A stretch of DNA of 64,000 bases from Bradyrhizobium sp. CER78 (GTDB taxonomy: Bacteria; Pseudomonadota; Alphaproteobacteria; Rhizobiales; Xanthobacteraceae), in NCBI RefSeq assembly GCF_029846235.1, contig NZ_JARVWP010000011.1, forward strand, positions 124,001 through 188,000. Direction: 5' to 3'. The notes below the pieces were generated by a model. That model had not been told where the DNA came from. It ran no database searches and saw nothing but the letters and a program-made list of their open reading frames with translations. Shown here one piece after another: positions 1-64,000 of the stretch (within the stretch, counting starts at the first letter, position 1; each line of letters starts with the position of its first letter). Position numbers and translations under genes: made by a program.

Positions 1-575
1 CATCGAACCATCAGATAAGACATTTGTTGTTCGAACCCTCGACGTAGCTCCGGCGATTCTAGAGCGTCCGGCGTCGTACGGGCTAACTCGCCAACGGTTT
101 GGTGCATCTTCAATAGGCGCGACATCAACTCCGGGCGGGGCCGAACCACGCGCGTTGCCAGCTGCTTTTCCAGAAAGTCAGCTCCAACGACGGTCGCCAG
201 CGCTGCACTCAGTTCATCCTCGGGGAGCGACATTCCACAATAGCGATGGTTGGCGCCGGTGCGCTGGTGCTGCAACACGTCGAGCTTGTCGATGACGATA
301 TCGCCCGGCGCGACGTCCATGCCGCAGTGCTGAATCGAGGGGCCTTCCAACTGCGGCAGAAAGCTGATGGATCTGCGACCGGGCCGAACGGCAAATCTAG
401 CGATTTGAGGCAGATTCACCTCGTACCGGCTCATCCAAAGCCGATCCAAACCAATCTGCTCAATCTTCAGATCGAGCTGGCCACGCTTCGTCGGAAATAC
501 GTTGGTCTCCATTCCTTGAACGGCACTCGGGCAAAGCAGCGGATCCTCGATCCTCATCCTTCTAACCCAAAACAC
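1..575 (-). CDS. AraC-type transcriptional regulator, N-terminal part (runs off the left edge)
   Basis: An open frame runs from position 575 to the left edge without a stop. The 191 visible residues resemble the N-terminal sensor half of Bradyrhizobium AraC-family regulators, with the SRYEVNLPQIARFAVRPGR and HCGMDVAPGDIVIDK segments; the C-terminal helix-turn-helix would lie outside the window. I chose GTG at 575 because GGAGG (584..588, complement) sits 8 bases upstream. An in-frame ATG at 557 is possible, but its purine tract abuts the codon. The ligand is unknown. The family call rests on the N-terminal half only. Confidence 0.72.
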   Translation of the reverse strand, partial: MFWVRRMRIEDPLLCPSAVQGMETNVFPTKRGQLDLKIEQIGLDRLWMSRYEVNLPQIARFAVRPGRRSISFLPQLEGPSIQHCGMDVAPGDIVIDKLDVLQHQRTGANHRYCGMSLPEDELSAALATVVGADFLEKQLATRVVRPRPELMSRLLKMHQTVGELARTTPDALESPELRRGFEQQMSYLMVR

Positions 576-781
576 TTCGGATACCTCCGCAACATTTGGA
601 TGCCTGAGAGAGATCGCTCGAACGAAACATCGTCTTCTAAAATGTAGGTTGAAATCCTATCGCATACAACGTCCGTTCAATGAAGTCATTTTTTGAAAAA
701 GGGCAGTCGTGTCTCATGTTGGCGCATCCAGCTCCCGACTTGGTCTGGGCCATCACGAGGAATGATGGACAAATAGAGCGC

Positions 782-1264
782 TCAGACGTTTGAATTTTGA
801 AACGGGTCATTTTGCCGCGGGCTTCGGCTTGGTTTGTGATGACTGAGATCATGCAGCGACAGGCGGGCCTCGCGGACCAGATCCACCAGCGAAAGGGTGA
901 AGAAGCTCAGTGCAATGACAAAGAGCAGGGCAACCCCGTACTCATGCTGAAACTGGAAGAAGGCGGAGACGAACGCCAGGATCACCAGGAGCGACGTGAC
1001 AATCGCGCTGATCGTCGAAAGAACGATCGCCTTGTTCAAAAGCACCGCTCGGCGCCTGAGGTGCGGCATGTCGGGGTGCGTTGGGGAAATGTCGACGTCG
1101 ATTGTAGCGTGCAGTGCCTGTAGCCTGTCGACAATGCGGTTCATCCGCCCGATCAAAACCGAAACGAAAGCTGCAACTGCGCCAAGGAGAAATGCTGGTG
1201 CCGTCACCTGCGAAATGACCTGCGACAGGTGCGCGGCGGTCGGTGTGTCGATCAGCATCTGCAT
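782..1264 (-). CDS. DUF2721 family membrane protein
   Basis: The 160-residue protein has three predicted membrane helices: around residues 22-42 (AFLLGAVAAFVSVLIGRMNR), a second after the charged LRRRAVLLNKA segment, and a third near 125-150 followed by DLVREARLSL. This layout and the GRMNRIVDR motif match the DUF2721 family, whose function is not known. The gene stands alone, with the AraC gene downstream on the same strand. The last residues overlap a spurious reading frame. The fold assignment is solid; no role can be inferred. Confidence 0.85.
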   Translation of the reverse strand: MQMLIDTPTAAHLSQVISQVTAPAFLLGAVAAFVSVLIGRMNRIVDRLQALHATIDVDISPTHPDMPHLRRRAVLLNKAIVLSTISAIVTSLLVILAFVSAFFQFQHEYGVALLFVIALSFFTLSLVDLVREARLSLHDLSHHKPSRSPRQNDPFQNSNV

Positions 1265-1624
1265 CCTTTTCTCCGTTAACCAGGTACGCGCGTCCCGAAT
1301 CTCAGGCGCAGTCGGGGTGAAATGCCCGGATTGGAAAATCGGCTAGCGCGCGCTTTCAACGATCGACTATGCAATTTTTGGCAGAGCAACCACTGGTTTG
1401 TCCAGCCTCGTCGTTCCCGCCTACGCCGGGCGGACGCGCGCAAGGGTAAAGCGGCTCGGCTATGGGCCGCCCCGTTGTTCAGCCGCCGAGGTGCGATTTT
1501 TCGCTCACGGCGGGTTCGGCCTGCCGATTTTGCATAGTCTCGTCGGCCCCGCGCATGCTCGTCTACGAAAAGCAGAAGGCGGTTCGGGACTAGCGCCTGC
1601 CCGCGATCAACGAGGTTTTGCGAG
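1265..1624. other. Intergenic, no gene seen
   Basis: These 360 bases separate the DUF2721 gene (transcribed leftwards) from the DUF992 gene (rightwards), so both promoters must lie here. I see no convincing reading frame, repeat or clear sigma-70 hexamer pair. Confidence 0.5.
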
Positions 1625-2125
1625 ATGATCGGGAAGCGAATGCGCGCACAGGTTCTGGCTGTCCTCTGCGCCTTTGGGGCATGGTCTGGCTCTGTGTCTT
1701 CCGCGGGCGCCCAACAGGCATCTTGGACCCAGATCGGCATGCTGGCGTGCAAGGTCGACCCTAGTGTCGGGTTTATTATATTTGGCCATCAATCGATGTC
1801 ATGTCGCTTTACTCAAAACCCGCCGTTCCCGATTCAACTCTATGAAGGCGCGCTCAACACCGTCGGAATCGATATCGGCGTTTCGGCCGGAGGCGCATTC
1901 GCTTGGGCGGTTCTTGCTCCGACGGCGGGCCCCCCGGTCGGAGCTCTCGCCGGCGAATATGTCGGGGCATCAGGCGATATCGGCCTCGGCCTAGGCGCCG
2001 GCGTCAATGTCCTTGTCGGTGGCTCGGGGCGGTCATTTGCATTGCAGCCCGTTTCCGTAGAGGGATCAATTGCCATTGATGTCACCGTCGGCCTTTCCGG
2101 CCTGCAGCTGCGTCCGGTCTATTGA
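1625..2125 (+). CDS. DUF992 family secreted protein
   Basis: This 166-residue protein starts with a signal peptide (hydrophobic AQVLAVLCAFGAW, cleavage near SSAGAQQ). It then shows the DUF992 pattern: an early GMLAC cysteine, a long SVGFIIFG segment, GIDIGVSAGGAFAWAVLAP, GALAGEYVG, a glycine-rich GLGLGAGVNVLVGGS and a FALQPVSVEG end. The family is periplasmic or envelope-associated, of unknown function. GAGG lies 7 bases before the ATG. Two paralogues occur at 60603 and 61449, and this copy, inside the putative island, is the most divergent of the three. Confidence 0.88.
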   Translation: MIGKRMRAQVLAVLCAFGAWSGSVSSAGAQQASWTQIGMLACKVDPSVGFIIFGHQSMSCRFTQNPPFPIQLYEGALNTVGIDIGVSAGGAFAWAVLAPTAGPPVGALAGEYVGASGDIGLGLGAGVNVLVGGSGRSFALQPVSVEGSIAIDVTVGLSGLQLRPVY

Positions 2126-2249
2126 AGCTCCACACCTTTTTTGGCGTGACGGGATGGGACGCGGCTCCAGTTCGTGGTGCAGAAAGCGCTTGGCGGGAGC
2201 GAGCGCGCGGAGATAGGCGAGCCAACAGGAAAACAAATCGGAAGACCCG

Positions 2250-2552
2250 GTGCCAACTGACCTGTCGAAAACATGGTATGTTTCGTTTGAGGTGCCGAAG
2301 AAGGTGCGCAAAGCATCGGCGCAACGACGTCCGAGACAAAGTGAGAGCTTTCCGACCAAGCTCGATGCCCAGAGGTTTGCGCGCGAGAAATTCGAGCAAG
2401 GATACATCGTGACCGCGGGCACCATCAATCCCTGCACGCCGCGACGGGCGATTCCCTCGACGCTTATTCACCATTGGCTTGCGGAAATGTCCGAGCCGCC
2501 ATTTGTCGAGCCGGCCTCATTCGAGGACGCCAAGGAGGCAGATCTGCCGTAG
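2250..2552 (+). CDS. Small conserved hypothetical protein
   Basis: A 100-residue protein starting at GTG 2250, with GGAAG six bases upstream. The N-terminal half (WYVSFEVPKKVRKASAQRR, then QSESFPTKLDAQRFAREKF) is basic and resembles a family of small hypothetical proteins often seen in Bradyrhizobium; the second half contains AGTINPCTPRR. It has no signal peptide or membrane segment. The strand pairing of an aromatic beta stretch with a basic helix could suit nucleic-acid binding, but that is a guess. It follows the DUF992 gene by 124 bases. Confidence 0.6.
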   Translation: MPTDLSKTWYVSFEVPKKVRKASAQRRPRQSESFPTKLDAQRFAREKFEQGYIVTAGTINPCTPRRAIPSTLIHHWLAEMSEPPFVEPASFEDAKEADLP

Positions 2553-3077
2553 GAGCCGACTGCAATGCCGCGGCCTATGCATTGGCACATTTTGCATAGG
2601 CCGTTTAGGCGTGTTGTCGATATCGTTCCACGAAGATCGAGGAATACGTCTTGCGCGCGACTGAAAAGTTGGGCGCCAAACGCGCGGCAATTGCATTCGC
2701 TGTGTCCTCCGTTTTGATTTCTGCTCCAGCGGAATTGCCCGTGCTGGCGACGATGATCCGCCGAAGACGCCGCTGCATTTCGCACGCTGCTGACCATGAT
2801 GGCGTTCGGCAAAGTTCAACCAAGCCAGAGCACCCGACTGCCGCTACAGGTCACCGGACTGTCAGAATTTGCATATTCGTCAACCCGCGCGCGTTGCACC
2901 AAGAGGCAATTCGCGAAGGTAGGCCTGTGGTCAACGTCGGTGGCGCGGTGCTTCGGCTGCGGCAACTGCGCCACAGGTGGAAAATTTGAAAGCAGGCGTC
3001 AGATTCTGCATAGCGGGTTGCGCGCGCCAGATGCGATTTGATGCAGCACGAAATTCTTCAATCACTCAGGTGGGGCC
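2553..3077. other. Intergenic, no gene seen
   Basis: About 525 bases without a convincing gene. The right end must carry the promoter of the outer-membrane protein gene, which has AGGTGG before its ATG at 3078. Base composition is close to that of neighbouring genes, so decayed coding sequence cannot be excluded. Confidence 0.45.
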
Positions 3078-3794
3078 ATGAATAGGATTAGTAAGTTTGC
3101 AGTTGCGATCGCGGCTTCGGGGATGATGGGCGGCTATGCGATTGCGGCGGATTTGCCGGCGTCGCCCGCCTACAAAGCGCCGGCTCCGGCTGTCGCCGTC
3201 TATAACTGGACGGGGTTCTATGTCGGTGGCAACGCTGGGTATGGCTGGGGTAACCAGGACCCGCTGGTGCTGTTCTCAAATAGGTTCGATCGCGCCGGTT
3301 TCGATATCAACGGCGGTATGATCGGCGGTACACTGGGCGCGCAGATTCAGCAGGGATATGTTGTGCTCGGTCTGGAAGGTGACATTGACTGGGCCAACAT
3401 CAGCGGCTCGTCCGTAGTAACACCCAGGATTTTCGGTCTCGGACAGGGCGTCACGTTGAACACCTCGTCGAGCATTAGCGCGCTTGCAACGGCGAGGGCG
3501 CGGGTCGGCGTCGCCATGAACAACGTCTTGCTCTACGTCACCGGCGGCGGAGCCTTCGTCAAGTCGAGCGCCAATGCATCGACCATTGCCGGCGTGCCCT
3601 GCGGCACGCTTGGCGTCCTGCCGTGTTCGGGCTCGTCCTGGCGTCCGGGGATCTCGGCTGGCCTGGGCTTCGAATATGGCTTCACGCCGAACTGGTCTCT
3701 GAAAGCCGAGTATCTCTACACGAAAGTCGTCGGCACCGGAGTGAGCACGGATGACCTGAATATCGTGCGCGCCGGCGTCAACTATCGATTCTGA
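3078..3794 (+). CDS. Outer-membrane beta-barrel protein, Omp31/Opa-like
   Basis: The 238-residue protein has a signal peptide ending around GYAIAADLP and the linker APAPAVAVYNWTGFYVGGNAGYGWG that typically opens 8-stranded barrels of the Omp25/Omp31 family in Rhizobiales. Alternating hydrophobic strands follow, with the usual late segment GLGFEYGFTPNWSLKAEYLY and a terminal NYRF, whose final phenylalanine is a Bam recognition signal. It probably forms a structural or surface porin-like barrel. A second such gene lies at 5549 in the same island; the two share the layout but differ in loops. Confidence 0.9.
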   Translation: MNRISKFAVAIAASGMMGGYAIAADLPASPAYKAPAPAVAVYNWTGFYVGGNAGYGWGNQDPLVLFSNRFDRAGFDINGGMIGGTLGAQIQQGYVVLGLEGDIDWANISGSSVVTPRIFGLGQGVTLNTSSSISALATARARVGVAMNNVLLYVTGGGAFVKSSANASTIAGVPCGTLGVLPCSGSSWRPGISAGLGFEYGFTPNWSLKAEYLYTKVVGTGVSTDDLNIVRAGVNYRF

Positions 3795-3990
3795 GCGGAG
3801 CCGCATTCTCAGTCGCCCCGACAAGCTGCGTGCCAGTCTGCGCGGTGCAGACCATCTCGTAGTGTTGCCTTGATCCTGATCGCGCATCCGAGCCGACGGT
3901 TTCAGTTCGGATGCCGGTCGAGCCGACGGCGTTTCACAATTCGATCGCCGGAATCTCTCCACCTCTGATCGACTTACGAATGGAGTCCCA

Positions 3991-4344
3991 ATGCGTTCGA
4001 GATTGCTGCTTTCTGCTACGCTGCTCGTTGTCGCCATGACGTCAGCCAGGGCCCAGGTGCCGCTATCGTCTTATGTTGATGCGAATGGATTCATCGACGT
4101 CCAGACGCTGACCTGCGCGCAACTCGCAGGGACCTATCAGGAAGACGCTGATGCGCTAACGGCCTGGTACAGCGGGTGGTACAACGGCCTTGCCAAGAAG
4201 CATTTCCTCGACCTGCGTAAGGGCAAGATCGCGGAGCACGAGGTCATCGTCTACTGCAAGGCCAATCCCGAAAAACGCATCATCGATGCCATTGCTGTGG
4301 TGTTCAAAGCCGAGCGGGAGCTGATGGGCATTCAGATGAAGTAG
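3991..4344 (+). CDS. HdeA/HdeB family periplasmic protein
   Basis: The 117-residue secreted protein has a signal peptide cleaved near SARAQ. The mature part shows the HdeA-like pattern: IDVQTLTCAQLAG, a central WYSGWYNGLAKK helix and a second cysteine in VIVYCKANPEKRI, the two cysteines being expected to form a disulfide. HdeA proteins are acid-stress chaperones in enterobacteria; whether Rhizobiales homologues do the same is not established. GGAG lies five bases before the ATG. A perfect 12-bp hairpin right after the stop makes it a monocistronic unit. Confidence 0.85.
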   Translation: MRSRLLLSATLLVVAMTSARAQVPLSSYVDANGFIDVQTLTCAQLAGTYQEDADALTAWYSGWYNGLAKKHFLDLRKGKIAEHEVIVYCKANPEKRIIDAIAVVFKAERELMGIQMK

Positions 4345-4352
4345 ATCGTCCG

Positions 4353-4388
4353 CGAGCGGATCGGTCATCTGCGGACCCGATCCGCTCG
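4353..4388 (+). terminator. Rho-independent-type hairpin after the HdeA-like gene
   Basis: A perfect 12-bp stem (CGAGCGGATCGG at 4353..4364 pairing with 4377..4388) with a 12-base loop starts nine bases after the stop codon and is followed by TGCAGTTTTG. The T-run is short, so termination may be partial. Confidence 0.6.
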
Positions 4389-4468
4389 TGCAGTTTTGTC
4401 GAAGCAGCACACTTTCATCCTATCTTCTTCGCTTGAATTGCCGCTCTGACGGGCGGAGTGCTTTAGAA

Positions 4469-5419
4469 TTGAATGATTTCGGGGAATACACCGACGCCAT
4501 TCGGGGCGCGAGGGTGACATTTCTAAAGTCCGCTCCGTCCTCGCACCGGTGGGGCGTGAGGTATCTCGCATTGCGTCGCGCGATTCTTCAATTCGGCGCA
4601 GACGGCGGCCCGGGAATCGTCCATGGCGTCACCGACCTGAATTTTACGACCCTGATTATCCAGTCGTCCAACTTCGACGATCGCGTCCTGCTCGATGGCA
4701 CGCGGTGCCAAGCGTCGGACCTGGTCATTTTGCCTCCGGGTTGTCACTTCACCTTTGTTCGTTCCGGTCACGTCGAATGGGTAGCGTGGTCGTTGCCGCG
4801 GGAAGAGAGTATTGCAACGAAGATCCTTCCCGCGGTCACGAGCCAGGCTTCGCCGAGGACGGCCAAACATCTCGTCCGGTTGCCAGAACGAATCGCATTG
4901 CGTCTGATCGAAGCATCGAGGCAGGCTCTGCGTTCTATCTCCGATTCTGCTCCCGCCGACCGGCCGGTGATCGCCTGGGAGACGGAGCTCGCCTTGATGG
5001 ATGAACTTGCTTACGTCTGGGACAATCGCGCAAGCGAAGCCCTGCTGCCCAACAAATACACGATCGGGTCCGAGCGTATCGTTCTGGAGGCCCTCGAGTT
5101 CGTGAGGAAAAATCCGGAAAGCATCATCCATATCAAGGATATCGTAAAAGCTACCAAGGTGGAGTACCGAACCTTGCTGCGCGCTTTCGAGCGCTATCTA
5201 GGCTTCTCGCCCAAGCACTATCTGAAGCTGCGGCAGTTAAATCTGGTTTACCATGAGATCCGTCACATGGGTTCGGCCGGCAGGCTCGTCGATATCCTGG
5301 TAGCCCATGGCGTTACCGAGTTCGGCAGGTTTGCCGGCCGCTACCGGTGGCTGTTCGGCGAGTTGCCATCCGAGGCACATCGCCGGTCTAGCGCATTGAG
5401 GCCTGACAAATCGCTGTGA
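4469..5419 (+). CDS. AraC family transcriptional regulator
   Basis: The C-terminal 100 residues form an AraC helix-turn-helix domain: ERIVLEALEFVRKNPESII, the first helix pair IKDIVKATKVEYRTLLRAFERYLGFSPKHYLKLRQLNLV, then the second near VDILVAHGVTEFGRFAGRYRWLFGELPSE, matching the family signature. The N-terminal part is a probable cupin-like sensor. The frame is open from 4388, but that GTG lies inside the terminator hairpin, so I prefer TTG at 4469 with GGCGGAG about 11 bases upstream; the exact start is uncertain. It lies between the HdeA-like gene and the second barrel gene, possible targets. A GTGGTGTT/AACACCAC hairpin (5427..5449) follows the stop. Confidence 0.82.
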   Translation: MNDFGEYTDAIRGARVTFLKSAPSSHRWGVRYLALRRAILQFGADGGPGIVHGVTDLNFTTLIIQSSNFDDRVLLDGTRCQASDLVILPPGCHFTFVRSGHVEWVAWSLPREESIATKILPAVTSQASPRTAKHLVRLPERIALRLIEASRQALRSISDSAPADRPVIAWETELALMDELAYVWDNRASEALLPNKYTIGSERIVLEALEFVRKNPESIIHIKDIVKATKVEYRTLLRAFERYLGFSPKHYLKLRQLNLVYHEIRHMGSAGRLVDILVAHGVTEFGRFAGRYRWLFGELPSEAHRRSSALRPDKSL

Positions 5420-5548
5420 GTTTGGAGTGGTGTTTTGGTGCAACACCACAGTGAATTGGCCGGCTATGACAGTTTCTGCATACCAACTGAGTGAAGGTCG
5501 ATGGCACATGGCTCATGTGTTCTCCACCTTCGATGAGGTTGTCAGGTT

Positions 5549-6298
5549 ATGAAAAAAGTTGGTTTGCTTGCCACGGCGGCGGTGATGTCCGTTGCGTTCA
5601 CCGGTATTGCAAAGGCCGCGGACCTTCCGCAGCGGCCGGTCTACAAGGCGGCTCCGATCCCGGCGCCGATGATGTATAACTGGTCCGGCTTCTATCTCGG
5701 CGCGAACGCCGGATATGGCTGGAGCAACCAGTGTGTCGATCTCACCGCCATCAACGGAATTGGCGGTGTCTTCGCGGAAGGTTGCAATAGCAAAGGCGGC
5801 GGCATCGTCGGTGGCCAGCTTGGCTATCGTTGGCAGGCCGGACAATTGGTGTACGGTCTGGAAGCGCAGGGCGACTGGGCCAACATCCGCAACACGCGCA
5901 TCAGTGCTCAGGATCCGGCCCGCGCGTACAAGTCGACCCTCGCCGGCTTGGGCCTCTTCACGGCTCAAATTGGCTACGCGGTCAACGAGGCCTTGTTCTA
6001 CGTCAAGGGTGGCGGCGCGGTTGGTAGCCAGGACTTTGCCGTCCTCGACAGCGTGACCGGCACGGGCCTCGCTTTCGCGAAGCGGACCCGCTGGGGCGGC
6101 GTCGTGGGCGTCGGCTTCGAGTACGGCTTCTCTCCGAATTGGACGGCCGGCATCGAGTACGACTATCTGTGGCGGGTGAACGAGAGCAACACTTTCTCGA
6201 CGCCGTCATTGGCGCCCATCGCGTCGATCACCACCAACACGAAGACGGATGCGAATCTTCTCGCAGTTCGCCTCAACTACAAGTTCGGTGGTTACTAA
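5549..6298 (+). CDS. Outer-membrane beta-barrel protein, Omp31/Opa-like
   Basis: A 249-residue protein with signal peptide (cleavage near IAKAADLP), the linker PAPMMYNWSGFYLGANAGYGWSN and barrel strands like those of the 3078 gene, including VGVGFEYGFSPNWTAGIEYDYLW near the end. It ends in NYKFGGY rather than in phenylalanine, a mild departure from the usual C-terminal Bam signal. Two cysteines (NQCVDL and EGCNSK) in an early loop could form a disulfide. It is transcribed alone, with a GC-rich hairpin after the stop. Confidence 0.9.
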   Translation: MKKVGLLATAAVMSVAFTGIAKAADLPQRPVYKAAPIPAPMMYNWSGFYLGANAGYGWSNQCVDLTAINGIGGVFAEGCNSKGGGIVGGQLGYRWQAGQLVYGLEAQGDWANIRNTRISAQDPARAYKSTLAGLGLFTAQIGYAVNEALFYVKGGGAVGSQDFAVLDSVTGTGLAFAKRTRWGGVVGVGFEYGFSPNWTAGIEYDYLWRVNESNTFSTPSLAPIASITTNTKTDANLLAVRLNYKFGGY

Positions 6299-6309
6299 TG
6301 AAGAAAGGT

Positions 6310-6330
6310 GGCCGGCCGGCTCGGCCGGCC
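6310..6330 (+). terminator. GC-rich hairpin after the second barrel gene
   Basis: A perfect 9-bp stem, GGCCGGCCG / CGGCCGGCC, with loop GCT, begins 12 bases after the stop codon. It is followed by TCCATTCTCTCC rather than a T-run, so it may stabilise the transcript end instead of terminating alone. Confidence 0.45.
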
Positions 6331-6385
6331 TCCATTCTCTCCCATCATGCCTCGGCAGGACTATCCCTGATTTTGGAGTTGAATC

Positions 6386-7039
6386 ATGTTGTCGAATACG
6401 ATGCGTGCAGTTGCTTTTCTCGGTGCTCTGACGGTCGCAAACATGGCCCTAGCGCAGGATACTGCGCCCCATGCACCGCTAAAGACGATCGGGGCCAGCA
6501 AGCCCGAGATCGTTCCATCGCTGATCGTCTTCAACTCCAGGGGAGCAAACCTGCAGCCGGGCAAACTGGTTCTTACTGGCATTGCGCCAAATGCGATCAT
6601 ATTTGCGGATCGGCCGGTTCGCTCGGCTGGCCATGACCTGACCAGTCATATCGTTGAAGATTGGGGAGCCGGCAGCGACAATTTTGCAAAGAATCCGCCT
6701 AACGCCACAGTGTCCGTATTCCAGAAGGACGGCAACACCGTGCGCGATGTTGTTGTTACCTTGAAAAATCCCAAGCTCGAAGGCGACAACCTTGCCTTCG
6801 ATGTCGACCTTCTCGAAGGTGACATCAAGGGCGCCGATGGCCCTGCCTCCGTCTTCATCGACATCATCGGCCTTCCCTTTACGCCGCTTTCATTCGCGGG
6901 TGTTGCGCGACGCACGGCCTATCGGGGTGCGTATTACGCTGGAGCCGCCGCCGCGGCCGGTGCCGCAGCAGCTTACGCGTACGGCCCGTATTATCGGCCA
7001 CCCGTTTGCGGGTACTATCCTTATCCTCCATGCTATTAA
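6386..7039 (+). CDS. Secreted hypothetical protein with Ala/Tyr/Pro-rich tail
   Basis: The 217-residue protein has a signal peptide (AFLGALTVANMALAQ). A globular part of about 150 residues follows, with IIFADRPVRSAGHDLTSHIV, WGAGSDNFAKNPPNATVSVF and beta-rich segments. The C-terminal 45 residues are low-complexity, rich in Ala, Tyr and Pro (YYAGAAAAAGAAAAYAYG, ending YYPYPPCY). I know such proteins only as hypothetical in Bradyrhizobium. It is probably periplasmic or surface-associated. GGAG lies before the ATG, and a strong hairpin follows the stop. Confidence 0.75.
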   Translation: MLSNTMRAVAFLGALTVANMALAQDTAPHAPLKTIGASKPEIVPSLIVFNSRGANLQPGKLVLTGIAPNAIIFADRPVRSAGHDLTSHIVEDWGAGSDNFAKNPPNATVSVFQKDGNTVRDVVVTLKNPKLEGDNLAFDVDLLEGDIKGADGPASVFIDIIGLPFTPLSFAGVARRTAYRGAYYAGAAAAAGAAAAYAYGPYYRPPVCGYYPYPPCY

Positions 7040-7055
7040 CGGAACTGCGCGTAAC

Positions 7056-7092
7056 CTGGCCCGGCGTTCTTGCGCCAGGCCGGGCCAGTTTC
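7056..7092 (+). terminator. Hairpin terminator
   Basis: A 10-bp perfect stem (CTGGCCCGGC at 7056..7065 with 7079..7088), 13-base loop, followed by TTTC. It starts 16 bases after the stop of the preceding gene. Confidence 0.6.
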
Positions 7093-7486
7093 GGTCTGAC
7101 GCCCGCGCTGGATCTATCCGGCGCGCGCACTACGGGTTTGAAGGCCGAGCCCGGGCAACAGATCGGACGCCGCGGCCGGAAGTCGCGGCTTGCCGAATCT
7201 GCATAGCGGGTCGCCGCATTTTCGGTAGCTTGGCTAGCGGACGAGATGGCGCTTAGCGTGTCAGGCCCGTCCACCACGGAAAGGGAGTAACCACGCCGCC
7301 ATCGATTCTGAAGGCTCGTGAGGGGACGTCGAAGTTCTCCCGGCTTCAAGCGACTCTCATAGAGATCGCATCTGGGTCGGCTAGATGCGAGGCGACAGTC
7401 GTGGATGCAAGCATTTGGCCGATACTGCCGTGCTACCGGGCTTGTTGGTGCGCAATCCGGTACTCGCCAGTTAGAGGAATTCGATC
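7093..7486. other. Intergenic, no gene seen
   Basis: About 390 bases before the HlyD-family gene. No credible reading frame. It should contain that gene's promoter, but I do not see a convincing hexamer pair. Confidence 0.4.
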
Positions 7487-8596
7487 GTGCTCATCATCCT
7501 GACGCTGTACTTGATCCTGGTGTGGCTCGTCTTCTTCAGGATCAAGTTGGTGCGATGGGGCTGGGCGTCCGGCACCGTCGCAGGACTGTTCGGCGCCTTC
7601 ATCCTCGCGACGTTCCTCGCGATGTTCAATTACCTCACCCCGTCGGGAAGCTTTGTCGTGATTTCCCGCGTCATGGAGGTTACGCCGAATGTCTCCGGCG
7701 AGGTGATCGACATTCCGGTCAAGCCTAACGAACCGGTGAAAGCCGGCGCCGTGCTGTTCCGCATCGATCCAGCGCCGTTCCAGTACAAGGTCAACCAACT
7801 TGAAGCCTCGCTCGCCCAGGCGCGCCAGCAGGTCAAGCAATTGACGGCCAGTTACCAGCAGGCGACTGCAAATGTCGACGGGCTGACCAAGCAACTTGCC
7901 TTTCACGCCCAGCGGCTTTCCGATTACCGAAAGCTCACCAGCGAGCAGGCGCAGACCGAGTTTCGTCTGCAAGACGTCCAGGTGCAATACGACACGGTCG
8001 AGTTTCAGCTTCAGGCGGCCAAGGCGGCGCAACTGAGTGCGCAATTGGGGATGGAGTCGGAAATCGGCGGGGTCAACACGACGGTCGCGCAGATCCAGGC
8101 ACAGCTTGACCAGGCCAAATGGGAGCTCGAGCAAACGACGATCCATGCTGTCGGCGACGGCGTCGTTACGATCATGGCCCTGGCCGTCGGCGACCGTACC
8201 AACCCGGCGCGCTCGGCGATGTCGTTCATCGTCACGGACGATATCCTCATCGCTGGCACGTTCTCGCCCAATGGCTTCAAGACCATCAAGCCTGGTGCGC
8301 GGGTCAAGCTCGTGTTCGATGACGATCCCGGCCGCATCCACGAAGCGACGGTAACGGCTATCCCGCAGGGCGTGGGGCAGGGCCAGATCGCGGTCTCGGG
8401 TACGCTGGCGCGCGTCGGCTCGATCGGCGGCGCCAAGGTCTATCCGGCCGCCATTTCCGTACCGAAAACCATCGACCGCAGTCAGCTCAGGCTCGGCATG
8501 CCCGGCACCGCCACCGTGTTCGCGGACAACGCCGGCGTCATCGGCTTGCTCATGTCGATCTTGGTATGGATCGGTTCGTACACGGCATATCTATAG
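7487..8596 (+). CDS. HlyD-family membrane fusion protein (EmrA/YibH-like)
   Basis: A 369-residue inner-membrane-anchored adaptor. Residues 1-50 hold two hydrophobic segments (LIILTLYLILVWLVFF and TVAGLFGAFILATFLAMF). The first half-lipoyl part is VSGEVIDIPVKPNEPVKAGAVL, followed by a long coiled coil (about residues 95-200, rich in Q, A and E), the returning lipoyl half TIHAVGDGVVTIMALAVGDR, a beta-barrel, and a last hydrophobic stretch at the C-terminus. Such adaptors link inner-membrane pumps to outer-membrane channels, but no pump gene is adjacent. The start is GTG with GAGG nine bases upstream. The C-terminal hydrophobic segment is unusual for EmrA and closer to the YibH/YiaV type. Confidence 0.85.
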   Translation: MLIILTLYLILVWLVFFRIKLVRWGWASGTVAGLFGAFILATFLAMFNYLTPSGSFVVISRVMEVTPNVSGEVIDIPVKPNEPVKAGAVLFRIDPAPFQYKVNQLEASLAQARQQVKQLTASYQQATANVDGLTKQLAFHAQRLSDYRKLTSEQAQTEFRLQDVQVQYDTVEFQLQAAKAAQLSAQLGMESEIGGVNTTVAQIQAQLDQAKWELEQTTIHAVGDGVVTIMALAVGDRTNPARSAMSFIVTDDILIAGTFSPNGFKTIKPGARVKLVFDDDPGRIHEATVTAIPQGVGQGQIAVSGTLARVGSIGGAKVYPAAISVPKTIDRSQLRLGMPGTATVFADNAGVIGLLMSILVWIGSYTAYL

Positions 8597-8657
8597 ACGC
8601 CTTCCGTTTCACTCCCGGCTCGAATCGGTGGTCCACTTAGGCATCCCGGAGGAGAAA

Positions 8658-9089
8658 ATGAGTCTTCGATCTGCATGCACCGCTGCCACCATCGTCTCGG
8701 TCGTTCTTCTCACCGAGGTATATTCGGGCGCCCGCGTCTACGCTCAGCAATCGACGGGCCAATTGCTGATATCGTCAGGTTTCAATCCCATCGCCGCCGC
8801 CACGCCGGAGATGCTGAAACGACTGATGTCGTTTCCGCCCAATCAATTCCAGCTGCGGCAAAAGGGCGGGCGACCCTACTATGTCTACGCCGATCCCACC
8901 GGATGCACCTGTGCGTATGTCGGCAGCGTGGCCGCGATGAACAAATATCGCGCCAGCTTTGGCGTATTGCCGGCAGATACGCTTTCAGCAGGTGGCTTTA
9001 CGGATCCCGAGCAGAACCTGATCAACAGCATGGACGACGACGAGGCCTCGGCCGAGTTCAATAACGATGTGTTCGGTCCGGACTTTTAA
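8658..9089 (+). CDS. Secreted hypothetical protein with CTC motif
   Basis: A 143-residue protein with a signal peptide (VVLLTEVYSGARVYAQ). I place the start at ATG 8658, directly behind a strong GGAGGAGAAA. The mature part contains SSGFNPIAAATPEMLKRL, PYYVYADPTGCTCAYVGS and an acidic C-terminus (SMDDDEASAEF). The two cysteines of CTC could bind metal or be oxidised, but I recognise no family. It lies 61 bases after the HlyD-type gene and may be co-transcribed. Confidence 0.75.
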   Translation: MSLRSACTAATIVSVVLLTEVYSGARVYAQQSTGQLLISSGFNPIAAATPEMLKRLMSFPPNQFQLRQKGGRPYYVYADPTGCTCAYVGSVAAMNKYRASFGVLPADTLSAGGFTDPEQNLINSMDDDEASAEFNNDVFGPDF

Positions 9090-9796
9090 GCCGCTCGGAT
9101 GAATCAATGGATACTTTCAATCGTAGTCACCGCGCTATGCCGTCACCTTGTCGGACACGAGCTTCCGAGCGAAAGGCCAACTCTAACTGTTCCGGGCGAA
9201 CAGCAGGAACTGGGACCGGGCGGCAAACGACCGTCGTGGCGGCGTCGTCGAGCCTTGCGATCATCCAATTGGCGCATGCAAAGGGCGATCGGAGTGGTTA
9301 CGCCAGTCCCGACCAGCGCATCGTCGAGGCGATCGCAGTAGCATGCCTGGCACACGGGATAGGTTGAATGTTCTGGCGTCATTGGGTCCCGACCGTTCGG
9401 GAAATGATAGTCGAATATAGAAAGGCATTCGACGAGAGCCAGCCCTAAACGCTTAACGGAATAATTCCGACTTGCCGTATCGGCGCCGACCAGCACCGTG
9501 GCGTCCACTCGACGACGAGCCGAGCTGTCAAAATGACGAGTCCGTGGCTGTCCTCTCGCAGGGGCGATGGTTCGTTTGCAACTCCGTCGGTGCGCAATGC
9601 AAACATGTGCCGCAGTCCCGTTTCTCGCAGGCACCTGCGATGCAGGAGATCATTGCCAGGTAGAGGGCTCTTGTTCTTGATTATCAACCGACTCAGCCAA
9701 TTAGTCGTTCTCGTGTTTTTGCGAGGGGGCGAGGGCAAGCAAATCAACCCCCTTGGTGCCGTGCTTTTCGAAGTCCGCAAGAATGCCCGCATCGCC
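9090..9796. other. Long intergenic stretch, no gene seen
   Basis: Seven hundred bases between two convergent transcripts (8658..9089 plus strand, 9797..10585 minus strand). Both strands have frames of 80 to 160 codons, but none has a ribosome site or protein-like composition; those past 9650 are shadows of the dehydrogenase gene. It may be decayed coding sequence typical of an island. Confidence 0.45.
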
Positions 9797-10585
9797 TTAC
9801 GCGGCCGTCCAGCCTCCATCGACGGGTAGGTTGGTGCCGGTGACCTGCGCGGCATCGTCGCTGCACAGGAACAGCGCAAGCGAGGCAACTTGCTCGACCG
9901 TAACGAATTCTTTGGTGGGCTGCGCAGCGAGCAAGACATCATGAATCACCTCATCTCTCCTCATCCGACGTGCCTCCATCGTGTTCGGGATCTGCTTCTC
10001 CACAAGCGGCGTCCAGACGTAGCCGGGGCTGATGCAGTTGCAGGTGATCTTCGATCTGGCGAGTTCCAACGCCACCGTCTTGGTGAGACCCGCGATGCCG
10101 TGCTTGGCGGCGACGTAGGCCGACTTGAAGGGCGAAGCGACCAGCGAATGCGCCGAGGCTGTGGTGATGATGCGGCCCCAACCGCGCCTCTTCATGCCCG
10201 GCACGGCTGCACGGATGGCGTGAAATGCGGCCGACAGGTTGATCGCGATGACCGCGTCCCACTTCTCGATCGGAAACTCATCGACAGGAGAGACGTGCTG
10301 GATGCCGGCGTTGTTGACCAGGATATCGACACTGCCGAAGGTCTTCTCTCCGAGTGCGATGAGCCCAGCGATTTCGCTCGGCTTCGCCATATCCGCGGGG
10401 GAATAGATCGCCTTGACGGCGAAGTCGCGCTCGATCGCGGAGCGCTCCCTCTCGACATCGGCCGGCGCACCCATCCCGTTGAGCACGATATTGGCGCCGG
10501 CACCGGCGAACGCACGGGCACACGCAAGGCCTATGCCGCTGGTCGAGCCGGTCACAACGGCCGTTTTACCCTTCAGAATTCCCAT
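9797..10585 (-). CDS. bdhA: D-3-hydroxybutyrate dehydrogenase (SDR family)
   Basis: A 262-residue short-chain dehydrogenase that would oxidise D-3-hydroxybutyrate to acetoacetate with NAD. The cofactor motif TGSTSGIG is at residues 12-19, NNAG follows (VDILVNNAGIQHVSPVDEFP), and the catalytic Ser-Tyr-Lys set is in SAHSLVASPFKSAYVAAKHG. The sequence after it (LELARSKITCNCISPGYVWTPLVEKQI) is characteristic of 3-hydroxybutyrate dehydrogenases. The ATG at 10585 begins MGILKGKTAVV; longer frames upstream look non-coding. It is the last gene of the minus-strand ketone-body operon, 85 bases after the decarboxylase gene. Confidence 0.92.
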   Translation of the reverse strand: MGILKGKTAVVTGSTSGIGLACARAFAGAGANIVLNGMGAPADVERERSAIERDFAVKAIYSPADMAKPSEIAGLIALGEKTFGSVDILVNNAGIQHVSPVDEFPIEKWDAVIAINLSAAFHAIRAAVPGMKRRGWGRIITTASAHSLVASPFKSAYVAAKHGIAGLTKTVALELARSKITCNCISPGYVWTPLVEKQIPNTMEARRMRRDEVIHDVLLAAQPTKEFVTVEQVASLALFLCSDDAAQVTGTNLPVDGGWTAA

Positions 10586-10670
10586 CTTGATTACCTTCGT
10601 CTGTGTCTCGTAAGGAAAGAACCGAAACTTTCTAAGCCGCGACTTATCCCGGCTTGGCGCGACGTTGCAC

Positions 10671-11462
10671 TCAGAAGACCAGCGCTCTCTCGTCGGCCCG
10701 GAGCGAGCGTCGAGCCGGCTGTCGCAGATAGTCGTGGACCACTTTGCCGAGACCGAGCGTGAGGTCTGCACGGATGTGAACGGCGGAAACGATCTCCAGA
10801 ACCGGGAGCTCGGCAACGGGTGCCAGAGCGTGGGGCGTCAAGGCGAGAGCTGCGGGCCCGGTCCAGGCGCCTTTCAGCACGATGTCCTCGAGGTGGTATT
10901 CGACCAGCTCGCAGATCCGAGGACTGCCGTCGACGTGAGGAATGATCTTGAGCAGGAAATTCGGTTCTTTGAGAGCGGCGTTGACATGCGCCAGCTCGAC
11001 CTCGCGATGCTTGTAGCCCATCGTTCCCGTTGCGACCCGCAGCGGGCCGTAGTCCAGCGTACCGATCAGGGTATCGATCTCGGTTCGCAAGGTCGGCTGC
11101 GCGAGCTTCTTCGGAAAGCCCCAGAGCTCGCGTCCACCGGCAATGGGCCCCTCGTCATTGAGAAACATGCAATGCGTATAGCCGCCCTTGCGCCCGCGGA
11201 AAGAGACGGGGATGACCTGGCCGCTTTCCGTGTAGTCGCCAAACCCGTTGGAGTCCGGCATCCGAATGAACTCATATTTGACCAGAGCTTCGCACTCGTC
11301 GAATTCCAACGGTTCGGGCACGATTGCGCGCAGCTTTGCCGGATCGGTACGATAGGTGATGATCAGGTACTCGCGGTCGACAAAACGATAGGGTCCCGGC
11401 GAATAGGCCGGGCTGGTCAGCGGCATTGCAAAAGCCCGCTTGAGGACGTCATTCTCGCGCAT
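10671..11462 (-). CDS. adc: Acetoacetate decarboxylase
   Basis: A 263-residue enzyme of the ADC family, which converts acetoacetate to acetone and CO2 through a Schiff base on lysine. The signature ELWGFPKK (residues 112-119) carries the catalytic lysine, and upstream [21 protein letters not shown] matches the family. Length is close to clostridial Adc (about 245-250). It sits between the patatin gene (32 bases upstream) and bdhA, so the set could take hydroxybutyrate through acetoacetate to acetone. Members of the fold with other substrates exist, so substrate specificity is inferred from context. Confidence 0.92.
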
Positions 11463-11494
11463 TTTGGGTTCTCCGTAAGACAGTAGCGATCGGT

Positions 11495-12667
11495 CTACTC
11501 GCGGCCATCGTGCTCGAGATCGAACGTGAAGACGCCGTCCGGGCTGGTGGGACGAGCGAGCACCTCGGGATGGCGCAGCGTGCGCAGCGCATCGTGATAG
11601 CCGGCGCGCCAATGGTCCTGCATCGACAGACGGGAAAACTCGTAATCTTTGGAGTGCCCTTCGTGATTGCGCGCGCGATAGATCAGGTGGACGATGTTGT
11701 AGACATGATCGGACGAGGCCGAGCTGAGGAGTTTCACGTCCTCGTGCTCGCGAAGATCCTCTGGCAGGCGTCGCAACAGAGCGGCGAGGGCACGCTGCAG
11801 ACGATGAACGCGCTTGAACTGGTCCGTACTTGCGCGCGTACGGCTCGAATACTGAACCTCCTTCTGCCGCGTCGCGACTTCGCCCATGTTGCGCGGAACC
11901 TGGCCCCCCGCGCTCCAGAGATCGACTTGAAAGGCAAGCATATCCTGCGGGGCACCCCACTCGATCACCCACTGCAACGGTGTGTTGGAGACGAGACCGC
12001 CGTCCCAGTAATGCTCGCCTTCGATCTCGACGGCCGGAAAGCCCGGCGGCAGCGCGCCGCTCGCCATGATGTGCTCCGGCCGGATCGCATGCGTCGTGTT
12101 GTCGAAATAGACGAAATTGCCCGTCCGGACATTGACCGCCCCTGCGCTGAAGCGCGTCATTCCGGCGTTGAGACGATCGAAATCGACCAGACGCTCGAGC
12201 GTGCTCTTGAGCGCGCCGGTGTCGTAGAAGCTGGTGGCATCGCTGCTCCCGGCAGCCTGCAGCCAGGGCAGCATCGGGCGCGCGGAGAAAAAGCCACTCG
12301 CGCCGCAGGCCGCGGCGAGACCCGCGCTTATCTGGTTGGCGAGATTGCGCGTGGCGTCGCTCCGGGCCCAATCAAAAAGGGAATTGCCGGACCAATCCCA
12401 GGGACCGGTCGAGGTCACCTGAGTCCAGAAATCCCGGAGCCGGTCGACACGGGTTTCGGGTGGGTTGCCGGCGATGATGGCGGCGTTGATGGCGCCGATC
12501 GAGATGCCGGCGACCCAGTCCGGATGGATACCGGCTTCGGACAGCGCGTCGTAAACGCCTGCCTGATACGCTCCGAGCGCGCCGCCGCCTTGCAGGAGCA
12601 GGGCGATGCAGTCGAAGGGCAGCCGTCGCTGCGCGGTTGTGAACTGTGCTCGCGGTTGAAAGTTCAT
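11495..12667 (-). CDS. Patatin-like phospholipase with DUF3734-like C-terminus
   Basis: A 390-residue patatin-family hydrolase. The oxyanion loop GGGALG is at residues 27-32, the nucleophile serine at 56 in GISIG, and the partner aspartate at 222 in [11 protein letters not shown], so the Ser-Asp dyad is complete. The C-terminal part (from about residue 280, with [20 protein letters not shown]) fits the DUF3734 extension found on such proteins in Rhizobiales. It could hydrolyse membrane lipid or poly-hydroxybutyrate-related esters. It has no signal peptide, so it is probably cytoplasmic. It lies 88 bases after the PepSY gene, upstream of adc and bdhA. Confidence 0.9.
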
Positions 12668-12755
12668 GATTTGATGTGCTCTTGCTTGTGGAGTGGCGAA
12701 CGTTCCTAAGTTTGCCGAACGCGATTGCCTATTGCGGCTAATGGCGGGACGACCC

Positions 12756-13340
12756 TTACCTTCCGACCTTGGGCGGCTCGAGCGTGACCTCCTTCAGATG
12801 GTCGCCACTGGCGACGACGATCACGAAATTGAGCTTGCCGTCCTGCCTGATCAGCCCTCCAGCCAGGGCGCTGCCCGCTGCAGCTCTTTCGGCGACCTGA
12901 ACCGCATCCGCCATCTCCTGCTTGATCCATTTCAGGGCAACGACGTTGGCGAGGTCTTCGCGATCGAGCTCCTTGAGAGAAGATGCGATCTCCTTGCCCG
13001 TGATGCTGCCGGTGTTTGCATCAATGACGTTCTCCCACACATGCTCGTTCTTGATCGTGCGCACGCGGTAGACGGGCGTACCGGATGATTCGAAGCTGAT
13101 ATCCGCGGTTCTGGAGCCGTCGTGCAAATGCTCTGCGATCGTCAGGACCTGGCTGAGCGGGACGTGCGTGGTGCGGAATTGCTCGAGTGCGCGGCGGATC
13201 GCTACCTCCTCGGAGCCGCTTTGTTCCGCCACGCCGACGGGATCGCCATCCCCCGGCCTTTGGGCGGCATCGGCGAGCGCGCCCGTTGCGGCAAATGTGG
13301 CAGACCATACGATCAGGGCGAACAGGTGCTTCTTCGACAT
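12756..13340 (-). CDS. PepSY-like domain secreted protein
   Basis: A 194-residue protein with a signal peptide (FALIVWSATFAATGALADA). The middle, PLSQVLTIAEHLHDGSRTADISFE followed by VYRVRTIKNEHVWENVIDANTGSITGKE, has the alpha/beta layout and DANTG turn of PepSY domains, which bind or inhibit proteases or act as periplasmic sensors. The C-terminal part, with LIRQDGKLNFVIVVASGD, could be a second half-domain. It starts 18 bases after the preceding mini-gene and belongs to the operon controlled from 13872..13900. Confidence 0.8.
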   Translation of the reverse strand: MSKKHLFALIVWSATFAATGALADAAQRPGDGDPVGVAEQSGSEEVAIRRALEQFRTTHVPLSQVLTIAEHLHDGSRTADISFESSGTPVYRVRTIKNEHVWENVIDANTGSITGKEIASSLKELDREDLANVVALKWIKQEMADAVQVAERAAAGSALAGGLIRQDGKLNFVIVVASGDHLKEVTLEPPKVGR

Positions 13341-13358
13341 TCGGTTAGATCCCAGGGT

Positions 13359-13451
13359 TCAAAACGGCAGGTCGTTTAGTCCGCGTGCGAGGACATGAGC
13401 GCGTAGCGGCAGGGCGTCCATGACGTCGAAGACCTCGACGAAATCCAGCAT
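13359..13451 (-). CDS. Possible 30-residue mini-gene
   Basis: ATG at 13451 with GAGG seven bases upstream opens a 30-codon frame (MLDFVEVFDVMDALPLRAHV..., ending in LNDLPF). It fills the space between the 55-residue frame (ending at 13465) and the PepSY gene (starting at 13340). The composition is protein-like and its place in a tightly packed operon supports translation, but at this size it could be a chance frame. It has no membrane segment. Confidence 0.4.
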   Translation of the reverse strand: MLDFVEVFDVMDALPLRAHVLARGLNDLPF

Positions 13452-13464
13452 GTCAGGACCTCGG

Positions 13465-13632
13465 TCATGATAATCGGGCCGTGCGCGGCGCGATCTGGTC
13501 GGCTGCTTCGAGCGCAATTCCTCTGCGCACCAGCTCCGATTCGATCAGGTCGAACACGCATTCGACGGGCGCGATCCAGATACTCACCCAACAGATGATG
13601 CAGTCACGCGACAGCAGCAGCATCGGTGTCAT
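13465..13632 (-). CDS. Small hydrophobic protein, translationally coupled
   Basis: A 55-codon frame whose ATG (13632) overlaps the TGA of the preceding 68-residue gene as ATGA, a sign of translational coupling. The N-terminal half is hydrophobic with paired cysteines (CIICWVSIWIAPVECVFDL) and could be one membrane helix; the rest is amphipathic (ESELVRRGIALEAADQ). I recognise no family. Position and coupling make it a likely real gene. Confidence 0.55.
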   Translation of the reverse strand: MTPMLLLSRDCIICWVSIWIAPVECVFDLIESELVRRGIALEAADQIAPRTARLS

Positions 13633-13835
13633 GCAAGGCTTCTCCGCGCGACGCGGTTTTGCACCGGCGCCGGCTCGCGATCGGCGAGCGCATGCACCCA
13701 GGCGACTATCGAAATCGTGATACCCAGCAGTAGGCTCACGCCCACGAGCGACACGGCCACGATCAAATTGAGCGATGCGACGGCGATTCCGGGCCAGGGA
13801 TTTTCCCGCACGGGCGCCAAGAACAGGCTTGACAT
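13629..13835 (-). CDS. Small single-helix membrane protein, first gene of the operon
   Basis: A 68-residue protein with one long hydrophobic stretch (VASLNLIVAVSLVGVSLLLG, then ITISIVAWVHAL) that may form one long or two short helices, followed by a charged tail. AGGAGATGACAG immediately precedes the ATG. The leader is only about 30 bases from the predicted transcription start and the operator at 13847..13869. I do not recognise the family; as the lead gene of the patatin-adc-bdhA operon it may help target or regulate those products at the membrane. Confidence 0.65.
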   Translation of the reverse strand: MSSLFLAPVRENPWPGIAVASLNLIVAVSLVGVSLLLGITISIVAWVHALADREPAPVQNRVARRSLA

Positions 13836-13846
13836 CTGTCATCTCC

Positions 13847-13869
13847 TAAATAAACTATACCGTATATTT
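13847..13869 (-). promoter_or_regulatory. Predicted TetR operator, copy 1
   Basis: Twenty-three bases identical to the reverse complement of 16188..16210. The core TATACCGTATA (13856..13866) is a perfect inverted repeat TATAC-N-GTATA. It covers the expected transcription start of the minus-strand operon, where a bound repressor would block initiation. See 16188..16210 for the second copy. Confidence 0.78.
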
Positions 13870-13871
13870 CA

Positions 13872-13900
13872 TATACAGCGCGGATAGCGGGATGTGTCAA
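13872..13900 (-). promoter_or_regulatory. Sigma-70-type promoter of the ketone-body operon
   Basis: Read on the minus strand: TTGACA (13895..13900), a 17-base spacer, then TGTATA (13872..13877). The -35 is a perfect consensus match. The start would fall near 13865, inside the operator, with a short leader to the ATG at 13835. Confidence 0.75.
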
Positions 13901-14009
13901 GAGCAGAGATTCAAAAGCCCGTGTACGTCCTGGTTGGATGGAGAGGACCTGGGTCGCGAGACCTGGTTCGATCGGAAAGCAGATGCCTCACTTTGAGAAA
14001 GGATCCGAT

Positions 14010-14303
14010 ATGTTCAAGAACCGGCTGGTATTCGCGGTCTTGGTTTGCATTTCCATGGGCGCGGCGGCCACCCGCGCGCAGGAGGACCGCGGCACACCTG
14101 AGCAGAGGGCGGCATGCGCTCCCGATGCGTTTCGTCTGTGCGCCGGCTACATCCCTGACGCCGCGAATGTGGAAGCCTGTCTCAGGCAAAAGAAGTCGGA
14201 CCTCAGCGATGCTTGCAGAGCCGTCTTCGAGCACGCAGCGCCAACTGCTTCGGTCAGGACCATAGGATCGCAGTGGTATCGCGGCGCAAATGATGAGGAT
14301 TGA
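14010..14303 (+). CDS. Secreted cysteine-repeat protein
   Basis: A 97-residue protein with a signal peptide (VFAVLVCISMGAAATRAQ). The mature part has the pattern C-x-PDAFRLCAGYIPD ... ACLRQKKSDLSDACRAVF, with four cysteines, similar to the short cysteine-rich repeats of Rhizobiales and to GLG1-type repeats. Function is unknown. I start at ATG 14010 behind AAAGGA, which places the signal peptide at the N-terminus. The homologue at 25008 keeps the same spacing. It runs divergently from the operator/promoter at 13847..13900. Confidence 0.75.
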   Translation: MFKNRLVFAVLVCISMGAAATRAQEDRGTPEQRAACAPDAFRLCAGYIPDAANVEACLRQKKSDLSDACRAVFEHAAPTASVRTIGSQWYRGANDED

Positions 14304-14307
14304 TCAT

Positions 14308-14745
14308 ATGAACACGATATATATTCCCGCTTTCGCCGCGTTCGGCGGCTCGTCCTTCGGAGCGATCTCCACGATCGTGACCGGGTGGGTGACCCGTCGC
14401 CGCAGGGTCCGCGAACGCCATCATGCCCACGCGGTAACCAAGCGTGAAAAGCTGTATCGAAGCTTCGTTGAGGAGGCGTCCCGGCTTTATGCGGACGCGC
14501 TGACCAGCGACAAGTCAGAGATCCCGGCGCTGGTGAATTTGTATGCGCTTATCGGGCGTATGCGGATTCTGTCCGACGACGAAGTGGTCCAGGCCGCGGA
14601 GCGGGCAGGCCGGCTGATCATCGAGACCTACCTTGCACCGAACACGTCGTTCGTCGACCTGCCAGGCTTCATGGAAGAGATGGATCCGTTGCGTGAATTC
14701 GGCGAGGCATGCCGGCGTGAAATGCACGCGATTCCGTCGCGCTGA
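14308..14745 (+). CDS. Hypothetical protein with one N-terminal membrane segment
   Basis: A 145-residue protein. Residues 1-28 (IYIPAFAAFGGSSFGAISTIVTGWV) are a probable membrane anchor, followed by a basic RRRRVRERHH cluster and a helical cytoplasmic domain (EKLYRSFVEEASRLYADAL, LYALIGRMRILSDDEVVQAAERAGRLI). I chose ATG 14308 because GAGGA lies eight bases upstream; an ATG at 14290 would overlap the preceding gene. It lies between the cysteine-repeat gene (4 bases) and a TetR gene (8 bases), probably in one operon. The family is not recognised. Confidence 0.68.
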   Translation: MNTIYIPAFAAFGGSSFGAISTIVTGWVTRRRRVRERHHAHAVTKREKLYRSFVEEASRLYADALTSDKSEIPALVNLYALIGRMRILSDDEVVQAAERAGRLIIETYLAPNTSFVDLPGFMEEMDPLREFGEACRREMHAIPSR

Positions 14746-14753
14746 GGCCGGGC

Positions 14754-15428
14754 ATGCCAATGGCGCAGACTACCCGTCAGGTTGGTTCGTCATGCACTCG
14801 CGAACGAATTGTGCAGGCTGCGATCCGCTTGTACCGGGAGATCGGGTACCGGAAGACCACCGTTGCCGACGTCGCTCGCGACGCATCAATGTCCCCCGCA
14901 AATCTCTATCGGTTCTATCCCTGCCGTCGAGCGCTCGAAGAGGTCGTTGTGGCGGAACTGCTTGAGGAAGTATCCGCGGCAGCTGCAAGTGCAGCGCGAA
15001 GCGGTCGCTCGGGCCTGGAACGGTTAAATGCTGCCTTTAGGGTGGTCTCCCGGATGCATGAAGATCGGTTGGCAAACAATGTTCGATTGCACGAACTGGT
15101 GGTCGCCGCAGCACAGGAAAACTGGCCGGCCAGCCTATCCCATGCGGATCGCCTTCGCGGTGTTGTGCAGTCGGTCATCGCGGGCGGGCAGGCCGGTGGC
15201 GAATTTCGAGCAGGGAGTCCGATGGCGCTGGCCTGCTGCCTGCTGGACGCGATGGACGCTTACCTCAATCCGTCCCGTATCAAGGCGGCCGCTCTTCGGC
15301 CGGCCTTCGACGAGTTGATGAACTTTTGCGCGGGGGCGCTTAGCAACGCAGCGTTCGTTGACGCGGCGCCCTCGCAAGTGACCAGCATTCGGGCCGGTTT
15401 AGCTTACAAGCTTCCCTGTCGCGCCTAG
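14754..15428 (+). CDS. TetR family transcriptional regulator
   Basis: A 224-residue regulator. The N-terminal TetR helix-turn-helix reads RERIVQAAIRLYREIGYRKTT then VADVARDASMSPANLYRFYP, a clear match. The helical ligand-binding part is different from that of the neighbouring TetR at 15447. GAGG lies six bases before the ATG. It is the last gene of a three-gene plus-strand operon and converges with the other TetR gene 18 bases away. It could also act on nearby operators; which regulator binds the 23-bp site is not decided by sequence. Confidence 0.88.
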   Translation: MPMAQTTRQVGSSCTRERIVQAAIRLYREIGYRKTTVADVARDASMSPANLYRFYPCRRALEEVVVAELLEEVSAAAASAARSGRSGLERLNAAFRVVSRMHEDRLANNVRLHELVVAAAQENWPASLSHADRLRGVVQSVIAGGQAGGEFRAGSPMALACCLLDAMDAYLNPSRIKAAALRPAFDELMNFCAGALSNAAFVDAAPSQVTSIRAGLAYKLPCRA

Positions 15429-15446
15429 CGTTTGGCGATCGCCGGC

Positions 15447-16109
15447 TCACGGCGTCCAGTCTGCCTCGCAGGCCGCAAGGAAAAAGCCAACCCGTTCGCG
15501 CACGAAAGACGGCAGCTCGCGTCTCAGGTCCTTGGGTGTTTCCCCCACCAACGAACGAAACAGCATCGGTAACAGGATCAGATCCAGGAAGATCTGAGCG
15601 GTGGCAAGGCTTCGCTTGCCACTGAAGGGACCTTTTGAAGAGCGCGCCAGCTTCTGCGTCGCTTCATTCAGGAGTTGGGAAATGGCGTTGACGGAGCGAT
15701 CGCGTGCAGCATCGTGGACGTTGCGGCTCAACTCCGGGAAACGCTGCGCCTCTGCAATCGTGGCGCGGACCATGCCCAACGATTCTTCGATCACCTTCTC
15801 CACGACGGCGGTGCCGAGGCTCGACAGCTTGTCCTGAAGGGTGCGGCCCTCGGGCTCGAAGCCTTCGAAATCCGTCAGCCCGGTAATGGTGCGGGCCACC
15901 ACCGCCGCGAACAGTGCCTCCTTGCCGGGAAAATGGGCGTAGATGGTTGGTTTGCTCGCCGGCGCCAGCTCGGAGATGTCATCGATGCTGGCGCTACGGT
16001 AGCCCTTCTCGAGAAAGAGTTGCTGCGCTGCATCAAGGATCCGGGCCTGGACGTCACCGGCGCGGTCCTTGGGCGGTCTGCCCCGTTTCGGGGTGGTCTT
16101 CTTCGTCAT
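15447..16109 (-). CDS. TetR family regulator, probable repressor of the efflux and ketone-body operons
   Basis: A 220-residue regulator with a basic N-terminus (KKTTPKRGRPPKD) and a TetR DNA-binding domain (ARILDAAQQLFLEKGYRSAS, IDDISELAPASKPTIYAHFPGKEALF). The C-terminal domain resembles AcrR-type regulators of efflux genes, with the conserved SRNVHDAARDR stretch. ATG 16109 is preceded by GGGAG with 8-base spacing. It is transcribed away from the RND operon, with the 23-bp operator in the shared promoter region, the usual layout for autoregulation and repression of a pump. The identical operator 2.3 kb away suggests a second target. Confidence 0.88.
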   Translation of the reverse strand: MTKKTTPKRGRPPKDRAGDVQARILDAAQQLFLEKGYRSASIDDISELAPASKPTIYAHFPGKEALFAAVVARTITGLTDFEGFEPEGRTLQDKLSSLGTAVVEKVIEESLGMVRATIAEAQRFPELSRNVHDAARDRSVNAISQLLNEATQKLARSSKGPFSGKRSLATAQIFLDLILLPMLFRSLVGETPKDLRRELPSFVRERVGFFLAACEADWTP

Positions 16110-16153
16110 CCGTCGATCTCCCAATCACGACTCTGTGCGCGCGCAGACCGCAC

Positions 16154-16183
16154 TTGACACGCTCCGTGGAAAAAGGCAATAAA
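16154..16183 (+). promoter_or_regulatory. Predicted promoter of the RND efflux operon
   Basis: TTGACA (16154..16159) is a perfect -35. An A/T-rich -10 candidate AATAAA (16178..16183) follows at 18 bases, or CAATAA at 17. The spacing to the operator just downstream resembles that of the promoter at 13872..13900. Confidence 0.6.
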
Positions 16184-16187
16184 AAGA

Positions 16188-16210
16188 AAATATACGGTAT
16201 AGTTTATTTA
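16188..16210 (+). promoter_or_regulatory. Predicted TetR operator, copy 2
   Basis: Identical over 23 bases to 13847..13869 in inverted orientation, so both copies face the same way relative to the operon they precede. The core TATACGGTATA (16191..16201) is a perfect TATAC-N-GTATA inverted repeat. It lies just after the predicted -10, between the divergent TetR (start 16109) and the efflux operon. Confidence 0.78.
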
Positions 16211-16298
16211 CGGCGTGGGCTGCCAAGACCTGCGACGGCGTTCCGGACGGTCTGTATGCGCTGGCCCCCGATCACCCGATCCACCTCAGGAGAGTAAA

Positions 16299-17165
16299 GT
16301 GACTGTGTTGAGCCCGGACCCGCACCGCCCACAAGACGGCGTCCTGCTGCGCGAATTGCATCACAGGGTCGATCGAGGGATCGCCTCGGCGATCGATCTG
16401 GTCTCCGCCGCGGTTATCCGGGCCGACGGTGCGGAAGCAAAGACCGCCCTGAGCGATGTGGTCGAGCTGCTGCACGGACATGCCGCGCTGCATCGGGCGC
16501 TCGCAATGCCCCAGGGCGAAGCGCTTCATGACGCCGCGACTTACATTCGCAAACTTGGCTGCGCCCTGCGCCAGTCCCTGTTGGATCGAATGGAGATCCG
16601 GCTGACGTTCGCCACTGAATCTCTTCCCGTCCAATCAGAGCGGTGCTGGCGGCTTGGCCTGATCGTCCACGACCTGATCGTAAGCGCAGCGAAGCATGCG
16701 TATTTCGATGCGCGCGCCGGCGAGATCAAAGTCAAGCTGACGCGCATCGGCGCGGTGGTGAACTGCGTGGTGCTGGATAACGGCTCCCGGTTGGCGCGGG
16801 CAGCCCTGGCTCGTGAGCTCCAGATCAGTAGTGACCTTGCCAGGGGGCTGGGCGGACGAATTGAGCACGGCTTTGCCGCCGAGTTCACATCAGTCGTTTT
16901 CTCGTTTCTCTTGAGCGAGCGGGAGCGGCAGGCGAACTGGTCGATGGCGGCGCGCCGCATGAGGTCGCAGCGCCCGCGGAAGGCGAAGTCGTCCGGCACG
17001 CCCGGCTCGGGCTTCGGCCTCTCGGATCAGGTCGAGCGCCCGCGCGCGATCGGAGCGGATCCAAAGATGCTGCGAGCGTATCCGAATGAACCGGCCCCGC
17101 CCAGCAAGGGCTCAGACGTCTTGGGCGATCTGCTGTCCCCCTCTCACCGCATGGACGCGCTATGA
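16299..17165 (+). CDS. Degenerate histidine-kinase-like protein (HisKA_2 type)
   Basis: A 288-residue protein from GTG 16299 (CAGGAGAG upstream). Near the start, LLRELHHRVDRGIASAIDLVSAA resembles the HisKA_2 dimerisation helix with phosphoacceptor His22, but the usual asparagine after HRVK is missing. The later part imitates an ATPase domain: DLIVSAAKHAYFD in place of the N-box (the key Asn is Ser), VVLDNGS as a G1-like motif, and LARGLGGRIEH. The last 70 residues are Pro/Arg-rich and probably disordered. It probably binds or senses rather than phosphorylates. Its TGA overlaps the next ATG (ATGA), tying it to the efflux genes. Confidence 0.65.
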   Translation: MTVLSPDPHRPQDGVLLRELHHRVDRGIASAIDLVSAAVIRADGAEAKTALSDVVELLHGHAALHRALAMPQGEALHDAATYIRKLGCALRQSLLDRMEIRLTFATESLPVQSERCWRLGLIVHDLIVSAAKHAYFDARAGEIKVKLTRIGAVVNCVVLDNGSRLARAALARELQISSDLARGLGGRIEHGFAAEFTSVVFSFLLSERERQANWSMAARRMRSQRPRKAKSSGTPGSGFGLSDQVERPRAIGADPKMLRAYPNEPAPPSKGSDVLGDLLSPSHRMDAL

Positions 17166-18289
17166 AACCAGGCTGTTCAAACCACACCGTAATCGGTCGA
17201 GCGGAGCGCTTGCTTAAGCCTCTGGCGGGCTTGGCGCTCGCGCTTGCCGCAGCCGGGCTGAGCGGCTGCAATGATCGCGGCGATGCTCCGCCCGCGCGCG
17301 CCGCGTTCGTGCGCACGGAGGTCGTCCAGCTGAAGGCCCGGCAAGCCTCGATCACCCTGACCGGCGAGGTGCAGCCCCGCTTCCGCGCCGACTTGTCGTT
17401 CCGTGTCAGCGGACGTGTGATCGCGCGCTATGTCGACGTCGGGACCCACGTCAAGGCCGGCGAGGTGCTGGCCCTTCTCGACCCCGCCGAAGAACAGGCC
17501 GATGTCGATGCCGCGACCGCTGCCGTTCTCGCCGCAGAATCCCAACTGCGTGTGGCGAAGGCGACCTTTGAGCGGCAAAAGACTCTGATCGCAAGCGGCT
17601 TCACCACGCGCACGACCTATGACCAGGCGCAGGAAGGATTGCGAACCGCGGAAGGCGCGCTCGAAGCGGCAAGAGCGCAGCTCGGGACGTCAAAGGAGGC
17701 CCTTGGCTACACCGCGCTGCGAGCCGAGGCGGACGGTGTTGTTACCGCACGCAACCTGGAAGCCGGTCAGGTCGTGCAGGCTGCGCAACCGGCATTTTCG
17801 CTAGCGCAGGATGGAGAGCGGGACGCTGTATTTGAGGTCTACGAGTCCATTTTCCTCGGCAATGCCGACGACCGCAGCGTTTCGTTGGCGCTCGTCTCCG
17901 ATCCGGGCGTGACTGCAAGCGGCCACGTTCGGGAGGTTTCCCCGGCCGTTGACGCCAAGAGCTCGACCATTCGGGTGAAGGTGGCGATCAAGGACCCGCC
18001 TGCCGCAATGACGCTTGGAAGCCCCGTCGCAGGAACTGTGAAAGTGCATCCCCAGCGGCAGATCGCGTTGCCTTGGAGTGCATTGATGGCCGCGGGCACC
18101 AGGCCCGCGGTCTGGATTGTCGATCCGGCAACGCGGACAGCCTCGCTGAAGCCGGTAGCAGTCGATGGCTACGAGGCTGGAGAAGTATTGATCAAGGCGG
18201 GTCTCGAGCCCGGCGAGCGCGTCGTCGTCGACGGCGGCAAGCTTTTGAGCGTGGGCCAGCCCGTCACTTATGCAGGAGATCCCTCATGA
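17162..18289 (+). CDS. RND efflux periplasmic adaptor (lipoprotein), first of two
   Basis: A 375-residue membrane fusion protein. The lipobox LSGC gives lipid-modified Cys36. The lipoyl half FRVSGRVIARYVDVGTHVKAGEVLALLD is followed by a coiled-coil hairpin (about residues 110-180), the second lipoyl half YTALRAEADGVVTARNLEAGQVV and beta-barrel plus membrane-proximal parts. It would bridge the RND pump to an outer-membrane channel. It overlaps the upstream and downstream genes by 4 bases each. The second adaptor downstream is only distantly similar, so the pump probably uses a hetero-oligomeric adaptor ring. Confidence 0.92.
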   Translation: MKPGCSNHTVIGRAERLLKPLAGLALALAAAGLSGCNDRGDAPPARAAFVRTEVVQLKARQASITLTGEVQPRFRADLSFRVSGRVIARYVDVGTHVKAGEVLALLDPAEEQADVDAATAAVLAAESQLRVAKATFERQKTLIASGFTTRTTYDQAQEGLRTAEGALEAARAQLGTSKEALGYTALRAEADGVVTARNLEAGQVVQAAQPAFSLAQDGERDAVFEVYESIFLGNADDRSVSLALVSDPGVTASGHVREVSPAVDAKSSTIRVKVAIKDPPAAMTLGSPVAGTVKVHPQRQIALPWSALMAAGTRPAVWIVDPATRTASLKPVAVDGYEAGEVLIKAGLEPGERVVVDGGKLLSVGQPVTYAGDPS

Positions 18290-19362
18290 TGAGCCGCGCA
18301 ATAATTGTGGCGGGCCCGCTTGCATGCGCGCTTGTACTTGCTGGATGTCAGCAGGAAACAAAGGCGCCGGAGCCCGTGCGCCCGGTCCAATCGGTGCTTC
18401 TCGAAGTGGACCACGCAGACGATGCGGTCGCGGTGGGCGTTATCGAGCCGCGCTACCAAACTAATCTCGGTTTCCGCGTGCTGGGACGGCTGACAGCGCG
18501 TCCAGTCTATGTCGGTGACCTCGTGCATGAAGGACAGACGGTCGGCAACATCGACTCAACGGCCCTCGAGCTCGTGGTCCGCGCGGCCAAAGGGGAGCTT
18601 GCCAAGGCCGAGGCGCAGTTCGCGACCGTCAGAGCGACGGAGGAACGGCAGCGAACGCTCATCACCACCGACGCGACCACAAAGCAGACGCTGGATAACG
18701 CCGAGCAGGCGCGCGCCGGCGCGGAAGCGACGGTGGCGCAGGCTCAGGCAAACCTGACCAAGGCGATCGAGCAGCTCGGCTATTCGCAGATCAGGGCCGA
18801 CTTCGCCGGTGTGGTCACCGCGGTCGGGGCGGAAGTCGGCCAGGTGGTATCTCCCGGCCAAAGCGTGGTGACGGTTGCGAGACCCGATGTTCGCGAAGCC
18901 GTCGTCGATATCGGACCGGACTTTCCGCTGCCGCTGGAGATTGGCCTGCCATTCACGGTCAGCCTGCAGCTCTTGCCCGCCGTCCAGGTGCACGGCGGCA
19001 TTCGCGAGATCGCGCCGCAAGCCGATCCGGTGACGCGATTGCGGCGAGTCCGTATTGCGCTCAACAACCCGCCTGAAGGCTTCCGCCTCGGCACGACCAT
19101 CACCGCGAAACTTGACAAGGGGCAAGCCCGGATATTGCGCCTGCCCGCGTCGGCTCTGCTCGCCAAGGACGGCGCAAACTTCGTCTGGATCGTCGATCAG
19201 CCCACCAGCACGGTGTCGTTGCAAAAGGTCGATGTCGTCGTCGATCAAACCGGCGCGCGCGTCGTCGGCGGAGTTGGCCCCGGTGCGCGCGTAGTAACCG
19301 CCGGGATCCACAGCCTCAAGCAGGGACAGCAAGTCCGTATCGAACAGGATGAAAAGCCATGA
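18286..19362 (+). CDS. RND efflux periplasmic adaptor (lipoprotein), second of two
   Basis: A 358-residue adaptor. The lipobox LAGC gives Cys21. Lipoyl half GFRVLGRLTARPVYVGDLVHEGQTV, a coiled coil (residues about 85-150), lipoyl half GYSQIRADFAGVVTAVGAEVGQVV, then the barrel domain. The start overlaps the stop of the first adaptor (ATGA) and its own stop overlaps the pump start. Two consecutive adaptors before one pump recall TriA-TriB-TriC of Pseudomonas aeruginosa; which substrates are exported cannot be read from sequence. Confidence 0.92.
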   Translation: MMSRAIIVAGPLACALVLAGCQQETKAPEPVRPVQSVLLEVDHADDAVAVGVIEPRYQTNLGFRVLGRLTARPVYVGDLVHEGQTVGNIDSTALELVVRAAKGELAKAEAQFATVRATEERQRTLITTDATTKQTLDNAEQARAGAEATVAQAQANLTKAIEQLGYSQIRADFAGVVTAVGAEVGQVVSPGQSVVTVARPDVREAVVDIGPDFPLPLEIGLPFTVSLQLLPAVQVHGGIREIAPQADPVTRLRRVRIALNNPPEGFRLGTTITAKLDKGQARILRLPASALLAKDGANFVWIVDQPTSTVSLQKVDVVVDQTGARVVGGVGPGARVVTAGIHSLKQGQQVRIEQDEKP

Positions 19363-22300
19363 AGTCGTTCAATCTTTCCGACTGGGCGCTCGGCCATCGT
19401 TCGCTCGTCTGGTACTTCATGATTGCCTTCATGGCGGCGGGCCTTTTTGCCTATCTCCAGCTGGGGCGGCAGGAAGACCCCGACTTCACCATCAAGACCA
19501 TGGTGATTCAGGCGCAGTGGCCGGGCGCCTCGCCTGAAGAGATGACGCGCCAGGTCACCGACCGGATCGAGAAGAAGCTCGAGGAGCTGGAATCGCTCGA
19601 TTACACCAAGAGCGTCACTGTTGCCGGCGAGACCACCGTCTTCGTCTATCTGCGTGACACCACGAAGGCAGCCGATGTGAAGTCGACCTGGATTCGCGTC
19701 CGCAATATGATTGCGGACATCAAGGGCGAGTTTCCCCAAGGAGTGATCGGACCGGGCTTCAACGATCGCTTCGGCGACGTGTTCGGCAACATCTACGCCT
19801 TCACCAGCGACGGCTTGAGCCAGCGTCAGCTCCGTGACCGGGTCGAGGACATCCGCGCCAGGGTCTTGACCGTGCCGGATGTGGGCAAGGTCGATATTCT
19901 GGGCGCGCAGGACGAGGTCATTTATCTCGAATTCTCCACCCGCAAGATCGCGGCCCTTGGCCTCGACGTCCACGCCATCATGGCTTCTCTGCAGGGACAG
20001 AACGCGGTCGCGCCGTCCGGCGTGTTCCAGGAAGGGCCCGAGCGGATCAGCGTGCGGGTGAACGGCCAGTTCACGTCAGAGGCAAGCCTGAAGGCGATCA
20101 ACCTCCGCATCAACGACCGTTTCTTTCCGTTGACCGACGTTGCAAACATCACGCGCGGTTATGTCGATCCAGCCAAAACCCTGCTCAGATACAACGGACA
20201 GCCCGCGATCGCGCTCGCGATCGGCATGAAGTCCGGTGCCAACCTCCTGCGTTTCGGCGAGGCGCTGAAAGAGGAAATGACGAAGATCATTGCCGACCTG
20301 CCGATCGGGGTCGGCGTGCATCTCGTCGCCGATCAGCCAGTGGTGGTCGAGCACGCCGTGTCCGGCTTCACGGAGGCGTTGTTCGAGGCTGTGATCATTG
20401 TTCTCGGCATCAGCTTTCTCAGCCTGGGGATGCGCGCTGGCCTAGTCGTCGCGATTGCGATTCCGCTGGTTCTCGCCATCACCTTCGTAGTGATGGCCTA
20501 TGCCGGAATTTCGCTTCAGCGAATTTCGCTCGGCGCCTTGATCATCGCGCTCGGCCTGCTGGTCGACGACGCCATGATTGCGGTCGAGATGATGGTGGCG
20601 CGGCTTGAGATCGGCGATCCCCTCGAAAAAGCGGCGACGCATGTCTATACCTCGACCGCCTTTCCCATGCTGACCGGAACCCTGGTAACCGTTGCCGGCT
20701 TCATTCCGATCGGGCTCAATAGCAGTAATGCGGGCGAGTTCACCTTCACGCTGTTCGTGGTCATCGCCGTCTCCCTGATCGTCTCCTGGATCGTGGCAGT
20801 GCTGTTCACGCCATTGCTTGGCGTCACCATCCTGCCCGCCAAAACGAAGGGGCATCATGAGGAGAAGGGGCGCGTAGCGCAGTTGTTCGGGCGCCTCTTG
20901 CTGTTCTGTATGCATCATCGTTGGATGACGATCGGCGTTACGGTTGCAGCCTTTCTGCTGGCACTGTTCGGCATGAATTTCGTCCAGCAACAGTTCTTCC
21001 CGTCCTCGGATCGCGCTGAGCTCGTGATCGACTGGAATTTGCCGCAGAACGCCTCCATTGCCGATACTAATTCACAGATGGCGCGCTTCGAGCGCGAGCA
21101 GCTTCAGGACAATAATTCGGTCGATCATTGGTCGACCTATGTCGGTACCGGCTCGCCGCGCTTCGTCCTGTCCTTCGACGTGCAGACCGCCAACACCTGG
21201 TTCGGTCAAATGGTCGTCGTGACCAAGGGAGGCATCAAAGCGCGCGACCAAGTCAAGGCACAATTCGAGGATTACCTCAAGAAGACGTTCCCCGGCACCG
21301 ACACCTACGTCAAGCTGCTGGAGGTCGGTCCGCCGGTGGGACGCCCTGTGCAGTACCGCTTGAGTGGACCTGATATCGCGAAGGTGCGGGATCTCTCGCA
21401 GAAGCTCGCCGGGATTGTCCGCAGCAGCCCCGACTTGGGCAACGTCGTGTTCGACTGGATGGAGCCGGCGCGCGTCGTCAAGGTGGACGTTCTCCAGGAC
21501 AAGGCGCGCCAGCTCGGCGTGACTTCGGAGGACATCGCCACGACCTTGAACTCGGTACTCGAAGGCTCGCCGATTACCCAGGTGCGCGACAGCATCTATC
21601 TCGTCAACGTCACGGGACGGGCGACCGCGCCGGAACGTGCTTCCATCGACACCCTGCGCGATCTGCAATTGACGGGGCTCGGCGGTCGATCCGTGCCGCT
21701 CGGGGCGGTGGCCAATCTGCGTTACGAGCTCGAGCAGCCGACAATCTGGCGGCGCGCGCGGATTCCCACCATCACGTTGAAGGCCGGCATCGCTGGCAAC
21801 GTGCAGCCGAAGACAATCGTGGATCAGCTCGCGCCGAAGGTCGCGGAGTTCACCAAGGAACTGCCGGCGGGCTACTCGGTGAAGATCGGCGGCTCCGTCG
21901 AGGAGAGCGCCAAGAGCCAGGCGCCGATCGTCGCCGTCGTTCCGCTCATGCTGTTCGTCATGGCGACGGTGCTCATGATCCAGCTGCAGAGCTTCCATCG
22001 CTTATTCCTGGTCTTCGCGGTCGCGCCGCTCGCCGTGATCGGGGTCGTCATGGCCCTGCTGCCGAGCGGAGCGCCGCTCGGATTCGTTGCCATCCTCGGT
22101 GTGCTCGCCCTGATCGGAATTCTGGTCCGAAACTCGGTGATCCTGATCGTGCAAATTGAGGATCTGAAGAAGGAGGGGCGCCCAGCCTGGGAGGCCGTCG
22201 TGGAGGCGACCGAGCATCGCATGCGGCCGATCCTATTGACCGCGGCGGCCGCAAGTCTCGCGCTGATTCCGATCGCGCGCGAGATCTTCTGGGGACCGAT

Positions 22301-22505
22301 GGCTTACGCGATGATGGGCGGCATCATCGTCGGCACACTGCTGACGCTGTTGTTCCTGCCGGCACTCTATGTGGCCTGGTTCCGAATCCAGCCTGAACAA
22401 GGCGATGGATCGCCCCATGAACCCGAAGCGTTTGCGCATGAAACGCCGGCCGAACAGGTAGCCGCTCACGATGCGCCAGAGCCGGTGCTCGAGACGCAAA
22501 TCTAG
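19359..22505 (+). CDS. RND multidrug efflux permease
   Basis: A 1048-residue inner-membrane proton-driven pump of the AcrB superfamily. It has the N-terminal helix, two large periplasmic loops (about residues 35-330 and 560-860) and two six-helix bundles. TM4 carries LGLLVDDAMIAVEMM with the paired aspartates of the proton relay. The internal repeat and the length are typical. The short C-terminal tail is acidic (HEPEAFAHETPAEQ). It is translationally coupled to the second adaptor. No outer-membrane factor gene is adjacent, so a TolC-type channel from elsewhere must be used. Confidence 0.95.
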   Translation: MKSFNLSDWALGHRSLVWYFMIAFMAAGLFAYLQLGRQEDPDFTIKTMVIQAQWPGASPEEMTRQVTDRIEKKLEELESLDYTKSVTVAGETTVFVYLRDTTKAADVKSTWIRVRNMIADIKGEFPQGVIGPGFNDRFGDVFGNIYAFTSDGLSQRQLRDRVEDIRARVLTVPDVGKVDILGAQDEVIYLEFSTRKIAALGLDVHAIMASLQGQNAVAPSGVFQEGPERISVRVNGQFTSEASLKAINLRINDRFFPLTDVANITRGYVDPAKTLLRYNGQPAIALAIGMKSGANLLRFGEALKEEMTKIIADLPIGVGVHLVADQPVVVEHAVSGFTEALFEAVIIVLGISFLSLGMRAGLVVAIAIPLVLAITFVVMAYAGISLQRISLGALIIALGLLVDDAMIAVEMMVARLEIGDPLEKAATHVYTSTAFPMLTGTLVTVAGFIPIGLNSSNAGEFTFTLFVVIAVSLIVSWIVAVLFTPLLGVTILPAKTKGHHEEKGRVAQLFGRLLLFCMHHRWMTIGVTVAAFLLALFGMNFVQQQFFPSSDRAELVIDWNLPQNASIADTNSQMARFEREQLQDNNSVDHWSTYVGTGSPRFVLSFDVQTANTWFGQMVVVTKGGIKARDQVKAQFEDYLKKTFPGTDTYVKLLEVGPPVGRPVQYRLSGPDIAKVRDLSQKLAGIVRSSPDLGNVVFDWMEPARVVKVDVLQDKARQLGVTSEDIATTLNSVLEGSPITQVRDSIYLVNVTGRATAPERASIDTLRDLQLTGLGGRSVPLGAVANLRYELEQPTIWRRARIPTITLKAGIAGNVQPKTIVDQLAPKVAEFTKELPAGYSVKIGGSVEESAKSQAPIVAVVPLMLFVMATVLMIQLQSFHRLFLVFAVAPLAVIGVVMALLPSGAPLGFVAILGVLALIGILVRNSVILIVQIEDLKKEGRPAWEAVVEATEHRMRPILLTAAAASLALIPIAREIFWGPMAYAMMGGIIVGTLLTLLFLPALYVAWFRIQPEQGDGSPHEPEAFAHETPAEQVAAHDAPEPVLETQI

Positions 22506-22518
22506 AACGGAGACGACG

Positions 22519-23001
22519 ATGCCCTCGAAGAGACAATTGACGTTTGCCGTCGGTGTGGCGCTTGCAGTGACTTCGCTCGTGCCCACTGCGGCCATGGCGC
22601 AATTTCCTCCGCCCCCTCTTATGCCGCCCGCCGGGGCTCTCCCGATGCCCGCCGCAGGTCCGCCGGCCTTCGCAGGCCCTCCTCAGCTTGGCCCTCGTGC
22701 CGGCCTCGGTGGTCCAGCGGCTGGTCTGCGCGCTGACCTCGCCGCGACCCGAGGCATCGGCGGTGCGCCGGCGGTCGCAAACTCGGCGCGGGCCGCGTTG
22801 GTCAACATCAGCCGCTCCGGAGCCTATGGCTATCATGTTGGTGGAGCGCGATACGACTATCGCGCAGCTCATGCTGCAGGTGCATACGCAGCCGGCGCTT
22901 ACGCTGGCTATGCCTATGGTAGCTCCCGCTACGGCTACGATTCCGGCAGTGACTGCCAGCATGTCTACGGGCGTTATCGGCGCATTCTGGTTTGCGACTA
23001 G
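22519..23001 (+). CDS. Secreted Ala/Gly/Pro/Tyr-rich hypothetical protein
   Basis: A 160-residue protein starting 13 bases after the pump gene, therefore probably in the efflux operon. Signal peptide VGVALAVTSLVPTAAMAQ, then a proline-rich section (FPPPPLMPPAG), a central AANSARAALVN-like helix and a low-complexity AGAYAAGAYAGYAYGSSRYGY segment, ending with two cysteines (DCQHVYGRYRRILVCD). A similar tail is seen in the secreted protein at 6386. Function unknown. Confidence 0.7.
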   Translation: MPSKRQLTFAVGVALAVTSLVPTAAMAQFPPPPLMPPAGALPMPAAGPPAFAGPPQLGPRAGLGGPAAGLRADLAATRGIGGAPAVANSARAALVNISRSGAYGYHVGGARYDYRAAHAAGAYAAGAYAGYAYGSSRYGYDSGSDCQHVYGRYRRILVCD

Positions 23002-23022
23002 CTCCAGTTGTAGGCGCGAGCA

Positions 23023-23334
23023 TCATATCAGAGCGGGTTGTTCGGATGGTGGCGGGCGCGCCCCGCACGCACGGACCTGTTCTCGCTCAACGCCTTCTAG
23101 GTCGCGAACCATCGTAACCGCGCCCAGCATCTTACCTCGGCCGTTGAAGTCCGGGGAGGTGATCCAATCGGTCAAGTGCGGACCAGCCTCGGCTAAACGG
23201 GTCTTTCGAAGAAGACCCTCGCGCTCCGTGCTAGCCGGGAGGTAGGCAGCTCGTTGTTTGCGCTTAGCGGCCTGTTCGGTCAATCGTTCTTCAAAGAAAC
23301 GGGTTTGTTTAACCCTGCAGCGCCGCTCTCCCAT
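23023..23334 (-). CDS. Small conserved helical protein
   Basis: A 103-residue frame. Residues 12-65 (FFEERLTEQAAKRKQRAAYL, TEREGLLRKTRLAEAGPHLTDWI then TSPDF) closely resemble a family of about 60-70-residue hypothetical proteins common in Bradyrhizobium. The C-terminal 35 residues go beyond the usual end and may result from loss of the original stop. AAGGA lies 8 bases before the ATG. No function is known for the family. It lies between the efflux operon and the integrase gene, convergent with the former. Confidence 0.55.
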   Translation of the reverse strand: MGERRCRVKQTRFFEERLTEQAAKRKQRAAYLPASTEREGLLRKTRLAEAGPHLTDWITSPDFNGRGKMLGAVTMVRDLEGVEREQVRACGARPPPSEQPALI

Positions 23335-23430
23335 GGCGTGGTCCTTGAGCCGTTAGAGACGACCCAAAAAACTGCAAACTCCTCGTCCAGTTCCCGTATT
23401 GAAATGAAAGAGAAAGGTCGACGCCCGCGA

Positions 23431-24651
23431 TCACGCGGCAACCTTTCCCAGCCTTCGGACTGACAGGGCCTCAACGTGCCCTGCCCAGCGTTGAAGCGCC
23501 TCGCGCATCTCGCTCGCATACCGAGCGCGGTTATATACCCCGGCAACGCCGGCCCGGTGACCGCTGACATGGTTTAGGATCACTTCCACGATGTGTGGCA
23601 AGACGCCTAGCTGGTCGGCCATCACCGTGGACGCTGATCTGCGAAGATCGTGAGCGGTCCAATGGGGTAGGGGTTCGCCCAGGGCTTCCGCAATGCGCGC
23701 ATCAAGCGCCGACTTCGACTTTGACCAGCCGGAGAACCCGCGCTGCCGGTCACCGCTGCGACGGGGGCCGTCCCCAAAGAGGAAGTCTCGGCCATCTCGG
23801 CGAGGCGGGAGTAGGGCCAAGGCGGCGGGAACCAATGGCAGCACGTGCTCGCGATGGTTCTTGGTCCGGGTGGCTGGCAGCGTCCACAGTCCCGAACTGG
23901 TATCAAGTTCGGGCCATTGCATACTACCTACTTCATCACGGCGCTGGGCTGTGAGTAGCAACAGACGCACGATGCGTCCGTAATCGTCGTCGCCACAGGA
24001 CTGCCAAATGGCTGAGAGCTCCGTTTCGGTGAGGACCCGCTCCCGACTTCCCGGCTGCGCGGGCCGGTTTGTGCCGAGAACCGGGTTCGCGGCAATGTCG
24101 AGGCCCTCGCGTATTGCCCAGTTGAACATTGAGGACAGCGCTGTCCGGGCGCGGGCCGCTGAGACCGCTCCATGAGCTGAGACCATGTCAGCAACGCGAG
24201 CCGAGATGTGACGACGGGTGAGCTGGAACACCGAGATCGGATGCAGGGGTTTCCAGCTGACCAACAAGTAGCGTTCGACTTCCGAATAGGTCCGGGGCTT
24301 CAGCCTTTCTTTGGCGTTCCGGAGATATTGATCCGCGATTACCGAAAGCGTGTCGGCCGCCTGCAGGAGCGCCTTGGCCTTCTCGTCCGCGGGGTCTTTG
24401 CCGTTGGCAACCAGGCCCAAGAGCCGCTTGGCTTCCTTGCGTGCCAGCTCGGGTGTCCACGGCGCGCCGTGAGGACCGATCGTGACGAAGCGCTGCCGAC
24501 CAAATACGCGGTACTTGAGGACGTAGGTCGCCTGATCGCGTTGGCGCCGAACGCCAAAGCCCCGTACCGCTTCGCGATGGTCCCCATCCCAAATAGTCTC
24601 GCCGGGCTTGAGTGCTTGCACTGCTCGGATCGTAATACTCGAAACTGCCAT
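23431..24651 (-). CDS. Tyrosine recombinase / P4-type integrase
   Basis: A 406-residue integrase with an N-terminal arm-binding domain of DUF4102 type (ALKPGETIWDGDHREAVRGFGVRR, YRVFGRQRFVTIGPHG), a core-binding domain (residues 100-200) and a catalytic domain with all active-site residues: Arg237 in TAQRRDE, Lys264 in TRTKNHREH, His334 and Arg337 in HDLRRS, His361 in LNH, and Tyr373 in GVYNR. It is therefore probably active. It faces away from the tRNA fragment 150 bases upstream, the usual position at the end of an integrated island. Confidence 0.93.
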   Translation of the reverse strand: MAVSSITIRAVQALKPGETIWDGDHREAVRGFGVRRQRDQATYVLKYRVFGRQRFVTIGPHGAPWTPELARKEAKRLLGLVANGKDPADEKAKALLQAADTLSVIADQYLRNAKERLKPRTYSEVERYLLVSWKPLHPISVFQLTRRHISARVADMVSAHGAVSAARARTALSSMFNWAIREGLDIAANPVLGTNRPAQPGSRERVLTETELSAIWQSCGDDDYGRIVRLLLLTAQRRDEVGSMQWPELDTSSGLWTLPATRTKNHREHVLPLVPAALALLPPRRDGRDFLFGDGPRRSGDRQRGFSGWSKSKSALDARIAEALGEPLPHWTAHDLRRSASTVMADQLGVLPHIVEVILNHVSGHRAGVAGVYNRARYASEMREALQRWAGHVEALSVRRLGKVAA

Positions 24652-24797
24652 CTGTCGCCTCTGTAGCTACCACCATAGCGCCAATTGCAGCGCAGGCAAG
24701 GCGGGGAACGGCGGGCTTATTTGTTGATAATGCTACAATTTTCGTACGGAAGGCGGCAATGGCGTGGCATCGGCGGAGCCCTTGCCGTCTCTGTGGA

Positions 24798-24835
24798 ACA
24801 GGAGGTCGGTGGTTCGAGCCCACCCAACTGTACCA
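24798..24835 (+). other. tRNA 3'-end fragment, probable island attachment site
   Basis: The sequence ends as a tRNA would: variable region AGGTC, a 5-bp T-stem GGTGG/CCACC (24808..24812 and 24820..24824), loop TTCGAGC, seven acceptor bases CAACTGT, discriminator A and an encoded CCA (24833..24835). The matching acceptor 5' strand ACAGTTG is not found within 80 bases upstream, so the 5' half is absent. Islands that integrate in the 3' end of a tRNA leave such a copy at the far border. The parent tRNA is not identified. Confidence 0.72.
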
Positions 24836-25007
24836 TCCACAATCATCACCCAGTGGGACATCGCCAGCTGAGGCTATTGCGAGATCGCTCGCCGCTTCCT
24901 TGATCGCCGCCAGCGTGTCACCTCGTCCGCTTGCACTTCTTCGCCGCATCACCCACACTCCGCGAAACGACGCCTTAACGATGCCTGAGTGCCATCTTGG
25001 GGGACGC

Positions 25008-25337
25008 ATGGGGACCGCCGGTTCACGGAGTTTTTCGTTTGCGTTGATGCTCGGATTTGCAGCGCTGTTATTGCCAAGCCGAGGCGAGGCCTATACGCCG
25101 GACCAGCAGCAGGCCTGTACGCCGGATGCGTTCCGGCTCTGTGGCCCCGAGATTCCCGACGTCGATCGCATCACGGCCTGCATGATCAGGAATAAGGCGC
25201 AGCTATCGCCGGCGTGCCGGGTGTTCTTCCGCGGCGGCCCTGAGCCGCGTGAGGCGAGCGAGCGCGAGGAGCAGCGGCCGGTCGCAGTCAAGCGGAAGGT
25301 CCACAAATCGCACAAGGCGAAGAAGTCCACGCACTGA
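25008..25337 (+). CDS. Secreted cysteine-repeat protein
   Basis: A 109-residue protein: signal peptide (FALMLGFAALLLPSRGEA), one repeat of the C-TPDAFRLCGPEIPD ... ACMIRNKAQLSPACRVFF type with four cysteines, and a lysine/histidine-rich basic tail (KRKVHKSHKAKKS). I start at ATG 25008 behind GGGGGA so that the signal peptide is N-terminal; an upstream ATG (24981) would add nine residues. It is the first gene outside the putative island and homologous to the 14010 gene inside it. Confidence 0.72.
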   Translation: MGTAGSRSFSFALMLGFAALLLPSRGEAYTPDQQQACTPDAFRLCGPEIPDVDRITACMIRNKAQLSPACRVFFRGGPEPREASEREEQRPVAVKRKVHKSHKAKKSTH

Positions 25338-25561
25338 CCTGGTTCCCATTGCGCGCACGCAAGCATCGCTCGCTTGCTGCGTTGGCCTCACGCGAACCGA
25401 CGTCACTTCTCGCGCAAACGCGCTTGGATCGCCTGACCGCGATTTCAAGATTGCGATGCGCGACAGACTGACGCCTTGTGACGCTGTCACGCAGCATCAT
25501 CTCTGAGGCTTGTGTTGTTTGCCAAATCCGTTCCGCCTGTGTAACGGATGGAGTGAGGCGC

Positions 25562-25879
25562 GTGAGCGAATACTACCAGCAAGAGATCGATCGGCACTTC
25601 GCCTGGTTCGAGGCCAAGCTTCCGGAGAAGCCGGCGCGCTTCGTCGCGTGGCTGCGCAGGCCGTCGTCGCGCTGTGTGCGGATTCCGCTCGCGATCCTCC
25701 TGATCATCGGCGGCATCTTCAGCTTCCTGCCGGTGCTCGGACTCTGGATGCTGCCGCTCGGACTCCTTTTGTTCGCGCAGGATGTGCCGTTCTTGCAGAA
25801 GCCGACGGCGCAATTGCTCGGCTGGATCGAGCGCAAATGGATCGCGCGTGAGCGCGCCAAAACTGCCGAAAAGCGTTAG
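25562..25879 (+). CDS. Small membrane protein
   Basis: A 105-residue protein starting at GTG 25562 behind GAGG. After an amphipathic N-terminus (YYQQEIDRHFAWFEAKL) come two adjacent hydrophobic stretches (IPLAILLIIGGIFSFLPVLG and LWMLPLGLLLFAQDVPFL) forming a hairpin in the membrane, then a basic tail (IERKWIARERAK). Homologues in Bradyrhizobium are annotated as hypothetical. No clear partner genes. Confidence 0.75.
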   Translation: MSEYYQQEIDRHFAWFEAKLPEKPARFVAWLRRPSSRCVRIPLAILLIIGGIFSFLPVLGLWMLPLGLLLFAQDVPFLQKPTAQLLGWIERKWIARERAKTAEKR

Positions 25880-26006
25880 GCGTGAGTCATATCAAACGCT
25901 TAGCGCTTCCATTTGCGGTTGCGTCATAAGTATGGTGTGACTCAAAAAGCAAAATGCACCGGTAATCTTGGCCACTTTGCGGATTGCAAGAAATTTTTTC
26001 TTTCGC

Positions 26007-26024
26007 GAATCAGCGTGCTGATTC
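26007..26024. promoter_or_regulatory. 18-bp perfect palindrome upstream of parA-like gene
   Basis: GAATCAGC-GT-GCTGATTC, centred 45 bases before the ParA-type start and preceded by an A/T-rich run (AAATTTTTTC). It could be an operator, possibly autoregulatory, or a short transcript hairpin. Confidence 0.4.
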
Positions 26025-26060
26025 ATTTTCGCCTCCTGGGGTCAATCTGGAGGCCAACGT

Positions 26061-26741
26061 ATGAACGTGATTGTTTTCGCTTCGCGTAAGGGGGGCTCGG
26101 GAAAAAGTACCCTGGCTGCTCACCTCGCTGCGCAAGTGCACAAGGCGACGAAGCCCTGTCTGCTGATCGATGCCGATCCGCAGGGCTCGCTTACGCTCTG
26201 GCACAAGCTGCGCGGCACCAACGAGCCGGCGATCAAGACCGCGGTGAACTCGGTCAGCGGCATCATTGCACAAGCCAAGCGCGACGGCATCGAGTGGGTG
26301 TTCATCGACACGCCGCCGAATCTGTCGGCCGTGGTCGACGACTCCATCAAGAACGCGACGATGGTGATCATTCCGGCGCGACCCGGCGTGTTCGACGTCA
26401 ACGCGGTGCAGGAAACCATTCAGACCTGCCGTTCGATGCGCAAGCCCTATGCCGTCGTGATCAACGGCGCGCCCGCGCAGCGTGACGGCGCCGAAAGCCG
26501 CATCGTCGCGATCGCGCGCGAGGCGCTGGCGAAATTCCGCGCACCAGTGTGGAGCGGCCAGATCACCAACCGCGCCGATCTTCTGATGGCGCTCGGCCAG
26601 GGTGAAGGCGCTCGCGAATATTACGCGGAAGGCCGCGCCGCGGCCGAGATCAATCGGCTGTGGGCCGCGATCGAACGTTCGATCAAGGCGATCCGCGGCA
26701 CGGCGTCGGCGTCCGGCGCGATGCACAAGCAGGCGGCGTAA
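26061..26741 (+). CDS. Orphan ParA/MinD-family ATPase
   Basis: A 226-residue ATPase. The deviant Walker A KGGSGKST is at residues 10-17 with the signature lysine; LLIDADPQGSLTLW and WVFIDTPPNLS follow as switch and Walker B elements. Such proteins position DNA or protein clusters by ATP-driven cycling on the nucleoid. No parB, centromere-like repeats or second partitioning gene lies nearby, so it is probably a chromosomal orphan ParA that positions other cargo. TGGAGG precedes the ATG; a strong terminator follows. Confidence 0.9.
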   Translation: MNVIVFASRKGGSGKSTLAAHLAAQVHKATKPCLLIDADPQGSLTLWHKLRGTNEPAIKTAVNSVSGIIAQAKRDGIEWVFIDTPPNLSAVVDDSIKNATMVIIPARPGVFDVNAVQETIQTCRSMRKPYAVVINGAPAQRDGAESRIVAIAREALAKFRAPVWSGQITNRADLLMALGQGEGAREYYAEGRAAAEINRLWAAIERSIKAIRGTASASGAMHKQAA

Positions 26742-26769
26742 CAACGCCGCCTTGGTTCGAACTGGAAAG

Positions 26770-26794
26770 AACGCGCGGTACCCGCGCGTTTTTT
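26770..26794 (+). terminator. Rho-independent terminator of the ParA-like gene
   Basis: A 9-bp perfect stem AACGCGCGG / CCGCGCGTT with a three-base loop, followed by TTTT. It starts 28 bases after the stop. Confidence 0.85.
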
Positions 26795-26812
26795 ATCGGC
26801 GTGAATGCTGGA

Positions 26813-26912
26813 GTCATTCCGGGGCTCGCGAAGCGAGAACCCGGAATCTCGAGATTCCCCGATGCGCAATTGCGCATCTGAGGTTCGATGCTGCGCATCG
26901 CCCCGGAATGAC
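26813..26912. repeat. Dispersed multi-hairpin repeat, family A, copy 1
   Basis: A 100-bp element with perfect 12-bp terminal inverted repeats GTCATTCCGGGG / CCCCGGAATGAC. Between them are consecutive palindromes: CTCGC-GAA-GCGAG, GGAATCTCGAGATTCC, GATGCGCAATTGCGCATC and GATGCTGCGCATC. A second copy lies at 47021..47123. Confidence 0.85.
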
Positions 26913-26918
26913 TAAGCG

Positions 26919-27065
26919 TTACGCCACCATCAGCAGATAGAACACGATCACCGGCGCCAGGGTCAGGATCACCGACCAGATGCCGACAGCCCATAGAATA
27001 TCCTCGGTCGTGAAGCCCGGCGCAGTGCCCGGCCTCACGGCAATAAAACCATTCCTGGAAGTCAC
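26919..27065 (-). CDS. Small membrane protein (about 39-48 residues)
   Basis: A short frame whose C-terminal part is a single membrane helix (ILWAVGIWSVILTLAPVIVF, ending YLLMVA). GTG 27065 with GGGGGC upstream gives 48 residues; an internal GTG at 27038 gives 39. The soluble N-terminus reads RPGTAPGFTTED. The hydrophobic helix with conserved-looking proline suggests a genuine small membrane protein, of unknown role. Confidence 0.55.
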   Translation of the reverse strand: MTSRNGFIAVRPGTAPGFTTEDILWAVGIWSVILTLAPVIVFYLLMVA

Positions 27066-27211
27066 GACGCCCCCGCGTTGGTCTTGGCAATGCAGGGGTG
27101 ATACGCGAGCGGATTTAAGATCCCGGCTGGAATTTCGCTGGCATTTGTGCGCGGGAACTACTTCGGATTAACCACGGCATGGGCGGCGGGCCTCCGGCCG
27201 GAGGCTGAGCC

Positions 27212-27511
27212 TCAATGCATTCCCGCGTCGCGGTCGCGGATCGCCCCGAGATGCTCGTTGATCCGGAACACGATCAGGATGAACTCGGCGATGATGCGCG
27301 AGAACACGATGCCGACGAAGACGCTGGCGATCGACGCAAGCAGCTGGATGAAGCCGACGAACGGGCTGATCGCCATCGCGGTGAGGCTCCACAGGATGCC
27401 GGAGATCCCGAACAGCACGATGACCGCGATCACCAGCCAGTAGAACGTCTTGATGATCGTGGGCGTGATGAAGCGGTCCCACTGAAACAGATCCTGGAAA
27501 TCGAACATCAT
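27212..27511 (-). CDS. DUF4282 family membrane protein
   Basis: A 99-residue protein from ATG 27511 (GGGAG upstream). The start MFDFQDLFQWDRFITPTIIK and the two long helices (FYWLVIAVIVLFGISGILWS and a second ending SIASVFVGIVFSRIIAEF) match DUF4282. The family has two transmembrane helices and no known function. Monocistronic. Confidence 0.85.
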   Translation of the reverse strand: MMFDFQDLFQWDRFITPTIIKTFYWLVIAVIVLFGISGILWSLTAMAISPFVGFIQLLASIASVFVGIVFSRIIAEFILIVFRINEHLGAIRDRDAGMH

Positions 27512-27827
27512 GGTTCTCCCGGCCAGCCGACATATGATTCGCGTCTCGTTCATCCTACTGCGTCACCCCCGGCGTGATCACTTCGTCCCGGCAGCCTGCG
27601 GGGAGGCGTCCATCGGGACGAGGCGTTTCGCCGGGCCACGGTACGGGACGGCGCCAAAGCGCCTTCGCGACCTGTGGGATCGATACCGCAGGAGCCCAAT
27701 CGGTCCCGCCAAGGGCGCGCCCCGGACCGGGCGCCGGCAGTCCAGGGGCGAGCTATGCGAGTGGGCCGGTTGTGATTGCTGCAAATAACGGCCACAATCG
27801 GGCTTCCTTCCAGCATATCCTCACCCA

Positions 27828-28292
27828 ATGACCACGCTGACCTTCGAAGACTTCAAGCCCGGCCGTTTCGGCACGTTCGGCCCTCGCCATGTTTCACGCG
27901 AGGAAATCCTCGCCTTTGCCGCCGAATTCGACCCGCAGCCGATGCATCTCGACGAGGAGGCGGCGAAGAACTCCATGCTCCGCGGCCTGTCGGGCTCCGG
28001 CTGGCATCTCGGCTCGCTGATGATGCGGATGCTGTTCGATGGCTTCATCGGCCGCACCGCCTCGCTCGGCTCGCCCGGGGTCAACGAGATGCGCTGGGTG
28101 GCGCCGCTGCGTCCGGGCGACGATTTGACGCTGGACGTCGACGTGGTCGAGGCGCGCGTCTCCAAGAGCCGGCCGGAGACCGGCATCGTCACGTTCAAAG
28201 GCACGATCCGCAACGCGCGCGGCGAGATGCTGTGCGAGATGGAGTCGCCGATCATCGTCAGCCGCCGGGACGGCGCGGGTAAGCGAGCATGA
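27828..28292 (+). CDS. MaoC family dehydratase (R-specific enoyl-CoA hydratase-like)
   Basis: A 154-residue hot-dog-fold protein. The MaoC signature with the catalytic Asp-His is in FAAEFDPQPMHLDEEAAKN, followed by GLSGSGWHLGSLMMRM and a substrate-loop RWVAPLRPGDDLTLDVDV. It would hydrate (R)-specific enoyl-CoA or a related thioester. A second MaoC gene follows 55 bases on, with a repeat between them whose GCATGA provides this gene's TGA stop. The two may form a heterodimer or act in a fatty-acid or polyester route. Confidence 0.88.
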   Translation: MTTLTFEDFKPGRFGTFGPRHVSREEILAFAAEFDPQPMHLDEEAAKNSMLRGLSGSGWHLGSLMMRMLFDGFIGRTASLGSPGVNEMRWVAPLRPGDDLTLDVDVVEARVSKSRPETGIVTFKGTIRNARGEMLCEMESPIIVSRRDGAGKRA

Positions 28293-28333
28293 TCCGGAAA
28301 AGTGCGAAGCGGTTTTCCGCAAAGATCATGCTC
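28287..28333. repeat. Dispersed palindromic repeat, family B (GCATGATCCGG type), copy 1
   Basis: Begins GCATGATCCGGAAAA and ends in GATCATGC, with inner stem CGGAAAA/TTTTCCG. It overlaps the last codons of the first MaoC gene, whose TGA lies within the repeat. Other copies: 41632..41682, 55803..55849, 57281..57329. Confidence 0.85.
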
Positions 28334-28347
28334 AGGACATAGACCGT

Positions 28348-28830
28348 ATGCGTTTCTTTGAAGATATCGAGATCGGGGCGCGGCGCGAGTTCGGCTCCTT
28401 CACCTTCACCGCCGAGGACATCAAGCGCTTTGCCGCGCAGTTCGATCCGCAGCGCTTCCATCTCGACGAGGAGGAGGGGCGCAACTCGTTGTTCGGCGGG
28501 CTTGCCGCGTCAGGCTGGCATGTCGCCAGCGTCTGCATGAAGCTCCTGGTCGCCGACGGCAAGCGGCTCGCCGCCGAAGCCGCCGCGCGCGGTGAGGAGG
28601 TCGCGGTCTGGGGGCCCTCGCCGGGCTTCCGCGAACTGCGCTGGATCCGCCCGGTGCTGGCAGGCGATACGATCAGCTTCGCCAACCAGGTCGAAACCAA
28701 GCGCACGTCCGAGAAGCGCCCCGAATGGGGCATCCTTCAGGCGCGCAACACCGGCGTCAATCAGCGCAATGAAGTGGTGTTCTCGTTCCTCGCGACCGCC
28801 TTCGTGCCGCGCCGGAATCCCGGTTCCTGA
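28348..28830 (+). CDS. MaoC family dehydratase, second gene
   Basis: A 160-residue hot-dog-fold hydratase. The active-site stretch FAAQFDPQRFHLDEEEGRN keeps the Asp-His pair and is followed by GLAASGWHVASVCMK and RWIRPVLAGDTISFANQV. It shares about the same layout as the upstream MaoC gene, so the pair probably arose by duplication. Each has a full active site. It is probably co-transcribed with the first gene despite the hairpin-forming repeat between them, which may tune relative expression. Confidence 0.88.
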   Translation: MRFFEDIEIGARREFGSFTFTAEDIKRFAAQFDPQRFHLDEEEGRNSLFGGLAASGWHVASVCMKLLVADGKRLAAEAAARGEEVAVWGPSPGFRELRWIRPVLAGDTISFANQVETKRTSEKRPEWGILQARNTGVNQRNEVVFSFLATAFVPRRNPGS

Positions 28831-29001
28831 TGTTGCCCCCGCGCCTCTGATGTTGCACGGACGCCATGGTGGCAGACTAAGTCTGCCGCCGACGCAGTTG
28901 TGCGTTGCGTGGAACTCATTTTTTGCTAACGCATTTTGAACCTTTGTCCCTGCCTTATGTTCGAGGGCACGGACATCTGGGCAAGCACCACTGGGGATAC
29001 C

Positions 29002-29145
29002 ATGGCAGATCGCAGCGCGCTGAAACTCGTCGGAATTATCTTCGCGACGGTAACGGTTGTCGTGATGCTGGCGACCGGAATGGTCGTGAAGGGTTTTGCC
29101 GACGGCAACTATTCCTTCGAGACCACGGCGAGCATCGATCGCTGA
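29002..29145 (+). CDS. Small single-pass membrane protein
   Basis: A 47-residue protein: MADRSALKLVG, then a hydrophobic helix (IIFATVTVVVMLATGMVV) and a short outside tail (GFADGNYSFETTASIDR). GGGGA precedes the ATG. It resembles small conserved hypothetical proteins of Bradyrhizobium. No function known. Confidence 0.7.
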   Translation: MADRSALKLVGIIFATVTVVVMLATGMVVKGFADGNYSFETTASIDR

Positions 29146-29325
29146 TCGACCGTCTGTAACTCCGGGCGCTGCCGGCAGCGCCTAATGCGCGCATTTGCGC
29201 TTATCAATGTGACCCCTCGGCAGGCTGCGTCACACTTCTTCCAGAAGCTTCCTGATTGGGCATCATCCTTAGGAAGGCCGCTTTGCACTCGGCTCCAACG
29301 AGGCCCTTGGGGCCCGGAGCATGCC

Positions 29326-29463
29326 TTAGCGATTCCAGATCAGCACCATCACCACGGTCGCTGCGACCAGGATACCGATGAACCGGATCATGATCGTGCC
29401 GATGCCCTGCTGAGGCTGGCGCAGCGGTATCGGATCGGCGTTATCCGGCCGGACGCTCTGCAT
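29326..29463 (-). CDS. Small single-pass membrane protein
   Basis: A 45-residue protein from ATG 29463 with GGAGAG five bases upstream. A polar N-terminus (SVRPDNADPIPLRQPQQGIG) precedes a C-terminal helix (IMIRFIGILVAATVVMVLIW). It looks like a tail-anchored small protein. Function unknown. Confidence 0.65.
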   Translation of the reverse strand: MQSVRPDNADPIPLRQPQQGIGTIMIRFIGILVAATVVMVLIWNR

Positions 29464-29688
29464 GAATTCTCTCCAAATGGATGCCGCGCCAGGCGCGGTC
29501 CGGACAGGAATTCCGGATTGGACGCGGACTCGGCACCGAAAGTTCAAATCGGCTTCTGCAAGAATTGACGCCGCGGAGTTTGCACTGCGCTGAATAACGA
29601 AACGTTCCGCGTTGAATCCGCCACGCAGAACGAAGCCACCGCCTCCCGGTCGGGAGGCGGCGGCGCCGGCTTCTTGAATGGATCAGGA

Positions 29689-30108
29689 TCAGCTGTTGCG
29701 CAGGCCGTCGGCGGCGCGCTTCCACTGCGAGACGTTGTCGGCGATCATCCGCGTCGACTTCATCGCGGCCTGGCTGAGCTGGGCATAGCCGGAGATCTCG
29801 CGCTGGACGCGCTGGCCCTCGGCATGCAGCAGGTCGCGCAGGCTCTCGAGCTCGCCGATCAGCTTCTCGATCTCGGCCAGCGAGGTGCCGGCGACGCGCT
29901 GGATCAGCGAGTTGACGTTGCTAACGGTGGCATCGGTATTGGTGTCGGTCGGCGCGGTTTCCGGGCTCGCCACCGGCCGGCGCAGATAGGCAATATCGTT
30001 GCGCACGAAATCGCGGATGCCGGCTTCGACTTCCGAGACCGCAGCGAGGTTGGTGTCGACCTCGGAAGTCGCCTCTGTGGCTTCCTCGGTACGGTTGGTG
30101 GCGTTCAT
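29689..30108 (-). CDS. Hypothetical helical protein
   Basis: A 139-residue soluble protein from ATG 30108 (GGGGAAAG upstream). Acidic Thr/Glu/Ala-rich N-terminus, a helix with VEAGIRDFVRNDIAYLRRP, a Thr/Asn-rich linker and a predicted long helix pair (AEIEKLIGELESLRDLLHAEGQRVQREI and later YAQLSQAAMKSTRMIADNV). The heptad-like pattern suggests a coiled coil. The end NVSQWKRAA recalls phasin-like or DUF-type small helical proteins, but I cannot assign a family. Confidence 0.65.
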   Translation of the reverse strand: MNATNRTEEATEATSEVDTNLAAVSEVEAGIRDFVRNDIAYLRRPVASPETAPTDTNTDATVSNVNSLIQRVAGTSLAEIEKLIGELESLRDLLHAEGQRVQREISGYAQLSQAAMKSTRMIADNVSQWKRAADGLRNS

Positions 30109-30262
30109 CGGCTTTCCCCTGGTTCGCAATAGCGAAGCGCGGCTTGTCCCCCGCACGACGAATTGATGAAGTTACGGACCTATCAGTGCCGCCGAATTTG
30201 ACCGCATCTGGGCCAAGTTGGGGCAATGCCTGATCATTAGCGCGACAGGGCTAACAGATCGT

Positions 30263-31225
30263 TCACCATGAGTGCTTGTAGCCGGCGCCGATGCTCTTGT
30301 TGATCGTGCCCTGGGCGGTCTCGCCGACCGACCCCGAGACGGTGACGCCGTCGAACAGCTTCTGCTCGGCGCCGATCCGGCGCAGCCAGCGGTCGTCGGA
30401 GGTCGACGACAGCGTCTGGCCTGCGGTGATGCTGGTGCCGGTGTCGGTAACGGACAGCCGTGCTGACTGATCGGTGTCGTAACTGCGCGAGGGGGTGCCG
30501 ATGATGCCGGGCACCGGGACCACGCCCTGCTGGATCAAATTATAGCCGCCCTGCAGCGTCAGCGAATATTGCTCCGACAGCGGGACCGACTTGCTCAGGG
30601 AGGTGCCGACCTTGCTCTGGTCGGCGCCGGGATCGACCCGCGCCTCGACCGAGGTCTTGTCCCAGATCGACGCCACGCCGGGCGCGGACATCGAGGCCCA
30701 GGCCGAGCCGCCGGATTGCGGCAGGCTGCCGCCATTGGCGAGCCGCTCCGACAATTGCTCCGACGCCGTCGTCGCGCCCTGTTTGGCGACCGTCATGTCG
30801 GCGCCGACGCGGGTGTCGAGGAACGGCGAGATCGACTGCTTGACCGACACCGCCGACGAGCCGTTGGCGTTGTTGTTGGTGGTCCAGGACGGATCGTTGC
30901 CGGCGACGCTGCCGCGCTTGGCCGCGCTCTTCGGCGCCAGCGTGGGCAGGCTGGTGGAATCGGTGTCGAGCTGACTCCAGTCGAGCTTGCTCTGGTCGAT
31001 GTCCTTCAGGATGTCGGCGTCATTGGCATCGGCCGCCGGCGGCGCCTCGCCGGCTTCGGCGCTGTCGGCCGGAGTGTCTTTTGCGGCGTCTTTCGCAGTC
31101 TCCTGGACAGCGGGAGCGATCTGCCATGGTGAGCTCTGGGCGGCGGCCGAAAACGTGATCGCCACGCTGAAGCCGGCCGCCAGCACCGGCAGCCTCGCCC
31201 AGCCAAATCGCAATGTGGAAGTCAT
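30263..31225 (-). CDS. Secreted hypothetical protein, possible surface beta protein
   Basis: A 320-residue protein from ATG 31225 with a signal peptide (LPVLAAGFSVAITFSAAAQ). An acidic Ala/Asp-rich spacer (residues 35-75) precedes a Ser/Thr/Gly-rich domain with alternating hydrophobic residues (SLTLQGGYNLIQQG, SARLSVTDTGTSITAG, VTVSGSVGETAQG, ending GAGYKHSW). The pattern suggests strands of a beta-barrel or beta-solenoid; the terminal aromatic Trp would suit an outer-membrane protein. Members seem restricted to Bradyrhizobium-like genomes, as far as I recall. Confidence 0.68.
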   Translation of the reverse strand: MTSTLRFGWARLPVLAAGFSVAITFSAAAQSSPWQIAPAVQETAKDAAKDTPADSAEAGEAPPAADANDADILKDIDQSKLDWSQLDTDSTSLPTLAPKSAAKRGSVAGNDPSWTTNNNANGSSAVSVKQSISPFLDTRVGADMTVAKQGATTASEQLSERLANGGSLPQSGGSAWASMSAPGVASIWDKTSVEARVDPGADQSKVGTSLSKSVPLSEQYSLTLQGGYNLIQQGVVPVPGIIGTPSRSYDTDQSARLSVTDTGTSITAGQTLSSTSDDRWLRRIGAEQKLFDGVTVSGSVGETAQGTINKSIGAGYKHSW

Positions 31226-31463
31226 TCCCAGCCCGCAAATTCCAAAGCGGCAGCATGCATTTGCCGTGGCGCAAAATTGCGGCAACGGCACCGCGAAAGC
31301 AAGTGATAGACGCGTGATCGCCCTGTTCGGGGCCAGCGCGCGCGTTCGCGCATCACGCCGTCCGGGCGCGGCCGTTCGGGGCTGGCACAACAGGCCGCGC
31401 TGCCGGGGCGCCTCGACGAAGGTGCGGCCCCGGACATAACGAAGGCGTGAAATCAGGCAGCCG

Positions 31464-31898
31464 TCAGACCGCGATGCGCGGCAGATGGATCGGGTAGCCG
31501 ACGGTCTGCTCGACCAGGTCGAAGCTGTCGACCAGCACGCGGAAGCTCGTGAGCTTGCCGGCCTTGAACCGCGCGAAATGCGCGATCCTGAGCGAGATCG
31601 GCTTGTTGGAGTCGAGCGCCGTCAGCGAATAGCGCAGCATCGACGCCGCGGAATCCACGCCAAGCATGATCGACTCCCGGTCGAAGCGGTGCACCCGCAG
31701 ATTCTCGCCGATCTGCCTGATGACCTCAAGCACGGCGGCCTTGCCGCGGCGCGAGCCGAAAAAGGAAAACAGGTCGATCGGCCCGTAGATGGCCCATTCG
31801 ACCTCGTCATCGAGCATGAGCTCGATGTCTGCAAGCTGGCGTTCGTTGATCGCGCGATGCAATGCGCGCGAAAAACGCCAGAGGCTATGCTCTGTCAT
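31464..31898 (-). CDS. NTF2-like / SnoaL-like domain protein
   Basis: A 144-residue cone-shaped alpha+beta protein of the nuclear transport factor 2 superfamily. Typical pieces are LHRAINERQLADIELMLDDEVEW, the FFGSRRGKAAVLEVI turn and HFARFKAGKLTSFRVLVDS FDL near the end. Such proteins are small-molecule hydrolases, isomerases or binders; no catalytic set is evident. The paralogue at 32604 shares the PIDL/PIDI and RGKAA motifs and the FDLV end. A pair of 22-bp tandem repeats lies about 150 bases upstream. Confidence 0.8.
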   Translation of the reverse strand: MTEHSLWRFSRALHRAINERQLADIELMLDDEVEWAIYGPIDLFSFFGSRRGKAAVLEVIRQIGENLRVHRFDRESIMLGVDSAASMLRYSLTALDSNKPISLRIAHFARFKAGKLTSFRVLVDSFDLVEQTVGYPIHLPRIAV

Positions 31899-32044
31899 TT
31901 TGGTCTCGTCCTGAAACTGGATTTTCAAAGCAAACGGATGGCAGGCGGTCAGCGCCGACGCCTTGCCAGGTTGCTGCACATCGCTATTGCCGGCTGAAAT
32001 AGTGCGGAACGGCCAAAACGCAAATGACTTTTTTGCAATGCACA

Positions 32045-32088
32045 ATTGCGCCCGATCTGGCCGGAAATTGCGCCCGATCCGGCCGGAA
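32045..32088. repeat. Two tandem copies of a 22-bp sequence
   Basis: ATTGCGCCCGATCTGGCCGG-AA at 32045..32066 followed directly by a copy with one change (CTGG to CCGG) at 32067..32088. It lies upstream of the NTF2-like gene that starts at 31898, in a position that could hold two side-by-side regulator sites. Confidence 0.8.
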
Positions 32089-32151
32089 TGTGACCGCCCG
32101 CACGCAGAACCCCGTGCCGGTGGAATCAAAACTGGGCTTCTAGACTCTGGT

Positions 32152-32202
32152 TTGACGCGCTTTCTTGACGCGAACTGGCAGCCACTTCGCTCGAAAGCGC
32201 TC
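32152..32202. repeat. Dispersed palindromic repeat, family C, copy 1
   Basis: Starts TTGACGCGCTTTC and ends GAAAGCGCTC with CCACTTCGCTC in the middle. The copy at 61136..61188 has GCGTTTTC paired with GAAAACGC where this has GCGCTTTC with GAAAGCGC, so both ends changed together. Confidence 0.75.
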
Positions 32203-32216
32203 CGGTCGCCGCAAAT

Positions 32217-32477
32217 TCAGCGGTCGCGCTGCCGCACCGGCTGCCGTTCGATCACGATCTCGGCGTCGCGGATCGCCACCACGGCGAACAGCAGCGCACC
32301 GCCGACGCCGCCGATCGCGGCGCCGAGCGGCATGAAAGTGAAGAACACCAGTGTTCCGCTGTCGAGGCCTGAGGTTCTGGCCATTCCGATCCAGGTGAGC
32401 CCGGCTCCGATGCCGAGAGCGGCGCCGCCGAGGGCGCCCAGTGCAAGACCAAGCACAGCGAGCAATGCGACTTTCAT
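32217..32477 (-). CDS. Small glycine-rich membrane protein
   Basis: An 86-residue protein with a hydrophobic Gly/Ala zipper start (LLAVLGLALGALGGAALGIG AGL) and a second helix (LGAAIGGVGGALLFAVVAI), followed by a charged tail. The two glycine-zipper helices resemble small membrane proteins of unknown role in Rhizobiales. Single gene. Confidence 0.72.
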   Translation of the reverse strand: MKVALLAVLGLALGALGGAALGIGAGLTWIGMARTSGLDSGTLVFFTFMPLGAAIGGVGGALLFAVVAIRDAEIVIERQPVRQRDR

Positions 32478-32603
32478 GGTGATTCCAGCCCCGACCGCAA
32501 CAAGCCCAGTGATAGGTCAGCGGCGGGCCTTCGAGGGTTCAACGCAGTCGTTGCGAATTTGCCGGGCAGGGTGGCGGAATGCATTGCCGCAGTTTCAGGG
32601 AAG

Positions 32604-33047
32604 CTAGTCCACCTTCTGTCCGGTCAGCGCTGCCGCGACGTCACGCTCCAGCACCTGCTGGACGAGGTCGAACGTGTCGATGATCTCGCGGATCTCGGTG
32701 ATCTTGCCGTCGTGCAGCGTGTAGAAAACCGCGACGTCGAACTGCACCACGCGGGCGTTGGTGCGCTTGCGCAAGAACACGCGGAGCTGCGCTGCGACCT
32801 TGTCGCCTTCGGCCACCACGATCGGCGCTTCATAGCGCATGGCGGAATAGCGCTCGTGGATCGTGGTCCACATCTGGCGCAGCGCGGCCTTGCCGCGGTG
32901 CTGGCCCATATGCGGGAGAATGTCGATCGGGGCGTTGGCAAGGAACGCGACATCGTCGCTGCAGCGCTCGAGCGCGCCCTCGATGCCGCCGGCATAATAG
33001 ACATCGAGGAAGTTCAGGACGCGTTGCCGGTTCAAATCCTCGCCCAT
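32604..33047 (-). CDS. NTF2-like / SnoaL-like domain protein
   Basis: A 147-residue NTF2-superfamily protein: VLNFLDVYYAGGIEGALERCSDD, IDILPHMGQHRGKAALRQMW, then VVQFDVAVFYTLHDGKITEIR and DTFDLVQQVLERDVA. I chose ATG 33047 (GGAG upstream); ATG 33068 is the alternative and adds seven residues. It is a paralogue of the 31464 gene. Ligand unknown. Confidence 0.82.
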   Translation of the reverse strand: MGEDLNRQRVLNFLDVYYAGGIEGALERCSDDVAFLANAPIDILPHMGQHRGKAALRQMWTTIHERYSAMRYEAPIVVAEGDKVAAQLRVFLRKRTNARVVQFDVAVFYTLHDGKITEIREIIDTFDLVQQVLERDVAAALTGQKVD

Positions 33048-33490
33048 GATCGACTCCGCCGGTTCCATCCGACTCGCCCTGGTTCCACATTCTGAACCCG
33101 TGCGTTCCACTATCAAACACATGTTTGACGTGCGAAAGCGGATTAGGTTCAGCAACCAGTGCGTGCATTGTGGCACAAATTGCTGGGAGAGCCGGGCGGC
33201 GCCGCGCTGACCGCGTCTCGAAGACGTGAAGCGCGCGGCGGCAGGTGACCTCGAATTAATGAAACCTCCGCGCAGACCCCCGGTTGGACTCGCACGGGCG
33301 ACGCATCCGCGACCAGGAGTTCCTGATGAGAAACACCGTGCCGCTTGCTGTCGCCGTCATGCCGGTTGCCTCCAAATAGCCAATCAAGAGCGCGCGCCGC
33401 GCGACGGTGAGCCGGCGCTGGCGCCGGTCGAGGCCTTGAGCTCCTCCGGGGCCGGCCGGTAGATCGCGCCGGCTCGCTGTCGCGGCGCGC
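33048..33490. other. Intergenic, perhaps a broken mini-gene
   Basis: About 440 bases. ATG at 33326 behind AGGAG begins a signal-peptide-like MRNTVPLAVAVMPVASK and then stops; the next frame continues with a protein-like ANQERAPRDGEPALAPVEAL up to 33462. That suggests a small secreted peptide gene with a frameshift, but too little is left for a firm call. Confidence 0.35.
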
Positions 33491-33550
33491 TAATCGGCCG
33501 GCGCGGCCTTTAATTCGCTGGCGCGGCCTTTAATTCGCTGGCGCGGCCTT
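33491..33550. repeat. Three tandem copies of a 20-bp unit at a stop codon
   Basis: TAATTCGCTGGCGCGGCCTT at 33511..33530 and 33531..33550 are identical; 33491..33510 is a diverged copy (TAATCGGCCGGCGCGGCCTT). The stop codon of the gene at 33530 is in the right-hand copy, so expansion has duplicated the gene's 3' end. Confidence 0.85.
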
Positions 33551-34354
33551 GCCGGTCACGAGGTCGATGATGAACCGCTTCTTCCGCTCCGAGCCCTCCG
33601 GCACAAAGGCCTCGCCGGCCTGGAGGTCGTAATAGAGCTCCTTCGACTTCGGAAAGCCCTCGCCGCAGGCGGTGCGGATGATCTCGTCGTCGGCATAGTC
33701 GACGTCGACCGCAACCGTGTTGCGGCGCGGGCCGGCGGCGAGGTTGGAGAGACCGAAATATTTCGGCCCCTCGTTGCACGTCACGACATTGGCGCCATAG
33801 GCGCTGACCGCGTCCTCGGCCCGGAGCAGGAAGTCCGGCGTGATCTCGATCCGCTTGCCGGGCTTGCCGGAAAACTCCATCCGCGCCACCGCGCTTTCGA
33901 GGATGCCCTGGCCCATGTGGCCGACCGTGCAGACCAGCACGTCCTGCTGCGTGTCCTTGGTCACAACGATGCAGTCGTGGCCTTGCGCGCCGGGCAGGAA
34001 ACGGATGAAGCGGGTGGTCTTGCCGTCCTGCTCGAACAGCGCGACGCCGCCGAAATCGGTCGCGTGCGGCTCGCACTCGCTTTCATAGTTGACGACGAGC
34101 AGCGCGCTACTCGCGGCGAGGAAGCGTCCGGCGTAATGCTCCTTGGTCAGCTTGACGTCGCACGCCCGGCCGCCGGGATAGGATTTCGCCCGCGTGCAGG
34201 TCGATCCCTTGATGTTGGCGCTCGCGCAGAACGTCGCGAGCAGCGCGCGGTCGCTCTCTTCTGCGTGCGCTGGGCTGGAGATGAACTGGCTGGTGACGAA
34301 CAGGATCGCCGCGCCAAGTGCCGGCGCGAGGAAGCCGATATGTGATGTCCGCAT
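33530..34354 (-). CDS. Secreted hypothetical protein, cysteine-containing
   Basis: A 274-residue protein from ATG 34354 with a signal peptide (ALGAAILFVTSQFISSPAHA). The mature part contains ATFCASANIKGSTCTRAKSYPGGRACDVKLTKE-like cysteine spacing, GHDCIVVTKDTQQDVLVCTVGHMGQG, VVTCNEGPKYFG and RTACGEGFP, with at least seven cysteines, implying disulfides and a periplasmic or extracellular location. I do not recognise a family; Bradyrhizobium homologues are hypothetical. Its 3' end is repeated by the 20-bp tandem array. Confidence 0.75.
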   Translation of the reverse strand: MRTSHIGFLAPALGAAILFVTSQFISSPAHAEESDRALLATFCASANIKGSTCTRAKSYPGGRACDVKLTKEHYAGRFLAASSALLVVNYESECEPHATDFGGVALFEQDGKTTRFIRFLPGAQGHDCIVVTKDTQQDVLVCTVGHMGQGILESAVARMEFSGKPGKRIEITPDFLLRAEDAVSAYGANVVTCNEGPKYFGLSNLAAGPRRNTVAVDVDYADDEIIRTACGEGFPKSKELYYDLQAGEAFVPEGSERKKRFIIDLVTGKAAPAN

Positions 34355-34495
34355 GATCTTCAAAACACTGCCCGCAATGCGGCGGCATTTAGAGCATGAT
34401 CGAGGCCTGTGCGCAGCGTATTTCTGCGGCGACGGGGCGGGAACCGGCAGGGTGGCTTGGCCGTTGATGCCTGACAATTCCATTGGAGCCGCATC

Positions 34496-34735
34496 ATGAA
34501 ATCCATTCTTGTCGCATCCATTATTGCCGTCAGTGCGCTTGCCGCAACTTCGCCCGCCGACGCCAAGGGCTGCATCAAGGGCGCGGTCGTCGGCGGTGTC
34601 GCCGGCCATTATGCCGGCCATCACGGCATGCTCGGCGCCGCCGCCGGATGCCTCTACGGCCGCCATCACGCCAAGGAGCAGGAACGTCAGCGCCAGCCGC
34701 AACCGGCGCAGCCTTCGCAGCAGGAGAAGCTGTAA
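34496..34735 (+). CDS. Small secreted glycine-zipper protein
   Basis: A 79-residue protein: signal peptide (ILVASIIAVSALAATSPADA), then KGCIKGAVVGGVAGHYAGHHGMLGAAAGC, a glycine-zipper segment flanked by two cysteines and rich in histidine, then a Gln/Pro-rich tail. It resembles the small 17-kDa-antigen-like or YMGG-type proteins that associate with the outer membrane. GGAG precedes the ATG. Confidence 0.75.
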   Translation: MKSILVASIIAVSALAATSPADAKGCIKGAVVGGVAGHYAGHHGMLGAAAGCLYGRHHAKEQERQRQPQPAQPSQQEKL

Positions 34736-34812
34736 GGCCCGGTCTATTGTGAAGTCGCGTTTCCGGAACGCCGCCCGCAGGGGCGGCGTTGTCTTGTTGC
34801 GCAACGGAGACG

Positions 34813-35007
34813 ATGATGACGAAACCAAAAACCAAGACCATCCAGCCCGTTCCCGACGACAACAAGAGCCACAAGGGTCCCGGCAGCACCCCCGGCGTTC
34901 CCCTCGACACCACCAAGGGCCATCGCGACGACGAGAAGCACAACATCCGCGAGCAGGCCGCGCACGGCAATCTGACCCAGAACACCAGCAACCGGCGGTC
35001 GGGGTAG
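34813..35007 (+). CDS. Small hydrophilic hypothetical protein
   Basis: A 64-residue, highly charged, probably disordered protein (KTKTIQPVPDDNKSHKGPGS, TPGVPLDTTKGHRDDEKHNI then REQAAHGNLTQNTSN). The NLTQNTSNRRSG end is like that of short conserved proteins of Bradyrhizobium. GGAG precedes ATG 34813. It could be a stress or hydrophilin-type protein; there is no direct evidence. Confidence 0.65.
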   Translation: MMTKPKTKTIQPVPDDNKSHKGPGSTPGVPLDTTKGHRDDEKHNIREQAAHGNLTQNTSNRRSG

Positions 35008-35032
35008 GGCGTGGCGGCGCCACATCCTCACT

Positions 35033-35152
35033 GTCGTCCTGGCGAAAGCCAGGACCCATAACCACCGCTATAGCTTATTGAGGGAGTCTGGCCCCAGCGT
35101 CGCGCAACAATGCACATCTGGGGTAATGGGTCCTGGCCTTCGCCAGGACGAC
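35033..35152. repeat. Dispersed palindromic repeat, family D, copy 1
   Basis: Terminal inverted repeat GTCGTCCTGGCGAAAGCCAG at the left and ...CGCCAGGACGAC at the right, with a central GGCCCCAG/CTGGGG stem. The copy at 53874..54004 has the same layout and orientation, with end stems changed but still paired. Confidence 0.82.
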
Positions 35153-35191
35153 GGTGGGAATCCGATTCACCTGTCAAACAGCGTGCTCAGC

Positions 35192-35359
35192 GTCATCACC
35201 CACGCATGCGGGTGATCCAGTATTCCAGAGGCGGCGGTGCTTGAATCGAGAGGCCGCGGCGTACTGGATCGCCCGGTCCCGTCTTCGCCAAGGCTTCGAC
35301 GAGGCCATGAGTCCCTGGCGCGCCGGAGCTTTAGCGAAGGCGGCGAGCCGGGCGATGAC
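35192..35359. repeat. Composite inverted-repeat element
   Basis: Bounded by GTCATCACCC and GGGCGATGAC. Inner parts include CGCATGCGGGTGATCCAGTA and GTACTGGATCGCCCGG, which can pair partly. The structure is like dispersed repeats seen in Bradyrhizobium genomes. No second copy occurs in this window. Confidence 0.6.
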
Positions 35360-35445
35360 GGCTGGGAATGGTGACGCAGCTTCGCATTCTCGCGGCGCGT
35401 TTCGCCCGAGCTTTGCATTTCGTTTGCCCTCCGTCTGAACAGAGG

Positions 35446-35554
35446 GCGCAGGGAAGACCGGGTGCCGATCGCACCCATGGGCCCCGTGCAATGGGTAGAA
35501 AGCACGGGGGTAGGACCACAGGTGTAACCGGAAACATCCCGGCCTTCCCTGCGC
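35446..35554. repeat. Cloverleaf-like structured element, possible RNA
   Basis: A 17-bp inverted repeat (GCGCAGGGAAGACCGGG at 35446..35462 with 35538..35554, one mismatch) encloses two more hairpins: GGTGC-CGATC-GCACC (35461..35475) and CCCCGTGC/GCACGGGG (35482..35489 with 35501..35508). From memory, similar sequences recur in Bradyrhizobium and Rhodopseudomonas genomes. Nothing coding is seen from here to 35945. Confidence 0.6.
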
Positions 35555-35945
35555 GATGGTAGTGCGGCTTACTTCGTGCTCTCCCCGGCGAGACTGGGCT
35601 TTGTTGTCACCGTCTCCGCAACGCGCACCGCGCAATTCGAGAGACACCTACCATGAGGGCGTCAGGACCACACGACTTCACCGTCCGCTTCACGCGCATT
35701 CGTCGACTGCGCATTCCGCGTCCACCGCATCTCACACCGCGTTCGTGACGATCGCGACCCGCCCCTCGTGTCGGGTGAGACGCGCACATTGAACATCTGA
35801 GTTGGGTCCCGCGTCAAGTTAAATTCCGAAAATCGGAATATGTCCGCCGCGGCCCGCTGCCGGCGTGACGCGCATCACGTCGCAGGCGGGCACGCGCGGC
35901 TAGATTGGCGGCATCGGATCACCCGACTGCCAAGGAAACGTCGCC

Positions 35946-36332
35946 ATGAACGCCATCGCCGCACCGAAATCATCCGCGCAGAACCGGCTCGAAGGCTTTG
36001 CGCTCACCGCCATGCTGCAGGGCCTGCCGATCTTCGCCGCCGCCGTGCTGGTGCTGAAGATCATGGACGCCCCGGAAATCGTCGGCGAACGCTTTGGCGC
36101 CGCGATCTACGTCGTGCTGGCGTCGCTGGTCTATGCCGCGATCACGCCATGGCTCGCCGCGAAATTCCCGAACCGTCTCGCGCACGCCTACGCGCCGGTG
36201 TTCTTCGATGCCGGCCTGACGTTCCCCGAGAAGATCGCGCGATGGCGGAGCCAGCCCACGGTCTCGCTGCAGCTCATGACCACGATGATCATGATGTCGC
36301 TGCTGGCGGTCGCTGTGGTGAGTGTGGGGTGA
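35946..36332 (+). CDS. Hypothetical membrane protein
   Basis: A 128-residue protein with three likely membrane helices (AMLQGLPIFAAAVLVLKIM, GAAIYVVLASLVYAAITPWLA and TTMIMMSLLAVAVVSVG) separated by an amphipathic FPEKIARWRSQ. AAGGAAA precedes the ATG. No family is recognised. It lies between the repeat-rich stretch and the HEPN cassette. Confidence 0.7.
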   Translation: MNAIAAPKSSAQNRLEGFALTAMLQGLPIFAAAVLVLKIMDAPEIVGERFGAAIYVVLASLVYAAITPWLAAKFPNRLAHAYAPVFFDAGLTFPEKIARWRSQPTVSLQLMTTMIMMSLLAVAVVSVG

Positions 36333-36450
36333 GCGACTGCTCTTAGGTACCCAGCGGTGCTTCGGCTGCGGTCGCTACTCGAACTCAGTCGAGGCCAGAA
36401 ATTCCTCAGCTTGCAGGCGGGTAGAGAAGGGAATTTTGTAAGTCTCTGTG

Positions 36451-37047
36451 CTACGACATAATCTTGAACCAGGTGCGCACGGCGAGATTGAGACGTTCTT
36501 GCTCAAGCTCATCCGTTGGATTGCAATGAGCGATTGGCCCGCGCAAAAGATTTAGTTGATTTGAGACATTGCTAACTGCGGTCTTTGACTGGAATATCGG
36601 ATCGAACAGTTCCCAATTATCCGTAATTAGCTGAGATAGCTCCCCAAACGTCGTGTAATCTATTAGCCGATCAGACCGCGGAGTAATTCCGCTATCAATC
36701 TCCTTTTTTCGGCGAGATGCTGCTGGCTTACGAATTTTGTCCTCGTCGACGCGCGTTCCATTCCACCAATCAGCACCGGCATCTTCGACCATGACGTCAG
36801 CGACAAGCTTTCTTATCGAATTCTCCAGGCAATAGAATACCTCATAGAACTCTGACATCTGTGCCGCCTCTGATCGAAGCATTGCTTCGAACTGCTCATA
36901 TTCGGCGGCTTTACGATTCTTTGCTGCGGTCTTCGTCTCGTGCCCTAGGTCTATCCCGAACTCACGTTCGATCTTCGACATGCTCAACGATATTTGTAAG
37001 CCGGCCATGCCAAATGCTCGAATAAAACCATCTGGTCGACTAGCCAT
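36451..37047 (-). CDS. Swt1-type HEPN domain protein (probable RNase toxin or effector)
   Basis: A 198-residue protein. The C-terminal half has the HEPN pattern found in Swt1-like proteins: a helix FYEVFYCLENSIRKLVADVM, the linker with DWWNGTRVDEDKIRKPAASR, LIDYTTFGELSQLITDNWELFDPIF, and the RxxxxH motif R169-GPIA-H174 in LLRGPIAHCN. HEPN proteins with this motif are often metal-independent RNases in toxin-antitoxin and abortive-infection systems. The N-terminal 80 residues are basic and helical. Its ATG overlaps the stop of the DUF5343 gene by 8 bases. Base composition is clearly more A/T-rich than in neighbouring genes, suggesting transfer. Confidence 0.78.
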   Translation of the reverse strand: MASRPDGFIRAFGMAGLQISLSMSKIEREFGIDLGHETKTAAKNRKAAEYEQFEAMLRSEAAQMSEFYEVFYCLENSIRKLVADVMVEDAGADWWNGTRVDEDKIRKPAASRRKKEIDSGITPRSDRLIDYTTFGELSQLITDNWELFDPIFQSKTAVSNVSNQLNLLRGPIAHCNPTDELEQERLNLAVRTWFKIMS

Positions 37048-37678
37048 CTTGAGCTCTCAATAAATGCTCTTTTAGGCTCTTAAAGATCGCATCGAAAACG
37101 TTTGGATCGGCTGTCGCCGGCAGGTTGAGATTGATCGTGTAGCCTAGATTGATGCCGAAAGCTCTGCTCGGAAGTTGTTCTTGCGTGGGCTCGGACTTTT
37201 CCCGCGCCGGTTCATCGGACTTCAGTATTGGAGTGAGCTCTTGTTCCGATTTGCTATTGAAATTGGCAAACTGCTTCAAATGTTTGATGCAGCTTACCGT
37301 CAACTTCACAGGATTTGAATCGTGCGCTTCGCCAGTCTCTTCAACGACTAGTCCTAGTAAATCAGCGTCATTTAGCTCATGCATGAATTCGTTTCGGACG
37401 TACAGGGGCGCATATGCCGAACGAATGGCCGCGGCCATCGCTAAACCACTCGACGCCGGATTCCGAAATTTTCTATAGACCTCGTTTGGTGAGCCATCAG
37501 GATTCGTCAATCCCAATTTTTTCAAGAAGGTGGTCATTTGGTCGCCTGATCCGCCGGGTATCTTGAGGATCGTCTTTACAAAATCCTGGCTAACGCGATC
37601 AGGAACTGCGGCGGTCTTAATGCCGTTGAGGGCCTTTACAATGTTTCCGGGCGAACTGACGTAAGGCAGTGAAGGCAT
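37040..37678 (-). CDS. DUF5343 domain protein, partner of the HEPN protein
   Basis: A 212-residue protein from ATG 37678. Residues 1-110 fit DUF5343, a winged-helix-like domain: YVSSPGNIVKALNGIKTAAV, QMTTFLKKLGLTNPDGSP, NEVYRKFRNPASSGLAMAAAIRSAY. A linker rich in Glu and Ser follows, then a C-terminal beta-alpha unit (LGYTINLNLPATADPNVFDAIF, then KSLKEHLL) that I associate with defence-linked partners of HEPN proteins. It could be the antitoxin, sensor or DNA-binding subunit. It is the first of the two genes and shares the A/T-rich composition. Confidence 0.72.
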   Translation of the reverse strand: MPSLPYVSSPGNIVKALNGIKTAAVPDRVSQDFVKTILKIPGGSGDQMTTFLKKLGLTNPDGSPNEVYRKFRNPASSGLAMAAAIRSAYAPLYVRNEFMHELNDADLLGLVVEETGEAHDSNPVKLTVSCIKHLKQFANFNSKSEQELTPILKSDEPAREKSEPTQEQLPSRAFGINLGYTINLNLPATADPNVFDAIFKSLKEHLLRAQDG

Positions 37679-37758
37679 GCGCGAGACACCTATGCATGTC
37701 AGAATGGAATCGTTGAGATAATGGACGATGTGGCAAGGTCGGTGCTTATACAAGTGTT

Positions 37759-37778
37759 AGTTGTGAATAGTTGTGAAT
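37759..37778. repeat. Tandem 10-bp duplication at the cassette/uvrB border
   Basis: AGTTGTGAAT occurs twice in a row (37759..37768 and 37769..37778), ending three bases beyond the uvrB stop. It lies on the side of the HEPN cassette where foreign sequence joins the core gene, so it may be a scar of insertion. Confidence 0.7.
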
Positions 37779-37780
37779 TT

Positions 37781-40708
<2,928 letters not shown>

Positions 40709-40850
40709 GGCCGGAATATGGGACGAGTCCGGCAGCGAGAAAAGGGCAAATGGCGCCCCGATCTGAGCGCAGGCGATGCTGCTGACAGCAGGGTGTCAGC
40801 AGGCTCGCTGATTGGATCGGGCGGTGACGAGGCAGCATCGGAACTCGGCT

Positions 40851-40962
40851 CCCTCTCCCGCTTGCGGGGGAGGGTTGGGGTGGGGGCTCTCGCCGCGAGT
40901 CGTATCGTGGAGAGCCCACCCGGCGCGCTGCGCGCACCGACCTCCCCCGCAAGCGGGAGAGG
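40851..40962. repeat. Dispersed palindromic repeat, family E, copy 1
   Basis: Terminal inverted repeat CCTCTCCCGCTTGCGGGGGA at left and TCCCCCGCAAGCGGGAGAGG at right (40851..40962), with a middle GGGTGGGGGCTCTC...GAGAGCCCACCC stem. It lies upstream of uvrB. The second copy is at 44163..44282. Confidence 0.85.
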
Positions 40963-40985
40963 TTACACGGAGAACGTGGCGAGAG

Positions 40986-41192
40986 TTACGCGCGCGGCAG
41001 GTCGACGATGTCGAGATGAATCCCGCCGCAGCCGTCGCAGCGCATCGTCCAGTATTCGGCGGCGCGGCCGGGAATCACGCGCAGCAGCGACAGCCGGGCG
41101 GCGCATTCCGGGCAGCTGGTGCGGACCTGCGCCGGCCAGACCGGATCCGGCTCGCATTGCGGGACCACGGCGAGCACCACGTTGCCCGTCAC
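40986..41192 (-). CDS. Small zinc-ribbon-like protein
   Basis: A 68-residue protein with two CxxC pairs (TSCPECAARL and MRCDGCGGIH), a probable zinc ribbon. GTG at 41192 overlaps the TGA of the upstream 78-residue gene (GTGA), so translation is probably coupled. It ends in HLDIVDLPRA. It may bind nucleic acid or protein; the role is unknown. Confidence 0.7.
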   Translation of the reverse strand: MTGNVVLAVVPQCEPDPVWPAQVRTSCPECAARLSLLRVIPGRAAEYWTMRCDGCGGIHLDIVDLPRA

Positions 41193-41425
41193 GCCGACGC
41201 TTCGGTTGCCGGAATCGTCATGCCATAGCGCTGTGGGAACCGGTCGATAGTTTGCTTCGCGTCGGCGATCGCCGCATCCGGATCGGACCACGCAAAGCCG
41301 ATGTCGAGCATCGGAAACGGCATGCCATCGATGACGACCGGCCTTTGATCGACCCGTTGAATCCTGGCGTGCCATTGCCCCTTCCCCACTTCAAACGACT
41401 TGATCTCAAAACCGCTGTAGATCAT
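41189..41425 (-). CDS. Small hypothetical protein
   Basis: A 78-residue protein: MIYSGFEIKSFEVGKGQWHARI forms a likely beta-sheet, followed by PFPMLDIGFAWSDPDAAIADAKQTIDRF, which predicts a helix. It resembles small conserved proteins in Bradyrhizobium annotated as hypothetical. GAGG lies six bases before the ATG. It is coupled to the zinc-ribbon gene downstream. Confidence 0.7.
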   Translation of the reverse strand: MIYSGFEIKSFEVGKGQWHARIQRVDQRPVVIDGMPFPMLDIGFAWSDPDAAIADAKQTIDRFPQRYGMTIPATEASA

Positions 41426-41578
41426 GGCGACCTCGCGATGCCCTTCTCAAAGGAAGCACGGGCGCGCGGCGCCCTATGTGAACCAGATCACAAGTCGCGC
41501 GGTTTATTTCCGCGGTGCAAAGCAGTTCCAGCTTTTTGTCTTGCCGCGGTTTCTAGGGGCGAACCGGATGAAAACGCG

Positions 41579-41621
41579 CTAAAGCGCGACGAGTTGAGGC
41601 TGAATCGTCATCGCGCTTTAG
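41579..41621. repeat. Palindromic element CTAAAGCGCGA/TCGCGCTTTAG
   Basis: An 11-bp perfect inverted repeat (41579..41589 with 41611..41621) joined to the family-B repeat at 41632..41682. I recall the two occurring together in Bradyrhizobium genomes. It lies downstream of the flavin monooxygenase gene stop. Confidence 0.65.
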
Positions 41622-41631
41622 TTCTTTGTTT

Positions 41632-41682
41632 GATCATGATCTTTTCGGAAAACCGCTTCGCACTTTTCCGGATCATGCTCTA
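41632..41682. repeat. Dispersed palindromic repeat, family B, copy 2
   Basis: Reverse orientation to the copy at 28287. It ends exactly at the stop codon of the monooxygenase gene (CTA at 41680..41682 on the plus strand), so the TAG and the repeat start are joined. Confidence 0.85.
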
Positions 41683-42900
41683 GCCGCGGACCGCGATATG
41701 ATCGGCGAGCACGGCTGCGTCGTCGCCGACGCCGGACAGGAACGAGGATTTCATCTTCGACAGCCATTGCAGGCCGAGGAAATAGAGCCCCGGCACCTCG
41801 GAGACGCCGTGGCGGTGCCGCGGTACCCCATTGGCGTCCAGCACCGGTATGTCGATCCAGTCCAGATCGAGGCCATAGCCGGTGGCCCAGATCACGCTGC
41901 CGATCCGCTCGGCGTTGAGGTCGATCGCTGCGAGCGGCGCAGTGAGGCAGGGCGGATCGGGCAGGCGGAGGCGCGCCAAGGGATCGTGTGGATGATCGAG
42001 GCCGCGTGCGGCGATGAAGTCGTCGACGATGCCGAGGAATGTCGCGTAGTAGGCATCGCCATTGGCGATGTTGGTGGCAAGATCGGGCGCGATCGCGAGC
42101 ACGCCGTCGCGCGCCGCCGTCACGCGGCCGAGCAGCGTCACGCCATCGGCGGCGAAACGACGGAAATCGATGGTGTGGCCGCCATGGGCGCCCGTGATCA
42201 CCGGCAGCAGGCGCGAGGGGCCGCGCTGCTCGACCGGCGTCTCGTCGACGCGCATCTCGGCCAGCCACCAGAACAGGTCGCGGCCGCGATAGCGGCGCGG
42301 CAGGCGGTTGTGACGTCCGACCGACAGGAAGACATCGCGGCCGGCGCGCATCAACTCTTCGGTGATCTGCGCGCCCGAGGCACCGGCGCCGATCACCAGC
42401 ACCGCGCCGTCAGGCAGTTGCGCGGGATTTTTGTAGCCGCTGGCATGAACCTGAAACAGGCCGGGATGCTCGCGCAGCACGTCGGGCCGCAGCGGCCGCT
42501 GATAGGGGCCGGTGGCGATCACGACGTTGCGGGCGGCGATGCTGCCGCCGGCGAATTCGGCAAGGAAGCCGCCGGCATCGCGGCGCAGTCTGGTGACCTC
42601 GACGCCGCAGCGGATCGGCGGCGCGACGAAGGCGGCGTAGGCCTCGATGAAGGCGATGATGGAGGCGGTGTCCGAGAAGCCGTCGGGATCGCCGTGCGGA
42701 AACGCGAACTCCGGCAGCCGCACCGACCAGTTCGGAAACTGGAACATCAATCCGTCCCAGCGTTCGCTGCGCCAGCGCTCGGCGATCCGCCGCCGCTCCA
42801 GCACCAGATGGCCGATGCCGCGCCGCTGCAGCCGATGGCTCATGGTGAGCCCCGCCTGGCCGCCGCCGATCACCAGCGTGTCGACCGTCTCGTCAGGCAT
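41680..42900 (-). CDS. FAD/NAD(P)-dependent monooxygenase (CzcO/FMO-like)
   Basis: A 406-residue flavoprotein. It has the FAD Rossmann motif near the start (TLVIGGGQAGLTMSHRL), a second NADPH Rossmann motif in the middle (VLVIGAGASGAQITEEL), and the later ATG motif (SVIWATGYGLDLDWI) typical of flavin monooxygenases and related reductases. Substrate unknown. Its start overlaps the end of the LysR gene by 8 bases, so the two form an operon, and the regulator probably controls its own partner. Confidence 0.88.
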   Translation of the reverse strand: MPDETVDTLVIGGGQAGLTMSHRLQRRGIGHLVLERRRIAERWRSERWDGLMFQFPNWSVRLPEFAFPHGDPDGFSDTASIIAFIEAYAAFVAPPIRCGVEVTRLRRDAGGFLAEFAGGSIAARNVVIATGPYQRPLRPDVLREHPGLFQVHASGYKNPAQLPDGAVLVIGAGASGAQITEELMRAGRDVFLSVGRHNRLPRRYRGRDLFWWLAEMRVDETPVEQRGPSRLLPVITGAHGGHTIDFRRFAADGVTLLGRVTAARDGVLAIAPDLATNIANGDAYYATFLGIVDDFIAARGLDHPHDPLARLRLPDPPCLTAPLAAIDLNAERIGSVIWATGYGLDLDWIDIPVLDANGVPRHRHGVSEVPGLYFLGLQWLSKMKSSFLSGVGDDAAVLADHIAVRG

Positions 42901-43795
42901 TGCGCGCTCCCTTGCGGCGCGCGGCCGGTTCTGCCGCGGCGCGGATGATCCAGCGCCGGAACGCAGCGAAATCGCGCTGCTCGGCGTGGAAGCCGCGATA
43001 GACCAGATACCAGCGCATCCCCTTCGGCACGCTGAGCGCAAACGGCGCCACCAGCCGGCCGGCGGCGAGATCGTCATCGATATACGGCCGGATCCCCATC
43101 GCGATCCCGAGCCCGTCGCTCGCTGCCTGCAGCGCCTGGCCGTAGAACTGGAATTCCGGCCCGCGCGCGGTCAGGCGCGGCACGCCGGCGGCCTTCAGCC
43201 AGGACGGCCAATCGTCGGGCGAATGCGCGACGCGGATCAGGCTAGGTCCCTTGAGATCGGCGGGGCGCTTCAAGCCGTTGGCGAGCCGCGCCGTGCACAC
43301 CGGCATCAGGTCGGCGGCGAACAGCGGCTCGGCGACGAGGCCCGGCCATTGGCCGTCGCCGAGCTGGATGCCGCAGCTCCAGTCGTCAGCGAACGGCACC
43401 GCCATGCCGCCGGTCGTGATCCGCACTTCGATGTCGGGCTCCGCTTTGCGGAACTCGGCGAGGTGCGGGATCATCCATTTCATCGCAAAGGTCGGCCCGA
43501 CGCCGACGGTCAGCACCCGCGAACTGGCCGACGCCGTGACCTGCGCGGTGAGGCTCGCCAGCGCGTCGAAGATCGGCGTCAGCCCGCCTTGATAGGCGCG
43601 GCCGGCCGGTGTGGTGACAAGGCGGTTCGCCTTGCGCTCGAACAGCGCGACGCCGAGCCGCTCTTCCAGGAGATGCACCATGCGGCTGATCGCGGCGGCC
43701 GAGACGTTGAGCTCGCCGCCCGCCGCCGCAAAGCTGCCGGTGCGCGCCGCGGCCTCGAATGCCTTGATGCCGTTGAGAAAGAGCAGCCGCCGCAT
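42893..43795 (-). CDS. LysR family regulator (GcvA-like)
   Basis: A 300-residue regulator. N-terminal winged helix: LNGIKAFEAAARTGSFAAAGGELNVSAAAISR, then MVHLLEERLGVALFERK. The effector domain starts near residue 90 with LTVGVGPTFAMKWMIPHLAEF, the layout of the GcvA/AmpR subgroup. It is the first gene of a two-gene operon with the flavin monooxygenase. Signal unknown. Confidence 0.92.
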   Translation of the reverse strand: MRRLLFLNGIKAFEAAARTGSFAAAGGELNVSAAAISRMVHLLEERLGVALFERKANRLVTTPAGRAYQGGLTPIFDALASLTAQVTASASSRVLTVGVGPTFAMKWMIPHLAEFRKAEPDIEVRITTGGMAVPFADDWSCGIQLGDGQWPGLVAEPLFAADLMPVCTARLANGLKRPADLKGPSLIRVAHSPDDWPSWLKAAGVPRLTARGPEFQFYGQALQAASDGLGIAMGIRPYIDDDLAAGRLVAPFALSVPKGMRWYLVYRGFHAEQRDFAAFRRWIIRAAAEPAARRKGARNA

Positions 43796-43901
43796 GAACC
43801 CTCAGGAAAACTGATGCAAGGGCAAGATAACTCAGTTTGCGGGCAGAGGCCAAGCAGCGCAGAAATATGCAGACAATCCCTGCTGACCCGGCGAGGACCC
43901 A

Positions 43902-44135
43902 ATGACTGAGACCACGGACGCCCTGGTGCTCGATCTCGTCGAATGGGTCGCCCGCGAGCCGCGGCGCTATGCCGAGGTGCTCGAGGTCTGGCGCACCTCA
44001 TGCCCCCGGCTGACGATCTGGGAGGACGCGGTCGATCGCGGCTATGTCGCGCGCCGTCCCTCCGTCGAGGGCATGCGGGTAATGGTGACGGAAACCGGCG
44101 AGACTTTTTTGCGCGCGCATGGGCGGATGCATTGA
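43902..44135 (+). CDS. Small hypothetical protein, possibly winged-helix-like
   Basis: A 77-residue protein: ALVLDLVEWVAREPRRYAEV, LEVWRTSCPRLTIWEDAVDRG and VMVTETGETFLRAHGR. The last part resembles a beta-hairpin and recognition wing (VTETG-x-FL) of MarR-like small proteins. GAGG precedes the ATG. It is divergent from the LysR gene by about 105 bases. Conserved in Bradyrhizobium as hypothetical. Confidence 0.68.
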   Translation: MTETTDALVLDLVEWVAREPRRYAEVLEVWRTSCPRLTIWEDAVDRGYVARRPSVEGMRVMVTETGETFLRAHGRMH

Positions 44136-44162
44136 GGACGTATCCCGGTGATGCCTTCTTCA

Positions 44163-44282
44163 CCTCTCCCGCTTGCGGGGGAGGTCGGATTGCATCGTAG
44201 ATGCAATCCGGGTGGGGGCTCTCTCCACAAGATGACTCGTGGAGAAACCCCCACCCCGGCCCTCCCCCGCAAGCGGGAGAGG
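44163..44282. repeat. Dispersed palindromic repeat, family E, copy 2
   Basis: Same terminal inverted repeat as 40851..40962 (CCTCTCCCGCTTGCGGGGGA at left). The inner part differs, GGATTGCATCGTAGATGCAATCC, but still makes a hairpin. It separates two convergent genes. Confidence 0.85.
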
Positions 44283-44317
44283 GGGAGTAGTCCCGATGCG
44301 GCGCCGGTGATGCCAAC

Positions 44318-44950
44318 TCAACGCGCCGGCTCGGCGAGCCTCGGCCGGATGATCTCGACCATGCGGTCGGCGGATGTGCCCGGCGGAAAGAAGCCGAGAT
44401 AATTGCCGTCGCGGTCCATCAGATAGATGTAGGCGGTGTGATCGACGGTGTAGTCGCCGTCCTTCAGCGGGACCCTCGCGTAGTAGACCTTGTAGGCATC
44501 GGCGACCTGGCGGATCGCGTCAGCGCTGCCGGTCAGTCCGATCAGCCTCGGGTGAAACATCGGCACGTATTCGGCGAGATGGCTGGCGGTGTCGCGCTCG
44601 GGATCGACCGTGATGAAGACCGGCTGCACCTGATCGCCGTCAGGGCCGAGCTTGTCGAGCGCAAGCCCGATTGCCTGCAGATCGGTCGGGCAGACGTCGG
44701 GGCAATAGGTGAAGCCGAAATAGACCAGCATTAGCCGGCCGCGGAATTCCTTGTCGGTGCGCGCATGGCCGGCTTGATCGGTCAGCGTGAACGGGCCACC
44801 GACCGGCTCCCTGTTCCACATCAGGATGTCCATGATCTCGGCGGCCGAGCGCGCTGATTGCTGTGCCGCATCGCCGGCGAGTGCCGGCGCCAGCGTCAGC
44901 CAGAGGCCGGCGCCGGCGCACGTCATTGCGCGCAGGATCGGCCGGATCAT
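44318..44950 (-). CDS. SCO1/SenC family copper chaperone
   Basis: A 210-residue thioredoxin-fold protein with a signal peptide (ILRAMTCAGAGLWLTLAPALA). The copper-binding CxxxC is Cys83-PDV-Cys87 in FTYCPDVCPTD, and the third ligand His171 is in VDHTAYIYLMD, so all three ligands are present. SCO proteins deliver copper to cytochrome oxidase or act as thiol reductases. Its ATG overlaps the TGA of the upstream metallo-hydrolase (ATGA). Confidence 0.92.
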   Translation of the reverse strand: MIRPILRAMTCAGAGLWLTLAPALAGDAAQQSARSAAEIMDILMWNREPVGGPFTLTDQAGHARTDKEFRGRLMLVYFGFTYCPDVCPTDLQAIGLALDKLGPDGDQVQPVFITVDPERDTASHLAEYVPMFHPRLIGLTGSADAIRQVADAYKVYYARVPLKDGDYTVDHTAYIYLMDRDGNYLGFFPPGTSADRMVEIIRPRLAEPAR

Positions 44951-46063
44951 ATGCCGAAGGAGAGGCGGCTGCCGGTGGTGGTGACCATCACCTTGTCGCC
45001 CATCTGCGCGGTCGCCTCCTGCACGAAGTTGAGCCCGGAGCAATGCATCGGGACCACGACGTCGGGATCCAACTTCTTGATCTCGGCGACGACCTCGGTG
45101 AGGTAGTCCTTCGGCGCCGGTCCGAGATGGAAGCCGCCGACGATCGCGTGCACCTTCTGGATGCCCGAGACCTCCTGCGCCTGCTTCACCGAATTGACGA
45201 TGCCGACATGGCCGCAGGACGAGATCACGACCAGGCCGAAATCCTTCACATTGAAGCAGGTCGCGTGCTCGTGGATGTGTTCGTCGGGCACGATCTTGCC
45301 TTCCATCTCGGCCGGCAGATAGTGGCTGGCATTGCAGCCGAGCCCGTCCTTGATGCCGAACTCGACCCAGGTCTGCGGCAGCACGCGCTCGATGCTGCGG
45401 CGAGTGATCTTGCCGGTCGTAAAGGCATGGCCGGCGATCACGGTCGGCGTCTCGCACAGCACGGTGGTAACGCGTTGCGCGGCGAGTTGGCGGCGATCCA
45501 GCGTGCCGAAATCGGCGAACTGGCCCTTGGTCGGGGTCGGGCTGACACGGTGGCAGAAATTATCCTCGCCGCCGGCATAGAGCTTCACGTCGGCCGGCGT
45601 TGTCGCGGAATTTGTCGAGGAAGCCGTTGAGGCCGCCGAAATGATCGTAGTGCCCGTGGCTCACGATCAGGGCGTCGAGCTTCGACGGATCGACGCCGAC
45701 CAGCGCCATGTTGTTGAGCAGGACGTCCGGGGTATAGCCGCAGTCGAGCATCAGAGTGCGCTGCGCGCCCTTGGCCTCCGACTCCAGCCACAGCGACAGG
45801 CCCCATTCATTGTGCAGCGAGCGCTGGTAGTCGGCGTTGCGCGACGCCGGAACGATTGAGACGCCGTTGGCCTGTTTCGGCTTGAAGAAGATGTCGAAGC
45901 TGGAATCGACCAGCACGCGGATCGACAGCTTGTCGACGGTCGGCACCTCGATCGGTGCCGCGCTCGCGATCTCGACGCAGGAGAATGCGCCGGCGGCCGC
46001 GGCGCCGGTGATCGCCGCCGAGCCCTTCAGGAATTCGCGTCGTGCCAAATCACGTGTCATCAT
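44947..46063 (-). pseudogene. MBL-fold metallo-hydrolase with Tat signal, frameshifted
   Basis: The first 158 codons from ATG 46063 give a Tat signal (DLARREFLKGSAAITGAAAA) and an MBL fold start with the HxHxDH metal site in SHGHYDHFGG. After KFRDNAG (near 45591..45603) the frame shifts by one base; the other frame then carries the rest (LYAGGEDNFCHR, IAGHAF, VVISSCGHVGIVNS, VVVPMHCSG) to the stop at 44947. The total of 1117 bases is not a multiple of three. Homologues are MBL proteins related to the dihydropterin-phosphate synthase-like group. It could be real decay or a sequence error. Confidence 0.82.
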
Positions 46064-46291
46064 AATCCCCCTTGTTCTGAAATTTTTTCAATACGAAGCA
46101 CGCGGAGCCTAGGAGCAATCTGGGCGCGGCTCAATCGGTCGCTTGCGTTGATTGCAGATCACATTCGCGCGCTGTGCAACGCGCCGCCATTGACTTGTCT
46201 GCTGCTTTGCGCCCAACTTCATGCATTCGCATCTTTTTCACGGATGCGTCAGCAATCCATCAGCTATCCTTGGAAATGCAGGATTACGCCC

Positions 46292-46999
46292 ATGATCGAT
46301 CTCCATTACTGGTCCACGCCGAACGGTCACAAGATAACGATGTTCCTCGAAGAGACCGGCCTGGAGTACAGGATTTTCCCGGTGAACATCGGCAAGGGCG
46401 ATCAGTTCAAGCCGGACTTCCTGCGGGTCGCGCCGAACAACCGCATTCCGGCCATCGTCGATCACGCCCCGAAGGGCGGCGGCAAGCCGATCTCCTTGTT
46501 TGAATCCGGCGCGATCCTGCTCTATCTCGCCGAGAAGACCGGAAAATTCCTGCCTGAAGATCTCTACGGCCGCTATGACGCGATCCAGTGGACGTTCTGG
46601 CAGATGGGCGGGCTCGGGCCGATGGCCGGGCAGAACCATCACTTTCGCAACTACGCTGTCGAGAAGCTGCCTTACGCGATCGATCGTTACGTCAACGAGA
46701 CCAACCGGCTCTACGGCGTGCTCAACAAGCGCCTTGCCGACCGCGAATTCGTCGCCGGCGACTATTCGATCGCCGACATGGCGAGCTATCCCTGGGTCGT
46801 GCCCTACAAGAACCAGGGCCAGGAGATCGACGACTTCCCGCATTTGAAGCGCTGGCTGGAGACCATCGGCAAGCGCCCGGCGACCGAGCGCGCCTATGCC
46901 AAGGCGAAGGAGGTCAATCCGAATTTCGGCCAGCCCGCGATCCGCACCGAGGAAGAGCGCAAGCTGCTGTTCGGACAGACCGCGGCCGTGGTGCGGTAG
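46292..46999 (+). CDS. Glutathione transferase (YfcG/YghU-like)
   Basis: A 235-residue GST. The N-terminal thioredoxin-like domain starts MIDLHYWSTPNGHKITMFLE, with the TPNG motif of disulfide-bond oxidoreductase-type GSTs (YfcG, YghU); the cis-proline segment NNRIPAIVDH and the ESGAILLYLAEK glutathione-binding helix follow. The C-terminal helical domain has FVAGDYSIADMASYPWV. It probably reduces disulfides or conjugates glutathione. Single gene. Confidence 0.92.
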   Translation: MIDLHYWSTPNGHKITMFLEETGLEYRIFPVNIGKGDQFKPDFLRVAPNNRIPAIVDHAPKGGGKPISLFESGAILLYLAEKTGKFLPEDLYGRYDAIQWTFWQMGGLGPMAGQNHHFRNYAVEKLPYAIDRYVNETNRLYGVLNKRLADREFVAGDYSIADMASYPWVVPYKNQGQEIDDFPHLKRWLETIGKRPATERAYAKAKEVNPNFGQPAIRTEEERKLLFGQTAAVVR

Positions 47000-47020
47000 G
47001 GCGAAGGTCTCAGCCAATTC

Positions 47021-47123
47021 GTCATTCCGGGATGGTGCGTAAGCACCAGACCCGGAATCTCGAGATTCCCCGGTGCGCAATTGCGCACCTGTGGTTCGAT
47101 GCTGCGCATCGCCCCGGAATGAC
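47021..47123. repeat. Dispersed multi-hairpin repeat, family A, copy 2
   Basis: Ends GTCATTCCGGG and CCCCGGAATGAC. Inner hairpins are GGTGC-GTAA-GCACC, GGAATCTCGAGATTCC and GGTGCGCAATTGCGCACC. Compared with 26813..26912, both sides of two stems are changed together, so pairing is kept. Confidence 0.85.
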
Positions 47124-47143
47124 GGATGTAGGACTAGCGCGGG

Positions 47144-47935
47144 CTACGCCCCGACATACTTCGCAGGCCGCCGCTCTTTCCACGCCGCGAGCCCCTCGGC
47201 GAGATCGCGGCTCCGCACCAGCGCGGCGAACTGCTCGCTCTCGACCAATAGCCCCTCGGCAATCGGCATGTTGAGCCCGCGCGTCACCGCGGTGATGGTG
47301 CTGGCGACGGCGCCGGGCGAATGCCTGGTGATGCGGCCGGCGAGCTCGCGCGCAGCCGACAACAACTGATCGTGCGGCACGATCTGGTTGATCAGCCCGA
47401 TCTCGCGCGCATGCTCGGGCGGGAACGGATCGCCCGCCAGCAGCAGCTCCAGTCCGCGCTTGCGGCCCGCCAGCCGCGGCAGCCGCTGCGTGCCGCCGAA
47501 GGTCGGGGGCATGCCGAGCTTGATCTCGGGCTTTGCAAACAGCGCGCGATCGCTGGCGATGGCGAGATGCACGGCTTCCGTGATCTCGCAGCCGCCGCCG
47601 AAGGCGAGCCCGTTGACCGCCGCGATGACCGGCTTCTTGAACGCCTCGAGCCGTGCGGTCATGGCTTGTCCGCGGCGGACGAAGTCGCGCACCGCGACAG
47701 CCGCGCCCTGTTTGGCGCTGTCAGAGAATTCCTTGATGTCGGCGCCTGCCGAGAACGCGCGCTCGCCGGCGCCGGTCAGGATCACGGCGCGTACGCCGGC
47801 GTCGCCCTCGATGCGGTCGAGCGCCGCCATCAGCTGATCGATCAGCGCGTAGCTCAGCGCGTTGAGCTGCTCAGGACGGTTCAGGGTGATCAGGGCGATC
47901 CCGTCTTTGATTTCGAGCAGGATGGGTTCGGGCAT
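47144..47935 (-). CDS. Enoyl-CoA hydratase/isomerase family protein
   Basis: A 263-residue crotonase. The oxyanion loops are in RAFSAGADIKEF and LAFGGGCEITEAVHLAIASD, with the second glutamate position (PEIKLGMPP) also present. It would hydrate or isomerise a CoA thioester. ATG 47935 follows a short leader. It is divergent from a TetR gene, with a 24-bp palindrome between them, and so is probably under its control. Confidence 0.92.
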   Translation of the reverse strand: MPEPILLEIKDGIALITLNRPEQLNALSYALIDQLMAALDRIEGDAGVRAVILTGAGERAFSAGADIKEFSDSAKQGAAVAVRDFVRRGQAMTARLEAFKKPVIAAVNGLAFGGGCEITEAVHLAIASDRALFAKPEIKLGMPPTFGGTQRLPRLAGRKRGLELLLAGDPFPPEHAREIGLINQIVPHDQLLSAARELAGRITRHSPGAVASTITAVTRGLNMPIAEGLLVESEQFAALVRSRDLAEGLAAWKERRPAKYVGA

Positions 47936-47993
47936 GGTGCAGTCTCCGGCATTCGTGCGTGTCGGAGTGGAATGTAGGGTGAGCTGCAATTTG

Positions 47994-48017
47994 TGTATAT
48001 TCACTGGTTAGTATACA
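47994..48017. promoter_or_regulatory. Probable TetR operator between divergent genes
   Basis: TGTATATTCACT / GGTTAGTATACA: the half-sites match at 9 of 12 positions, with outer TGTATA and TATACA perfectly inverted. It lies eight bases before the TetR start, in the middle of the divergent promoter region. Confidence 0.65.
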
Positions 48018-48025
48018 TACGCTGG

Positions 48026-48622
48026 ATGCCCAGACCCTCCGAGCCGACCCGCGCGCGCATCGTCCAGGCTGCGAGCGCGCTGTTCTACAATGAAGGCATC
48101 CGCCGCGTCAGCGTCGACGAGGTCGCCGCCAAGGCCGGCCTGACCAAGCGCACCCTGTATTATCACTTCAAGAGCAAGGACGACCTCGTCGCCGCCTATC
48201 TCGCCGCGCGCGATCAGCCGAACCTCGCGCTGTTCCGGACCTGGTTCGCGGAGGCCGAGGGCGGCTTGTCGGCGAAGGTCGAGGCGATCTTCAAGAACCT
48301 TGCGCGCTCGGCGCGGCATCCGAAATGGAAGGGCTGCGGGTTCCTGCGCACTTCCGCGGAGCTTGCCAACATGCCCGGCCATCCCGCGATCAGGATCGGC
48401 GCCGCGCACAAGAAGAAGTTCGAGGACTGGCTGCGCGCGACCTTCGCGGAGCACGGGGTCGCCGATCCGCTCAAGCTGGCGCGGCAGATCCTGCTGCTGC
48501 TGGACGGCTCGTTCGCCGTCGTGCTGCTGCATCGCGATGCCAGTTACATGGAGACCGCCAGCGAGGCCGCGCGCACGCTGATCGAGACGGCGCTGGCGAA
48601 GCCGGGGCGAAAACGGGGGTAG
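48026..48622 (+). CDS. TetR family transcriptional regulator
   Basis: A 198-residue regulator. The DNA-binding domain reads RARIVQAASALFYNEGIRRV, SVDEVAAKAGLTKRTLYYHFKSKDDLV; the ligand domain is helical with GCGFLRTSAELANMPGHP. ATG 48026 overlaps no other gene. It is divergent from the enoyl-CoA hydratase gene, which suggests regulation of that gene by an acyl-CoA or related signal. Confidence 0.92.
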   Translation: MPRPSEPTRARIVQAASALFYNEGIRRVSVDEVAAKAGLTKRTLYYHFKSKDDLVAAYLAARDQPNLALFRTWFAEAEGGLSAKVEAIFKNLARSARHPKWKGCGFLRTSAELANMPGHPAIRIGAAHKKKFEDWLRATFAEHGVADPLKLARQILLLLDGSFAVVLLHRDASYMETASEAARTLIETALAKPGRKRG

Positions 48623-48763
48623 GGCGTGAGTTGCATTCGGGCAACATCGTCCGGAAAGATGGGGCGTTAACCTTCATTCGCCATTGCGCGACCACGCCCT
48701 GAGCAGATGATCGCATCGTCACATGCTTGCAATCTGGCTCCCGAGGAGCCCGTGGAGGCTGGG

Positions 48764-49939
48764 ATGATGAACTCGCGGCGGGTGCGGGCGGCGGCGTTGG
48801 GCGGGACAGTCGTTCTGTCGGGCTGTATTGTCTCGTGGTTTGCGGCGTTCGGTCCGGCTGGCATCGAGAAGATCGGTGCGTCAGTCACCGATGCGTCAGT
48901 CACCGGTGCGTCAGTTGATGAGTCCGGCGCACCTGCTGTCGTCGCCGATGCCATATCGGCGACATCACCGGCAACTGCCGCGTCGAACGCTGCCGTCGAC
49001 GACCCTCATGCACCGGCCATGAGCGAACAGGAAGCGGTGGCGACCGCCCATGCTGCGCCGACCGTGCACGAGACGGAACCTGTCGTCGAGGCCGCGTTGA
49101 CCGATCCGGCGCTGCCGCCGGACATTCAACCGCCGCAGGCGCCGGCAGCGAACACACCGGATCCGGAGCCTCGCGCGGTCAAGCCGGCGGTGGACTCCGT
49201 CGAAATCCTCGACGAGTGCTGGGACGTCAACGCCTGCGTCGATCGCTTTCTGTGGGCGCTCTATCAAAGGACGCCCAAGGAAGACACCATCAAGGTGCCT
49301 GAGCAGAGGCAGGTGACAGTCAAGAGAAAGAAGAAAATGGTAACGGTCACCAGAACCTTCACCAGGCTCGTCGATGAGGATTTCGCGTGGAAGGACACCA
49401 AGGCGGCCGAAAGAGCTGGCATGCCGATGATGGACTACGTCCTGGGAGGCGTCGATCGGAGCTTCAAGCTGAAGCTCTTTCATGCGCTTCTCGCGGCGGA
49501 ACAGGCCGGCCTGTCGCCCGGCATCACCAGCGCCTTCCGCGATGACTACCGCCAGTCGATTGCAAGCGGGCTGAAGGCGGCCAGCAACAAGTCGTATCAC
49601 GGCGGCAGCTTCCGTGGCGGCTACGGCCATGGGCTCGCGGCCGACATCGTCAGCGTCGACGGCGCGACACGCGACGAGCGTTGGAGATCGTCGGAAAAGC
49701 TCTGGAAATGGGTCGACGCGCACGGCAAGGAGTTTGGCGTCGCGCGCCCCTATCTCGATTTTGACCCGCCCCATCTGGCGCCGATCGATGGCAAGGAATA
49801 TGCCGATCACCGCGGTGGCGGCAAGACGCGGCAGGCGGCGCTGGACGCGAAGACGCGCGGCCGCCACGCGGCGCACGACAATCGCGCCGCGGTGAAACGC
49901 GCAAAGACCGCGAAGTCATCGAAGGTGCGAACGACCTGA
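48764..49939 (+). CDS. Probable M15-like peptidase with long secreted linker
   Basis: A 391-residue protein from ATG 48764 (GGAGG upstream). The hydrophobic start (AAALGGTVVLSGCIVSWFAA) could be a signal anchor or lipobox (LSGC). A 130-residue Ala/Pro/Ser-rich linker begins with a short tandem repeat (SVTDASVTGASV). The C-terminal domain has SYHGGSFRGGYGHGLAADIVSV, with the HxxxxxxD type metal motif of peptidase M15 / D-Ala-D-Ala carboxypeptidases, and later DFDPPHLAPI, which may supply the third ligand. It may trim peptidoglycan. Basic C-terminus. Confidence 0.72.
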   Translation: MMNSRRVRAAALGGTVVLSGCIVSWFAAFGPAGIEKIGASVTDASVTGASVDESGAPAVVADAISATSPATAASNAAVDDPHAPAMSEQEAVATAHAAPTVHETEPVVEAALTDPALPPDIQPPQAPAANTPDPEPRAVKPAVDSVEILDECWDVNACVDRFLWALYQRTPKEDTIKVPEQRQVTVKRKKKMVTVTRTFTRLVDEDFAWKDTKAAERAGMPMMDYVLGGVDRSFKLKLFHALLAAEQAGLSPGITSAFRDDYRQSIASGLKAASNKSYHGGSFRGGYGHGLAADIVSVDGATRDERWRSSEKLWKWVDAHGKEFGVARPYLDFDPPHLAPIDGKEYADHRGGGKTRQAALDAKTRGRHAAHDNRAAVKRAKTAKSSKVRTT

Positions 49940-50047
49940 GCGGGCTCGCGATGGTGCGTATGGTGGGTTAGCCCACCGGATCTCCGCAAAAAGCACGGTC
50001 CGATGGCGGCTCCGGCGTAATCCGCCAGCGTGGTACCCGAACTGCGC

Positions 50048-50734
50048 TTAAAGCGCGCCGCGCTCCTGCAACAGCGCCAGCACCGCGTTGAGGTCGGGCA
50101 GCACGGCTGCGCATTTCGCGCGGGTCTCTTCTGTCGGCGGCGCCATATCGGGGACCATCAATGTGATCGCGCCGGCGGCATGCGCGGCGGCGACGCCGTG
50201 GTTGGAGTCTTCCACCGCGATGCAGGCTGCCGGCGTCACACCAAGCCGCGCGGCGGCCTTGAGATAGAGCGCCGGATCCGGCTTGCCATGCGTCACGTCG
50301 TCAAGTGTCAACAGCGTGTCGAAACGATCGCGGATCCCGGCGAGGGTGAGATGGCGCTCGGCCGTGCGGCGCGATGACGAGGTCACGATCGCGGTCCGGC
50401 AGTCGTCGGCGGCAAGGCCGTCGAGCAGCTCGATCGTACCGGGCTTGAGCGGCAGGCCGGCGTTGAACATGCGATCGCGGGTAACGATGAAGGCGCGATT
50501 GACCTCGGCAAGCGGAAACGCTGTGCCGTAATGATCGCGCAGCATCGCCTCGCAGGCCGGGCCGGGGAGGCCGACCATCGAATGGCACAGCGCAACGACG
50601 TCGTCGGTGTAGCCGCATGCATTGAGCGCCGCGACCAGACTCTTGAAGTAAACCTTCTCGGTGTCGAGCAGCGTGCCGTCCATGTCGAGCAGGACAGCGT
50701 CGACGGTCCAGGGTGCGTTCAATTGTATGTTCAC
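50048..50734 (-). CDS. HAD-superfamily phosphatase (beta-PGM/DOG-like)
   Basis: A 228-residue HAD hydrolase. Motif I DMDGTLLDT, motif II TSSSRR, the lysine in GKPDPALY and motif IV VEDSNHG are all present, and the cap is the short helical type between I and II. Beta-phosphoglucomutase- or sugar-phosphatase-like. The start is GTG at 50734, overlapping the stop of the CWC protein gene as GTGA. Confidence 0.9.
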   Translation of the reverse strand: MNIQLNAPWTVDAVLLDMDGTLLDTEKVYFKSLVAALNACGYTDDVVALCHSMVGLPGPACEAMLRDHYGTAFPLAEVNRAFIVTRDRMFNAGLPLKPGTIELLDGLAADDCRTAIVTSSSRRTAERHLTLAGIRDRFDTLLTLDDVTHGKPDPALYLKAAARLGVTPAACIAVEDSNHGVAAAHAAGAITLMVPDMAPPTEETRAKCAAVLPDLNAVLALLQERGAL

Positions 50735-50946
50735 TTGCCGCTCGCTGCGGCTTGTTGTTCCGCCAGTTTCCGCAAGCAGGTCGGGCACAGGCAGTCGGCG
50801 CTGTCGGTTGGCATCGGCAGACGAAAGCTCTCGTCGGAACACCAGCACGATTCCGTGAGCGAGCAGGAGAATTCGCTGCCGCAGGCCGTGCAGGCAAGCC
50901 GGCGCGGTGATGCTTGTTCGGAACGATCGCTTGACGAGAGGTCCAT
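50731..50946 (-). CDS. Cysteine-rich CWC family protein
   Basis: A 71-residue protein with the pattern ACTACGSEFSCSLTESCWCS ... CLCPTCLRKL, matching the cysteine-rich CWC family of unknown function and containing a probable zinc site. It overlaps the HAD gene by the GTGA junction, so the two are translated together. ATG 50946 is the start; longer frames upstream are not protein-like. Confidence 0.82.
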   Translation of the reverse strand: MDLSSSDRSEQASPRRLACTACGSEFSCSLTESCWCSDESFRLPMPTDSADCLCPTCLRKLAEQQAAASGK

Positions 50947-51049
50947 TTCTAACCGCGATTTAATGCGCGAATTAATCTCGGGTTCATCCCGGACCGCGCT
51001 ATGATGCCGGCAACTGATATAGCCGGGATAGGCCGTTAAGGGAATTCTG

Positions 51050-52627
51050 ATGGCCCGTGATTCGCAAGCCGCGCTGATTGCGCTCAACCGGTTTGGATTC
51101 GGCGCCCGCGGCGGGGCGTCCGGCGACTTCATCAACGCAGCCTCCGATCCGCGCGGTTTCGTGCTGGCGGAACTGGCGCGCCCGAACGGCGCGCTGCTCG
51201 AAGTGCCGGGCCTGCTCTCGACGCCGGAGCTCGGCAAGCAGGTGTTCGACTATCAGTTCGAGATCCAGCAGGCGCGCAACGCCGCGAAGGCTGCGCAGCA
51301 AGGTGCGAGCGAGACGCCGCCGCAGGACGCGAAGCCGCAGCCGCGGCACAATCTGTCGCTGTCGACAGCCGCCAAGGAGATCGCTGGGAAGGATCCGGCG
51401 ATGCAGCCGCAGGCCGCCGATGGTGCCAATGCGGCGATGACGCCGTCCGCGACGATGCAGCCTTCGACGATGCAGCCAGTGGCTGGTCCGCCGAAGCCGC
51501 CGGCGCAGCCGCTCAACATCATCCAGAAGACCTTTCGCGCCGAGGCGCTGGCGCGGCTGCAGCGCGGCGTGGTCGCCGATTGCGGCTTCGTCGAGCGGCT
51601 GGTGGTGTTCTGGTCCAACCATTTCTGCATCTCAGCCAACAAGGGCGCGCTGGCGCGGATGTGGGCCGGCTCGTTCGAGCGCGAGGCGATCCGCCCCCAC
51701 GTGCTCGGCCGTTTCTCAGACATGCTGAAAGCCGTCGAGCAGCATCCGGCGATGCTGTTCTTCCTCGACAACCAGCAATCGCTCGGACCGGAGTCGCGCG
51801 CCGGCATCAACCGCAATCGCGGCCTGAACGAGAACCTCGCGCGCGAGATCATGGAGCTGCATACGCTCGGCGTCGGCGGCGGCTACACCCAGAACGACGT
51901 GACGGCGCTGGCGCGCGTCATCACCGGCTGGACCTTCGCCGGCCGCCGTGGCCAGCTCGGCACGCCCGGCAGCTTCGTGTTCAACGCCAATGCACACCAG
52001 CCGGGGCCGCAGCAGGTGCTGGGCAAGACCTATGCGCAGGCCGGCATCGCGCAGGGCGAGGCGGTGCTGTCCGACATCGCGCGCCATCCCTCGACCGCGA
52101 AGTTCATCGCAACCAAGTTCGTCCGTCACTTCGTCGCCGACGATCCGCCGCCGGCGCTGGTGGCTAGGCTGCAGGACAGCTTCACGAGGACGGACGGCGA
52201 TCTCAGGGCCCTCACCACCGCGCTCGTTCAGTCGAACGAGGCGTGGCAGGCGCCGCTGACGAAGATGCGCTCGCCTTACGAATTCCTGCTCGCCTCCGGC
52301 CGGCTGCTGGCGCGCAATCCCGAGGACCCGGGCCGTTATCTGAACGGCCTCAATTTGCTCGGCCAGCCGCTGTGGTCGCCGGCCGGGCCGAACGGTTTCC
52401 CGGACACTGCGGCGGCATGGGCGGCGCCTGAAGGCATCAAGCTCAGGCTCGACATTTCGGCGCAGCTCGCCTCCCAGCTCGCCGACCGGTTCGACCCGCG
52501 CGACCTGCTCGAACTGGTTGCCGCGGATGCCGCCGCGCCGGAGACGCGGCGCACCATCGAGCGCGCTGAATCGCGGCAGCAGGCGCTGGCGCTGCTGTTG
52601 ATGTCGCCGGAATTCCAGAGGAGATGA
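51050..52627 (+). CDS. DUF1800 family protein
   Basis: A 525-residue protein. The DUF1800 signature includes RFGFGARGGASGDFINAA near the start, EALARLQRGVVADCGFVERLVVFWSNHFCIS, NENLAREIMELHTLGVGGGY and the C-terminal KFVRHFVADDPPP. A Gln/Ala/Pro-rich insert separates the first two parts (residues about 75-150). It overlaps the DUF1501 gene by four bases (ATGA). The pair is widespread and often secreted, but this start has no signal peptide. Function unknown. Confidence 0.9.
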   Translation: MARDSQAALIALNRFGFGARGGASGDFINAASDPRGFVLAELARPNGALLEVPGLLSTPELGKQVFDYQFEIQQARNAAKAAQQGASETPPQDAKPQPRHNLSLSTAAKEIAGKDPAMQPQAADGANAAMTPSATMQPSTMQPVAGPPKPPAQPLNIIQKTFRAEALARLQRGVVADCGFVERLVVFWSNHFCISANKGALARMWAGSFEREAIRPHVLGRFSDMLKAVEQHPAMLFFLDNQQSLGPESRAGINRNRGLNENLAREIMELHTLGVGGGYTQNDVTALARVITGWTFAGRRGQLGTPGSFVFNANAHQPGPQQVLGKTYAQAGIAQGEAVLSDIARHPSTAKFIATKFVRHFVADDPPPALVARLQDSFTRTDGDLRALTTALVQSNEAWQAPLTKMRSPYEFLLASGRLLARNPEDPGRYLNGLNLLGQPLWSPAGPNGFPDTAAAWAAPEGIKLRLDISAQLASQLADRFDPRDLLELVAADAAAPETRRTIERAESRQQALALLLMSPEFQRR

Positions 52628-53853
52628 CGATGGATTGCTCCGAGAGCCTGACGATGCAGGCGACGTCGCGGCGCGCGCTGCTGCTCGGCGGCGCCTCGTT
52701 CGCGGCCTGGGCCTACTTGCCGAAATTCGCGCGCGCCGCCGATGGCCGCGATCCGCGCTTCGTCACCATCATCCTGCGCGGCGCGCTCGATGGCCTGGCC
52801 ACCGTTGCGCCGATCGGCGACCCCGATTATGCCGGCCTGCATGGCGCGATTGCGCTGAAGGCCGATGGCCCGAACGCGGCGGTGATGCTCGATCCGTTCT
52901 TCGGGCTGCATCCGGCGATGCCGGAATTCGCGCGGATGTATCGCGCCAAGCAGGCCGCGGTGGTGCATGCGGTGGCGACCTCCTATCGCGACCGCTCGCA
53001 TTTCGATGGCCAGGATGTGCTGGAGAGCGGCTTCCCCGGTCCCGGCCGCGTGCAATCCGGCTGGCTCAACCGCGCGCTCGAAGCATTGCCGAAGGGCGAA
53101 CGGGTGACGAGTGCGCTCGCGGTCGGCCCGACCACGCCGCTGGTGTTGCGTGGCACAGCGCCAACCGTCGGCTGGGCGCCGACCGCGCTGCCGCAGGCCG
53201 CCGACGACACCGCGATGCGGCTGCTCGATCTCTATCAGCATCGCGATCCGACGCTCGCGAGCGCACTGACGCAGGGCTTGCAGCTGGAGAAGCAGGCGCA
53301 GGGCGACGAGATGAAGCCGAAGCCCGGCGGCGGCGGCGTGGCGGCGATGCGGCTGGTGGCGCGCGGCGCCGCCAAGCTGATGGCGGCCGATGACGGCCCG
53401 CGGATCGGCGCGCTCGCCTTCGACGGCTGGGATACCCATGCCAATGAGGGCGGTCCGGTCGGCCGGCTTGCGCAACTGCTCGGCGGTCTCGACGGCGCGC
53501 TGGCCGAATTCCAGAGCGGTCTCGGCGCGCGCTGGCGCGACACCGTGATCGTGGTCGCCACCGAGTTCGGCCGCACCGCGCGCATCAACGGCACCGAGGG
53601 CACCGACCACGGCACCGGCACCATCGCGCTGCTCGCCGGCGGCGCCGTCAATGGCGGCCGCATGATCACCGATTGGCCGGGCCTGAAGGTAGCTAATCTC
53701 TACCAGGCCCGCGACCTCGCCCCGACCACTGACCTCCGCGCCGTGATCAAGGGCGTGCTGCACGATCAGTTCGGCCTCGGCGAGCGCGTGCTGGCGGAGA
53801 CGGTGTTTCCGGACAGCGCGCCGGCGAAGCCGATGAAGGGGTTGGTGGTGTAA
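52624..53853 (+). CDS. DUF1501 family protein, probably Tat-exported
   Basis: A 409-residue protein. The start SRRALLLGGASFAAWAYLPK with two arginines and a hydrophobic run is a likely Tat signal, cleaved near ARAAD. The DUF1501 features are FVTIILRGALDGLATVAPIG, HFDGQDVLESGFPG, FDGWDTHANEGG and VVVATEFGRTARINGT, the latter two reminiscent of alkaline-phosphatase/sulfatase-like metal sites. It usually acts with a DUF1800 partner, here in the same operon. Confidence 0.9.
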   Translation: MTMDCSESLTMQATSRRALLLGGASFAAWAYLPKFARAADGRDPRFVTIILRGALDGLATVAPIGDPDYAGLHGAIALKADGPNAAVMLDPFFGLHPAMPEFARMYRAKQAAVVHAVATSYRDRSHFDGQDVLESGFPGPGRVQSGWLNRALEALPKGERVTSALAVGPTTPLVLRGTAPTVGWAPTALPQAADDTAMRLLDLYQHRDPTLASALTQGLQLEKQAQGDEMKPKPGGGGVAAMRLVARGAAKLMAADDGPRIGALAFDGWDTHANEGGPVGRLAQLLGGLDGALAEFQSGLGARWRDTVIVVATEFGRTARINGTEGTDHGTGTIALLAGGAVNGGRMITDWPGLKVANLYQARDLAPTTDLRAVIKGVLHDQFGLGERVLAETVFPDSAPAKPMKGLVV

Positions 53854-53873
53854 GGGCCAACCCCAATCACTGC

Positions 53874-54004
53874 GTCGTCCCGGCCAAGCGAAGCGCGAGC
53901 CGGGACCCATAACCACCGTTCTTCGTGTTGGAGCACGCTGGGGCCCCAGCACAGCGCAACCACGCTCATTTGTGGTTATGGGTCCCTGCTTTCGCAGGGA
54001 CGAC
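53874..54004. repeat. Dispersed palindromic repeat, family D, copy 2
   Basis: GTCGTCCCGGCC... at left and CAGGGACGAC at right, with CCCATAACCACC/GTGGTTATGGG pairing inside and GGGGCCCC in the centre. It is the same type and orientation as 35033..35152 and follows the DUF1501 gene by 20 bases, so it may form the 3' end of that transcript. Confidence 0.85.
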
Positions 54005-54032
54005 AGTTGTTTTGGTTGCTTTAGTCGGCCTG

Positions 54033-54971
54033 CTACTTCGTAATCCGATCGATCTCCGCCATCTCCTCCGCGCTCAGCTTCCAGCCGATCGCCTTGACGT
54101 TCTGCTCGATCTGCTCGGGGCGCGTGGCGCCGGCGATGACGCTTGCGACTTGCGGGCGGGCGGCGAGCCAGGAGAAGGCGAGCTCGAGCATGGTGTGGCC
54201 GCGCTCGCTCGCGAAGGCCTGCAGCTTCTCGACGATGTCCTCGTTGCGCGGCGTGACGTAGCGATCCTTCAGGGCCGGCGCCTTGGCGAAGCGGGTGTCG
54301 GCGGGCGCAGCGGCGCCGCGCTGGTACTTGCCGGTCAAGAGGCCGCTGGCGAGCGGGAAGAACGGCAGCAGGCCGAGATTGTACTGCTGCGCCGCCGGCA
54401 GCAGGTCCTTCTCGATGCCGCGCACCACGAGGCTGTATTCGTCCTGGCAGGACACGAAGCGGTTCACGTTCATCTCGCGCGCGACATACTCCGCCTCGGC
54501 GATCCGCCACGCCGGGAAGTTGGAGTTGCCGATATAACGCACCTTGCCCTGGCGCACGAGATCGTCGAGCGCGCGCAGCGTCTCGTCGATCGGCGTCAGC
54601 GGATCGTAATCGTGCTGCTGGTAGAGATCGATGTAGTCGGTCTTCAGGCGGGTGAGGCTCGCCTCAACCGCGGACATGATGTAGCGCCGCGAGGCGCCTT
54701 GCCTGGTGCCGTCGGTCGCCATCGGTTTTGAGAATTTGGTGGCGAGCACGATGTCCTTGCGGCGATCGCCCAGCACGGTGCCGAGGACGGTTTCCGAGCC
54801 GCCCATGCCCGCATAGATGTCGGCGGTGTCGAACAGGGTGATGCCGAGATCGATCGCCTTGTGGATCACCTTGCGCGAGGTTTCCAGATCGGTGCGCTGG
54901 CCGAAATTGTTGCAGCCGATGCCGACTGCGGATACGCGCAGGCCGGAGCCGCCGAGATTACGAATTTCCAT
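54033..54971 (-). CDS. Aldo/keto reductase
   Basis: A 312-residue (beta/alpha)8-barrel oxidoreductase. The catalytic tetrad is in LFDTADIYAGMGGSE (Asp, Tyr), ATKFSKP (Lys) and YQQHDYDP (His). The phosphate-binding end SVIAGATRPEQIEQNVKAIG is typical. It would reduce aldehydes or ketones with NADPH. Single gene with a repeat downstream; upstream about 300 bases without a gene. Confidence 0.93.
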   Translation of the reverse strand: MEIRNLGGSGLRVSAVGIGCNNFGQRTDLETSRKVIHKAIDLGITLFDTADIYAGMGGSETVLGTVLGDRRKDIVLATKFSKPMATDGTRQGASRRYIMSAVEASLTRLKTDYIDLYQQHDYDPLTPIDETLRALDDLVRQGKVRYIGNSNFPAWRIAEAEYVAREMNVNRFVSCQDEYSLVVRGIEKDLLPAAQQYNLGLLPFFPLASGLLTGKYQRGAAAPADTRFAKAPALKDRYVTPRNEDIVEKLQAFASERGHTMLELAFSWLAARPQVASVIAGATRPEQIEQNVKAIGWKLSAEEMAEIDRITK

Positions 54972-55124
54972 GAGACAATCCTGTGGGATAGGCGAGGGAG
55001 TGCGCGGATTGTGACGCGCACGACGCAGGCCGGCAAGGTGCCGCCCTACCGCCGGTCACGCATGGCAATGTCGCGACAAATGCAGTGTCACAAAACATGC
55101 GGCGTCGCAAAGGACGCGGTGTCA

Positions 55125-55170
55125 CAAAAAAAGCGGTCCCGGTCAGACGCGGCGACTGACGGGGACCGCT
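55125..55170 (-). terminator. Terminator of the GNAT-type gene
   Basis: Read on the minus strand, AGCGGTCCCCGTCAG pairs with a facing CTGAC-GGGACCGCT (one bulge) and is followed by seven T's. It lies about 110 bases after the GNAT gene on its strand. The rest of 54972..55281 shows no gene. Confidence 0.7.
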
Positions 55171-55281
55171 CGGGGCGAAGATCTGAGACGGGGGGCCTGA
55201 TCTTACGCGAGCGGAAGCGTAGCCGGGCTTTGTAACGTGCCGGTGACACCTCTGTGCAATCCACAGGGTGCGAATGTGCGC

Positions 55282-55742
55282 TCAGAGAATCTTGCGATAG
55301 ATGACGAAGCCGGGCTTGTCCGCGACCTTGTCATAAAGCTGCATTGCGGTGTGGTTGGTCTCATGCGTCTGCCAGTAGACGCGCGGCGATCCCGCGAGCC
55401 TGGCCTGCGTGTAGACGCCGTTGATCAAGGCACGACCGACGCCCTTGCCGCGCGCCGCATTGCTGGTGAAGAGATCCTGCAAATAGCAGGTCGGCGCGAT
55501 CGCGGTGGTCGAGCGGTGAAACAGATAATGCGTCAGCCCGACCAGCCTGCCGCCGGCCTCGGCGACCAGCGCATGCATCGGTTCATAGGCATCAAAGAAG
55601 CGCTCCCACGCATCGCGGTGATCTCGGGCGCGAGCGCGGTCGGTCCGGACCGTTCGTAGAAGGCGTTGTAGCCGTCCCACAGCGGAAGCCACTGGGCGTA
55701 ATCGTCGCGCGTGACGAAGCGGATGGTGACGTCGTTGGACAT
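55282..55742 (-). pseudogene. GNAT acetyltransferase, frameshifted
   Basis: From ATG 55742: VTIRFVTRDDYAQWLPLWDG then YNAFYERSGPTALAPEITAM, a typical GNAT start. Near 55608..55613 the frame shifts; the second frame gives WERFFDAYEPMHALVAEAGG, DLFTSNAARGKGVGRALING (the acetyl-CoA-binding RGKGVGR) and YRKIL at the stop. The span of 461 bases is one short of a multiple of three, so a single-base loss explains it. It is real decay or a sequence error. Confidence 0.82.
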
Positions 55743-55802
55743 GAGCGATCCCTGGATGATCCCGCGTGATGCGATGTCTGCGCATCGCCTCGCAACGTTC
55801 TA

Positions 55803-55849
55803 GAGCATGATCCGGAAAAGTGTGAAGCGGTTTTCCGAAGAGATCATGC
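55803..55849. repeat. Dispersed palindromic repeat, family B, copy 3
   Basis: GAGCATGATCCGGAAAAGTG at left, ending in GATCATGC. It lies between the PAS gene and the GNAT-type gene, both on the minus strand. Unlike the other three copies it is not joined to a stop codon. Confidence 0.85.
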
Positions 55850-55899
55850 CCAAAAGTGGCGTCGCTATCTCGCGGGATCAATTGCGGCGCGGTCGCGGC

Positions 55900-56715
55900 T
55901 CACTCGGCGGCGCGCATCAGCCTTGCGAGATGGCGCTCGCGGCCGGCGCGCTGCGCCCGGTATTCGTCGGCGCGGGCGGGATCGTCGGTGTGCCGCACGA
56001 GGTCGGTGACCGGCGTATAGCTCAGCATGCGGCCGCCGTCGGGCAGCGCCGTGCAACTGAAGCGCAGCACCTGGCCGTCGGCGAGATCGAGATTGATCGG
56101 CGTGGAATCGCCTGCGCGCATCATCTCGATGCGCTTGGTGACGAACGCGCTCATCTCGTCTTCCGGCAATCGATAGGCGCCGGTGTCGCGGCCGTGATAC
56201 ATCAGCGCGACGAAGGGCGGCTTGCTGTCGGCCTGGGCATCGGACAGCGCGAAATAGTCGCGGAAGGCACGGTTGATGAATTCGGCGCGGGTGTCGGCGT
56301 CGAGCAGCACGATGCCGATGTCGACCTGGTCGAGCGCAGCGGCGAGCCGCTCCGAGGTGGCGTGGTGCTGCTGGTCCGCGGCAAAGGCGTCGATCCATTT
56401 CTGCCGCAGCATTCCGGTGATCAGGGCGGTGCCGGCTGTGGTTGCCGCCAGCAGCAGCATCCGCGCGACGTCGGCTGCGTCGTAACCGGGCAGCGCGCGA
56501 TGGTCGAGGAAGAACAGCGCCGAGCCGGCCACCGCGATCGCGGCGGAGATCAGCCCGGAGGTGATGCCGCTGATCGAGCTGGCCAGCGCCACGATGCAGA
56601 CGAACAGCGGCGCCGGATTGGGGACGGTGACCACGAGGCGATCGATCAAGAAGGCGGCGAGCGCAATGATCGCCGTCAGCGCAGGACCTGAAATTGCACG
56701 CCAGTCGAACCGCAT
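55900..56715 (-). CDS. Membrane-bound PAS-domain protein
   Basis: A 271-residue protein from ATG 56715. Residues 1-110 hold four hydrophobic helices like the DUF4118 domain of sensor kinases (LTAIIALAAFLIDRLVVTVP, PLFVCIVALASSISGITSGL, further AIAVAGSALFFLD and MLLLAATTAGTALI). A short coiled region (SERLAAALDQVDIGI) leads to a PAS-type domain with IVLLDADTRAEFINRAFRDYF and a PILMY-like core. There is no kinase, cyclase or phosphodiesterase domain at the end, so it may act as a sensor subunit or a truncated sensor kinase. Confidence 0.78.
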   Translation of the reverse strand: MRFDWRAISGPALTAIIALAAFLIDRLVVTVPNPAPLFVCIVALASSISGITSGLISAAIAVAGSALFFLDHRALPGYDAADVARMLLLAATTAGTALITGMLRQKWIDAFAADQQHHATSERLAAALDQVDIGIVLLDADTRAEFINRAFRDYFALSDAQADSKPPFVALMYHGRDTGAYRLPEDEMSAFVTKRIEMMRAGDSTPINLDLADGQVLRFSCTALPDGGRMLSYTPVTDLVRHTDDPARADEYRAQRAGRERHLARLMRAAE

Positions 56716-56926
56716 GCGCGTTCTCGCTATGTGTCGAACAAACGATAAAGCCGCAGTTTGACGACAGAGCCGCAACGGCGCCGGGATTTCCGCCCCGACC
56801 GTTAAGCGGCCCTTGCGTGGTCCGAACCAGCTTTCGCTGCTTTCAAATCAAATGATATGGAGATCGGCATGGAACCCGGTTCCGTGCCTGCGGGTTACCG
56901 GGTGCTTTGCTTGCAAGAGGACATCG

Positions 56927-57280
56927 ATGCCCGCCATTTCACCTTCGCTGCTGCCGATCCTGATGCTGTTCGCCTCGAACGTCTTCATGACCTTCGCCTG
57001 GTACGGCCACCTCAAGTTCAAGGATCATTCGCTCCCCATCGTCATCATGGTGAGCTGGGGCATCGCGTTCTTCGAATACTGGCTGGCGGTGCCGGCCAAT
57101 CGCTGGGGCAGCGAGGTCTACAGCGCGGCGCAGCTCAAGACCATGCAGGAGGTGATCACGCTGGTCGTGTTCGCAGCCTTCTCGGTGCTGTACCTGAAGG
57201 AGCCGCTGGGCTGGAATCACGTGCTCGGTTTCGCCTTCATCGCCGCCGGTGCGTTCTTCATCTTCCACAAATGGAGCTAG
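56927..57280 (+). CDS. DUF486 family membrane protein (DMT superfamily)
   Basis: A 117-residue protein with four membrane helices: LPILMLFASNVFMTFAWYGH, SLPIVIMVSWGIAFFEYWLA, EVITLVVFAAFSVLYLKEP and VLGFAFIAAGAFFIFHKW. The VPANRWG and the sequence spacing match DUF486, a small-multidrug-resistance-like family of unknown substrate. ATG 56927 with AGAGGA upstream. Family-B repeat joins its stop. Confidence 0.88.
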   Translation: MPAISPSLLPILMLFASNVFMTFAWYGHLKFKDHSLPIVIMVSWGIAFFEYWLAVPANRWGSEVYSAAQLKTMQEVITLVVFAAFSVLYLKEPLGWNHVLGFAFIAAGAFFIFHKWS

Positions 57281-57329
57281 AGCATGATCCGGAAAAGTGC
57301 GAAGCGGTTTTCCGAAAAGATGATGTTCA
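57281..57329. repeat. Dispersed palindromic repeat, family B, copy 4
   Basis: Begins AGCATGATCCGGAAAAGTGC, directly after the TAG of the DUF486 gene, and ends TTCCGAAAAGATGATG, a weaker match to the usual right end. Confidence 0.82.
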
Positions 57330-57338
57330 AAAAAGATC

Positions 57339-57494
57339 TTAGTGGCGCGGCGCCTGCTTGGCTGCAGGCGTCGTGACGTGCGCGGGGTGCGCGCGGTCTT
57401 CGCCCTGCGTGCCGGTCACGATCAGGAGCGATGCCGCCAGCAGGATCGCCGCCGACAGCGTCACGGTCACCAGTCCGACGGGGGTCTTCATCAT
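57339..57494 (-). CDS. Small membrane or secreted protein
   Basis: A 51-residue frame (MM start at 57494): MKTPVGLVTVTLSAAILLAA, then SLLIVTGTQGEDRAHPAHVTT and a Lys/Gln/Pro tail. A hydrophobic stretch of about 20 residues suggests an N-terminal anchor with a short outside end. The Shine-Dalgarno sequence is weak. Confidence 0.5.
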   Translation of the reverse strand: MMKTPVGLVTVTLSAAILLAASLLIVTGTQGEDRAHPAHVTTPAAKQAPRH

Positions 57495-57555
57495 GTCGCG
57501 CCGCTGTCTCTCCCGCGCCTTGCCGCGGATAAGGTGCCAAATCGAAATTGCTTGA

Positions 57556-57732
57556 TTACGCCGGGATCGGTGTTGCCATGCTGATGTTGCTCGACAGCAC
57601 CGTCACGGCGACGACCAGGCACAGCGTCAGCGCGCCGAGCGCGAGCGACGCTGCGATCGCGTTGGTCAGCCGGGATGATGCCACCGGGGCAGGGCGGCCA
57701 TGGAAGCCTGCCGTGCCGGACCACCGTTTCAT
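57556..57732 (-). CDS. Small single-pass membrane protein
   Basis: A 58-residue frame from ATG 57732 with GAGGGA nine bases upstream. N-terminus basic and polar (KRWSGTAGFHGRPAPVASSR), then a helix (AIAASLALGALTLCLVVAV), then TVLSSNISMATPIPA. Probably a real small membrane protein; function unknown. Confidence 0.58.
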   Translation of the reverse strand: MKRWSGTAGFHGRPAPVASSRLTNAIAASLALGALTLCLVVAVTVLSSNISMATPIPA

Positions 57733-57911
57733 GGTCTAAATCCCTCAGGCCGCGAGCGAATCACTCGCGACATCCGAGTGAATCTGCCGACCGTCACCGG
57801 CAACATTGCGGCGGCGGCGCCCTCTGAAAGCGGCGAAAATGCGGCCTATGCGGGTGTTTTGCCCGCAATTTGGGCAATTTCCCCGCTATTCCCGGAATTC
57901 AGACCCGTTGT

Positions 57912-58565
57912 TCAAACGCCTGCCACGAGGCGGGCCCGAGGCTCGGCTTCGGGACCCGGCTGCCAATCCATCGAGACAAATCCGGGGGTCTGCTCGACCC
58001 GTTTCAGCCAGGCCCGGATCGACGGAAAGGTCGTCAGGTCGAAGTCGCAGCGATCGGCGACGTGGGTGTAGCCGTAGAGGGCGATGTCGGCGACGGTGAA
58101 CTGCTCGGCGGCAAAAAACGTGTGGTTCTTGAGGTGATTTTCCATCACCTGCAGCGCCGCATAACCGCGCTCCATCCAGTCCTCCAGCGCGTGCGTTTGC
58201 AGGTCGCGCCCGCCCTTGACCAGCGACAGCCAGAAATAGGCGGCGCCGATATTCGGCTCCAGCGCGTGCTGTTCGAAGAACATCCACTGCAGCGCCTCGG
58301 CGCGCTCGATCCGCGACTCCGGCGCCAGCGGCGTGCCGATCGCAACATACCAGAGGATGGCGTTCGACTCGGCGAGATGGCGGCCTTCGGCGACCTCGAG
58401 CAACGGCACTTGGCCGCTCGGATTCTTGGCCAGGAATTCCGGGGTCCGGCTCTCGCCGCGCAGGATGTCGATCTCGATCGCCTCGTACGGCGTGTTCAGC
58501 ACGGCAAGCGCCAGCCGGACCTTGTAGCTGTTGCCGGAGCGCTGCATCGAATAGAGCTTGTACAT
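57912..58565 (-). CDS. Glutathione transferase family protein
   Basis: A 217-residue GST from ATG 58565 (an upstream GTG 58580 would add five residues). The thioredoxin-like half MYKLYSMQRSGNSYKVRLAL has the Ser of SGNS as likely catalytic residue, NPSGQVPLLEVA holds the cis-proline, and LAESNAILWYVA the glutathione-binding helix. The helical half has FTVADIALYGYTHVADRC. Detoxification or stress role. Confidence 0.9.
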   Translation of the reverse strand: MYKLYSMQRSGNSYKVRLALAVLNTPYEAIEIDILRGESRTPEFLAKNPSGQVPLLEVAEGRHLAESNAILWYVAIGTPLAPESRIERAEALQWMFFEQHALEPNIGAAYFWLSLVKGGRDLQTHALEDWMERGYAALQVMENHLKNHTFFAAEQFTVADIALYGYTHVADRCDFDLTTFPSIRAWLKRVEQTPGFVSMDWQPGPEAEPRARLVAGV

Positions 58566-60343
<1,778 letters not shown>

Positions 60344-60366
60344 TCGATTCCGAACCGAGAGACCAA

Positions 60367-60399
60367 AAAACGCTCCCGCACCAGGTGCGGGAGCGTTTT
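60367..60399 (+). terminator. Rho-independent terminator of aatA
   Basis: AAAACGCTCCCGCAC (60367..60381) pairs perfectly over 15 bases with GTGCGGGAGCGTTTT (60385..60399), loop CAG. The A-tract before and T-tract after make it potentially bidirectional. Confidence 0.92.
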
Positions 60400-60602
60400 C
60401 GTTGATGCGCTGAGATCGCCTGCCGGTAAAATCGCAGGGTCAAATCACATCACGCTCATCTCACGCGCGTGTGTACGAACATCGATGCCACACGCGGGAA
60501 GTTTTTACGGCCTCTTTGCGAACTGCCTTGTTTTGGACACGACCCTTGCTTTCTGTCCGCCGCGCAAATTTGCAATTCAGTTCACCTTGCGGAGACAGAC
60601 CA

Positions 60603-61127
60603 ATGCGACTTTCGACCCTCACCTTTGCAGCGCTTGCGTTGCTGGCGCCGTTCGCCACCGCCAACGCGGCGCCTCAACAGGTTCAAGCCGGGGTCCTGCA
60701 GTGCCAGGGCGGCGAGAATGTCGGCTTCGTCGTCGGCTCTGTCGCCCGCCTCGAATGCGTGTTCCAGAGCGGCGGCCGCCGGCCCGAGCCGTATCTCGCG
60801 ACCGTGAAGCGGATCGGCGTCGACCTCGGCTTCACCGGGCAGACCCAGCTCGCCTGGGCCGTCAGTGCGCCGACCACGGTGGTGCCGCGCGGTGCGCTTG
60901 CCGGCAGCTACGGCGGCGTCGGCGTCAACGCTTCGGTCGGCCTCGGCGCCGGCGGTAACTTCCTGTTCGGTGGCCCGAACAACGCCTATGCGCTGCAGCC
61001 GATCAGCGTGCAGGGCCAGACCGGCCTCAACGTCGCGGCCGGCATCGCCGGGATCGATCTCGAGCCGGTCCGCACCAACGGTCCGCGCCGGCATCATCGC
61101 CACCACCGTCATCATCACCACCACTAG
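60603..61127 (+). CDS. DUF992 family secreted protein with His-rich tail
   Basis: A 174-residue protein: signal peptide (LTFAALALLAPFATANAA), the DUF992 core (AGVLQCQGGENVGFVVGSV, GVDLGFTGQTQLAWAVSAP, GALAGSYGGVGVN, LGAGGNFLFGG, ALQPISVQGQ) and a terminal run of 10 histidines among arginines (PRRHHRHHRHHHHH). Such a tail could bind zinc, nickel or copper. It is a tandem paralogue of the gene at 61449. GGAGA precedes the ATG. Confidence 0.9.
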   Translation: MRLSTLTFAALALLAPFATANAAPQQVQAGVLQCQGGENVGFVVGSVARLECVFQSGGRRPEPYLATVKRIGVDLGFTGQTQLAWAVSAPTTVVPRGALAGSYGGVGVNASVGLGAGGNFLFGGPNNAYALQPISVQGQTGLNVAAGIAGIDLEPVRTNGPRRHHRHHRHHHHH

Positions 61128-61135
61128 ATTATGTC

Positions 61136-61188
61136 TTGACGCGTTTTCTTCACGCGAACCGGTATCCACTTCGCTCGAAAACGCTCTA
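61136..61188. repeat. Dispersed palindromic repeat, family C, copy 2
   Basis: TTGACGCGTTTTC at left and GAAAACGCTC at right with CCACTTCGCTC inside. It follows the DUF992 stop by eight bases. See 32152..32202. Confidence 0.75.
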
Positions 61189-61212
61189 GGCTGGTTGGTG
61201 TTCGATCAAAGG

Positions 61213-61237
61213 GGCCCGCGAAAGCGGGCCTCTTTTT
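61213..61237 (+). terminator. Rho-independent terminator
   Basis: GGCCCGC-GAAA-GCGGGCC followed by TCTTTTTTT. It ends the transcript of the first DUF992 gene. The space 61128..61448 holds only this, the family-C repeat and the leader of the next gene. Confidence 0.9.
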
Positions 61238-61448
61238 TTGCGGCCTGTTGTTTGCTGTCCATTGCTGACCAAACTTCAGCCCCGAAGGAACATAGCAATA
61301 GCGCCACATCCCCCAACAATCGGTGGCTGAGCACCGCAAATTCTGGCCGACCATCCGATGTTATGGCATAGGATGCGAACGGCGCCGCAGACACGGCGCC
61401 GTTCTGTTCTCTGCTCGCGTCATGCCTCTCAGCCGGAGACTCCCCAAC

Positions 61449-61931
61449 ATGCGTCGCTTCACTCTCCTCGCCGCTGCCGCCATCGCTACGCTGACCGCAA
61501 TCGTTGGCGCCGACGCCCAACAGCCGAGCCAGCGCGTACAGGTCGGCGTCCTGGAATGCCGCGGTGGCGCGAGCGTCGGCTTCATCGTCGGGTCCGTGAC
61601 CCATCTCGGCTGCGTGCTGCGCGCCAACGGTTTGCCCGAGGATCGGTACATCGCGACCATCCAGAAGGTCGGCATCGATCTCGGTATCACCCAGGAATCG
61701 GCATTGGCCTGGGGCGTCTACGCGCCGGTGGAGCGGCTCGGGCCGGGTGCGCTTTCCGGCAACTATGCCGGTGCGCAGGGCAGCGCGACGCTTGGCGTCG
61801 GCGTCGGCGGCAACGTGCTGGTCGGCGGCTCCGACAACACGATCGCGTTGCAGCCGCTCAGCGTGCAGGGCCAGGTTGGCGTCAACATCGCCGCCGGCCT
61901 CGAGAGCCTGGAACTGCGTCCGGGGCGCTAA
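61449..61931 (+). CDS. DUF992 family secreted protein
   Basis: A 160-residue protein: signal peptide (LLAAAAIATLTAIVGADA), core VGVLECRGGASVGFIVGSV, VGIDLGITQESALAWGVYAP, GALSGNYAGAQGSATLGVGV, NVLVGGSDNTIALQPLSVQG and end LELRPGR. It ends in the same LRP motif as the island copy at 1625, to which its tail is closer than that of the His-rich paralogue. The last four bases overlap the stop of the convergent hydrolase gene. Confidence 0.9.
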   Translation: MRRFTLLAAAAIATLTAIVGADAQQPSQRVQVGVLECRGGASVGFIVGSVTHLGCVLRANGLPEDRYIATIQKVGIDLGITQESALAWGVYAPVERLGPGALSGNYAGAQGSATLGVGVGGNVLVGGSDNTIALQPLSVQGQVGVNIAAGLESLELRPGR

Positions 61932-62860
61932 CGCCCGCGCGGACCGTTCTCCAATCTGCCGAAGAAGCCGCGGGCTTCTTCGGCAACGATGCCGGGCGCC
62001 TCGGCGTGAACATAGTGTCCGGTGTCGACGAACCTGATCGAAGGTTCTCTCCAATAGTCCCCCAGCCTGTCCGACCATTCGGGCGAGATCAGCGGATCGC
62101 GGCGGCCCCAGAGAAAGCGCGAGGGCACCTCGATGCGCGGCTGCGCCGGAAGCTTGCCTTCCAGCCAGAGCCGGCGATTGGGCGCGGACGAGAGATACCA
62201 GTCGAAGCCGCCCTGGATGTTGCCCGGCTTCATGAAGTTATCGACATAGGCTTCCAGCAGGTCGCCGAACACGGCGGGATCGTCGCCCGACCAATGGTCG
62301 AGGAAGTGGCGGAAATAGAGCCGGCATGACTCGCGCGAGTTGCCGACCAGTTGCGCCGCCCATGGCAGCTGCTGGAAGTATTGATACCAGACCTCGATCA
62401 GGTGAGCGGGCTCGCCGTAGCGGTGGCCGAGGCCTGGATACGGCGTGCACAGATAGAGCGTACCCGTCAGCCGCTGCGGCTGACGATGCGACATCGCCTG
62501 CATGACATAGGCGCCGAGATCGCCGCCGATCACGCCGAAGCGGTCATGACCGAGCGCGTCCATGACCGCGAACATATCCTGCGCGTGGCGCTCCGCGGTC
62601 GCGGAGGCATCGGGTCGTGGCGCCGGCTTGCCGGTGTCGCCGCAGCCGCGCAGGTCGGGGGCGATCAGCTCGAAACTATCGCCGAGGCGCAGCATCAGCG
62701 GGCGCCACACCAGCCAGAACTCCGGCCAGCCGTGCAGCAGCAGCAGCGGCGGGCCCTTGCCGAAGCGCGCGACGTTGACGCGCAGGCCGCCGATATCGAT
62801 CTTCTGTTGCGTGATGCCTGCCGCGGCTGCGTCCGCGAAGGCTTTTTCCAGCGCCGTCAT
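61928..62860 (-). CDS. Alpha/beta hydrolase (epoxide hydrolase/haloacetate dehalogenase-like)
   Basis: A 310-residue hydrolase. Oxyanion segment HGWPEFW at residues 43-49, nucleophile Asp114 in GGDLGAYV (aspartate rather than serine, which marks the dehalogenase/epoxide hydrolase group), and His in DTGHYVHAE near 282-285. The cap has LYLCTPYPGLGHRYG. Substrate is not known. It is convergent with the DUF992 gene and divergent from the LysR gene, which may regulate it. Confidence 0.9.
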   Translation of the reverse strand: MTALEKAFADAAAAGITQQKIDIGGLRVNVARFGKGPPLLLLHGWPEFWLVWRPLMLRLGDSFELIAPDLRGCGDTGKPAPRPDASATAERHAQDMFAVMDALGHDRFGVIGGDLGAYVMQAMSHRQPQRLTGTLYLCTPYPGLGHRYGEPAHLIEVWYQYFQQLPWAAQLVGNSRESCRLYFRHFLDHWSGDDPAVFGDLLEAYVDNFMKPGNIQGGFDWYLSSAPNRRLWLEGKLPAQPRIEVPSRFLWGRRDPLISPEWSDRLGDYWREPSIRFVDTGHYVHAEAPGIVAEEARGFFGRLENGPRGR

Positions 62861-62984
62861 TGCGACCTCCTGTGGTTTGCCGCAGGCTGTCCGCGTTGGC
62901 GCGTCCGGTCCAATACTCGTTCGATACGGTTGCAGAGCTATTGCGTATGGCTGCCGTCGCCGGCCGCCGTGCTATAGCGGTGGC

Positions 62985-63893
62985 ATGGAATTGCGACACC
63001 TCAGATACTTCGTGGCGCTCGGCGAGGAATTGAATTTCACCCGCGCGGCCGAACGCCTGCACATCGCGCAGCCTCCGCTCAGCCAGCAGATCCGTCAGCT
63101 CGAGGATGAGCTCGGCGTCACGCTGCTGCAGCGGAATAGCCGCCCTATCAGGCTCACCGAGGCCGGCGAGCTGTTTCTTGCGCGCGCACGCACGGTGCTC
63201 GCAAGTTTCGAGAATGCGGTTGCCGACACGCGGCGCGTCGGGCGCGGCCAGGCCGGCAGACTCGGAATCGGATTCGTCGGCTCTGCCATGTTTGCCGGCC
63301 TTCCCGACATCGTCGGCGCCTATCGTGACGCCTGTCCCGATGTCGAGCTCGTGCTCGACGAGATGCTGGCGGCGGAGATCGCCGAGGCGCTGCGCCGCCG
63401 CCGGATCGATGTCGGCTTCGCACGTCCGGCACTGCTCGCCGAGACGGGGTTTGCCCAACGCCTCCTCCTGGAGGAGCCCTATGTTGCAGCGCTGCCGCGC
63501 GCGCATCCTCTCGCGGCGCGGCGCGACATTGCGCTTTCCGAATTGTCCGACGATGCCTTCGTGCTGTATCCGGCACGGCCGGAGCCTTCGGTCACGGGCC
63601 TGATCGTGAACGCATGCCAGGCGGCAGGCTTCACGCCGCGGCTGGCGCAGGAGGTTCTGCATCTGCAAACCGCGATCGGTCTGATCGCTGCCGGTGTCGG
63701 TGTGTCGCTCGTTCCGGAGGCCGCGGCGCGCGCGCAGACCGGTCGCGGCGTCGCTTACGTTAGCCTTTCCGCACCGGTGGTGACGGCCCCGCTCACGATT
63801 GCGTGGCGTGAGGAAGATGCATCGCCTGCCGTGCAGCGCCTGGTCGACATCGCCGCGCGCTGGCACGAGATCGCTCCAGGGGTCGCGCGCTAG
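62985..63893 (+). CDS. LysR family transcriptional regulator
   Basis: A 302-residue regulator. The winged helix reads MELRHLRYFVALGEELNFTR, AAERLHIAQPPLSQQIRQLE, DELGVTLLQRNSRPIRLTEAG. The effector domain starts LGIGFVGSAMFAGLPDIVGAY, a subgroup near BenM/CatM type. ATG 62985 gives the right distance. Divergent from the alpha/beta hydrolase gene by 124 bases, the usual position for a regulator and target. Confidence 0.93.
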   Translation: MELRHLRYFVALGEELNFTRAAERLHIAQPPLSQQIRQLEDELGVTLLQRNSRPIRLTEAGELFLARARTVLASFENAVADTRRVGRGQAGRLGIGFVGSAMFAGLPDIVGAYRDACPDVELVLDEMLAAEIAEALRRRRIDVGFARPALLAETGFAQRLLLEEPYVAALPRAHPLAARRDIALSELSDDAFVLYPARPEPSVTGLIVNACQAAGFTPRLAQEVLHLQTAIGLIAAGVGVSLVPEAAARAQTGRGVAYVSLSAPVVTAPLTIAWREEDASPAVQRLVDIAARWHEIAPGVAR

Positions 63894-64000
63894 GGAACTG
63901 GCGCATCGGACGCAATTTTTCCGGAGAGCGGCGGCGCACGGCTCCGCGATCGTAAACGTCCGCGACGCCGCACCGCAGCGACGTTTTCCCGCTTGCCAAA

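Follow-up and report, generated by a model that had tools for sequence, protein, structure and literature searches.

A conserved near-palindromic repeat as the probable operator of a TetR repressor at an RND efflux and ketone-body gene locus in Bradyrhizobium

TetR repressors of RND pumps of the AcrR, TtgR and IfeR type are encoded divergently from their pump, act on an operator that lies over the promoter and answer to plant-type ligands. In Bradyrhizobium japonicum (diazoefficiens) USDA110, the genistein-inducible locus BjG30 (bll7017-bll7033; 7,729,680-7,748,456) responds to plant flavonoids, and to genistein within minutes, with 12 genes raised 24.6- to 213.9-fold by genistein and both tetR genes induced as well (Takeshima et al. 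2013, PMC4070704). There, adc and bdh of this locus are described as genes of poly-3-hydroxybutyrate (PHB) metabolism. The co-induction of a pump with PHB/acetone genes is already known, and the idea of proton-consuming acetoacetate decarboxylation was raised in the same paper (PMC4070704). Two further systems are related: BdtR of B. diazoefficiens, a TetR-like protein, regulates genistein efflux (Han et al. 2020, MPMI 33:1411; cited in PMC10884283 and PMC9069715), and FrrA/FreCAB of B. japonicum (blr4322, bll4319-bll4321) is a genistein-responsive TetR-RND system (PMC4070704). No report of the operator described here was found in the literature searched, in which Han et al. (2020) figured through its citation.

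The gene order and strands of BjG30 recur, mirrored, in a 64-kb stretch of Bradyrhizobium sp. CER78 (hereafter the window), as judged from open reading frames and domains against the published gene list (PMC4070704). The protein TetR1 of the window (Table 1) is 92% identical to the one encoded at G157:C1:7738475-7739134, and this position falls inside the BjG30 range (PMC4070704); judging by these coordinates, G157 is apparently the USDA110 genome. By synteny, TetR1 occupies the position of blr7023 and shares 92% identity with the apparent USDA110 protein. We take BdtR to be blr7023, and TetR1 would then be its ortholog by position. The small gene h13938 heads a plus-strand group behind operator 1, and both it and h14290 keep their position in relatives. 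The start codon context of the 68-aa mini-gene is conserved. For the first gene before the pump, the PF13581 match (E 1.5e-4) stays below the family cut-off. No tRNA gene was found in the window and no NodC match in the genome of this strain.

Table 1. Features of the locus, in positions of the 64-kb window
Feature	Position	Strand	Remarks
Operator 1	13847..13869	minus	core TATACGGTATA at 13866-13856; 21 bp before 68-aa mini-gene
Operator 2	16188..16210	plus	82 bp from TetR1, with HATPase-pump operon on other side; core TATACGGTATA at 16191-16201
-35-like TTGACA, mini-gene promoter	13895..13900	minus	then TGTATA 13877-13872 after 17 nt
-35-like TTGACA, pump promoter	16154..16159	plus	weak -10 CAATAA 16177-16182
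Possible divergent promoter towards h13938	TTGACA 13829..13834, TAAACT 13851-13856	plus	picked by promoter scan
BdhA, 3-hydroxybutyrate dehydrogenase	9797..10585	minus	TIGR01963 over cut-off; by synteny blr7029
Acetoacetate decarboxylase (adc)	10671..11462	minus	PF06314; NF002614 over cut-off; by synteny blr7028
Patatin-like phospholipase with DUF3734	11495..12667	minus	PF01734, PF12536; by synteny blr7027
PepSY-domain protein	12756..13340	minus	PF03413
68-aa hydrophobic mini-gene, first behind operator 1	13629..13835	minus	no Pfam family
h13938, small cysteine-containing ORF	13938..14303	plus	no Pfam family at E 0.001
h14290, conserved hypothetical	14290..14745	plus	no Pfam family at E 0.001; by synteny probably bll7025
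TetR2	14754..15428	plus	TetR_N, TetR_C_27; by synteny bll7024
TetR1	15447..16109	minus	PF00440, PF14246: TetR_N, AefR-like C-terminal domain; by synteny blr7023
First gene before pump, histidine-kinase-type ATPase-like (HATPase)	16299..17165	plus	weak PF13581; by synteny bll7022
RND pump membrane fusion protein 1	17162..18289	plus	PF16576, PF13437
RND pump membrane fusion protein 2	18286..19362	plus	PF16576, PF13437
RND pump permease, AcrB/AcrD/AcrF family	19359..22505	plus	PF00873

A repeat search of the window returned the two operators as 23/23 identical in inverted orientation, their arms 100% complementary and 2318 nt apart. The original prediction had described just such a pair with two TetR genes between the copies, and both of these genes indeed encode a TetR_N domain; its view that chance is a very unlikely source also held, as an exact 23-nt inverted repeat arose in 0/60 first-order Markov windows (a 20-nt one in 2/60). 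With at most one mismatch, TATACNGTATA occurs in the window at these two sites only (0.03 expected), and its exact form is found at three places in the whole 7.97-Mb genome. The third place (C39:73078, L122) was set aside, since it has T at its centre and the longer operator pattern has no match there. Bare TATACNGTATA is a poor marker: it is present in 50 of 146 genomes, and many genomes carry the reversed control as well. Genome-wide, the 20-letter operator pattern with up to three mismatches gave six matches, that is, both sites on both strands plus two with 3 mismatches; its reversed control gave 3 forward and 1 reverse. Other dispersed repeats in the window exceed the 23-bp inverted repeat in length.

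The repeat, with its near-palindrome TAAACTATACSGTATAGTTTA, is very probably a TetR-type operator, judging from its position and conservation: a palindrome at a promoter, adjoining a tetR gene and conserved together with that gene. Searching related genomes brought out very strong conservation over the genus. Among orthologous loci, defined by a TetR1 identity of at least 65% (n = 77), the TetR1-proximal site is present in 77/77, at a distance of 72-87 bp before TetR1 in 74 and of 121-126 in three. Likewise, all 70 loci in which the mini-gene was matched have a site before it, at a distance of 21 bp in 68; L273 falls outside this count by the coverage rule, though its site is present. In a survey of 265 Bradyrhizobium genomes, the operator pattern was found in 71/71 with TetR1 (E 1e-80 or better) and in 6/194 without, each of these six through a one-mismatch match, while the reversed pattern was found in 0/265. 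As the genomes are related, these counts are not independent events.

A matrix built from 55 distinct 31-mers, with eight stretches (L227, L232-L238) excluded and a score threshold of at least 12, detected 126 sites in 60 loci and the window, 68 of which are its own training sites, and none in the reversed sequences; operators 1 and 2, scoring 53.2 and 59.8, are themselves training sites. On 33 further stretches outside training it detected 75 sites and, after reversal, 0. Among nine stretches examined that hold an exact site and no TetR1 locus, only L231 has operator-like flanks; the other eight are those excluded from the matrix. Identities and distances of the HATPase gene in the first 60 loci are unreliable, the reference having been read out of frame.

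As the original prediction states, CTTGACA precedes each copy and a gene start comes after it. The -10 hexamers (Table 1) are weak and were assigned by eye, and a generic promoter scan picked neither operator-linked promoter (1 found versus 1.1 expected in shuffles). The distance from TTGACA to the core on the pump side is exactly 31 nt in 74/77 sequences; before the mini-gene, 51/70 loci have an exact TTGACA ahead of the core, at 28 nt in 42. For the possible promoter towards h13938, which as a single match is no more than chance, TAAACT falls inside operator 1 and TTGACA overlaps the mini-gene start codon. The complement of the latter, ATGTCAA, stands at a constant distance from the core in 68/70 loci, which a conserved protein start could equally explain.

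We put the probability that the repeat is the operator of the TetR1 repressor, the best explanation as a whole, at roughly 87%. A TetR1 dimer would sit on TAAACTATACSGTATAGTTTA, which occupies the DNA around the predicted start, immediately after the -10 region, and would block the polymerase. Operator 2 would close the divergent tetR1/HATPase-RND-pump region and operator 1 the divergent mini-gene/h13938 region, until the dimer is freed by a plant-type ligand, in USDA110 for instance genistein or another 5-hydroxyflavonoid. This would switch on the pump together with both tetR genes and the operon on the minus strand as far as patatin-adc-bdhA. Both sites are located between divergently oriented genes, operator 1 in the gap between the mini-gene (minus) and the ORF at 13938 (plus), so that up to four transcription units are possibly controlled instead of the two operons first proposed: TetR1; HATPase-pump; the mini-genes onward; and h13938-h14290-TetR2.

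Which of the two TetR proteins reads the operator can be judged from their distribution. Binding by TetR2, alone or together with TetR1, would suit the place of its gene between the two sites and its presence in most loci. Yet TetR2 is missing from its place in 9/77 loci that keep the sites, with no trace between TetR1 and h14290 (the place searched) and TetR1-proximal sites that score 46 to 63; TetR1 is therefore the likely repressor. Moreover, the helix-turn-helix (HTH) of TetR2 is less conserved than that of TetR1 (0.82 versus 0.96), so that a role for TetR2 at the repeat appears very improbable. Within TetR1, the HTH is conserved at 0.96 against 0.84 for the rest of the protein, and residues 49-58 are invariant in 78 sequences. 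The recognition helix alone is no proof of specificity, because 3/7 paralogs (L229, L230 and L240; 46-61% identity) share the segment APASKPTIYA and two of them have no main-type operator-like site alongside. A single in-frame stop was flagged in each of four TetR1 matches; among the translated stretches, a stop is seen in TetR1 of L209 only, next to its end. No NCBIfam TetR model scored above its cut-off for TetR1, and among solved structures only remote members of the TetR family were matched, the best being 6g87 (E 1.2e-15). Hence, of the original link between the sites and the two TetR proteins encoded between them, the TetR1 half is kept, with TetR2 dispensable for the sites. That the repeat is no repressor site and instead belongs to a mobile element or dispersed repeat has a practically negligible probability: other dispersed repeats do occur in the window, but full copies of this one number only two genome-wide, at near-fixed distances to gene starts and in tight association with one TetR.

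How far control by TetR1 extends along the minus strand is less firm. The apparent USDA110 genome (G157) has three operators, at ~7,738,383, 7,740,708 and 7,742,614, which can account for the 12 genistein-induced genes. There and in other relatives an operator stands directly before patatin, but neither the window nor its five nearest loci have it, the best matrix score in the patatin-upstream gap of the window being -31; control from the site at 13847 therefore needs read-through from 13840 over ~1.2 kb. The operator that the original prediction gave to both pump and metabolic operon is thus common to the pump and the minus-strand unit, but control of patatin-adc-bdhA depends here on this putative, if plausible, read-through. 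Transcripts that stop early may leave patatin-adc-bdhA uncontrolled, operator 1 then serving only the mini-genes and h13938-h14290-TetR2. Besides the absence of the patatin-proximal operator, such a restricted regulon would suit USDA110, where blr7026, by order ahead of the patatin-type gene, is not induced (PMC4070704) despite its place behind the mini-gene operator. Against it, no terminator-like site was found on the minus strand from 13840 to 12667, the gap from mini-gene to PepSY is short (~290 bp versus 1040 in L269), and 0/26 loci with a PepSY-patatin gap below 110 bp have an own patatin operator, which fits one common transcript and would also fit loss of control. On balance, we regard patatin-adc-bdhA lying outside the regulon as possible, though rather unlikely.

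In the 18 loci where patatin-adc-bdhA was relocated across the pump, it has an operator of its own, in 17 by script and in the 18th by inspection (L288, with a site 78 bp before patatin that the script missed since patatin was split in two matches). L211 has its site 408 bp ahead of patatin, too far for the 220-bp limit of the count; L280 has no patatin site and L226 a weak one (22.1). Because the moved genes keep an operator copy, the operator might mark a conserved unit that deliberately couples xenobiotic efflux to PHB/ketone-body breakdown to acetone, in which decarboxylation or a role of patatin in membrane lipids would compensate for the cost of pumping, even where a Bradyrhizobium lacks nodC. 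We consider this an unlikely and speculative reading.

A published but mechanistically open co-induction can thereby be tested as a regulon whose operator is defined and whose likely repressor can be named out of two TetR proteins; in the apparent USDA110 genome, a third operator directly precedes the induced patatin-adc-bdh genes. Efflux and metabolic module stay mostly under one operator through the rearrangements of the genus, including a strain without a nodC match.

Compared with the AcrR/TtgR/IfeR type, TetR1 has the same divergent arrangement with the operator over the promoter and, by prediction, plant-type ligands; unlike that type, it does not reach the NCBIfam cut-off for such models, and a second, metabolic operon shares its operator. 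FrrA/FreCAB is similar in that a flavonoid-responsive TetR adjoins an RND pump, but it has other gene numbers, and the excerpts of PMC4070704 do not mention PHB genes with it; the window, with the gene content of bll7019-blr7029, represents a different locus. From BjG30 the window differs in lacking the third operator before patatin and a NodC match in its genome, and from L269 in an interval from mini-genes to PepSY that is ~750 bp shorter. Window and BjG30 have in common the RND pump, an unknown gene, two tetR genes, a hypothetical gene, two further genes, adc and bdh (PMC4070704), and the title and topic of the BdtR study (Han et al. 2020) fit TetR1.

The 23-nt repeat that the original prediction placed in inverted orientation at the starts of two operons is present exactly as claimed, both by reading of the sequence and in a repeat search. 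Its argument that chance is an unlikely source also held, with an exact 23-nt inverted repeat arising in 0 of 60 first-order Markov windows. Allowing up to one mismatch, TATACNGTATA has no further occurrence in the window (0.03 expected). Across the 7.97-Mb genome, a search with the 20-letter operator pattern, tolerating at most three mismatches, recovered both sites (each on both strands) and two three-mismatch hits, the level of the reversed control, leaving two full sites, 2.3 kb apart. One candidate elsewhere, TATACTGTATA directly upstream of a minus-strand 296-aa ORF, is unrelated by the longer pattern.

Features and their positions, in the window unless a fetched stretch (L) or genome (G) is named
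Feature	Position	Strand	Content
Operator 1	13847-13869	-	before 68-aa mini-gene
Operator 2	16188-16210	+	between TetR1 and HATPase-pump operon
TetR1	15447-16109	-	TetR_N, AefR-like C-terminus
TetR2	14754-15428	+	TetR_N, TetR_C_27
Minus-strand unit		-	patatin with DUF3734, ADC, BdhA, PepSY
Pump			two HlyD-type fusion proteins, AcrB-type permease
More tiny ORFs	13341-13640	-	between 68-aa mini-gene and PepSY
Phage-integrase-family gene	23431-24651		shortly past pump operon
74-nt direct repeat	26839-26912; 47050-47123		96% identical
50-59-nt dispersed repeat	28282-28337; 41626-41684; 55800-55855; 57277-57332	both	GAGCATGATCCGGAAAAGTGCGAAGCGGTTTTCCG...; four copies
Rejected candidate, L122	1501-1511 (G000:C39:73078)		TATACTGTATA
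TetR1, G157	7,738,475-7,739,134
L296 (G210)	842; 9515		stretch with a TetR1 ortholog (75%) and, ~4 kb off, an RND pump unlike that of the window (42%)
Second TetR1 copy, L215 (G103)	16751-17410		75%; adjoins PepSY
Second TetR1 copy, L218 (G125)	2274-2933		75%; adjoins PepSY
Operator-like sites	L231 9935; L191 18908; L211 15492		outside core gene set

TetR1 was searched for in 146 genomes of the genus Bradyrhizobium, then in 265 (71 with a match at E 1e-80 or better), and in 248 of the family, where it appeared outside the genus in two genomes of another genus (77 and 78% identity). An operator matrix was built on 68 sites (55 distinct 31-mers) from the first 60 stretches fetched; 33 more were fetched later. 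Of nine exact sites without a TetR1 locus, the eight that lack the A-rich flanks were excluded. At a score of at least 12 it gave 126 matches in the first stretches plus the window and 75 in the 33 later, unseen ones, against none in either reversed set; the consensus is the extended dyad TAAACTATACSGTATAGTTTA. With one mismatch allowed, the pattern occurs in 71/71 TetR1 genomes versus 6/194 others (G113, G162, G168, G219, G221 and G248) and, reversed, in 0/265, although these genus-wide counts, like the locus counts below, are inflated by kinship of the genomes.

Of the two TetR proteins, TetR1 is the likelier reader of the site. TetR1 adjoins a site in 77/77 loci, while nine (L190, L195, L208, L211, L226, L275, L278, L297 and L298) hold no trace of TetR2 between TetR1 and the plus-strand ORF h14290, and all nine keep the sites. 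The helix-turn-helix is also more conserved in TetR1 (0.96, residues 49–58 invariant in 78 sequences) than in TetR2 (0.82). However, TetR1 paralogs in L229, L230 and L240 carry the same segment, which counts against this conservation as proof and slightly lowers our confidence. Overall, the repeat is best explained as the operator of a repressor, TetR1, a reading from sequence to which we give a probability of about 0.87. Of the second TetR1 copies, that in L218 is preceded by a weak site (score 22) and that in L215 by none of at least 12. In L296, the operator precedes the fusion protein gene of a different RND pump and may serve this non-orthologous system. The operator-like sites in L231, L191 and L211 that lie beyond the core genes, all in genomes with TetR1, are possible further regulon members.

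Site placement is regular. A site precedes the TetR1 start (at least 65% identity) in 77/77 loci, by 72–87 bp in 74 and 121–126 bp in three, and the mini-gene in all 70 loci with a mini-gene match, 68 of them with a distance of 21 bp. Towards the pump, 74/77 loci have TTGACA 31 nt upstream of the core; towards the mini-gene, 51/70 have an exact TTGACA upstream of it (42 of these at 28 nt), and a well conserved TATATGAA comes next. In front of patatin, TTGACA stands 15 nt from the core in 10/28, where the operator covers the −10 position, and an exact TTGACA is absent in 14/28. Such placement would be that of a repressor site. The mini-gene start ATGTCAA (complement TTGACAT) keeps a fixed offset in 68/70, and this complement with TAAACT within operator 1 could form a divergent promoter towards the plus-strand ORF h13938, a single match at chance level only.

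Patatin, of the metabolic operon (patatin-adc-bdhA), was found in 57/77 loci. In 18 loci it has been relocated across the pump and has its own operator (17 by script, L288 by inspection); in the TetR1 tree the relocated arrangement appears within one large group and in the separate supported pair L192/L276. It remains divergent in 39 loci: with a gap to PepSY below 110 bp, 0/26 have their own site, versus 8/10 with a longer gap (L211 has a site further upstream, L280 none), and three loci without PepSY have one too, weak in L226. In most cases, the operon thus either sits close behind the mini-gene/PepSY unit or has its own operator. The patatin operator is kept in the near relatives L183 and L185 and absent in the window and L270–L274; no matrix score comes near threshold in the window's 88-bp PepSY–patatin gap. 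The mini-gene lies ~290 bp from PepSY here versus 1040 in L269, which adds a 179-aa ORF. Because the gaps are short and no terminator-like site was found on the minus strand from 13840 to 12667, it is plausible that in this genome a single transcript starting at operator 1 covers patatin-adc-bdhA. The 64-kb window holds no tRNA gene.

NodC (TIGR04242) occurs in 135/265 genomes, 49/71 with TetR1 versus 86/194 others. The window's genome has no match at E 1e-80 and both operators intact, so the regulon is not confined to nodC genomes (22/71 lack it). A regulator, BdtR, has been published; outside the BdtR study itself, none of the literature searched describes an operator for it or says that the PHB genes (adc, bdh) carry one, and that study may already contain part of these results.

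In G157, which we take by length and coordinates to be USDA110, stretch L269 carries three operators: tetR1/HATPase-pump, h13938/mini-gene and PepSY/patatin. Its TetR1 falls inside the range published for BjG30, a genistein-induced locus of Bradyrhizobium japonicum USDA110, whose gene list the window mirrors in genes and strands (PMC4070704): pump bll7019–bll7021, unknown bll7022, tetR blr7023 and bll7024, hypothetical bll7025, blr7026, blr7027, adc blr7028 and bdh blr7029. That paper already reports co-induction of pump and PHB genes, with 30 min of genistein raising all but five of 17 genes (bll7017, blr7026, blr7031, bll7032 and bll7033) 24.6- to 213.9-fold (PMC4070704). The three operators can, from their positions, account for induction of bll7018–bll7025 and blr7027–blr7030; the third would explain why blr7027–blr7029 are induced and blr7026, either PepSY or the 179-aa ORF before it, is not.
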